33,202 nt of DNA from an uncultured Prevotellaceae bacterium (GTDB taxonomy: Bacteria > Bacteroidota > Bacteroidia > Bacteroidales > Bacteroidaceae): NCBI GenBank assembly GCA_902799905.1, contig CADCCB010000045.1, positions 1 through 33,202 of the forward strand, written 5' to 3'. Position numbers and translations under genes: made by a program. Below the pieces are notes generated by a model that was not told the DNA's origin, ran no database searches, and worked only from the letters and a program-made list of their open reading frames with translations. Below, piece by piece: positions 1-33,202 of this stretch; the first letter of the stretch is position 1, and every line of letters starts with the position of its first letter.

Positions 1-29
1 AAAACTGCAACTATTTGCTACTTTTTTCG

Positions 30-37
30 TACTTTTG
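30..37 (+). promoter_or_regulatory. Probable -7 element (TACTTTTG) for the GIY-YIG gene
   Basis: TACTTTTG fits the Bacteroidota -7 form TAnnTTTG and lies about 25 bases before the ATG at 62. A TTTG at 14-17 is too close to be a standard -33 element, so only the -7 box is supported. Transcription from here would probably continue into the restriction-modification gene. Confidence 0.45.
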
Positions 38-61
38 CGCAATAATCATTCTTGAGATGAT

Positions 62-709
62 ATGAGTAACAAAGAACCTGGCTACGTTTACATACTAACC
101 AATCCCAGTTTCAGAGAAGATTGGGTGAAGATTGGCAAAAGTTCACGTCCTGTGGATGTAAGGAGCAAGGAACTGGATAATACTGCCGTTCCCTTGCCTT
201 TCGAGATATTCGCCACGATGAAGACCGCGAAATATAACGAGGTTGAGAAGTTGGTGCACAAAACCATTGATCGACTCACCGACTTGCGCATCCGTCAAAA
301 TCGCGAATTCTTCAATGTGGCCCCCCAGATGGCTCTCGATATTTTCCGTGATATTGCCAGTACGTTAGATGATGCCGAGGTTACATTATACGAAGATAAC
401 AAACCTGTAGTGGAAAGCGAACACAAGGAACCACAGAAGCGAGAAGTAAAACGTCCCCGTTTTAAGTTCTCTATGTGTGGCATTAAGATTGGCGAGCAAG
501 TCACTTTCAATCCAACGGGCCTTGTTGTAAAGGTTGCTTCTGATGACAGTATCGAATACGAAGACCGCATATATAAACTCTCACCTTTCGTTGGCACCTT
601 TATGCCAGAGGAACATCGTAACACCTCTGGTGCCTATCAAGGTGCTAAGTATTTCTCGTATAAAGGGAAAGTATTAGATGATATAAGAAAAGAGAAAGAA
701 AAGAAATAG
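62..709 (+). CDS. GIY-YIG (T5orf172-like) nuclease-domain protein
   Basis: This 215-residue protein opens with a GIY-YIG-like core: GYVYIL at residues 7-12, VKIGKS at 22-27 and Arg34, followed by the VPLPFEI stretch typical of the T5orf172/MUG113 branch. Known family members are small nucleases or nuclease-derived domains often found beside phage or restriction genes. The second half (about residues 115-215) is charged, has no motif I recognise, and may bind DNA or a partner. The gene ends nine bases before the large restriction-modification gene, so the two are probably co-transcribed and functionally linked. The domain assignment is fairly secure; catalytic activity and any role in restriction are inference. 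Confidence 0.75.
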   Translation: MSNKEPGYVYILTNPSFREDWVKIGKSSRPVDVRSKELDNTAVPLPFEIFATMKTAKYNEVEKLVHKTIDRLTDLRIRQNREFFNVAPQMALDIFRDIASTLDDAEVTLYEDNKPVVESEHKEPQKREVKRPRFKFSMCGIKIGEQVTFNPTGLVVKVASDDSIEYEDRIYKLSPFVGTFMPEEHRNTSGAYQGAKYFSYKGKVLDDIRKEKEKK

Positions 710-718
710 TAATTTTAT

Positions 719-3700
719 ATGATTTCAAACGATAATTTCACAAGCATTCTGTTACTAAATGAATTTGGATTCACAGAAAACAGAGGTGTCTATTCTCGAC
801 ACTATGGTACTGATGAAAAAGGATTCTTTTTAGAATACAATTCGCTGTCTGGTGAGTTCAACTATCCATCAGGTGTTATAGCTGACCGAAATACTACACA
901 TGATTCTCATCAAAAAGAGAGTTTTGTGGTTTTCCTTTGTGTGGCTCAACTATTTAACATAGGTTATTTACCACATCATTTGAAACTAGAAGGAAAAAAC
1001 TATTCAGGAACGGACAAAGGATATTGTGATATTCTCGTTAAGAACAATGATGGTGATGAATATTTAATTATTGAGTGCAAGACTGCTGATATAACTCAGA
1101 AGAAAGACGATGAATTTCGCAAGCATTGGGCAAAAACATTGCGTAATGGCGACCAGTTATTCCGCTATTTCAACACCTATCGTAAAGCCAAATATCTTTG
1201 TCTTTTTGCAGCCGACTATCCTGAATATACAAAAGATGGTCATAAGGAGCATAAATACGAAAACATCTACCACATTATCTCATTGGTAGACAACGAAGAA
1301 TATCTACGAACTGACAATAAACTAAGGAGTTTTCAGCAATTGAGAGACGAACAGGGAAGTAGTGACGACTTCTTCAATGTGTGGAAACAGACTTATAAGC
1401 AAGATTTCAATACACGTGGATTACTTGAAGAAGGTATTGAAGCATTTAACATAGGCAATAAGAGTTACAGTCTCGATGATTTGAAAACAATAGATGAATA
1501 TTCTCTTGAGCGAAAATACAACGAGTTTGCTATTATTTTAAGAAAGCATACCATATCGAGCCATGAGAATGCATTTGATAAGTTGGTTAATCTTTTCCTT
1601 TCCAAGATTATCGACGAGAAATATAATGCCAAAGAGCTGACCCTTCTTTGGAAGGGAGCTGCATACGATGATTATTTCTCTTTGCAAGACCGTCTGAACA
1701 TCTTATATCGTCAAGGAATGAAAGAGTTCTTTGGGGATGAAGTTACTTATGTAGAGAATCAACAGATAGACGATGCTTTTGCATTCCTAACATCAAAGGC
1801 AGATGAGGGAAAAGAAACTATCAAACGATATTTCCGGCAACTGAAATACTTCAATAATAATCCCTTCGCTTTTCTTGATGTTCACAACGAAGACTTGTTT
1901 TTCCAAAATGCGGTCATCTTGAAGGATGTCATTAGTATGCTACAAGGCATCTATCTGACAAGTAATAAAGACAACCAGTTTCTTGGCGACCTTTTCGAAG
2001 GTTTCCTGAATAAAGGGGTACATCAAAGTGAAGGCCAGTTTTTCTCGCCTATACCCATTGTTCGTTTCTTGGTGTCTTCATTGCCACTGAGAAGTTTGTT
2101 AGAAGAAAGCAGTTCTATCCCTAGGGCCATTGATTATGCTTGTGGTTCTGGGCATTTCTTGACGGAATACGCACGACAAATTCAGCCCATTGTGACAGAG
2201 TTGAAGAACTCGGACATAGAAAACTACTACAAGCAGATTATTGGCATAGAAAAAGACTATCGACTCTCAAAGGTCAGCCAAGTAGCAGCATTTATGTATG
2301 GAATGGATGGAATACATATTCACTATTCTGATGCGTTAGTTGACGTTCCAGATGTTAAAGACCACACGTTTAAGGTACTCATTGCAAATCCGCCATACGC
2401 TGTATCAGGTTTTCTTGAAACCCTAAGTGAGGAACAACGCCAAAGATTTACTCTTTCTCAGTATGTTAGCAACACGGAGAAAAACAATTCCATCGAAACC
2501 TTTTTCATTGAGCGCGCTGCTCAGTTGCTGGATACAGGTGGTGTTGCAACAATTATTCTGCCCTCAAGTATTCTTACAAAGGGTGGTCTTTATATGCGCA
2601 CAAGGGAACTGTTGCTAAAGAACTTTGATATTGTTTCTATCTGTTGTTTTGGTCCTAATACATTTGGCCAGACAAATACCAGTACGGTTGCTTTATTCTT
2701 AAGAAGAAAAGCAATCGAGCCTGACGTGGCAAATCATATACAAAACCGTATTGACGCATGGTTTGCTGGCAATATGGATGATGATGAATTCTACAACGAT
2801 GCTTCCCTTCTTGATGATTATGTAAAACGGATAGGAGTATCTCGCGAGGATTATGTTGCTATGATGCAAGGTCAACTGACAGACACTTTTTTGAATGCAG
2901 AAATCGTTCAGGAGTATGTTAATGCGCTCAATATTCACAAGCAGGGAAAGAATTCTGCTTCTACCGCATTGGCTACCAAAGCAAAAGAAGTCCGTGACAA
3001 TGCTCAGAGTTTCGTTAAGAGCAAGGTATTCAAACAAAAGACATTTGAAGGCCAAGATGAAGATATTCGCCGTTTTACTCTCCAGTTTATTCGTGAGATA
3101 GAAAAAGAGAAACTTTACTATTTCATGTTAGCTGCGACCAATCCACAACCAGTATTAGTAATGCAAAGTCCAGAAGATAAAGCAAAAGAAAAGAAATTCC
3201 TGGGCTATGAATGGAGTAATCGAAAGGGGGACGAAGGCATTCATTATCTTAATACTGGTGCAGAAAAGAAATCATCTGATGATGAAGAAGCCGATGATGA
3301 TACAATCAATCAAATAAAAGGTGTCAATGGTATCATTACGCCGCTCTTCAATCCGCTTAATCTTGATGATGAATCAAAGGTTAATGTTCTTATCAGGGCA
3401 AATTTCAATCTGAAGGAAGTTGAAGTGGGAGAATCAGCAGATGGAATAGTTGAACTATATTCGCTAATTGATTTGCTTGATTTCTCGCGTGTAGATTTTG
3501 ACAAGGTCATTAAAACGAAAGCAATACTTGCCTATCCAAAGTTAGAAACAAAATATCCGACAGAGAGATTAGGTAAAATAGCACCCTATGTAAAAACGAA
3601 AGTTGCGCTTACCGATATAGATGCTTCGACTTATGTAACGACAGATAACATGTTGCAGAATCGTGGCGGTGTTTTGCCTTTCGAAGGTGTACCAAATATC

Positions 3701-4630
3701 GAGAAGGTAACAGAATACAAAAAAGGTGATATCCTCATTTCTAACATAAGACCAAATTTGAAGAAAATTTGGCAGGCAGATGGAGATGGTGGATGCTCTA
3801 ACGATGTCCTTGTATTTAGAAATATAAGAAGAGACGATATTCATGATGAGTATCTTAATATCGTCCTTTCTTCTGATACTTTCTTTGACTACATGATGGT
3901 TGGGAAAACAGGTGTCAAAATGCCAAGAGGTGATAAAAAAACAATCCTAAAGTTTGAGATACCTTTAATTCCATATAGTATTCAATCTATTCTTATTAAA
4001 GATTACATTGAACAAGACAACATGTGTAAAGAGAAAGGTGCTCTAATTGATACTCTTAATAAGAAAATAGATGAGTGTTTCGAAAAATCTACCAATAAAG
4101 ACTACGTGGGTGAATTAATAGAATTGAGGTTGTCTGAAATATGTGACATGAAAGCTGGAAAATTTGTACCTGCTAATAGAATTGTGGATCAGCCAACCGA
4201 TATATATAAATATCCATGTTATGGTGGTAATGGCTTAAGAGGTTATACAGATACAATTACTAACGATGGTGATTATATCTTAATTGGACGCCAAGGTGCC
4301 CTTTGTGGGAATGTATGTATGGTTCATGGGCAGTTCCATGCAACAGAACACGCTGTTGTTGTATATCCTAATCATTTGGTAGATTCATTATGGTTTAAGT
4401 ATATGTTAGACAAGATGAACCTGAATCAATATTCTACTGGTCGCGCCCAGCCAGGATTGTCAGTTCAGAAGTTATTAGATATAAAGATTAGAATACCTAA
4501 AGAATTGAGTATTCAGGAAAGAACTGCAAAGCAATTGATACAGTATGAGAATAAAATACAAGCAGCAAAGGTGGAACTCTCTGAATGTAATGCTCGCAAA
4601 CAGGCTATTCTTGACAAATACTTAAAATAA
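719..4630 (+). CDS. Fused restriction-modification enzyme: nuclease, N6-adenine methylase and two specificity domains
   Basis: This 1303-residue protein combines three activities. A PD-(D/E)xK-like site is visible as Asp104 followed by Glu119-Cys-Lys121. The methylase has an AdoMet motif, ACGSGHF from residue 474, and the catalytic NPPY at 557-560, which indicates adenine N6 methylation. The C-terminal third carries two HsdS-like target-recognition units, roughly 940-1090 and 1128-1290, the second with the YPCYGGNG and GRQGALCGNV signatures. The layout fits a type IIG or BcgI-like single-chain system, or HsdM-HsdS with its own nuclease; no separate HsdR is seen. It lies between the GIY-YIG gene and a companion gene four bases downstream. 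The frame is intact. Recognition sequence unknown. Confidence 0.88.
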   Translation: MISNDNFTSILLLNEFGFTENRGVYSRHYGTDEKGFFLEYNSLSGEFNYPSGVIADRNTTHDSHQKESFVVFLCVAQLFNIGYLPHHLKLEGKNYSGTDKGYCDILVKNNDGDEYLIIECKTADITQKKDDEFRKHWAKTLRNGDQLFRYFNTYRKAKYLCLFAADYPEYTKDGHKEHKYENIYHIISLVDNEEYLRTDNKLRSFQQLRDEQGSSDDFFNVWKQTYKQDFNTRGLLEEGIEAFNIGNKSYSLDDLKTIDEYSLERKYNEFAIILRKHTISSHENAFDKLVNLFLSKIIDEKYNAKELTLLWKGAAYDDYFSLQDRLNILYRQGMKEFFGDEVTYVENQQIDDAFAFLTSKADEGKETIKRYFRQLKYFNNNPFAFLDVHNEDLFFQNAVILKDVISMLQGIYLTSNKDNQFLGDLFEGFLNKGVHQSEGQFFSPIPIVRFLVSSLPLRSLLEESSSIPRAIDYACGSGHFLTEYARQIQPIVTELKNSDIENYYKQIIGIEKDYRLSKVSQVAAFMYGMDGIHIHYSDALVDVPDVKDHTFKVLIANPPYAVSGFLETLSEEQRQRFTLSQYVSNTEKNNSIETFFIERAAQLLDTGGVATIILPSSILTKGGLYMRTRELLLKNFDIVSICCFGPNTFGQTNTSTVALFLRRKAIEPDVANHIQNRIDAWFAGNMDDDEFYNDASLLDDYVKRIGVSREDYVAMMQGQLTDTFLNAEIVQEYVNALNIHKQGKNSASTALATKAKEVRDNAQSFVKSKVFKQKTFEGQDEDIRRFTLQFIREIEKEKLYYFMLAATNPQPVLVMQSPEDKAKEKKFLGYEWSNRKGDEGIHYLNTGAEKKSSDDEEADDDTINQIKGVNGIITPLFNPLNLDDESKVNVLIRANFNLKEVEVGESADGIVELYSLIDLLDFSRVDFDKVIKTKAILAYPKLETKYPTERLGKIAPYVKTKVALTDIDASTYVTTDNMLQNRGGVLPFEGVPNIEKVTEYKKGDILISNIRPNLKKIWQADGDGGCSNDVLVFRNIRRDDIHDEYLNIVLSSDTFFDYMMVGKTGVKMPRGDKKTILKFEIPLIPYSIQSILIKDYIEQDNMCKEKGALIDTLNKKIDECFEKSTNKDYVGELIELRLSEICDMKAGKFVPANRIVDQPTDIYKYPCYGGNGLRGYTDTITNDGDYILIGRQGALCGNVCMVHGQFHATEHAVVVYPNHLVDSLWFKYMLDKMNLNQYSTGRAQPGLSVQKLLDIKIRIPKELSIQERTAKQLIQYENKIQAAKVELSECNARKQAILDKYLK

Positions 4631-4634
4631 GGAT

Positions 4635-5345
4635 ATGTGCGACATCAAAATATCAAAGACATCTGGCGCGGAGTTCATCTCACATCAACTCCTCAAATTT
4701 GTCGTCAATCCTAATCCTATGGCTGCATTGGTAAATGGCTTTTGTGACTATTTAAACATGCAGCAGGTCAATAACATTATTGATGTGTTGGGCGAGTTGA
4801 AAGATAAAATAGTTTTTGTTGAAGAGCAGATACATGGGAAGCTTTATGTAGACCCACCTGTATTCAAAGATGATATATTGCCGACATTGCAGAAGGCTAA
4901 AGATGAATTAAACGCAGAAAAACGTAAAATGTACGCCACGTACATAATGGCATGTATTCATCCTGATAGTTTAGGTTGCAGCAACAAGTCTATTTATATG
5001 AACTTACTTGATCAATTAGACTATCTGAGTATTTATATTCTTAAGCATTTAGGTTATTATACCACAGAAAAAAGGCTTGTGGAGACAATCGGACAAAGTT
5101 ATAATAAGGAAGTAATTCAGGTACACCTCTGGCAATTGCAACCTTGTGGACTTGTTGATAAAATAAGTGCTAAAGAATACGAAAGCTTAAATAAACGCGG
5201 CGGTAACAGGAGATTGTTGCATCCAGAAGGCGTTTTCTTGTATAAACGAACAGGTTTAGGCAATAGTTTCTTGAATTTCATTGTTAAGGGAATGCCAGAA
5301 GATAGTATAAAGATGGAATCAGAATATGTCAGGACAGACACCTGA
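4635..5345 (+). CDS. Unrecognised companion of the restriction-modification gene
   Basis: I do not recognise this 236-residue protein. It has no signal peptide or membrane segment and looks largely helical. The C-terminal third (about residues 130-200: helices, then QVHLWQLQPCGLVDKIS) reads like a winged-helix unit, which is a visual impression only. Its ATG lies four bases after the methylase stop with AAGG just upstream, so tight co-expression is very likely. By position it could be a controller, DNA-binding accessory subunit or inhibitor of the fused enzyme. A hairpin at 5362-5388 follows its stop. Confidence 0.65.
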   Translation: MCDIKISKTSGAEFISHQLLKFVVNPNPMAALVNGFCDYLNMQQVNNIIDVLGELKDKIVFVEEQIHGKLYVDPPVFKDDILPTLQKAKDELNAEKRKMYATYIMACIHPDSLGCSNKSIYMNLLDQLDYLSIYILKHLGYYTTEKRLVETIGQSYNKEVIQVHLWQLQPCGLVDKISAKEYESLNKRGGNRRLLHPEGVFLYKRTGLGNSFLNFIVKGMPEDSIKMESEYVRTDT

Positions 5346-5361
5346 CACAAATATAAAAATC

Positions 5362-5388
5362 ATGGTATGGTTCTTGTAACCATTCCAT
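5362..5388 (+). terminator. Hairpin after the restriction-modification operon
   Basis: ATGGTATGGTT at 5362-5372 pairs with AACCATTCCAT at 5378-5388 (10 of 11 positions) around a five-base loop. It starts 17 bases after the preceding stop codon. There is no clean T run after it, so it is a weak or imperfect intrinsic terminator. Confidence 0.45.
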
Positions 5389-5399
5389 AAATAAATGAT

Positions 5400-5407
5400 T
5401 AACTTTG
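5400..5407 (+). promoter_or_regulatory. Probable -7 element (TAACTTTG) of the DUF1016 locus
   Basis: TAACTTTG matches TAnnTTTG and lies 17 bases before an ATG at 5424. That ATG opens a short frame which only continues as the DUF1016 protein if the poly-A frameshift described at the next locus is corrected. This supports 5424 as the ancestral start. Confidence 0.4.
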
Positions 5408-5423
5408 CAAACAGAATGTGAAT

Positions 5424-6252
5424 ATGGATAAAAACATAGAAAAAAAGAGATAGCGGCAACCTCTTGCAACACAGAGAGGAGTTTGAAACGGTTTATGGCA
5501 TCATCTCTGCCCACAAGAAACGGGCAATGAATGCCATGCATAATGAATCGCTCAATATGCTTTGGGAGGTAGGGGCATACGTGTCTGACCGTTTGAAGAA
5601 GGCAGCCTGGGGTGACGGCGTTGTGCGTATGTTGGCAGAGTATATTCACACCAAGAGTCCCCAAGCAAAGGGTTGGAGTTATCGTACAATCTATAAGATG
5701 GTACAGTTCTATGAAACCTATTCGTCGCAGGGGTTCAACGAGATAGTTCATCATTATGGTATGCAACACTACCTGTCAAAATCTGATCAGCGAGAATCGT
5801 CAGATGAAAAGAAAGCAATTGTGCCAATCGAATTGGCACAAATAGGAAACGACGTAATTGTGCCAATCGAATTGACACAAATTCCGAACGTGCTGTTTGC
5901 TACTGGCTGGAGCAACCATCAGTTGATCATGAGCCGATGTAAAACGGACGAACAACGCCTTTTCTATATGCTGTATGCTGGCCGCGAACAATTGGAGTAT
6001 AAAGAACTACAGCGTGCCTTGAAAACAGATGCGATGTCTTCGATACTTGGCAGCAAGGATGTGCAGTCAGAAATGATGAAGCGCAATTATCCGCAAAGTG
6101 GCGTATTGTTCAAGGATACAGTCTATCTGGAAATGTTTGGCTTGCCTGTGAAATACAAGGAATCGAAGACAACGGGGACAGGTCGGCGTCTCGCTGTTGA
6201 TAAGAAGGGCAGAGCATCTTGGGCTGGATGTGGAGAACATTCAGGCGTATAA
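5424..6252 (+). pseudogene. DUF1016 (YhcG-type) gene, broken at both ends
   Basis: The body from 5464 matches the DUF1016/YhcG N-terminal domain, with YGIISAHKKRAMNAMHN and YEVGAYVS-like sequence, and the family hinge VYLEMFGLPVKYKESK near the end. The natural start appears to be the ATG at 5424, which gives MDKNIEKKR and then a stop at 5451. Skipping one base in the seven-A run at 5440-5446 joins it to the long frame, so a frameshift or length-variable A tract is likely. After about 6165 the family sequence stops, and the PD-(D/E)xK nuclease domain expected next is missing; the frame ends in unrelated residues at 6252. Family members are nucleases or accessory proteins near restriction systems. 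Probably dead, although a TTG start at 5464 would still give 262 residues. Confidence 0.7.
5819..5880 (+). repeat. Two copies of a palindromic unit inside the DUF1016 frame
   Basis: At 5819-5841, TTGTGCCAAT and ATTGGCACAA form a perfect 10-base inverted repeat around CGA. A near-identical copy with one changed base lies at 5858-5880. In frame they encode the repeated tract IVPIELAQI / IVPIELTQI. This looks like a small duplication of a hairpin-forming unit within a coding sequence. Confidence 0.8.
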
Positions 6253-6367
6253 CGCCAAAGACCCCAAGTCGCGTCGAGCGTATCTTACCACGATTCGTGA
6301 ATACTTCGCAAGGGTGAAGATGTTCATGGATTTAATCACTTATGATGATAAAACGGAGAGAGAATAA
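6152..6367 (+). pseudogene. Orphan C-terminal coding remnant
   Basis: In a different frame from DUF1016, with no start of its own, the reading frame 6152-6367 is open; its last 48 or so codons (from about 6221) look like genuine protein, including NIQAYNAKDPKSRRAY and REYFARVKMFMDL before the stop at 6365-6367. It overlaps the abnormal tail of the DUF1016 frame. The simplest reading is a deletion that fused the middle of DUF1016 to the 3' end of another gene. I cannot name the donor family. Confidence 0.4.
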
Positions 6368-6449
6368 CGATTCATAGGCGTTGAACAAGTTCAGAAGAGA
6401 AAGTTGAATATAGAGCCTTTTTGTGGCATAACTCTTTCGTCTTTCCGTC

Positions 6450-7646
6450 TTAATACAGCAAACCGACTATCCAGAGGGGCAGTTTCTTGCCGACAGGGAA
6501 TTCCATAGAGTCGGCAAGTATATATGAGTTGGGGATGTCCGCTATCTGGTCAAAAGACTTGTCCTGCCCACCTACTTCGATGGTAATCCTATCGTCTATC
6601 AGAAAGTCACCTTGTGTTTTCCCATATTCCACGGTGTGCCCTATTGACAGTTGGTTGACCACAAAGCATTCACGTTGTGTGCCGACGTTCAGATTTGAGC
6701 CAAGTGCACAGAGCATATTGGGGTTGTGGACGTAAATCTTATCAGGTTTCTGCATCTTGGTCACCGACTTGTTGTCGGCATACAGCAGGTGTAAAAGTTC
6801 TGCCCTCTGCATGCTTGACAGATAGCTCAACACGGTGGTCTTGTTAAGTTCCAGATACGATGAGAGCTTGGCGATATTCACGTCATAGGGCAGATTGTTG
6901 GCCAGAAACAGCATCATCGCCTTGAGTTTGCGGGTATAGGCGGGATCAACGCCGCAGAACTGCGTCATCTCTTGGTCGATGATGAAACTGACCACATTCT
7001 CTATGCGGCTATAATATTCCTGCTCGTCACCATCGTAGAAAGGGTAATATCCCACACGCAGATACTCCTCAAACAATACCTGGGGATGACACGCCTTGCA
7101 GACCTCTTCGCAAATGGAATCGGCATCCTCCAGAACTTCCTCCAAAGAATGCACAGGCAGTTCTATACCTTTATAGAAACGGAGGTATTCGCGGAAGGAA
7201 AGCCCAGCCATATCGTAGTTGAGCACCCTGCGCGAGAGATCGGCATCGGCGTTCAGAATCTGCAGGAGTGAAGATCCTGTGAAAGTAATCCTCATGTCAG
7301 GCCACAGGTCGATGATCTCCTTGATTTCCTTGCTCCAAGTAGGATATTTGTGTACTTCGTCCAGGAAAAGATGCTTACCGCCTATCAGATGGAAGCGCTC
7401 TGCCGTGTCCAGCAGGGTATGACTGGTGAAGTACATGCTGTCCATCAAGCAATAAAGGGCTTCGCCTGCGTTCACCCCATACGTCTGCTTGATATATTGC
7501 CGCATGAGTGTGGTCTTTCCTACGCCACGGGAACCTCGGATAGAAACAAGCTGCTTTTCCCATTTAACGCACTTCATCATCTCGCGGATGATCTCCGTGC
7601 TTGTCTGCGATATCAATATACGATGCTTTTTAAATAGAGTATCCAT
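6450..7646 (-). CDS. DUF4143-type AAA ATPase
   Basis: Starting at the ATG ending at 7646 (MDTLFKKHRI), the protein has about 398 residues. It has a P loop, GSRGVGKTT at 38-46, a Walker B segment, LFLDEVHKY at 93-101, and a sensor-like FTGSS. The later part fits the DUF4143 region and ends in a segment like the degenerate nuclease-like fold of this family (FLIDDRITIEVGGQDKSF). These ATPases are common and mobile in Bacteroidota, and their cellular role is mostly unknown. A longer start at 7676 would overlap the apparent -7 box at 7674-7681, so I prefer 7646. It runs convergent to the restriction genes and stands alone. Confidence 0.82.
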   Translation of the reverse strand: MDTLFKKHRILISQTSTEIIREMMKCVKWEKQLVSIRGSRGVGKTTLMRQYIKQTYGVNAGEALYCLMDSMYFTSHTLLDTAERFHLIGGKHLFLDEVHKYPTWSKEIKEIIDLWPDMRITFTGSSLLQILNADADLSRRVLNYDMAGLSFREYLRFYKGIELPVHSLEEVLEDADSICEEVCKACHPQVLFEEYLRVGYYPFYDGDEQEYYSRIENVVSFIIDQEMTQFCGVDPAYTRKLKAMMLFLANNLPYDVNIAKLSSYLELNKTTVLSYLSSMQRAELLHLLYADNKSVTKMQKPDKIYVHNPNMLCALGSNLNVGTQRECFVVNQLSIGHTVEYGKTQGDFLIDDRITIEVGGQDKSFDQIADIPNSYILADSMEFPVGKKLPLWIVGLLY

Positions 7647-7673
7647 ACTTGCCACATTTCTAATTTTCCACTG

Positions 7674-7681
7674 CAAATGTA
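7674..7681 (-). promoter_or_regulatory. Probable -7 element (TACATTTG) of the AAA ATPase gene
   Basis: Read on the minus strand, TACATTTG fits TAnnTTTG about 28 bases upstream of the preferred start at 7646. The operator-like repeat at 7688-7734 covers the place where the -33 element would be. Confidence 0.5.
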
Positions 7682-7687
7682 TAAAAA

Positions 7688-7734
7688 CTTATTGGAATAA
7701 CCAAAAAATCACAGAAAAAGGTTATTGCAATAAG
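7688..7734. promoter_or_regulatory. Operator-like inverted repeat upstream of the AAA ATPase
   Basis: CTTATTGGAATAACC at 7688-7702 and GGTTATTGCAATAAG at 7720-7734 are complementary at 14 of 15 positions and 17 bases apart. Each arm is also nearly palindromic (TTATTGCAATAA is perfect). They sit directly upstream of the -7 box and overlap the -33 position, as a repressor site would. A partial third copy, GGTTATTG, begins at about 7816. Confidence 0.55.
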
Positions 7735-7956
7735 CGATTTTCGTGCTTTTTCAAGAAAAAGTTGAGTTTGGATTTGTCTCTTTAAGAAAGAATGGTTCCT
7801 CTGCACCCGACGATTGGTTATTGAAACGGCTGGTGACCCATCATCGGGTGTCCTTTGATGCAGTTTATAGTAAAATGTGGAATTGATGCCGCTTAGTTAT
7901 GAATATATGTGCATAGGTTGTATTTTATCATTTTCATTTTTTATAAAAATAGACTC
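7735..7956. other. Intergenic stretch with no gene seen
   Basis: About 220 AT-rich bases follow the operator-like repeat. Apart from the partial GGTTATTG copy and a short ACCCAT/ATCGGGT self-complementary spot near 7838-7852, I see no coding frame, promoter or repeat that I can support. Confidence 0.4.
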
Positions 7957-8360
7957 AAGGTGTCATATACCATGTTAATATATTGATTTACTGATGATTA
8001 ACACATGACACCTTGGTGCTTGAAGTGTCATGCGAGTGTCATATTATGATATACTCATGCTGTAAAATGAGGCTATAAACAGCATAAGTATCTGAATAAC
8101 AGGATAGTTTGCAAGAGTACTAAGCGTGCAAACTATCAGTTTTTACGCTTAGTACTGACAGTTTTAACGGGGAAAACTGTTAGTTTGGAGCGTTAATACA
8201 GATGCAAACTAGCATTTCTATGAGGATAGAGTACAGTCAGAATAACAGTATTTTTCGCTGATAATGACGGCAATATGACACCTGCATGACACTTCAAGCA
8301 CCAAGGTGTCATGTCTTAACGCTCTATATATCAGCAGATTAAGTATAGATATGACACCTT
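7957..8360. repeat. Dyad of about 404 bases with eight mirrored TGACAC motifs
   Basis: Eight copies of ATGACACCTT or close variants occur at 7957-7966 (reverse), 8005-8014, 8023-8031 (reverse), 8034-8042 (reverse), 8275-8283, 8286-8294, 8303-8312 (reverse) and 8351-8360. Each position mirrors another exactly about 8158/8159. The segments 8004-8032 and 8285-8313 are perfect reverse complements over 29 bases. Nearer the centre, TGCAAACTA-type words also mirror each other, off by one base. It ends 34 bases before the -33 box of the primase-helicase-like gene. A replication origin for that protein or a multi-site operator are the two readings I favour. Confidence 0.85.
8116..8184. repeat. Twin hairpins at the centre of the dyad
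   Basis: AGTACTAAGCG at 8116-8126 pairs perfectly with CGCTTAGTACT at 8146-8156 around a 19-base loop. ACTGACAGTTTT at 8154-8165 pairs with AAAACTGTTAGT at 8173-8184 (11 of 12) around a seven-base loop. The two stems share bases 8154-8156. A further pair, ATAGTTTGC at 8104-8112 and GCAAACTAT at 8128-8136, overlaps the first stem, so several folds compete. Confidence 0.7.
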
Positions 8361-8393
8361 AGACCATTTTTTATCATTTTACTCCGAGAAAAA

Positions 8394-8425
8394 TTTGTGC
8401 GTTCAGAAATTATTTTGTATCTTTG
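8394..8425 (+). promoter_or_regulatory. Promoter of the VirE_N/VapE gene
   Basis: TTTG at 8394-8397, a 20-base spacer and TATCTTTG at 8418-8425 give a close match to the Bacteroidota sigma-factor promoter. The start codon follows at 8457, and the dyad lies immediately upstream, where it could control this promoter. Confidence 0.7.
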
Positions 8426-8456
8426 TAGTCGCTAACCAAATAACAACCATACGACA

Positions 8457-10592
8457 ATGATTACACTCATCAAGAACTACAGGAATAAAGAGACGCTGCG
8501 CCTCGTGGAACAGAAAGAGGTGGCAGACATGATACGCAACGGCGAATATCAGGCTCAGGTGGAGGCGTTTCGCAGGGAACTGCCGCTGATGGAACATGCC
8601 CGCCGCCAAAGCGACGGCACGCTGACGGGCTATGTGGACTGGCCGAAGGGCCTGCCGCGCATTTGCTTCGCCTTGGAACAGGAGACGCGCAAGGGCAGCA
8701 GGACGACACGCGGCTACACTGGTCTGGTGCTGCTCGAGGTAAACAACTTGACGGGCTATGACGAGGCGGCAGCCGTCCGTCAGGGGGCTGCCGAGATGCC
8801 CCAGACGCTGATGGCTTTCATCGGCAGCGACGGCATGTCGGTGAAGATTGTCTGTCGTGGCGAACTGTTTCCAGCAGACGGCGTGCCAGCCCCTGCCTTG
8901 CCCCATACCACAGAAGACATCGCGCTGTTTCACGAGAACCTCTACGAACGGGCCCGCATGATCTATAATGGTCAGTTGGGAGTGACCATCGAGAAACTGG
9001 AGCCGCTGTCGCAGCGCATCTGCTATATGAGTTTCGACCCCTCCTTGGTCTATAACCCGCTGGCCACGCCCATCTATGCCAAGACGGAGAAGACAACCAG
9101 CGCGCTGAGCCGTCAGCCGTCGACGATGGAGCAGACCGACTACGAGCACTACCGTAACCTGCACACCATCTTCGAATTCAACCTGACGAAGGCCTGTGAC
9201 GAGACGGAGAACATCATCGATGACGACGAGCGGCACCATGCTGCGCTGATACTGCTGGCACGCTACTGCATGGAGACGGGACTGGCGATGGCTCCGGCCA
9301 TGCGTCTGGCCTTGTTGCATGCTGCCTTCTGGAACATGCCAGACCTGGTGAAGAAGGTCTTCGAAAATGCCTACCGCGAGGAGCACATGAAGAAATACAT
9401 GGAGCGGAAGGGCATCCAGCGCATGAAGTCCATACCGCCAGAGACCCTGCTGACGATGAAGATCAATATCTTCCTGAATGCCAACTACGAACTGCGCAAG
9501 AACGTGATGCGTGGCGTGGCAGAATATCGCATGAGGACAGGCATAGGCTTCTCGTTCCAGGATCTGACCGAGGAGGCCCGCAACTCCATCACCATGCGGG
9601 CTCTGGAACAGGGCATACGCTGCTGGGACAAGGACATACGGCGCTACGTCAACTCTGACGACATTGAGCACTATGACCCACTGAACGACTACCTGGAGCA
9701 CCTGCCGCGATGGGACGAACAGGACCGCGTGACACCTCTGGCCGCCAGGGTGCCTACGGAATGGGCCGAGTGGACACACCTCTTCCACATCTGGATGCGC
9801 TCGATGGTGGCCATGTGGCTGGGAAAAGGTCAACTCACGGGCAATGCTCTCGTACCTCTTTTAATAGGACGACAGGGCTGCGGCAAGTCCAGTTTCTGCC
9901 GCATCCTGCTGCCTCGCGACCTGCTGGACTACTACAACGACCGCATATCGTTCAAGAACGAACAAGACCTGAACCTCGGCCTCACCTCGTTCGCCCTCAT
10001 CAACCTCGACGAGTTCGACAAGATCACCCAGCGGCAGCAGGTCGTTCTGAAATACCTCGTATCGACGGCCGACCTGAAATACCGTCCGCCATACGGCAAA
10101 GCCTACACCATGAACCGCCGCTACGCCTCGTTCATCGGCACGACCAACGAGCAGACACCCCTGACAGACCCCAGCGGGAGCCGCCGCTTCCTCTGCGTGA
10201 GCATCAACGGCGACATCGACTTCGAGACGCCCATCGACCACGCCCAACTCTATGCCCAACTGCTTAGCGAGATACGCAGCGGCGAGCGCTACTGGCTGAC
10301 AAAGGAAGAGGAGCGCGCCCTCATGGAGCACAACCTGACGTACCAGCGGCTGAACGGCCTGGGCGAGATGCTGATGAGCGTGATACAGAAACCACGCAAC
10401 GGCGAGGAGGGTCTCTGGGTGGGTCTGAATGATCTGTCGGCCCTGCTCAAGAAGCACTTCAAGGGCTATAAGGAAGATGCCTCCACGTTCCAGAAGATCG
10501 GTAACTACCTGAACCGTCCTGAATACAAGTTCGACAGCAAGCATTCAATGGGCGGCACCCTCTATAGGGTCAGGATGAAAGTAGAACCATAA
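8457..10592 (+). CDS. VirE_N (BT4734-like)/VapE-domain primase-helicase-like protein
   Basis: This 711-residue protein has two parts. The N-terminal part (about 40-200) resembles the VirE_N/BT4734-like domain, with GYTGLVLLEVNNL at 86-98 and an IGSDGMSVKIV segment. The C-terminal part (about 380-620) is a VapE-type P-loop ATPase with GRQGCGKSS at 471-479 (Lys477), INLDEFDK with Asp518-Glu519, and a GTTNE plus SRRFLCV sensor region. Related proteins serve phage, satellite or element replication, and orphan copies are common in Bacteroidota chromosomes. Where some relatives have acidic residues in the first strand, this one reads Glu94-Val-Asn96, so primase chemistry is doubtful. No integrase or partner gene is adjacent. 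Its codon use is GC-richer than the restriction block. Confidence 0.85.
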   Translation: MITLIKNYRNKETLRLVEQKEVADMIRNGEYQAQVEAFRRELPLMEHARRQSDGTLTGYVDWPKGLPRICFALEQETRKGSRTTRGYTGLVLLEVNNLTGYDEAAAVRQGAAEMPQTLMAFIGSDGMSVKIVCRGELFPADGVPAPALPHTTEDIALFHENLYERARMIYNGQLGVTIEKLEPLSQRICYMSFDPSLVYNPLATPIYAKTEKTTSALSRQPSTMEQTDYEHYRNLHTIFEFNLTKACDETENIIDDDERHHAALILLARYCMETGLAMAPAMRLALLHAAFWNMPDLVKKVFENAYREEHMKKYMERKGIQRMKSIPPETLLTMKINIFLNANYELRKNVMRGVAEYRMRTGIGFSFQDLTEEARNSITMRALEQGIRCWDKDIRRYVNSDDIEHYDPLNDYLEHLPRWDEQDRVTPLAARVPTEWAEWTHLFHIWMRSMVAMWLGKGQLTGNALVPLLIGRQGCGKSSFCRILLPRDLLDYYNDRISFKNEQDLNLGLTSFALINLDEFDKITQRQQVVLKYLVSTADLKYRPPYGKAYTMNRRYASFIGTTNEQTPLTDPSGSRRFLCVSINGDIDFETPIDHAQLYAQLLSEIRSGERYWLTKEEERALMEHNLTYQRLNGLGEMLMSVIQKPRNGEEGLWVGLNDLSALLKKHFKGYKEDASTFQKIGNYLNRPEYKFDSKHSMGGTLYRVRMKVEP

Positions 10593-10678
10593 ATGAAGCG
10601 GTCGAGCGAAAGTACTATAGAGTTCTTTTATGGGGTGAAGCCAAATAATCTTGGAAAAACCTAAATACCGCAAAAATA

Positions 10679-10710
10679 TTTGTTGGGACGAGGACGTTTG
10701 TCTATCTTTG
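10679..10710 (+). promoter_or_regulatory. Promoter of the small secreted protein gene
   Basis: TTTG at 10679-10682, a 20-base spacer and TATCTTTG at 10703-10710 make a near-consensus promoter. Transcription should begin close to the ATG at 10716, so the message would be almost leaderless or would start translation at the second ATG, 10740. Confidence 0.65.
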
Positions 10711-10715
10711 CAGCG

Positions 10716-11222
10716 ATGATAGCAAAACGTACATACTTGATGCTGGCAGCGCTTCTCTGCTGTATGGCTTCTTCTGCACAGAAGCGGCTGATTGTCATCG
10801 ATTGGGATACACGGATTCCCGTCGATGGTGCTAATGTCGTAGGCAAAGGTCTGACGGTACAGACTGATTCCATGGGTGTTATTGCCGTACCAGACAGTTG
10901 TCGCAGCCTGCTGTTCTCCCATGTCAACTACGAGAGCCGCCTTGTCAACATTGAGGAGGTGAGAGACACGGTGTACCTCTTGTCAAAACTGCTGACCCTG
11001 AAAGAGGTGGTGGTGGTAGGACAGGCTCCTTTCAAGGATGACGATCGGGAACTGAACAAGCGTTTGAGGCTCCCGCAGAAAGAACTAGAACTGGCTGCCG
11101 CCAATCCTGCCGGTGGTGTCAATATCTTACCCCTCATCAAGTATCTCATTCCGAAGAAATGGAGGAAAAACTCAAAGAAGGAGCGGCGTGAACAGTTGAA
11201 ACGCGCCATTGAAGAGTACTAA
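10716..11222 (+). CDS. Secreted protein with carboxypeptidase-regulatory-like domain
   Basis: From the ATG at 10716 the product has 168 residues. It starts with a Sec signal peptide (MIAKRTYLMLAALLCCMASSAQ), followed by a short beta-rich domain of the CarboxypepD_reg-like type: RIPVDGANV, then DSMGVIAVPDSC, then VNYESRLVNI. This fold is common at the N-terminus of TonB-dependent receptors and in free-standing envelope proteins of Bacteroidota; here no barrel follows. The C-terminus is rich in Lys, Arg and Glu. An upstream start at 10680 would include the promoter and is rejected. It has its own promoter and no obvious partner. A periplasmic or surface role is likely; the exact function is unknown. 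Confidence 0.75.
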   Translation: MIAKRTYLMLAALLCCMASSAQKRLIVIDWDTRIPVDGANVVGKGLTVQTDSMGVIAVPDSCRSLLFSHVNYESRLVNIEEVRDTVYLLSKLLTLKEVVVVGQAPFKDDDRELNKRLRLPQKELELAAANPAGGVNILPLIKYLIPKKWRKNSKKERREQLKRAIEEY

Positions 11223-11229
11223 TTATTTA

Positions 11230-11348
11230 TTGCTGTCCGTTCAACGGGTCGCGCGTGTGTGCGCATGTATAAATAGATGTAATGTTCTGCATATTAGTCG
11301 ATGGAGAACAAAAACATCTATGTATAGTCGCTTCTTATCGGACAGCAA
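11230..11348. ncRNA. Nested-stem element: candidate structured RNA or MITE
   Basis: A 10-base perfect outer stem (TTGCTGTCCG at 11230-11239 with CGGACAGCAA at 11339-11348) encloses two inner hairpins. One is GCGC-GTGTGT-GCGC at 11251-11264. The other is longer: 11269-11280 with 11314-11325 (11 of 12), then TGTTCTGCAT at 11283-11292 with ATGGAGAACA at 11301-11310 (9 of 10), around an eight-base loop. The result is a three-way-junction shape. It lies between the secreted-protein stop and the promoter of the five-gene cluster. The ends could equally be terminal inverted repeats of a miniature transposable element, although I see no clear target duplication. Confidence 0.4.
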
Positions 11349-11404
11349 AAGTTAAAAATAATTGTTTTTTTCATTTCTATGTTTATTGTTTCGAGAATTA
11401 GTAC

Positions 11405-11412
11405 TATTTTTG
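11405..11412 (+). promoter_or_regulatory. Probable -7 element (TATTTTTG) of the five-gene cluster
   Basis: TATTTTTG fits TAnnTTTG and lies 27 bases before the ATG at 11439. A TTG at 11386-11388 is the nearest -33 candidate, with a short 16-base spacer, so strength is uncertain. No other good promoter is seen within the cluster until its terminators. Confidence 0.5.
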
Positions 11413-11438
11413 CAACAAACTTAAAACAATTATTATTA

Positions 11439-13214
11439 ATGATCCGATCTGTAGGTATTGATTTCGGCACCAGTACTACTGTTGTCAAAGTTCAGAACGA
11501 CAGCAAGAATAATATGTGCCCTGTAGAAAGCCTGACTTTCAATGGACATCCCACTGTGCCCACTCTAGTCTTCCTGCGTCCTTCAGAGACCGAGCCAGGC
11601 AAGACGAACTATTATTTCGGCTACGAGGCTGAAGCCATGTGCAACAATGGTATCAAAGGCGAAATGAAGCGTTCGTTCAAGATGAATCTCGTGAGCAATA
11701 ACGAGCAGGAACAGGAGGAAGCACGCTATCTGACCAAGAAATTCTTCGAATATCTTCATGAGACCTATGCCCACCAGTCGGCTACCTTTGGCCGCTTCGA
11801 CCAGGAAACCATTTACGTGAGTTATCCAGCCAAATGGCCGTCAGAGGTGAGGCTCTTTATGAAACAGTGCGCCATAGAGGCAGGATTCGGTACTAACGAT
11901 ACCGTTATCGGTGTTGATGAGCCAACAGCCGCCGTGCTGGCTAGTTTGAGCGAGAACCTGTCAGAGTTGCAGGCTAAGAAGGTGCTGCAACCTGATGTGC
12001 CGGCCAATGTGATGATGGTAGACATGGGAGCGGGTACCACAGATATTGCCATCTTCAAGATGAAAGTGTCAGCAACGGCCGACGACAAGCGCCCCAGCAT
12101 ATATGATGTTGTGACCTATCCTGTGATTACTTGCGACTATTTCTGTGGCGGACGCGAGATTGACGCTATTCTCGATGACTGGGTGCGCAACTATATCGCC
12201 TCTATACGTCAGCCACCTAAATTGTCGAAGGGTAGGGAGAAAAAAATCCACGACACTATCAGCCAGTGGAAAGACACCATCGTCTCGCCGCAACTCGCTG
12301 CTGAGGAAACTATCTGCACCCACCCTGTACTGGCTGGCTACAAGGAGGAACTGATTGAGGAAGGCTTCGAACTAAATTCCAATGTGGATCCCTTCAGACT
12401 GGGACGTGCGGAATTCGAGAGTCTGACCCGCAGTCATTGGGAGGCTTGGCGCAACCTTTTGCAGGGTGCATTGGCTGAGGCCCAGCGCTGCGGCTATTCC
12501 GGCGAAGCGTCAGACATTGACTTTGTCATCCTGGCCGGTGGTCATAGTCAGTGGTATGGCGTGAAGGATTTCCTGCTGGGAAAATCTTTTGCGGGATTGC
12601 CATCGTTGGGATTCACGAAGATAGAGACCGAACCCGTCCGCCTGCTGCAGTCGCAAAGGGCTCATGAGACTGTTGCTAAGGGACTATGCCTTTACGACTC
12701 GGAGTTCGATATCAAGCAGGTAACGGCTAACAATGTGTGGATTCGTTTCATGATGGGTACCATCGTCACCGACTGGCAGAAGGCCATAGATAAGAATGTC
12801 ACACTGCCATACAATGCCGACCAACTGACCTTCAAGATTTCCACCAGGAGCAATTCATTTATTAAGCGTAAGGCAGTAACAATCGTTTGCGAGACTTGTC
12901 AGGGCGAAAGCCTTGCCGACGGTCGTCTGCACAGCACAGAAATCAACTTCCCAGCCGAGAGCGACATAGAACATCTTATCTTCAACGTCATTTTGGGTGG
13001 TCTACTTTCTCCTCTTGCAATCCTAGATGTCCTTTTCCATTTGGATGATGTTATGGCGGGCAAGGGCGCAGAGGTGGTAAAAAATGCTTTTGCAGAAGAC
13101 CGCGTTTTCCATTTGAAGCCCGTTATCAAAGCGGGCACCGATGGCATTATCCGTGTTAGCGGTGAGATAACGTGTAGTACAACTTCCATCAAATTAAAAG
13201 AACATCAAATCTAG
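11439..13214 (+). CDS. Hsp70/actin-fold ATPase (cluster gene 1)
   Basis: From the ATG at 11439 the protein has 591 residues. Phosphate-1 is GIDFGTSTT at 6-14, phosphate-2 is VDMGAGTTD around Asp195-Asp202, and the adenosine motif is LAGGHSQ at 365-371, so it is an Hsp70-superfamily ATPase. The region after about residue 430 does not look like the DnaK substrate-binding domain and carries a hydrophobic patch (ILGGLLSPLAILDVLF, about 525-540). A start at 11379 would precede the -7 box and is rejected. No DnaJ or GrpE lies nearby. It ends seven bases before the large ATPase gene, which implies a shared job. I infer a chaperone-like or assembly-controlling ATPase for this cluster, not general protein folding. 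Confidence 0.85.
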   Translation: MIRSVGIDFGTSTTVVKVQNDSKNNMCPVESLTFNGHPTVPTLVFLRPSETEPGKTNYYFGYEAEAMCNNGIKGEMKRSFKMNLVSNNEQEQEEARYLTKKFFEYLHETYAHQSATFGRFDQETIYVSYPAKWPSEVRLFMKQCAIEAGFGTNDTVIGVDEPTAAVLASLSENLSELQAKKVLQPDVPANVMMVDMGAGTTDIAIFKMKVSATADDKRPSIYDVVTYPVITCDYFCGGREIDAILDDWVRNYIASIRQPPKLSKGREKKIHDTISQWKDTIVSPQLAAEETICTHPVLAGYKEELIEEGFELNSNVDPFRLGRAEFESLTRSHWEAWRNLLQGALAEAQRCGYSGEASDIDFVILAGGHSQWYGVKDFLLGKSFAGLPSLGFTKIETEPVRLLQSQRAHETVAKGLCLYDSEFDIKQVTANNVWIRFMMGTIVTDWQKAIDKNVTLPYNADQLTFKISTRSNSFIKRKAVTIVCETCQGESLADGRLHSTEINFPAESDIEHLIFNVILGGLLSPLAILDVLFHLDDVMAGKGAEVVKNAFAEDRVFHLKPVIKAGTDGIIRVSGEITCSTTSIKLKEHQI

Positions 13215-13221
13215 GGAGAAT

Positions 13222-15813
13222 ATGGGTAAATTCATCAGCGATCTGCTTGGCAGATTCAACGAACAGAAGAAACTGAAGGAACTGGAAGGAAAGATGGAGC
13301 ATTTTACCTTCCCCACCGACTTGACAAATCCGCTTATTGATTATATGCTGGAGCGGTCGTATCTGAACGACATGGCTGAACGTGATGCCTTTGTCGTGGA
13401 GCAGGATGCCCATCGGGAGCCCATAGGTTGGATACGTATCAACCGCCTGCCCGTGAAGCCCGGCATGGATGAGGACTACGACTTGCTCACCCGCTGGCAG
13501 TCGGTCATCTCATCGGTACATATTTGGCAGAGCCGTCTCTATTTCCTCTTGCAGCGTGAGAACGGACAGACCCGCCTCTATTTGGGCTTGCAGGGCAGTA
13601 ATAAGAAAGAGGTGGCAGCCCGAATGAGAAGTGCACTTACCAACAGTATGCGCGGTATTGACCTGGAAAATCTCGATATGGACATGGCCGATGACCTGAC
13701 CAGTAGTCTCAGTCAATACAATTGCATGGGAGCCGTGACGGGCATCCCCTCTTTCAGAAAGGAAACAGAATACAAGGAATTGCAGACCCTGGATCAACTG
13801 GCCTTTGGACTGACCGATGTGAACGGCGATGACGTGAACTTTTCCCTTCTGGTGATTGCCGACCCACTGTCCGACGACGATGTGCAGGACATTATCCGTC
13901 GCTACCAGAAATTGGGTTCTGACATCCATACTGAGGTACATGCCAGCATCCAAGAAAGCAAGAGCATGGGAACCTCTCGGCAGAATAACATAAGCATGGG
14001 TGCCATTTTAGGTATGTTTGCCAATATGATTCCTGCTTTAGGTCCTATTGCAGCCACCTTATATTATGGGCAGTTCGGACAAAACAACAGTAAAAATGTA
14101 GGGGTTTCTGAGAGCGTCACCAGAGATTTCCTGAACAAATTTGCTGAATACACGGAGAAACAGACCGATATGCATTGCGAACGCCTGAGACACGGACGCA
14201 ATCTGGGTTTCTGGAATGTGGGAACCTATGTGCTGGGTCAGATGGACCGCGATGTCACCACAGCCTTGGGCATTCTGCGCTCAGTATATTCGGGTGACAT
14301 TTCGTTTCTGGAACCCATCCGCATCCACATGCTGAAGGGTGGTACCAGTGCGCTGACCACTGTGCGTGACCAATTTTCGCTCATCCCGCTCATCACCCCT
14401 GAAGCCCAGAAGAAGGAGAAGGATGAGTGGCACATTTTGGGTAAGCCCTACCAGTATCTCTCCACCCCGCTTAACACCGAAGAATTATCGCTCATCACCT
14501 CGCTGCCACGAAAGGATGTACCTGGACTTCGCTTTGTGAAGACCTCAGTACGCTTTGCCAACAATCCGGGCGAATTGTCGCAAAATGACACCCTTGAACT
14601 GGGACACATCGTGGATACTGGCATTGTGCAGAAGAAAAACTCCTACAAGATAGATATCAACGCCCTGGTGCGTCATGCTCTAGTGGTGGGCAGTACTGGA
14701 TGCGGTAAGACCACCACCTGTAAGACCATGATTAATACTGTGCTCGACCGCCAGATACCCATGCTCATCATCGAGCCTGCCAAGGACGAGTATGTGCGAT
14801 GGGCCATCAAACAGCGGCAGGCCGGACGTAAGGTCAACATCTTCATGCCTGGCGTGAAGACGCTAGAGGGCGAGCGCATCCAGCAACTCAAACTGAATCC
14901 CTTCCAGCCAGCGGCCATTGAGGGGGCACCTATCGATATGATGACCCGCTGCGAGCAACTCACGGCCCTTGTCAACGCTAGTCTGCCCACAAGTGACGTG
15001 CTGCCCGTCATCATTGACGAGTCGTTTTTCAACTACCTGCTGACCCAGCCCTTCGGCGAAGACTTCCTGCAGGGTGAGATGAACCAGTTGGACGACTATC
15101 CAAAACTCGACGGTGTACTGCCCATTGCCCGTAAGATGCTCAAAGCACGCGGCTACAGTGAGGAGATTGCCAATGGTCTGGTTGCAGCACTGGAGACGCG
15201 CTTCGCTTATCTGACAAGAGGCAAGCGTGGCGAGATTCTTAATGTGAGGCATTCAACCCCGTGGCACCAACTTTTCAACGAGACCACTGTCATCAACCTT
15301 TCAAAGATTGCCAATGCCAAAGACCGCGCTCTCATCATGTCTATTATCTTGTTGGCCCTCTATGAATACCGTATCTCGGCCTATCTCTACGATAGCGACT
15401 ACCAGCGGCGAGCACAAGAGAATAAACTGCTGCACCTCACCGTGGTGGAAGAGGCGCACAATGTGCTCATGCGCCCCAGTGTCGATCAGAGTGGATCGGG
15501 CAATCCTCAGCAGGTGGTGGCCGACCTATTTGGCAATATGCTTTCCGAAATTCGAGCCTATGGACAGGGACTGATGGTCATCGACCAGGTGCCTACCCGG
15601 CTGATTCCCGATGTGTTGAAGAACACGACTATCAAAATCTGTCACCGGTTGGCTGCTGCCGAGGATGCTCAGGTTATGGCCGATGCTCTGGCTTTGCGCC
15701 CCGACCAGAAGGACATCATCCCCACGCTGGCTCAAGGCCACGCTATTATCGCCTCCGACCGCGATGATGCTGCCTCGTGGGTGAAGGTCAACAAACCTAA
15801 AATTCTGTTGTAA
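13222..15813 (+). CDS. HerA/DUF87-type ATPase with unusual N-terminal half (cluster gene 2)
   Basis: This 863-residue protein has a RecA/HerA-like motor in its C-terminal half: P loop GSTGCGKTT at 490-498 (Lys496), then the conserved IIEPAKDEY strand, Walker B LTVVEEAHN with Glu743-Glu744, and a late VIDQVPTRL sensor and helix. Such motors (HerA, VirB4, TraG, FtsK relatives) form hexamers that move DNA or protein. The N-terminal 450 residues match no domain I recognise and hold a Gly/Ala/Ile-rich segment (about 258-285, AILGMFANMIPALGPIAATL) that may contact membrane. It has no nuclease, Sir2 or HerA-partner domain. It lies seven bases after the Hsp70-like gene and 18 before a membrane-protein gene. 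A membrane-linked translocation motor is a reasonable inference. Confidence 0.85.
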   Translation: MGKFISDLLGRFNEQKKLKELEGKMEHFTFPTDLTNPLIDYMLERSYLNDMAERDAFVVEQDAHREPIGWIRINRLPVKPGMDEDYDLLTRWQSVISSVHIWQSRLYFLLQRENGQTRLYLGLQGSNKKEVAARMRSALTNSMRGIDLENLDMDMADDLTSSLSQYNCMGAVTGIPSFRKETEYKELQTLDQLAFGLTDVNGDDVNFSLLVIADPLSDDDVQDIIRRYQKLGSDIHTEVHASIQESKSMGTSRQNNISMGAILGMFANMIPALGPIAATLYYGQFGQNNSKNVGVSESVTRDFLNKFAEYTEKQTDMHCERLRHGRNLGFWNVGTYVLGQMDRDVTTALGILRSVYSGDISFLEPIRIHMLKGGTSALTTVRDQFSLIPLITPEAQKKEKDEWHILGKPYQYLSTPLNTEELSLITSLPRKDVPGLRFVKTSVRFANNPGELSQNDTLELGHIVDTGIVQKKNSYKIDINALVRHALVVGSTGCGKTTTCKTMINTVLDRQIPMLIIEPAKDEYVRWAIKQRQAGRKVNIFMPGVKTLEGERIQQLKLNPFQPAAIEGAPIDMMTRCEQLTALVNASLPTSDVLPVIIDESFFNYLLTQPFGEDFLQGEMNQLDDYPKLDGVLPIARKMLKARGYSEEIANGLVAALETRFAYLTRGKRGEILNVRHSTPWHQLFNETTVINLSKIANAKDRALIMSIILLALYEYRISAYLYDSDYQRRAQENKLLHLTVVEEAHNVLMRPSVDQSGSGNPQQVVADLFGNMLSEIRAYGQGLMVIDQVPTRLIPDVLKNTTIKICHRLAAAEDAQVMADALALRPDQKDIIPTLAQGHAIIASDRDDAASWVKVNKPKILL

Positions 15814-15831
15814 ACAATAACGCTAACGATA

Positions 15832-16464
15832 ATGACACTCACAACATCTGTTATACAGTTTATCTGGTTTATCATTCCGCTGGCAGGCATCTTTATTATC
15901 TGTGCCATATTGCTCGTCTTCCTGCTGATGCGCAAGATGTCGGCAAGTGACAAACAACCCCAGAAGGTGGTTTCCAACAAGCAGCCTCAGAGCGTGGAAC
16001 CTAAGCCCGCTCCTGACTCCCAGTTCTTGCCTCCTGCTCCTGTAGTGGACGAAGCCAAGAGTAAGATTGAAGACTTTGCTGGGTGCTTCGAGCCGCTGCA
16101 TCGTGCAGCCATGCGGGGTACTGCAGACAGCAGTCGCCTCATTCTGCAGGAAGTGGGCAACCGCATCCGCCATTTCAATGGCTGCGAACAACTTAAGGAT
16201 TGGATGACAGCCCTAACTGGCGACAATGCCCAGTGGGACGAGCCAACGGCACGCGCCAGGGTGAACGCCTTTATGCAACTGCTGGCCAAGGCCGGACTGC
16301 AGAAAGATACGCGTCAGACCGTCACTGTTGATGCTGATACCCCTATGTGCTACTATCATGATGACCTTGACGAGATGCCCGTCGGTGAGACATACCGGGT
16401 GAAGTCGCCCTGCTGGACATTTAACGGCAAAGTGCTGGAGAAAGGTATACTGAGAGATAACTGA
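15832..16464 (+). CDS. Single-pass membrane protein (cluster gene 3)
   Basis: This 210-residue protein has one strong transmembrane helix at about residues 8-32 (FIIPLAGIFIICAILLVFLL) followed by positive residues (MRKM), so the bulk should face the cytoplasm. A Pro/Gln/Ser-rich linker (about 38-66) leads to a soluble domain of about 140 residues that I cannot assign, containing FEPLHRAAMRG and CEQLKDWMTAL. It starts 18 bases after the ATPase stop. The natural guess is a membrane anchor or docking subunit for the HerA-like motor or the Hsp70-like ATPase. No catalytic motif is visible. Confidence 0.75.
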   Translation: MTLTTSVIQFIWFIIPLAGIFIICAILLVFLLMRKMSASDKQPQKVVSNKQPQSVEPKPAPDSQFLPPAPVVDEAKSKIEDFAGCFEPLHRAAMRGTADSSRLILQEVGNRIRHFNGCEQLKDWMTALTGDNAQWDEPTARARVNAFMQLLAKAGLQKDTRQTVTVDADTPMCYYHDDLDEMPVGETYRVKSPCWTFNGKVLEKGILRDN

Positions 16465-16505
16465 AATAACTATTTTATTTATTAACATCTTAAAACTATC
16501 AGTCA

Positions 16506-17273
16506 ATGGGAAAAATACCATCAATCGACGAAACACCGAAACTGAGTGAGTTCGTACCATCAAGCAGCGATGTGAAAAGTGACGTGGTGACGCGAGGCGA
16601 CGTACTGCCCGACGTAACTGACGACGGTTTCAGTATTACTAAAGCCATTAGTGATTTTATTGACGGCTTTAAAGAGGGCTTCATGGAAGTGTTCGACAAC
16701 ATTGCCAAGTTTTTCGGATTTGGTGATGACACTCCCGACACTCCCACAGTTCAGGATACCCGTGAGTACGGTCTACAGGAATGTTCCGATGCCGCCAAGG
16801 AGATTTTTACGCCCGAAGTGCTTAGCCGCTGGGGCCTAATGGATCTTCAGGAGCGCCAGGACAAACTGACTGAGTATGCCGAACGTGTTGCCGATGTGCT
16901 AGGTGTCAACATCAACGTCGTCTTCCAACAGGGCTTGCTCGATCAGGGTGCATGGGGCTATAATGACGGTCAGGGCAACGTGGTGCTCGATGCTTCGTTT
17001 GTCTATGATCCCGCACAGGTGCTTGAAGCCATCAGCACCATTGCCCACGAGACCCGCCACCAGTTCCAGCATGATGTCTGCGAGCATCCTGAAAACTACG
17101 ACATCGACCCCTACACCGTTGCTGAATGGCAGGCTGGCTACAAAAACTACACCCAGCAGATGCAGACTGCTGAAGACCCATGGGGCTATTTCTTCAATCC
17201 TCTGGAAATCGATGCCCGCTACTTTGGCGAATCGGTGGTGCGTGAACTCACTCGTTCCTTCATCAATGAGTAA
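16506..17273 (+). CDS. HExxH metallopeptidase-like protein (cluster gene 4)
   Basis: This 255-residue protein has no signal peptide. Residues 1-40 are polar and probably disordered; 43-72 form an amphipathic stretch (FIDGFKEGFMEVFDNIAKFF). The C-terminal domain carries AHETRHQFQHD with HETRH at 181-185, and a downstream NPLEIDAR with Glu234, which would give an HExxH...E zinc site of the gluzincin kind. Domains with an AHExRHxxQ core are known to me at the ends of secreted and polymorphic-toxin-like proteins, so this could be a cargo or effector of the cluster. The opposite view, a processing protease within the machine, is also possible. The gene lies 41 bases after gene 3. Confidence 0.75.
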   Translation: MGKIPSIDETPKLSEFVPSSSDVKSDVVTRGDVLPDVTDDGFSITKAISDFIDGFKEGFMEVFDNIAKFFGFGDDTPDTPTVQDTREYGLQECSDAAKEIFTPEVLSRWGLMDLQERQDKLTEYAERVADVLGVNINVVFQQGLLDQGAWGYNDGQGNVVLDASFVYDPAQVLEAISTIAHETRHQFQHDVCEHPENYDIDPYTVAEWQAGYKNYTQQMQTAEDPWGYFFNPLEIDARYFGESVVRELTRSFINE

Positions 17274-17339
17274 TAAAAACGGAAAGGTTTTTAAGAAGAC
17301 AACTTAAATAACTAATACATCTTTCAATAATTAACAGTT

Positions 17340-17654
17340 ATGATTACCTATACAGACAAAGAGATAGAAGCACGCCTCTATGAGGCCGACTATTCCCACA
17401 ATCCAGCCGTTATCAGTAGTGTAACCCGTCAGTTGCGCCAACTGGGCCCTGAGGCCGAGCAGGCCTTTGAAGCATGGTGGACGACGGGCAAGACCCCCAC
17501 GTTCGACATTGAAGGCATTACTCCCGCCTACTGCCGCAAGATGCACAGCATGACTGACGTAGCCCTCATCCTGACCTACGACCAGTTGCTTAAGCATCCC
17601 AAGCAGGCAGCCTACTTCCTCAAGAAGCCAATCTTGAGACAAGGCAAACCATGA
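17340..17654 (+). CDS. Small unrecognised protein (cluster gene 5)
   Basis: This 104-residue soluble, helical-looking protein has no family I recognise. Visible features are an acidic N-terminus, a central EQAFEAWW motif, a CRKMHSMTD segment and a basic end. It follows the peptidase-like gene by 66 bases and is the last gene before two terminators, so it belongs to the cluster transcript. By position it might be an inhibitor, adaptor or immunity partner of the HExxH protein; nothing in the sequence proves this. Codon use matches the genes before it, and its frame is fully open. Confidence 0.65.
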   Translation: MITYTDKEIEARLYEADYSHNPAVISSVTRQLRQLGPEAEQAFEAWWTTGKTPTFDIEGITPAYCRKMHSMTDVALILTYDQLLKHPKQAAYFLKKPILRQGKP

Positions 17655-17674
17655 GAAAAACCCATATTCTGTGA

Positions 17675-17700
17675 CTCGCCGTGGAAGCGGCGAGTTTTTT
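17675..17700 (+). terminator. Intrinsic terminator of the five-gene cluster
   Basis: CTCGCCG at 17675-17681 and CGGCGAG at 17688-17694 form a perfect seven-pair GC-rich stem with a six-base loop, followed directly by six T. It starts 20 bases after the last stop codon of the cluster. Confidence 0.9.
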
Positions 17701-17710
17701 GGTGTCGTAT

Positions 17711-17745
17711 AAAAAAAGGGTGAGGAGGAGCACACCCTTTTTTTT
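17711..17745. terminator. Bidirectional terminator between convergent units
   Basis: AAAAAAAGGGTG at 17711-17722 faces CACCC plus eight T at 17733-17745. The stem with A and T runs on both sides can stop transcription both from the five-gene cluster and from the minus-strand DUF2207 operon, whose last stop codon lies at 17757. Confidence 0.8.
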
Positions 17746-17756
17746 GTTTATGCAGT

Positions 17757-19682
17757 TTACCAACTGCCGCCACCGCCGCCTCCGCCGCCACCGCCGGAGA
17801 AGCCGCCACCACCGCTGCTGTGGGAACTGCTGTCGTGGCTGATGGTATGGATGGATTGGGTGACTGATGAGTTGATGCTATGCGTCAGGTGGTGGGTCAG
17901 GGCATAGCCCGTCAGCGGTGTGGTGGAATCGTACCAGTCGGGCTTCTCCACTTGGATATTCTGGAACTGCTTGGCCCATTTGTCGCTGAGGCCGAAGACC
18001 ATAGCATAGGGCAGGATGGCGTAGTAGTAGTTGGGATCGTCGTGCTGCAGATGCTCCAGGCGTGATTTCTCAGCCGTCTCGATGAACTCCTTGAAGCCCA
18101 GCAGGCGCCCCATCATCTCGATGCGATAAGGCGTGTTGATGGTGAACCGGCCAGCCAGTTCGCCCAAGATGAAACTGATGATGAAGAGGGCGGCGATCTG
18201 ACCGAAGCCCATCAATGCGCCGTAGGCATCAGTCACGAAATAGTAACCTAGACAGACGACAATCATGCAGAGGGCTTTGCCGATGATGACCAGCGTGCGT
18301 ACCCAGGTCTTACCTATCAGATCGCGTACGCTCAGAGCCATGCGGCCGAGGAATCCGAATGAGAACGTCAGGCCATAGGCGAAGAAAGCCAGCAAGATGG
18401 CTTCAGCATCGAAGGTCTTTTCAACCGAGTTGGTGCCTAGGGTGAGCGTGCCGAAGATGATGAGCAGGAAATAGAGGCAGACGGGCAGGGGCTTGGTGGT
18501 GGTCAGTTGACGATCGCCCTTGAAATAGTTCTTCAGCGACTGGGTGATGTCCATGATGGCCTTGGGCTGTTCGCCGATGTCGCTCATCCGCACCATGTCG
18601 CCCTTTTTGAAGAGCATGTTCATCATCTTTCGCTGGTAGCCGGGAGCCGATGGCGGCAGGTTCTTGCGCTTGGTGAGCATGAGTTCGGTCTTGCCCATCA
18701 GTTTGCTGACCAGACCGTTCTTCTTCACCTCCTGGATGGAGAGGTAGCCCTGTCCGGCCAGCCAGGGGATGAGTGATGCCAGGTCGATGAGATCGGCGGA
18801 ATCGTCGATGATGGTGCCTACCTCGGCACTGCTGATGCCATTGGGAGGATAGAACTCGATGCTCTTGGTGACATGGTCGCGTCTGAGCGTGATATGACAG
18901 ACGATGATGGCGATGATGAGCAGGATGGTGATGGCGAGGAAGAGGTAGTGCCAGAAGGGGTTGACGGTCAGCACATCCTCGTAGTAGCCTTCGGGCAGCA
19001 TGGCATAGAGGGTCACGCCGTGGTTGGGTGCCACATTGGCGGCCTCACCTGTAATCCGCGTGGGCGTGGCATTAACCTCCAGGAAATCGATGACATTCGA
19101 CTCGTTGCCGAATGTACCGCTGTAGACCTTCAGACGGTCGGCGATATCATCGGGCAGGGGCTTCTCGAAAGTGATGTCGAACGAGAAATGGTCGATGGAT
19201 TCGTTGAAATCGGTCCCCAGAATGGTATGGAACAGATAGTCGTAGGCCGGCATTCGGTCATCGCGGTAGGTATAGGTATAGTGGATGACGTATGTCTTGT
19301 CGCCCGTCACCTCGCGGTCGGCATCACCCATGCGGATGACCAGGTTGCCGTTGTCTGTTTCCGTCTCGTAAGGAGCACCCTCGACCTTCAGGTCGGAGAT
19401 GTCGCTCTGGTAGTCGAAACGCTCAATGCACGACTCATTACCCTCGATGTCGCGCAGGTCGTGGTTCAGCCAAAACGACTTGGGGATGTAGCGGTAGATG
19501 CCGTGGCGCGGCTGGTCGAACACCACGTCGAGTTGTTCGGTGACATGCCACTCATTGTTCTTTTTTACCTCAGCCGTGACATTGATGTTACGGTAGTGGA
19601 AGCCTCCACGGTCGGCTCCTGCCGTCAGACAGGCCAGCAGGAGCACTGTCAGTAATGCGTATTTCTTCAGTTCGTGGTTCAT
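17757..19682 (-). CDS. DUF2207 membrane protein
   Basis: This 641-residue protein has a signal peptide (1-22), then the DUF2207 extracytoplasmic beta domain (about 25-230, with HVTEQLDVVF and HGIYRYIP), a transmembrane helix (about 245-268), a cytoplasmic part and two to four more hydrophobic segments (about 405-520). It ends in a Gly tail with one aromatic residue: SSGGGGFSGG and then a run of about ten glycines before SW. This is the usual layout of the family, whose function is unknown. It is the last gene of a PorT-like/LemA/DUF2207 unit, 21 bases after LemA; DUF2207 and LemA are neighbours in many bacteria and probably act together in the envelope. Confidence 0.9.
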   Translation of the reverse strand: MNHELKKYALLTVLLLACLTAGADRGGFHYRNINVTAEVKKNNEWHVTEQLDVVFDQPRHGIYRYIPKSFWLNHDLRDIEGNESCIERFDYQSDISDLKVEGAPYETETDNGNLVIRMGDADREVTGDKTYVIHYTYTYRDDRMPAYDYLFHTILGTDFNESIDHFSFDITFEKPLPDDIADRLKVYSGTFGNESNVIDFLEVNATPTRITGEAANVAPNHGVTLYAMLPEGYYEDVLTVNPFWHYLFLAITILLIIAIIVCHITLRRDHVTKSIEFYPPNGISSAEVGTIIDDSADLIDLASLIPWLAGQGYLSIQEVKKNGLVSKLMGKTELMLTKRKNLPPSAPGYQRKMMNMLFKKGDMVRMSDIGEQPKAIMDITQSLKNYFKGDRQLTTTKPLPVCLYFLLIIFGTLTLGTNSVEKTFDAEAILLAFFAYGLTFSFGFLGRMALSVRDLIGKTWVRTLVIIGKALCMIVVCLGYYFVTDAYGALMGFGQIAALFIISFILGELAGRFTINTPYRIEMMGRLLGFKEFIETAEKSRLEHLQHDDPNYYYAILPYAMVFGLSDKWAKQFQNIQVEKPDWYDSTTPLTGYALTHHLTHSINSSVTQSIHTISHDSSSHSSGGGGFSGGGGGGGGGGSW

Positions 19683-19703
19683 AGTTCGATAACTGATGGT
19701 GGA

Positions 19704-20270
19704 TCAAAACTCAACATTTACGCTTTGCCGCTCTGCATCGCTACTGACGGCAAACATCGGCATCTGCTTGAAGCCGAAAAGCGATGCCACGATGTTGAGC
19801 GGGAACAGTTGACACTGGTTGTTATACTCCCTCACGCTACCGTTATAGTAACGGCGCGAACGGGCTATCTCGTCCTCGATTTGCGACAGTTGCTCCTGTA
19901 GGTTCAGGAAACTGCTGTTGGCCTTCAGGTCAGGGTAGGCCTCGGCCACCACGAACAGCGAGTGCAGGGCATCGCTGATCTTCATCTCTCCTGCAATCTG
20001 GCCGCGCAGGTCGCCGCTGGCAGCCTTGGCGCGCATCTTCGTCACTTCCTGCAGCACGTCCGACTCATGGCCGGCATAGCCCTTGACCACTTCTACGAGG
20101 CTGGGAATAAGGTCGTAGCGCTTCTTCAGGCATACGTCCATCGTAGCGAAAGCCTCCTGTACTTTGTTGCGTAGCATGACCAGACGGTTGTACACCACAA
20201 ATAAGAATACAAGCAGCACGACAATCATTACTACTATCGCGCCGATCATGAGGTATAATTCAGGGTTCAT
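19704..20270 (-). CDS. lemA: LemA family protein
   Basis: This 188-residue protein has an N-terminal membrane helix (about 5-27, MIGAIVVMIVVLLVFLFVVY) followed by the family core NRLVMLRNKVQEAFATMDVC, KKRYDLIPSLVEVVKGYAGHE and the later YNGSVREYNN. Length and layout are standard for LemA. The family is an envelope protein of unclear function; it sits beside DUF2207 here as it does elsewhere. The gene lies between the PorT-like gene (45 bases upstream) and DUF2207 (21 bases downstream) on the same strand. Confidence 0.93.
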   Translation of the reverse strand: MNPELYLMIGAIVVMIVVLLVFLFVVYNRLVMLRNKVQEAFATMDVCLKKRYDLIPSLVEVVKGYAGHESDVLQEVTKMRAKAASGDLRGQIAGEMKISDALHSLFVVAEAYPDLKANSSFLNLQEQLSQIEDEIARSRRYYNGSVREYNNQCQLFPLNIVASLFGFKQMPMFAVSSDAERQSVNVEF

Positions 20271-20315
20271 AATTTATAGTTTAATGGTAGATGGAGAATC
20301 GTCGATGATGAATGG

Positions 20316-21050
20316 TCATTCAAAGTAGAGCGTGAAGAGGAACATGCTGGTGTGAGCCTTGTCGATGCTGTTGGAGAACACGCGCATGTTGGCATCACTC
20401 AGTTCGTCCGCATGACCCTTGTTCAGGCTGTTGGTGAGGCCATAGCAGAACTTGATCTCAGGTATCAACTTGAAGAAGGGAAGGTAAAAGTCGCACCCCA
20501 TGCCTACCTCGACCATAGCGTCGAAGCGCTTGAGTTGCACGTATTCCTGATCCTTTCCAGTCAGGTTGATCATCGGGGCCAGGCCGCCAATGATATAGGG
20601 ACGGTAGTTGTTGAATCGCTCAGCCGAGAACTTCAGGCTGAAGGGCACCGACAGGTAGGTGTTCTTCATGTCCTGTGTCGACTCGTATGGCTGACCACCA
20701 TCGGTGAAGTTGTCGAAATCGCGGAAGATGAGGCGCTTGGAACCGAAGTGCATCTGCGGCGTGATGCGGAAGTTGAAATGCTGGCTGAGACGCATGTCGG
20801 CCAGCACGCCGACGCTGAAGCCGGGGTTCCAGGTGTCAGCATCGCAGACGATGGTGCGTGTGGTGCCGTCGTCCAGAATTTGCGGCCCCACATTATTGAA
20901 CCTTGCGTCCTGGAGGTTGAGACCTATGCTGATGCCAAAGTGCATGGGGCGTAGGTCGATATATGGCTTGTTCTGCACCTTACGCATCTGTCCCATAGCC
21001 GTCGAGGCTGTGAGAAATGCCAGGATTATGATCGTTATTCTTCTTATCAT
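20316..21050 (-). CDS. porT: PorT-family outer-membrane beta-barrel protein
   Basis: This 244-residue protein has a signal peptide ending in STAMGQ and then an alternating beta pattern typical of an eight-strand outer-membrane barrel. The hallmark is NKPYIDLRPMHFGISIGLN near residue 28, as in PorT, plus GFSVGVLADMRLSQHFNFR and a terminal aromatic strand (SMFLFTLYFE). PorT is a component of the type IX secretion system of Bacteroidota. Length fits. The gene starts the minus-strand unit with lemA and DUF2207, which is not itself a type IX locus, so a PorT-like paralogue cannot be ruled out. Confidence 0.82.
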   Translation of the reverse strand: MIRRITIIILAFLTASTAMGQMRKVQNKPYIDLRPMHFGISIGLNLQDARFNNVGPQILDDGTTRTIVCDADTWNPGFSVGVLADMRLSQHFNFRITPQMHFGSKRLIFRDFDNFTDGGQPYESTQDMKNTYLSVPFSLKFSAERFNNYRPYIIGGLAPMINLTGKDQEYVQLKRFDAMVEVGMGCDFYLPFFKLIPEIKFCYGLTNSLNKGHADELSDANMRVFSNSIDKAHTSMFLFTLYFE

Positions 21051-21148
21051 CTCTAATAAATAACGCTTTTTTTGCGTTCTTATTATATCGGAATTTATTT
21101 CGACAATGTATAAATTGGCCCAGGGGGTCGAAAAAACATACCAAACTC

Positions 21149-21180
21149 TTGGTATTGTTCGGAAAAAGTTAGTATCTTTG
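21149..21180 (+). promoter_or_regulatory. Promoter of the ferredoxin gene
   Basis: TTG at 21149-21151, a 21-base spacer and TATCTTTG at 21173-21180 fit the Bacteroidota promoter. The ferredoxin ATG follows at 21228, leaving a leader of about 40 bases. Confidence 0.65.
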
Positions 21181-21227
21181 CATCACAATTTTTGAGTATT
21201 TACAAACTAATTTAATTAAAAACGATT

Positions 21228-21398
21228 ATGGCATATGTAATTGGTGATGACTGTATCTCTTGCGGTACATGTCAGGGTGAGTGCCCCGTTGAGGCTATCT
21301 CTGAGGGTGCAGATAAGTACGTGATTGACGCTGATGCTTGCACTGAGTGCGGCACATGCGCAAGTGTTTGTCCTTCTGAGGCTATCAGCCTGGGCTAA
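21228..21398 (+). CDS. 2[4Fe-4S] ferredoxin
   Basis: This 56-residue clostridial-type ferredoxin has two complete cluster motifs: Cys9-x2-Cys12-x2-Cys15-x3-Cys19-Pro and Cys38-x2-Cys41-x2-Cys44-x3-Cys48-Pro. It carries low-potential electrons in anaerobic metabolism, for example with pyruvate:ferredoxin oxidoreductase or Rnf. The protein is soluble and cytoplasmic. The gene stands alone on the plus strand between two minus-strand operons, with its own promoter and terminator, so it is a single-gene transcript. Confidence 0.96.
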   Translation: MAYVIGDDCISCGTCQGECPVEAISEGADKYVIDADACTECGTCASVCPSEAISLG

Positions 21399-21420
21399 TC
21401 ACTTATCTTCATAAACCATA

Positions 21421-21451
21421 AACAGAGGGCTCACCGCTCTCTGTTTTTTTT
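21421..21451 (+). terminator. Terminator of the ferredoxin gene
   Basis: ACAGAGGG near 21422 pairs with CTCTCTGT (7 of 8), and the stem is followed by eight T. It starts 23 bases after the ferredoxin stop. Confidence 0.85.
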
Positions 21452-21459
21452 GTTGAAAA

Positions 21460-21500
21460 AAAGAGAGGGTGTGTCAAAAATTTGGCACACCCTCTTTAAT
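21460..21500. terminator. Second hairpin, terminator for the TPR operon
   Basis: AGAGGGTGTGTC and GCACACCCTCT form an 11-pair stem (one G-T) with A runs on the left and T on the right. Read leftward it has a T tract, as needed for the minus-strand ExbB-to-TPR operon; it also backs up the ferredoxin terminator. Confidence 0.75.
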
Positions 21501-21577
21501 TGTTAATTGTTAATTGTCAATTTGTTAATTGTCAATTGTTAATTGTCAATTGTCAATTGTTAATTGTCAATTTGTAA
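21496..21577. repeat. Heptamer AATTGTY tandem repeat
   Basis: About eleven successive copies of AATTGTT or AATTGTC, two stretched to eight bases by an extra T, fill the gap between the terminator hairpin and the TPR stop codon at 21578-21580. This looks like a replication-slippage repeat. It is outside coding sequence and would be transcribed as part of the 3' end of the TPR message. Confidence 0.85.
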
Positions 21578-23020
21578 TTAGTTTGCAGCCTTCTCCAGAG
21601 CCTCGACCACCTTCTTGATCTCAGCATCCTCGGGCTGGAGTTCCTGCAGTTTGCGGGCATTCTCGAGAGCAGCCTTGTTGTCCTTGTTCTTCACATAGTA
21701 ACGCATGAGGAACGAGTGGACGTCGAACAGACGGCTCTTGTCGGTGTCGTCGATGGTCTCGTGGGCATTGATCAACTCACCCAGACGCTCGAAGTAGGGC
21801 TTGGCCAGACCCTTTGACAGGTCGGCATCAATCTGGGCGTTTACACGGCCACGCTGCCACAAAGCATACTCCTCGGCATCGGGGAATTTGGAAATGAGAT
21901 TGGCATATACCTGGTCGGCCTCGGTGAGGACAGCCACCTTCTCGTCGCCCTGCAGGGTGCGTGCATAACTATTGTAAAGGATACCCAGGCCAGCATAGTC
22001 GGTGGCATCGGCATCGGCCTTAACGCCAAGGAACTCCTTGTAAGCATCGATGGCACTGGGGAAGTCTTTCATGCTCTTATAGGAGTCGGAGATGCCCTTG
22101 TAGAGGTCGGCATGCAGATCCTTCTCCTCGGTAGGCAGTGCAAGTGCATCCTTAAACTTGGCAATAGCCTCCTCGAACTGGTTGTTGCCATAGTAGGCCT
22201 TACCATAGTTATGGTAGTCGATATCGGAGATGGTCACGCTGTCCTTGTCGACTTTGGTGAACAGGGTCTCGGCATACTGCAGAGCCTCGGGATATGCCTT
22301 CAACTCGTTGCTGCACATCATGGCGATACGGTTCATGGTGGCGTTCAGCGGCTCCTTGGCCAGACCGGCCTTCACAATCTCGAGGGCCTTGTCGTACTGG
22401 CGTCCATGATAGTTGGACATGGCATACTCGATGAAGTCCATGCGCTTGAGTTGGTCGGCAGGCACCTTGGAATAGGCCTCGTTGGCCTTACCATAGCGCA
22501 GCGACAGGTAGTTGATGTGTCCGATGAGGGCATCGACGGGGTAGTCGGGACGCTGCTGGCGCAGGTCCTCCAGTTTCTGTACTGCTCCCTCTGGGTCAAT
22601 CTTACGATAGACGGTGGCATACTTACGGTAAGCCTCAGGAGCCTTGGGGTCGGCATAGATGGCTTGCTCGTAGTTGACGGCAGCCTCACCGCCGTCTTCC
22701 TTCATGGCGGCAATGTCGCCCAGCAGCACGTAGGCTGGTGCATAGGTGTTCTTACTGTTGGCCAGGGCCTGTGTGCAGAACTGACGAGCATTGTCGTAGT
22801 CCTCGGCCTCCATCAGCACGCGTCCGATGGCGATGAGGTTCTCGTTGTTCTTTTTGTTGGCCTTGACGAAGTTCTTGATCTGCTTGTCGTAGTCGGCAGG
22901 CTTGGCCTTAACAAGGTTTTTTACAGCATCTACGTCGGCTGGTGTGCCGTCCTGTGCCATTGCAGCCGTGCTGAAACCCATCAGCAGGGCGCTCATTACT
23001 AAATATTTAATTGCTTTCAT
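21578..23020 (-). CDS. Tetratricopeptide-repeat protein, secreted or periplasmic
   Basis: This 480-residue protein has a signal peptide (MKAIKYLVMSALLMGFSTAAMAQ) followed by about nine to ten degenerate TPR helix pairs, for example YAPAYVLLGDIAAMKEDGGEA and YHNYGKAYYGNNQFEEAIAKF. TPRs are protein-binding scaffolds. It is the last gene of the ExbB-ExbD-ExbD-TonB-PstS-like operon, 69 bases after the PstS-like gene with no clear promoter between. In that setting it probably serves the Ton energy machinery or its cell-envelope partners. No enzyme motif is present. Confidence 0.88.
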   Translation of the reverse strand: MKAIKYLVMSALLMGFSTAAMAQDGTPADVDAVKNLVKAKPADYDKQIKNFVKANKKNNENLIAIGRVLMEAEDYDNARQFCTQALANSKNTYAPAYVLLGDIAAMKEDGGEAAVNYEQAIYADPKAPEAYRKYATVYRKIDPEGAVQKLEDLRQQRPDYPVDALIGHINYLSLRYGKANEAYSKVPADQLKRMDFIEYAMSNYHGRQYDKALEIVKAGLAKEPLNATMNRIAMMCSNELKAYPEALQYAETLFTKVDKDSVTISDIDYHNYGKAYYGNNQFEEAIAKFKDALALPTEEKDLHADLYKGISDSYKSMKDFPSAIDAYKEFLGVKADADATDYAGLGILYNSYARTLQGDEKVAVLTEADQVYANLISKFPDAEEYALWQRGRVNAQIDADLSKGLAKPYFERLGELINAHETIDDTDKSRLFDVHSFLMRYYVKNKDNKAALENARKLQELQPEDAEIKKVVEALEKAAN

Positions 23021-23089
23021 AATCTTCGTTTTTCTTGAAATGAGTTAGACGTTGTATGTGTTTGATGAAGATATTCTACAAAAGTTTAA

Positions 23090-24061
23090 TCAATGGATCA
23101 CCACATCTCTGACGGAGTAGTCGGCGCGGCCAGGGAAGAGACCGGCGTTGAAGAAGATGAGTTGACCAGGATTGGGATGCCAGCAGAAGTTGGCGAAAGC
23201 CCTGGGTACGCCATCCGACCGCGGGTCGATGCACAGGGCATAGATGGTGCGGATGAAGGGGTAGTAGGCGTAGGCAATGTTCCATTGTGAGGGTTTGTAG
23301 GTGGTTTCGCGGCTAATCTCTTCCGACTTGCCCACCTTCATCACGGTGATATTGCGGCCATAGGTCAGGTTGGTGGTGTCGCGCTGGTCGTTGAGCCAGA
23401 TAGAGCCTACCACGCCGATGGCGTTCTCGTGGCTCTCCACATATTCCACCACCTCGGCGCTGGTCATGGCGGCGCGCACGTTGCCGTCGGTCTTCAGCGG
23501 TGTGCCTTGCATGATGGAGTCAACGACATAGCGCACGGTGCTCGACTTGGGGTTGTCGAAAGCCACCTTGATGTCGCCCAGACGGCTGTCGGGGTAGAGT
23601 TCCTTCCACTGTGTCACCTCGCCTGACATGATCTTGCGGAAGTTGTCAACATTGATAAGGGTATCGGGATTGGCCTTGTTGACGATGAGGGCCAAAGCAT
23701 CGTAGGCCAGCGTGATGACGCGTGGACGGTATTGTCGTTCTTTAATAATGTTTTCTTCGTTCTGGGTGAGGCTTCGTGTGGTGAACACCAGGAGCACTTC
23801 CTGGTTCAACAGTTTGTCGATGGCCTCCTGTTCACTGATGTAGAGCGGGTGGATAGAGTCGCGCTTGCTCTTCATGTGAAAGATGTCGAGTTCCTCGTCG
23901 ATGACAGGGCTCAGACTCTCGTCGGCAGCGAAATAGCGTGCTGCTTCCTTATATTTATTATCAGAAGGCCTGTTCCCCCCACCACAGGAGGGGAACAAGC
24001 CTGTAAAGATTGTCAATCCAATGAATAAATAGAATAAATCCTTGAATCGCGCTTTGTTCAT
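23090..24061 (-). CDS. PstS-like phosphate-binding lipoprotein
   Basis: This 323-residue protein has a lipoprotein-type signal with Cys26 after LFPS. The rest fits the type 2 periplasmic-binding fold of PstS-like proteins: LTLAYDALALIVNKANPD, NFRKIMSGEVTQW, KSSTVRYVVDSIM and AIGVVGSIW. In the PstS family this fold binds phosphate. No PstA, PstB or PstC is nearby; the gene lies in the middle of a Ton operon, 10 bases after TonB. I therefore infer a role tied to outer-membrane uptake, sensing or gating, not a classical ABC importer. The symbol is withheld for that reason. Confidence 0.85.
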   Translation of the reverse strand: MNKARFKDLFYLFIGLTIFTGLFPSCGGGNRPSDNKYKEAARYFAADESLSPVIDEELDIFHMKSKRDSIHPLYISEQEAIDKLLNQEVLLVFTTRSLTQNEENIIKERQYRPRVITLAYDALALIVNKANPDTLINVDNFRKIMSGEVTQWKELYPDSRLGDIKVAFDNPKSSTVRYVVDSIMQGTPLKTDGNVRAAMTSAEVVEYVESHENAIGVVGSIWLNDQRDTTNLTYGRNITVMKVGKSEEISRETTYKPSQWNIAYAYYPFIRTIYALCIDPRSDGVPRAFANFCWHPNPGQLIFFNAGLFPGRADYSVRDVVIH

Positions 24062-24071
24062 GATGTACTTA

Positions 24072-24923
24072 TTAACTCTGGAGTGTGAAGGTAACGGGCA
24101 GGGTGAACTTCACGCGTACGGAAGAACCGTTCTGCTTACCAGGAATCCACTTAGGCATGGCCTTGATGACGCGGACAGCCTCCTTGTCGAGTGAGGGGTC
24201 AACTGATCTCACGACTCTGATGTCGCTGATCGAACCGTCACGCTCTACCACGAACTGGCAGACCACACGGCCCTTGATACCATTCTCCTCGGCGATAGGC
24301 GGGTAGCGCAGGTTCTTGCTGAGCCAACTGTTCAGCACGGCACCGTCGCCATTGTCGCCTGGGAAGCGGGGCATCTGCTCCACAACGTCGAACACCTTGG
24401 TTTCCTCTACTGCGGGTGGCACCTCGTCCACCACTTTCTCATTAACCTTCAGCACGTGTTCTGCCTCGTCACTACCCTGATCATAGTCGATAGCACCGAT
24501 GGCTACGTCGCTCTGTGCGACTTCGTCCTGGGTCTTGGTGACCTGCTCGGGTGCGTCGTCTTCCATCTCATAGGCAGTAAACTTCTCAGAGTTCATCACC
24601 GTCTCCTCGGCAACGAGTTGTTCGAGTTCTTGAGGATCATAGACGATTTCTTCCTCGTCCTGCTCTTCCTCAAGTTCTTCCTCGATTTGCTCAAGGGTCA
24701 CCTCCGTCTCGTGCTCAGCCTGGGCAGCAGCGATAGCATTCTGTGCTACGTTGACACCGAGGAACGTGAGAACGATGAGTGCCAGTCCTGCAATGAGTGC
24801 CAACATGGCATACAGATTGCGCTTGCTGGTATCCTGACGAATGGCATAAGCACCATAGGCCTCGTTTTTACCTTCAAATACGAGGTTAATCCATTTTTGG
24901 TCTAATAGATCTATCTTTGACAT
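24072..24923 (-). CDS. tonB: TonB-family energy transducer
   Basis: This 283-residue protein has a cytoplasmic N-terminus with the Bacteroidota signature FEGKNEAYGAYAIR, a transmembrane helix (about 38-58), an acidic Glu-rich periplasmic linker (about 68-160, in place of the Pro-rich linker of E. coli) and a C-terminal TonB domain (about 190-283: LRYPPIAEENGIKG, VRVIKAMPKWIPG, VKFTLPVTF). It couples the proton gradient, through ExbB and ExbD, to TonB-dependent outer-membrane receptors. It starts 20 bases after the second exbD. Confidence 0.93.
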   Translation of the reverse strand: MSKIDLLDQKWINLVFEGKNEAYGAYAIRQDTSKRNLYAMLALIAGLALIVLTFLGVNVAQNAIAAAQAEHETEVTLEQIEEELEEEQDEEEIVYDPQELEQLVAEETVMNSEKFTAYEMEDDAPEQVTKTQDEVAQSDVAIGAIDYDQGSDEAEHVLKVNEKVVDEVPPAVEETKVFDVVEQMPRFPGDNGDGAVLNSWLSKNLRYPPIAEENGIKGRVVCQFVVERDGSISDIRVVRSVDPSLDKEAVRVIKAMPKWIPGKQNGSSVRVKFTLPVTFTLQS

Positions 24924-24943
24924 AGTTCTTTCGTTTTAATGGG

Positions 24944-25672
24944 TTATTGGAGACTGATACCATTACCTTCCAGAATTGGCATGTCTTTCTCGTTGACCTT
25001 ATCGATCACGTACTTACCAATACAGCAGATCTGCATCTCATCCAGAATTGTTACCAGGTTGTCATAGTTGGAATTATCCAGAGGCTTGATGTTTACAGCC
25101 AGTGTGGGCACCATGTTGGTCTCTTCGTAATTCTTCATATCCCTGTCAACCTTTTCATACTTGGCCTTGTTCAACTCGCCATTCTCAATGATGTCGACAT
25201 GACCTTTCTTGATCATGATGAGTGCACGGTTGTAGATAGAGTCGTTAGCCTCCTGCTGTGACTTAGGCAGTGCGTTGAACCAGAGGTCGAGTTGGTCCTT
25301 GGCATCCATCAGCACCTTGGTAGGAGCGTGACGGTGGTTGCGGAGCACCTCGCGAATACCAGTCTTACCCCATGTGGTCTCCTGAAGGAATTCGGGATTA
25401 CCAAAGTCTTCCTTCTTGTCCACGATGTAGTAATAGAGTTTGTTGTCTCCAGCCAGATACAACGTGATGGTATTCTCGGTCTTTGACTTGTCCTTATCCT
25501 CAGCCTGCATGTTTTCGTCCTTAGCAGGCATCGTGAGGTGCATGGCCTGAGGCTTTTGCAGTGAACCTACCAGCATGAAGAAGGTAATAAGAAGCATCAT
25601 CATATCCACCATCGGCGTGAAGTCCACGCGGGTGGTCATTTTCTTTTGCTTGCTTTCTTTTTTCTTAGCCAT
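24944..25672 (-). CDS. exbD: ExbD/TolR-family protein 2
   Basis: This 242-residue protein has a short basic cytoplasmic start, then VDFTPMVDMMMLLITFFML with the membrane-embedded Asp that carries protons in ExbD, and a periplasmic domain that is longer than in E. coli. It works with ExbB in the Ton motor. It follows the first exbD by three bases; two different ExbD proteins in one operon is usual for Bacteroidota and suggests a hetero-dimer in the channel. Confidence 0.92.
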   Translation of the reverse strand: MAKKKESKQKKMTTRVDFTPMVDMMMLLITFFMLVGSLQKPQAMHLTMPAKDENMQAEDKDKSKTENTITLYLAGDNKLYYYIVDKKEDFGNPEFLQETTWGKTGIREVLRNHRHAPTKVLMDAKDQLDLWFNALPKSQQEANDSIYNRALIMIKKGHVDIIENGELNKAKYEKVDRDMKNYEETNMVPTLAVNIKPLDNSNYDNLVTILDEMQICCIGKYVIDKVNEKDMPILEGNGISLQ

Positions 25673-25675
25673 ATC

Positions 25676-26347
25676 TTATTCCTCCAATTTCTTTGCTTGT
25701 GTAACCAACTTGTAGCGGCTCTCATTGATGTCCTGCAATTCAGCGATGACAAGTTTGACAGCACTGTAGGGAGTATCCTTGTCGGCCTTGATATTGATTT
25801 CGAGTTTTGTAGCCGAAACCTCAGTCTTCTCAGCGTCAGACAGGTCGTTGTACCACTCCTTGTAGCCGTTCTTCATGGCTTTCACCCAGAGTTGGAACTC
25901 ACTCAACTTGTCTTCGCGGTTCTGCAGACTGTCGGTGGGGATACCCGTTATCTTTATCAACTTAACCTGATCCTCATGACTCTTCGTCAGGAAGTCGGGC
26001 ATACTCTTCACTGGAATACCAATCTGATTGAAGTTGATAATCTCTTGCTTCTGCTCTGGGGTGAGGCTAGTCTCACGATCCCTGAGCATCTGGTCGAGCG
26101 CCTTCTGCATCGTGACGGTCTTGTCTGTGCTCATCAGCACGCGGCCCTCGGGGTCGATGGTGATGTCGAGCACTGCCGATGAAGACACCTTGGCCTTGGT
26201 CGTAGACCCTGGCGTGATGACCTTCACCACCTCGTTCTTCGTGAAGTTCACTGACAACATGAAGAATGTCAGCAGCAGCACCATCACGTCCGACATAGGC
26301 GTCATGTCGATCCAGACATCGTTTTTCTTAATTTTTATCTTACCCAT
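25676..26347 (-). CDS. exbD: ExbD/TolR-family protein 1
   Basis: This 223-residue protein has WIDMTPMSDVMVLLLTFFML near its N-terminus, giving one membrane helix with the key Asp, and a periplasmic domain of about 180 residues with a TonB-like interaction fold. It begins 31 bases after exbB and ends three bases before the second exbD. The two ExbD copies share the membrane signature but differ widely outside it. Confidence 0.92.
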   Translation of the reverse strand: MGKIKIKKNDVWIDMTPMSDVMVLLLTFFMLSVNFTKNEVVKVITPGSTTKAKVSSSAVLDITIDPEGRVLMSTDKTVTMQKALDQMLRDRETSLTPEQKQEIINFNQIGIPVKSMPDFLTKSHEDQVKLIKITGIPTDSLQNREDKLSEFQLWVKAMKNGYKEWYNDLSDAEKTEVSATKLEINIKADKDTPYSAVKLVIAELQDINESRYKLVTQAKKLEE

Positions 26348-26378
26348 AGTAGTAAATTGATTAAAGGGTTAGACAAAA

Positions 26379-27227
26379 TTAAGCCTCATCTGCGTGTGTA
26401 GCGTTGTAGGTCTGAGCAAGTGAATAACCAATCTCGTCCAATGCAAACGAAATCTTATCGATGCGGTTGGTGAAGAAGTTATAAGATACAACTGCGAGCC
26501 ATGATGTACCGATACCGAATGCGGTGTTGATCAGAGCCTCAGAAATACCGGTTGACAGTTCCACGGAGTCACCGCCACCACCTTGTGCCAGAGCCTGGAA
26601 CGACTTGATCATACCTACCACAGTACCGAGCAGACCAGTCAGAGTACCCAGAGTAACGATGGTAGCAATCAGAGGAAGGTTCATGGTGAGCGTAGGCATC
26701 TCAACGGCGATAGCCTCTTCGTGGGCAGCCTGGATGCGTGCGATCTTCACCTCTTTCTTTACGCCCTGAGCAGCGTCGGCCTCTTTGTAAGCCATGACGG
26801 TAGCGCGAACGACGTTAGCCACAGAACCACCCTGTGCGTTGCAGTGCTGCAGAGCAGCGTCGAAGTTCAGAGCCTTCAGGTCAGCCTTGATCTTAGCGAG
26901 GAAGGTAGCCAGTTTCTCCTTACCGATACACTTGCTGAGAGCCAGCACGCGCTCGATAGCCATGAAGAGCACGGTGAGCAACAGTGTGTGGATCACAGGC
27001 ACGATGACACCACCCTTGTAGATGGTACCCCAGATGTTCAGAGGAGCACCGGCGGGATCACCACCTTCGAAGTTGCTGCCAGAACCGAAGTTGAAGAAGA
27101 AGTTGCAGAATGCGATGATGGCGCAAATGACGATCACCCAGATAGCATCCTTAATACCGATACTGCTTGTACCTTGAGCCTTTGGGGCTTTCTTTGCTGC
27201 AGGAGCAGCTGCTTGTGTAGTTGCCAT
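26379..27227 (-). CDS. exbB: ExbB/TolQ/MotA proton-channel protein
   Basis: This 282-residue protein has an Ala/Lys-rich start, a first hydrophobic helix (about 28-47), a second (about 75-97) and the paired pore helices LPLIATIVTLGTLTGLLGTV (about 185-207) and LINTAFGIGTSWLAVVSYNF (about 235-256), which are the MotA/TolQ/ExbB family core. The extra N-terminal helix is common in Bacteroidota ExbB. It forms the pentameric proton channel that drives TonB. It is the first gene of a six-gene operon. Confidence 0.93.
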   Translation of the reverse strand: MATTQAAAPAAKKAPKAQGTSSIGIKDAIWVIVICAIIAFCNFFFNFGSGSNFEGGDPAGAPLNIWGTIYKGGVIVPVIHTLLLTVLFMAIERVLALSKCIGKEKLATFLAKIKADLKALNFDAALQHCNAQGGSVANVVRATVMAYKEADAAQGVKKEVKIARIQAAHEEAIAVEMPTLTMNLPLIATIVTLGTLTGLLGTVVGMIKSFQALAQGGGGDSVELSTGISEALINTAFGIGTSWLAVVSYNFFTNRIDKISFALDEIGYSLAQTYNATHADEA

Positions 27228-27346
27228 AATTGTTTTGTTTTTTGAGTTTTAAGTTATTAAAAATTTAAGTTACATTTGTTCTTTCTACATAGCATCGTAA
27301 GGCGACGAAACGCCACTGAACGAGTTCAATGGGCATTTTGACCTCG

Positions 27347-27354
27347 CAAAGATA
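27347..27354 (-). promoter_or_regulatory. Promoter -7 element (TATCTTTG) of the exbB operon
   Basis: TATCTTTG on the minus strand, with TTG about 18 bases upstream at 27373-27375, gives the only good promoter before exbB. It leaves a leader of about 110 bases, longer than for other genes here, with a small GGCG/CGCC hairpin near 27301-27314. Confidence 0.6.
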
Positions 27355-27434
27355 GTAAATAAATGCGGACTTCAATAGAGATTAACGACTTTTAACGTGC
27401 TTTTTTCGTTTTTCCCTTCTTTTGCCGTCGATTT

Positions 27435-28631
27435 TTATTTTAATTTACTGAGGGCCTCGCCTATGCGACGCATGGCCTCGCGGATGTTCTCATCGCTGGT
27501 GGCATAACTCATGCGGAAGCAGTCAGGGTCGCCGAAGGCGTCGCCTCCTACAGTTGCCACATGTCCCACTTCGAGCAGGTACATAGCCAGGTCGGTGCTG
27601 TCGGCAATGGTCTTGCCGTCTGCCGTCTTCTTGCCGTAGAAACTGCTGCACTTGGGGAAGAGATAGAAGGCTCCTTCAGGTACATTGACCTCCAGGCCGG
27701 GTATCTGCTTGGCCAGTTCGACAATCAGGTTGCGCCGACGCTCGAAGGCCTGACGCATCTCCTCGACGCACTCCTGGCTCTGGGTGTAGGCAAACTCAGC
27801 GGCTTTCTGACTGACAGAGCAGGGACCGCTGGTGTACTGGCCCTGCAGTTTGTTGCAGCCTTTGACGATCCATTCGGGAGCGGCGATATAGCCTATGCGC
27901 CAGCCCGTCATGGCGTATGCCTTGCTGACGCCGTTGACGATGATGGTACGCTCCTTCATGCCAGGGAACTGGGCGATAGACTCATGGTGACCCACGTAGT
28001 TGATGTGCTCGTAGATCTCGTCGGCCAGCACGTAGAGGTCATCATGCTTTAATATAATGTTCGCGAGCGCGCATAGTTCCTCTTTATTATAGACGGAACC
28101 TGTCGGGTTGCTGGGCGAGCAGAGGATGATCAGGCGTGTCTTGGGGGTGATGGCGGCCTCCAGTTGCTCGGGTGTCATCTTGAAGTTCTGCTCGAAGGTG
28201 GCCTCAACGTACACGGGGGTGCCGCCAGCCAGCAATGCCATCTGAGGGTAACTGACCCAGTAGGGGGCGGGGATGATGACTTCCTCGCCAGGGTTCACCA
28301 GCGCCATCACGGTGTTGCAGACGCTCTGCTTGGCACCATTGCTCACCAGTATCTCGCTGGGCTGATAGTGCAGGTGGTTCTCACGTTCCAGTTTGCGTGC
28401 GATGGCCTGGCGCAGTTCGGGGTAGCCGGGCACTGGCGAATAGCGGGAGTAGTTCTCGTCGATGGCCAGTTTGGCTGCATTCTTGATATGCTCTGGGGTG
28501 TTGAAGTCGGGTTCTCCGACGCTCATGTTAATCACGTCAATGCCCTGAGCCTTCATCTCAGAACTTTTTTGCGACATAGCCAGGGTGGCTGAGGGTGCCA
28601 GTCGCTGCAAACGGTTAGATAATTGTCCCAT
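27435..28631 (-). CDS. Class I PLP-dependent aminotransferase, aspartate-type
   Basis: This 398-residue protein is of normal length for fold-type I aminotransferases of the aspartate subgroup. The PLP lysine is Lys237 in SKAYAMTGWRIGY; NPTG is at 175-178, DEIYE near 204-208, and the arginine for the substrate carboxylate is probably in FRMSYATS near the end. It most likely transfers the amino group between aspartate and 2-oxoglutarate, but this subgroup also includes other specificities. It is cytoplasmic. The gene has its own -7 box and lies 98 bases after ribBA. Confidence 0.9.
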   Translation of the reverse strand: MGQLSNRLQRLAPSATLAMSQKSSEMKAQGIDVINMSVGEPDFNTPEHIKNAAKLAIDENYSRYSPVPGYPELRQAIARKLERENHLHYQPSEILVSNGAKQSVCNTVMALVNPGEEVIIPAPYWVSYPQMALLAGGTPVYVEATFEQNFKMTPEQLEAAITPKTRLIILCSPSNPTGSVYNKEELCALANIILKHDDLYVLADEIYEHINYVGHHESIAQFPGMKERTIIVNGVSKAYAMTGWRIGYIAAPEWIVKGCNKLQGQYTSGPCSVSQKAAEFAYTQSQECVEEMRQAFERRRNLIVELAKQIPGLEVNVPEGAFYLFPKCSSFYGKKTADGKTIADSTDLAMYLLEVGHVATVGGDAFGDPDCFRMSYATSDENIREAMRRIGEALSKLK

Positions 28632-28660
28632 ATAACGTACGTTTTGTTAGTTTCAACGTG

Positions 28661-28668
28661 CAAAAGTA
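28661..28668 (-). promoter_or_regulatory. Probable -7 element (TACTTTTG) of the aminotransferase gene
   Basis: On the minus strand TACTTTTG lies about 30 bases before the start codon at 28631. No good TTTG is seen at the usual -33 distance, so it is a -7-only call. Confidence 0.45.
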
Positions 28669-28729
28669 CTCAAATATTTTATGAATACGAAAGAAAAGCG
28701 TTACTTTTTTACTTTTTAACCTTTGCTTT

Positions 28730-29941
28730 CTACTCCAGGTGCAGGGTGTGACCCATGCGCTGCTGCTTGGTTTTCAGATAGCGCAGGTTGTACTCGTTGG
28801 GGGTGACCTCGATGGGCACGTTCTCCACAATCTCCAGACCATAGGCCTCCAGACCCACGCGCTTCACGGGGTTGTTGGTCATCAGGCGCATCTTGTGTAC
28901 ACCCAGGTGGCGCAGCATCTGGGCTCCGCAGCCATAGTCGCGCTCGTCGGCCTTGAAGCCCAGGCAGAGGTTGGCATCGACGGTGTCGTAGCCCTCCTCC
29001 TGCAACTTGTAGGCAGCCAACTTGTTCATGAGGCCGATGCCTCTTCCTTCCTGCTGCATATAGACGATGACGCCCCGTCCCTCCTGTTCTATTTTCTGCA
29101 TGGCGCGATGCAGTTGTTCTCCACAGTCGCAGCGCCTGCTTCCCAGTATGTCGCCTGTCATGCATGACGAGTGTACACGTACCAGGATGGCCTCGTCCTC
29201 CTTCCACTCGCCCTTGATGAGGGCGAAATGCTCCTGACCGTTGCTCTTCTGACGGAAGGGGATGATGCGGAAATGACCGTATTCCGTGGGCATGTCCACT
29301 TCCTCGCCCACCTCGATGAGCGACTCCTGCTGCAGACGGTAGGCGATGAGGTCCTTGATGGTGATGATCTTCAGGTTGTGTTGACGGGCGAACACCTGCA
29401 GTTGTGGCATACGGGCCATGGTGCCGTCGTCGTTCATGATCTCCATCAAGGCACCGGCAGGGTAGAGGCCTGCCAACTTACACAGGTCGATGGCGGCCTC
29501 GGTATGACCGCTACGGCGCAGCACGCCGTTGTCCTGTGCGTAGAGGGGGTTGACGTGTCCAGGACGGCCGAAGGTTTTTGGCGTTGATGTGGGGTCGGCC
29601 AGGGCGCGGATGGTGGCCGCACGGTCGTGGGCCGAGACGCCTGTGGTGCAGCCCTCTATCTTGTCCACGGTGACGGTGAAGGGGGTGCCCAGGAGCGAGG
29701 TGTTGTCCTGCACCTGGTGGGGCAGGTCCAACTCGATGCTGCGGCTGATGGTGACAGGTGCGCAGAGCAGTCCGCGGGCATGCTTCAGCATGAAGTTCAC
29801 CATCTCAGGGGTGATCTTCTCGGCGGCACATATCAGGTCGCCCTCGTTCTCGCGGTCCTCATCGTCGACGACGATGACAAACTTGCCATCGCGGAAATCA
29901 TCGACGGCCTCGGTTATGGTGTTCAGTTTGAATTCGCTCAT
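28730..29941 (-). CDS. ribBA: RibBA: DHBP synthase / GTP cyclohydrolase II
   Basis: This 403-residue bifunctional enzyme makes the two precursors of riboflavin. The N-terminal half (about 1-200) is 3,4-dihydroxy-2-butanone 4-phosphate synthase, with [11 protein letters not shown] and GHTEAAIDL. The C-terminal half is GTP cyclohydrolase II, with the zinc ligands in [18 protein letters not shown], the EGRGIGL motif and a TNNPVKR motif. Length and domain order are standard. Its ATG overlaps the stop of the LptF/G-type gene by four bases, so both are on one transcript from the START-like gene onward. Confidence 0.95.
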
Positions 29942-31845
29942 TTCTTGTCTTTGAAGGTGGATATTTGTTCTATGATTTTATTGCTTGCTGAGTTGATGTC
30001 GCGCAGGTCTCTGTAGAGACGGAATCTGAATCGCAACATGCGGAAATAGAAGAAGACGCCCAGCGGCAGGATGAGTCCTGCGGCAATGTTCATCCACTTG
30101 CGGCGGAAGGGCCTGGTGTGGGCGTGAGTGGCCAGGATGGGGTAGTGGTTCAGTTCGTATAGTATGACCTTATCGCGTGTGTACGACAGGTCTTCGATGG
30201 CTGTCTCCAGCATGAGGTTGATGCGCTCGATGTCGTGGTCGTCGCCAGGACGGAAGAACACCTTGACGGGGTTGGGCCAGTGCAGCAGTTTGTGATCCTC
30301 TGAGTACTTGGTGATCTCACCGTTGATCTGCGCCAGTGCCTCAGCGTCCTGCTGGTACTTCGGGTCTTCGATGATCACCTCCTTGCGGGTGATGTTCCTC
30401 TTCTGGCGCAGACCCAGCATCCGCATCATCAGCAGGCGGTAGGCGTCGATGTTGAATACCGTCGAGTCGTTGTTGGCCTTGTAGGTGAAGAAGATGGCCA
30501 GCGGTGTCAGCACCATTGTCGAGATGCTCGTGCCGAACCATACCGTCCAGTTGTCGTCGCGTGCCATGCGCATGCCTGAGTTCTCGAAGATGTAGTAGAC
30601 GATGAACACGATGACCGAGATGATGACGGGCACGCCGAGACCGCCCTTGCGGATGATGGCTCCCAGGGGCGCTCCTATGAAGAAGAAGATGATGCACGAG
30701 AGGGCCAGCGTGAACTTGTTGACCACCTCGATCTGGTGGAAGCGCGTCTGGCGATGCAGGTAGAACACGTAGTCCGACTTCATCGCCAGGTCGTTCATCA
30801 CGGCCTGCGCGTTGCGGGCAGCGGTAGTGATCACCTCTCTCTGCCTCGACTCGTCCAGGTGGGCATAGAGCGTGTCGAAGTTGGGTATCTCTTCTGGGGT
30901 GAGGGTCTCCAGTTTGGCCGAGTCGGCCTCGGTCAGCATTGGCGTACGCAGGGTGTACATCTGTGCCTCCTTGTAGTATTGTATGCCCACCGAGTCGTTA
31001 TAGTGCTTGATGGAGTCCAGGTCCTGCAGAATCTTCTTCGTGCTCTTCGCCTTGGCGTTGCTGTTCAGTCCGTCGGCATCGGCCAGGTTGAAGCCGCTGT
31101 CGAAGTCTATCAGTATCTGTTTGTGTCCGAAGGTCTCGCGCCGGTAGGGCACCTCTGCCGTTCCGCCGATGTCCTGCGAGCGCATGTTCTCAAACCACTC
31201 GCCGCTCCACAGCGTCAGCAGCAGGTGCTTCTTCTCTGCCGTCGACTGCAGCATGCCCGAGTCGGCCAGGATGATGGCCTGGTCTTCGTACGAGCCCGAC
31301 TGGCGGTAGATCATGATGTTGTAGAGTTTGCCCGTCTGCATGTCTTTCTTCTGCACATACAGGTTGGTGTTGGGCAGACCGTCGTAGAAGATGCCCTCAG
31401 GTATCTCCAGTTCAGGGCTCTTCTGCTTCATGGATATCAGCAGTTGGGCAAACTGCTTGTTGGCCTTCGGTCCGATGACGTCCTGGAAGTAGTAGGAGAT
31501 GCCTGCCACGATGATGACGATGACGATGAGCGACCGCATCGACTGCATCAGCGAAATGCCGGCCGCCTTGATGGCAGTCAGTTCGCTGCTCTCGCCCAGG
31601 TTACCGTAGGCGATGAGCGACGACAGCAGGATGGCCAGGGGGAATGCCTGCGGCATCAGCATCAGACCCATGTACCAGAAGAACTGTGCCAGGATGTCCA
31701 GCGACAGGCCCTTGCCTATCAGGTCGTCCACGTAGCGCCACAGGAACTGCATCATCAGCACAAACTGGCAGATGAAGAATGTTCCCACAAACAGCAGTCC
31801 GAACTGTTTGGCAATGAAGATGTCTAATTTCTTTATTCTAAGCAT
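29938..31845 (-). CDS. LptF/LptG (YjgP/YjgQ)-family permease
   Basis: From the start at 31845 ([15 protein letters not shown]) the product has about 635 residues. It has the LptF/G layout: helices at the start ([18 protein letters not shown], then [22 protein letters not shown]), a periplasmic domain in the middle, and the late pair near residues 365-430 ([26 protein letters not shown]). The C-terminal extension beyond the usual length ends in a further hydrophobic segment. LptF/G pull lipopolysaccharide from the inner membrane with LptB. An in-frame start at 31932 would overlap the START-like gene and is rejected. The choice between F and G is open. Confidence 0.87.
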
Positions 31846-31849
31846 GATG

Positions 31850-32248
31850 TTAGAACCCGCTGGACTGATGCAGGCGGTCCAGGTTGCCGTCCCACAACTC
31901 ATGCAGGTCGTCCAGGTCTTCGGCCATGGCATAGTCCACCACGCAGAGACAGAGTTCCTCCGTCAGTTCACTTTTGCCGATACGCATTTCCCAGTAGGCC
32001 TCCGGCTCCTCCTCGTCAGTCCATTGCAGGCGAAGGTGACTGTTCTTCTCACGTTCCACGATGCGGGCATGCATGGTGTGATGTTCGCCCCACGGTTCGC
32101 CCCAAGTGAGGTGGAGGACGTTGTCTTCCTCAACCACCCTGTCGGCCAGCCACCGCTCCAGGCCGTGGTCGGTACTGATAAGTTGCCAAAGCAGGTCTGG
32201 CTTTCGTGCTGTCAGTGGATATTCCAGGTTTAATCTTTGTTTCCGCAT
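31850..32248 (-). CDS. START-like (SRPBCC-fold) protein
   Basis: This 132-residue protein resembles the START-like/AHSA1-type proteins of Bacteroidota: it begins MRKQRLNLEYPL, followed by LLWQLISTDHGLERWLADRV and EEEPEAYWEMRIG. The fold makes a hydrophobic pocket; its ligand and role are unknown. It is the first gene of an operon with the LptF/G-type permease (four bases downstream) and ribBA. Confidence 0.82.
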   Translation of the reverse strand: MRKQRLNLEYPLTARKPDLLWQLISTDHGLERWLADRVVEEDNVLHLTWGEPWGEHHTMHARIVEREKNSHLRLQWTDEEEPEAYWEMRIGKSELTEELCLCVVDYAMAEDLDDLHELWDGNLDRLHQSSGF

Positions 32249-32299
32249 ATCATTCTCAGATAGTGTCCCTCGCAGGGGTGTTAATAGCCTTTTCGGCTA

Positions 32300-32330
32300 C
32301 AAAGGTACGAAGAAGTGAGAACAAAACAAA
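32300..32330 (-). promoter_or_regulatory. Promoter of the START-like/LptF-G/ribBA operon
   Basis: On the minus strand TTTG (CAAA at 32327-32330), a 19-base spacer and TACCTTTG at 32300-32307 make a good promoter, with the start codon about 50 bases downstream at 32248. A second TACCTTTG on the same strand at 32389-32396 sits in a repeated 14-base context (CAAAGGTACGAAGA at both places) and may be an alternative promoter. Confidence 0.65.
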
Positions 32331-32529
32331 ACAAAAACACCATTTTTTGTTTTTTTTGTCGAACGCAAGTACCTTCGAGGTTCTCTCAAAGGTACGAAGA
32401 ATTAATAATCGACAATAGATAAATGATGATTATTTGCTGCCACCTTTGTTTTTTTTAACTATACGTGCAGGCAATGCAGGGAAAGAATGGAGCAGATTCA
32501 TAAAAAATGTTAAGCCGCATAAAATTTTT

Positions 32530-32556
32530 AATTCACAATTCACAATTCACAATTTA
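32530..32556. repeat. Short AATTCAC tandem repeat
   Basis: Three direct copies of the heptamer AATTCAC followed by a partial AATTT lie just before the tRNA promoter. The unit resembles the AATTGTY heptamer at 21496-21577, suggesting the same kind of slippage repeat in this genome. Confidence 0.7.
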
Positions 32557-32562
32557 AAGCAG

Positions 32563-32570
32563 TACCTTTG
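32563..32570 (+). promoter_or_regulatory. Promoter -7 element (TACCTTTG) of the tRNA gene
   Basis: TACCTTTG lies 19 bases before the first base of the tRNA. It matches the -7 form, and the tRNA is the only gene it can serve. No strong -33 element is seen in the repeat tract upstream. Confidence 0.65.
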
Positions 32571-32589
32571 CACCCGCTTACGAGCAGAT

Positions 32590-32663
32590 GGCGGGATAGC
32601 TCAGCTGGTTAGAGCGCATGATTCATAATCATGAGGTCGCCGGTTCAATCCCGGCTCCCGCTA
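32590..32663 (+). tRNA. tRNA with CAU anticodon (Met, or Ile2)
   Basis: A complete 74-base cloverleaf can be drawn: acceptor GGCGGGA with TCCCGCT, D stem GCTC/GAGC, anticodon stem CATGA/TCATG with loop TTCATAA, T stem GCCGG/CCGGC with loop TTCAATC, and discriminator A. CCA is not encoded. The first acceptor pair is G-T. The anticodon CAU fits elongator Met; an Ile tRNA with a lysidine-modified CAU cannot be excluded from sequence alone. It is not an initiator-type tRNA, which would have a mismatched first pair and three G-C pairs above the anticodon loop. Confidence 0.95.
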
Positions 32664-32674
32664 CTCTGAAAATC

Positions 32675-32704
32675 AACGAGTTATAGAGATGTAACTCGTT
32701 TTTC
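32675..32704 (+). terminator. Terminator after the tRNA
   Basis: AACGAGTTA at 32675-32683 and TAACTCGTT at 32692-32700 form a nine-pair stem with an eight-base loop, followed by further T. It starts 12 bases after the tRNA. Confidence 0.85.
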
Positions 32705-33202
32705 TTTTGCCTATGGTGAAATTCGCGTACATATTATTATATAATCCGAAGGGCGTAACGTAAACTATTGAAAAGGATTTCTTCGTGTTCGTTACTTTTC
32801 TAAATGTCCGCAGATGCTCTTCTACATGGTTGGCATAGGCCCTTCAGTATCTCCAGTATAACATTGTCTTCACTCTTCAGGCCGTGTTCATAGAGAAGCC
32901 CTGCCACAAAAGGCGTATGCCTGATGCAGCAGGGGAGGCGTGGCTAACCTGTGAGACTTGTATCTACTTATATTATTGTCACATAACGAAGTTGGGGGGG
33001 GGTAATTTTACCCCTTTAGGCGCCATGTTAAGTAAACGGTTCATTGTCTTCATGTCAAGGTAGTATGTAATTTGCATACAAAAGTAGTAGAAAAAAGGCA
33101 AACCGCCAAATCTTTTCCCCACTTTTTGCCAACCAAGGCGCATCGGCGAATCGGCGCATCGGCGAATCATTTGGATTTGCAATTAGTAGAAGCATGGCAT
33201 AA
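32705..33202. other. Intergenic end of window, no convincing gene
   Basis: About 500 bases with no gene I can support. Three items are visible: a possible coding remnant on the minus strand (about 32805-32945, with FVAGLLYEHGLKSEDNVILE read in one frame and no start), a palindrome GGGGTAATTTTACCCC at 32999-33014 that follows a run of G, and a two-copy 16-base repeat at 33137-33168. A minus-strand frame at 32979-33182 covers these repeats and is unlikely to be a real protein. Confidence 0.5.
33137..33168. repeat. Two-copy 16-base direct repeat
   Basis: GGCGCATCGGCGAATC occurs twice in direct succession at 33137-33152 and 33153-33168. The unit itself contains a half-repeat (GGCGCATC then GGCGAATC), so it can be seen as four octamers. 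Confidence 0.85.

Follow-up and report, generated by a model that had tools for sequence, protein, structure and literature searches.

What does a row of five genes that joins an Hsp70-like ATPase and a HerA-family motor to a putative peptidase do in an uncultured Prevotellaceae bacterium? The window analysed here is a contig stretch of 33,202 nucleotides, and an earlier note had singled out the row in it as a possible secretion, translocation or anti-phage machine. With a probability of about one half, we read the cluster as a member of an apparently unnamed, modular system for the deployment of polymorphic toxins, with a HerA-Hsp70/dynamin machine at its centre. Its features are:

11439..13214, + strand: gene 1, Hsp70-like ATPase, 591 aa (may instead start further upstream, at the in-frame ATG at 11379)
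13222..15813, + strand: gene 2, HerA-family ATPase, 863 aa, predicted to form a hexameric motor (an N-terminal domain followed by the motor domain)
15832..16464, + strand: gene 3, single-pass membrane protein with one hydrophobic segment, 210 aa, predicted anchor or adaptor
16506..17273, + strand: gene 4, cargo/effector slot, putative zinc metallopeptidase with an invariant HExxH, 255 aa
17340..17654, + strand: gene 5, small partner found by the small-gene profile, 104 aa, predicted to act as the immunity protein (or an adaptor) of the peptidase
17673-17696, + strand: intrinsic terminator-like hairpin at the end of the operon, 10 pairs, 6 of them G-C, with a T-rich tail (a pattern match, not functional evidence)

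The ORF list agrees with the claim of five genes in this order on one strand, separated by 7, 18, 41 and 66 bases. It allows gene 1 to begin at 11379 or 11439; the latter is favoured because it agrees with the start conserved in the Hsp70 proteins, with D8 of the IDFG motif invariant in a 24-row alignment. The claimed flanking signals were less robust. The upstream promoter candidate (11409-11436) is one of 9 promoter-like matches in the region, as against 7.7 +/- 2.6 in shuffled sequence; matches are thus at chance level and this one is no evidence of a promoter. Terminator-like matches numbered 8, as against 6.0 +/- 2.7 in shuffles: one of the two strong terminators previously proposed, the + strand hairpin behind the last gene, is convincing, and the second is not.

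The assignment of gene 1 to the Hsp70/actin fold holds. It passes the Pfam cut-off for PF00012 (HSP70; 23.3 bits, cut-off 20.6), a 24-row profile of its family matches DnaK nucleotide-binding domains with E 3e-47 over profile positions 14-385, and D8, G10, K81, E161, G197, D202, G367 and G368 are invariant in all 24 rows, which indicates a complete Hsp70 nucleotide-binding domain. It differs from the DnaK chaperone, whose 648-bit cut-off it does not approach (24.6 bits), and is predicted to be a cargo-handling NTPase partner of the HerA motor.

Gene 2 likewise proved to be a HerA-type motor, with DUF87 well over its cut-off (E 4e-10, 40.6 bits vs 23.2, Pfam). Walker A (G490..K496) and E743-E744-A745-H746 are invariant in 17 rows, and hydropathy analysis revealed a weakly hydrophobic stretch (residues 262-280) between the N-terminal and motor domains. 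In PADLOC the protein matched HerA and mad8 models (mad8-like similarity, 62.7 bits). The best NCBIfam model is that of the DNA-translocating CedD, at 93 bits vs a 600-bit cut-off; the other HerA models were also below cut-off, the antiphage ones scoring 40.2 and 21.5 bits vs 800 and 850. This rank of CedD bears on a reading in which HerA pumps DNA, in transfer or plasmid maintenance, and the toxins hit recipients or plasmid-free cells. There is a precedent in TdtA, a HerA-family protein of Thermus that drives DNA outwards and cooperates with a type IIG enzyme and a NurA-like nuclease (PMC5365140), and a HerA relative was noted on 41 plasmid records, 12 of them typed mobilizable and 6 conjugative. 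However, the Pfam scan of the five proteins and ten neighbours detected no relaxase, pilus or integrase family, and a peptidase cargo would have no obvious role; we regard DNA transfer as very improbable.

For gene 3, hydropathy analysis agreed with a single-pass membrane protein, placing one strong hydrophobic stretch at residues 2-40. Homologues were found within loci L029-L048 only at L029 and L030, and also at L051. In hhalign its C-terminus weakly resembles a sister-clade protein of about 300 aa (probability 39%). This sister-clade protein had itself been considered as GrpE on a C-terminal likeness seen by eye; GrpE was not among its six solved-structure matches, nor among the families shown in a Pfam scan of nine members (19 for the first member, 25/52 in the tally), and the candidate was rejected.

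In gene 4, H181-E182-xx-H185, E234 and D236 are invariant in 21/21 aligned sequences, in keeping with the proposed zinc peptidase. Pfam yielded nothing over cut-off for this protein, and neither PADLOC nor NCBIfam gave a match. No paralogue of either the HerA or the HExxH gene was found in the bacterium's own genome. Gene 5 was recognised in a six-frame scan by a small-gene profile that includes its own row (E 2e-35); Pfam, PADLOC and NCBIfam gave no family over cut-off and no immunity family.

Do the five genes stay together elsewhere? We compared loci of HerA relatives (the best 80 of at least 552; pattern-limited samples, not censuses) after removal of 12/111 loci as 95% duplicates. An Hsp70 gene lies upstream in 42/99 non-redundant HerA loci, the HExxH family of gene 4 is found downstream in 27 of these 42, and the small gene accompanies it in 23 of the 27; some of the rows counted had also served to make the custom profiles (for peptidase, small gene, WHH, LHH, AHH, SUKH and other families). 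Small genes were counted by six-frame scan, as greedy ORF calling overlooks them, the window's included. The set is thus conserved, and none of the Hsp70-type loci that we examined showed homologues scattered among unrelated neighbours, a result that would have spoken against a common system. Occurrence is patchy: 22/301 genomes of the family (E<=1e-10) and 4/395 of the phylum (E<=1e-20), the own genome counted in both. Relatives of the machine are present in Bacteroidota, Cyanobacteriota, Chloroflexota, Spirochaetota, Bacillota and Pseudomonadota. The sister system also has a culturable carrier, Bacteroides finegoldii DSM 17565 (L060), whose Hsp70 gene looks split in its assembly.

The small gene appears to behave as a partner of the cargo. 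At L030 a second peptidase/small-gene pair neighbours an AAA ATPase-like gene; the pair is thus not confined to the HerA slot. At L059, where the cargo is an LHH nuclease, the small gene was not found, nor was any recognised immunity gene. As a separate observation, retention of the peptidase in 27/42 loci of the Hsp70 branch is steadier than is usual for toxins, which speaks against reading it as one.

Proteases are well-known companions of Hsp70. In quality control or envelope stress, an Hsp70 bound to the membrane could, with an unfoldase resembling HerA, feed the HExxH protease, with gene 5 as an adaptor; the joint presence of peptidase and small gene (23/27 loci) and the second pair at L030 are consistent with this, and the profile of the small protein reaches BAG-domain exchange factors of Hsp70, although not significantly (E 0.17). 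The patchy occurrence described above argues against such a function, and so does the replacement of the peptidase by a nuclease on a closely related machine, documented below. We consider quality control improbable.

That replacement is seen between L059 and L037, whose HerA and Hsp70 proteins are 81% and 63% identical. L059 has an LHH nuclease as its cargo (PF14411, E 4e-27) and L037 a peptidase, and BLAST found no match between them at E<=1. Machine and cargo thus evolve separately. We also searched the 1815 proteins of these loci with an N-terminal profile that drew solely on 7 peptidase cargos from other loci; it picked up the LHH cargos of L146 (E 4.4e-21) and L059 (3.2e-20). The N-terminal module of the L059 cargo matches peptidase cargos elsewhere but not the one at L037, its nearest relative. 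The search of the family genomes gave 10/399 at E<=0.01, five strong and five weak (E 5.6e-4 to 0.0075): the strong ones are four peptidase cargos of known loci and the LHH cargo of L146, which sits at a contig edge, and two of the weak ones (L147, L150) are, by eye, unrelated housekeeping genes. The order genomes gave 1/393 at E<=1e-4, again a peptidase cargo. Since this sister-clade module (A2) has no match in the window's own genome, the proof of domain swapping applies to the sister clade: it is there, and not at the N-terminus of the window's cargo, that a shared N-terminal module precedes differing C-terminal toxin domains, as in polymorphic toxins. Within the window's own clade, L051 has kept HerA (50%) and the membrane protein (25%) together with two genes of another peptidase family, a member of which bears a C-terminal WHH nuclease at L047. 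The content of the cargo slot is exchangeable, an LHH nuclease or another peptidase family standing there in relatives.

Known toxin and immunity families occupy these slots in more distant relatives (locus tree quick and midpoint-rooted), where dynamin-like GTPases stand in place of Hsp70 and WHH, LHH or AHH nucleases are present, some with SUKH immunity genes. Ten loci carry the dynamin gene upstream; a WHH/LHH/AHH nuclease is found downstream in 7 and an immunity-type gene in 5 (3 SUKH, 2 from an unnamed family defined by its position), the profiles being made partly from these rows and the nucleases confirmed by Pfam or record annotation. L179 displays, in order, a dynamin-like gene, HerA, a WHH-type toxin, an immunity-like gene, a peptidase of gene 4's family (E 2e-22) and a partner weakly similar to the small gene (hhalign probability 78%). 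At L175 small genes are alike at the front, one having an HNH-like end (by eye), and a SUKH gene is next; SUKH-type genes also follow the toxin at L045, L134, L153 and L154. Pairings of colicin-DNase/WHH, LHH or AHH domains with SUKH genes typify toxins used between bacteria. The relatives share with polymorphic toxins (PMC3482391) the N-terminal module, exchangeable LHH, WHH/colicin-DNase and AHH domains and, in some, SUKH-type immunity; the window differs in that its toxin domain and immunity family have no Pfam recognition.

The chief rival to toxin deployment is an intracellular anti-phage function by abortive infection: HerA with Hsp70 or dynamin would sense infection at the membrane and free the peptidase or nuclease inside the cell, the small gene encoding the antitoxin. 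HerA-nuclease defence complexes are known, as in DUF4297-HerA, whose nuclease effector, the product of an adjacent gene, is joined to a HerA hexamer (PMC11291478). The PADLOC HerA and mad8 matches agree with this, as do the type IIG enzyme, T5orf172 protein and DUF1016 protein also encoded in the window, the WYL regulators ahead of the operon in Lactococcus and Treponema, and the CoCoNuT-like surroundings (PMC11090510) of distant HerA relatives (L141, with DUF2357 and Csm6). We further compared flanks of 24 Hsp70-type loci with control proteins in PADLOC at E<=1e-30: 90/151 flank proteins (the WHH cassette of L032 left out) gave 11 family names from 15 models, and 90/144 controls 3 names from 12 models, nearly all AbiE. 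The comparison is weak because its output came without the matched proteins and tallies families, not proteins; controls followed list order, not random choice, and came from distant parts of contigs mostly bearing the system. The restriction neighbour, which the earlier note had taken to fit an anti-phage role, turned out to be a weak argument: GC content is 38% in the first 6000 bases of the window and 49-52% in positions 10001-18000, similar to most of the remaining sequence, so neighbour and cluster need not have arrived together. A neighbouring DUF2207 gene was matched in 2/60 genomes of the same genus, the own included. Against an anti-phage function stand the inter-bacterial hallmarks of the relatives' nuclease and SUKH genes and the domain swaps behind one N-terminal module; genes 3, 4 and 5 have no PADLOC match at E<=0.1 and gene 1 a weak one. 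On balance, we judge it unlikely, if a serious contender.

As the earlier note had stated, no named system was matched: PADLOC and NCBIfam returned generic HerA/mad8 models and weak matches below cut-off. The partner domains of HerA-Sir2, HerA-DUF4297 and Hma are missing from the Pfam hits of the five proteins (no DUF4297, Sir2 or NurA), and the cluster differs from DUF4297-HerA-type systems by its extra Hsp70, membrane and small genes. Of MADS only the mad8-like HerA is present, with no other mad match in the five proteins at E<=0.1 (PADLOC). Similar in outline is CoCoNuT (PMC11090510), with an FtsK/HerA-superfamily ATPase bearing a variable insertion, a small helical protein and Hsp70-like domains in the wider system; L141 (DUF2357, HerA, Csm6) shares this likeness, and the third variant of extended Type III-A CoCoNuT has an EccE3-HerA/VirB4-like ATPase for which its authors weigh mobilisation or secretion. 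However, no CnuB/McrB GTPase, CnuC or vWA was detected by Pfam in the five genes or ten neighbours scanned, and section 10 of that paper describes no polymorphic toxin with immunity beside the ATPase, a distinction by description, not sequence.

The resemblance to type VII secretion (EssC/EccC) lies in an FtsK/HerA-superfamily ATPase linked to polymorphic toxins, FtsK/HerA-type ATPases being tied to T7SS and T4SS toxin export in PMC3482391; in 300,000 of the 357,715 characters of that paper, 'dynamin' and 'hsp70' do not appear. The cluster differs in having one HerA-type motor, no EssC-type multi-ATPase and, in the Pfam scan of its five proteins, no WXG100/LXG family. LeoABC links bacterial dynamins to toxin release (PMC4159319), but the five proteins have no Dynamin_N match (Pfam), a LeoBC-like C-terminus being noted only for the sister-clade Hsp70 protein of L033 (E 2e-10, PADLOC). 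A dynamin-like tail on the Hsp70 proteins gained no support from profile comparison, 19 C-termini against 13 dynamins of related loci giving an hhalign probability of 1.6%; the L033 match stays a lead. Among the matches listed in the open-licence PMC literature (bioRxiv server preprints being outside its scope), there was no description of this gene set.

How might toxin deployment by this cluster work? The logic first proposed, two NTPases with an anchor, a cargo and a small partner, survives comparison with relatives, whose cargo slot can hold known toxin domains. We propose that the HerA ATPase would be the motor, tethered to the inner membrane via gene 3, and that the Hsp70-like ATPase would ready the cargo or pass it on, a place taken by dynamin-like GTPases in another branch. 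Gene 4 would be the cargo, probably a zinc metallopeptidase toxin in a slot that holds other peptidases or HNH-type nucleases in relatives, and gene 5 may protect the producer as its immunity partner. The motor would most likely thread the cargo across or into the envelope, to act on a competing cell. We put forward only tentatively that this is a new class of effector-delivery machine, in which a HerA ring motor, with Hsp70 or dynamin as its interchangeable partner, would carry peptidases and HNH nucleases of the polymorphic-toxin kind through the envelope; it is encoded in Bacteroidota genomes and on plasmids of Pseudomonadota, Bacillota and Spirochaetota. Pfam recognised no outer-membrane or injection component in the cluster and no trafficking domain (PAAR, WXG, CDI and the like) in its five proteins. 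Several observations run against the toxin-deployment reading: the small protein matches no immunity family and no immunity gene is recognised at L059, the hosts of similar machines include both Gram-negative and Gram-positive bacteria, flanks yield more defence-family names than controls, and the peptidase/small-gene pair is also found outside the HerA slot at L030.

The family is apparently unnamed. A HerA motor and a chaperone-like ATPase beside an exchangeable peptidase or nuclease toxin and its likely antidote suggest a new way in which bacteria could turn toxins on rivals or viruses. Should the cargo be exported, the cluster would represent a route of toxin delivery not recognised before; should it act inside the cell, polymorphic toxins would be joined to phage defence. 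On either reading, the interchange of Hsp70 and dynamin beside a single motor is now open to direct test.

Five + strand genes with short gaps between them (7, 18, 41 and 66 bases in the ORF list) make up the cluster, in agreement with the earlier note. They lie in the window among the following features.

62-5345: T5orf172 protein (PADLOC candidate PDC-S57), 1303-aa type IIG restriction-methylation enzyme and 236-aa unassigned gene; 38% GC, below the rest of the window
8457-10592: BT4734-like N-terminal plus VapE-like protein, directly upstream of the cluster
11439-17654, + strand: genes 1 to 5
17673-17696: terminator-like hairpin after the last gene (pattern match)

Of the two strong terminators proposed earlier, only this hairpin is borne out, and the promoter-like hits, at chance level, lend no support to the proposed upstream promoter.

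Gene 1 scored 23.3 bits against Pfam HSP70 (cut-off 20.6), and its family profile (24 members) matched DnaK over the whole nucleotide-binding domain (E 3e-47). The catalytic residues of DnaK are D8, K70, E171, D194 and D201; by eye, we take D8, K81, E161, D195 and D202 of gene 1 to be their equivalents, and in 24 aligned rows D195 was nearly invariant and the other four strictly so. Judged from sequence, the Hsp70 nucleotide-binding domain of gene 1 is genuine. Gene 2 encodes an ATPase of the HerA family whose Walker motifs are intact; it scored far under the cut-offs of the curated CedD, antiphage HerA and repair HerA models. The gene 3 product carries a single, N-terminal membrane segment, and in gene 4 the HExxH motif and the downstream E and D were retained in 21/21 aligned sequences. 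Gene 5, the small gene, matched no known family above cut-off in profile collections including Pfam, PADLOC and NCBIfam.

We annotated 111 loci of HerA relatives (numbered L), 99 of which were left after reduction at 95% HerA identity, and sought downstream genes by six-frame scan up to 5 kb past HerA. In counts several of which use profiles partly derived from the very rows counted, an Hsp70-profile gene was found upstream of HerA in 42 of the 99 loci, the window's HExxH family downstream of HerA in 27 of these 42, and the small gene beside that family in 23 of the 27, which bears out the expectation that the genes stay together. The four loci devoid of the small gene are L031, whose contig terminates inside the peptidase gene, and L040, L041 and L085, which form a subtype carrying MORN-repeat and radical-SAM-like genes, named by eye (L085:13313-14643, L041:7679-8758, L040:7184-8293). 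L085 also encodes a small peptide, rich in Cys, in which the motif CMxGCGSNY recurs; this suggests a modified, RiPP-like product. The remaining 15 Hsp70-type loci had the following behind HerA, the cargo slot being the place of gene 4.

L043, L051, L052, L054, L062, L135: another peptidase family in the cargo slot
L053, L055, L066, L087, L090: protein of unknown family behind HerA, Chloroflexota
L059: LHH nuclease in the cargo slot
L075: no profile match behind HerA, DUF3754 protein next
L039, L042: little or no downstream sequence

In the sister clade of Hsp70-type loci, an extra upstream gene encodes a probable membrane protein of ~300 aa, and a ~78-aa protein follows the small gene in 19 loci and recurs once at a dynamin-type locus, L117. 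L030, a close relative of the window's cluster, bears upstream of its Hsp70 gene a second HExxH protein, membrane-like at its N-terminus, and a small-gene homologue (14294-17410), a pair adjoining an AAA ATPase-like gene (by eye). Cyanobacterial plasmid versions (L135:10623-13603, L136:10619-12667) both have an annotated DUF692 multinuclear iron-containing protein nearby; in L135 the HExxH cargo has a Cys-rich C-terminal tail, which might be a modification substrate.

An exchange of cargo was observed between L059 and L037, which pair with support 99 in the HerA tree. The two loci share 81% identity across the whole HerA protein and 63% in Hsp70, whereas their cargo-slot genes gave no BLAST match at E<=1: at L037 the slot holds a peptidase with the small gene behind it, at L059 an LHH nuclease and no small gene. 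A profile built on residues 1-95 of seven peptidase cargos of other loci found the LHH-nuclease cargos of L146 (E 4e-21) and L059 (E 3e-20), and no non-cargo protein at E<=1, among 1815 proteins of these loci. In L060 a WHH/colicin-DNase-like nuclease (Pfam scores below cut-off) and the peptidase are fused in a single polypeptide, and L032 and L037 have an additional downstream WHH nuclease gene of 150 residues. Among the five rows of the clade that includes the window (support 100), L051 keeps Hsp70, HerA and membrane protein with two genes of a different peptidase family; a member of the latter, in L047, has a C-terminal WHH nuclease. These comparisons indicate that the cargo is exchangeable on a constant machine.

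A dynamin-like gene lay upstream of HerA in ten loci, nine of them within one 14-row tree group (support 100) and the tenth, L071, among Hsp70-type rows. Since L043, with an Hsp70 partner, branches basal to this group, the partner NTPase changed at least once. Seven of the ten had a WHH, LHH or AHH nuclease behind HerA (by profiles and Pfam or record annotation), and an immunity-type gene was present in five, SUKH in three of them and, in the other two, a member of a family without a name that is counted solely by gene position. According to annotation, E. coli and Treponema plasmids carry two dynamins, 1-2 hypothetical genes, HerA, HNH nuclease and SMI1/KNR4; a Lactococcus plasmid has the same order but a hypothetical gene in place of SMI1/KNR4, and Exiguobacterium has HerA, HNH and SMI1/KNR4 with no annotated dynamin. 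In L179, a dynamin-like gene, HerA, a WHH-type toxin and an immunity-like gene are followed by a window-family peptidase (E 2e-22) and a 98-residue partner resembling the small gene (hhalign probability 78%, above 2000 shuffles). Peptidase and small gene thus occupy the place of a second toxin-immunity pair.

Other types were also seen. Behind a distant HerA, L175:9447-13801 holds several consecutive small genes whose N-termini are alike; one of them has, by eye, an HNH-like domain at its end and precedes a SUKH-profile gene, and the stretch may be an array of toxin cassettes. In one Hsp70 protein of the sister clade (L033:6200-8266), the C-terminal portion matched LeoBC, a dynamin model, at E 2e-10. 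Such a protein might carry its Hsp70 domain on a dynamin-like membrane stalk, but profile comparison did not confirm the likeness. A third, mostly proteobacterial HerA type (L088, L089, L094, L100, L104, L110, L122, L138) has the order HerA, ~220-aa protein (its front hydrophobic and Gly/Ser-rich in the members read), two more genes and a ~860-990-aa protein; the Hsp70 profile matched this large protein in L138 and a 1013-aa protein of L106, and that of L110 had no Pfam match.

The main rival reading is an intracellular anti-phage system. HerA-nuclease defence complexes are known (in passages of PMC11291478), WYL regulators stand upstream of two dynamin-type operons, and flanks were richer in defence family names (11 PADLOC names per 90 flank proteins against 3 per 90 in controls, E<=1e-30), but counted by model the same test gave 15 PADLOC models in flanks and 12 in controls. 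The restriction system taken earlier as an anti-phage hint is indeed present; however, its GC (38% at 1-6000) differs from that of the cluster (49-52%, like most surroundings), so the two need not have a common history, and 62-5345 looks like a defence module acquired separately. BT4734/VapE-like proteins are frequent on mobile elements.

As noted earlier, the cluster could be matched to no named system: tests for membership in HerA-Sir2, HerA-DUF4297 and Hma failed, as did those for T7SS, MADS, LeoABC and CoCoNuT. The nearest printed mention found, in section 10 of PMC11090510, is the third Type III-A CoCoNuT extension, an EccE3-HerA/VirB4-like ATPase with a small helical protein, for which its authors consider mobilisation or secretion. 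L141 resembles this extension and is distant from the window's cluster in the HerA tree. Among the literature matches listed, chiefly open-access papers, none described an Hsp70-HerA-toxin set.

HerA relatives occurred in 22/301 same-family genomes (E<=1e-10, single-protein query) and 4/395 phylum-wide (E<=1e-20, profile query), the window's own genome, with one copy, included in both. Hosts named for the best 80 of at least 552 relatives include Bacteroidota, Cyanobacteriota, Chloroflexota, Bacillota, Pseudomonadota and others. HerA was matched in 41/72,556 plasmid and 2/50,697 phage records, at least 10 loci came from a viral-contig collection, and the dynamin-type E. coli plasmid version was present in 1/5,426 E. 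coli genomes.

Polymorphic toxin systems, as outlined in passages of PMC3482391, combine a constant machine with interchangeable cargos that have a common front part, and feature known toxin folds with immunity genes behind them. The loci show this pattern, and genes 1-5 may thus be read as toxin, immunity protein and machine parts. Gene 4 would be a peptidase toxin and gene 5 its predicted immunity protein; HerA would act as motor, Hsp70 as an ATPase handling the cargo, and gene 3 as tether to the membrane. Several observations count against this reading: the peptidase is more constant among loci than expected, the toxin class of gene 4 was not recognised, gene 5 falls in no immunity family, no immunity gene was recognised at L059, the A2 module (N-terminal in sister-clade cargo proteins) had no match in the window's genome, and the second pair of L030 lies beside an AAA ATPase-like gene. 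Export of the cargo to a rival cell is the preferred, though unproven, direction, against which counts that no outer-membrane component was recognised in the cluster. We file the cluster among polymorphic toxin systems, its machine unnamed; on a bolder reading, the HerA-Hsp70 set would be a wholly new delivery machine.
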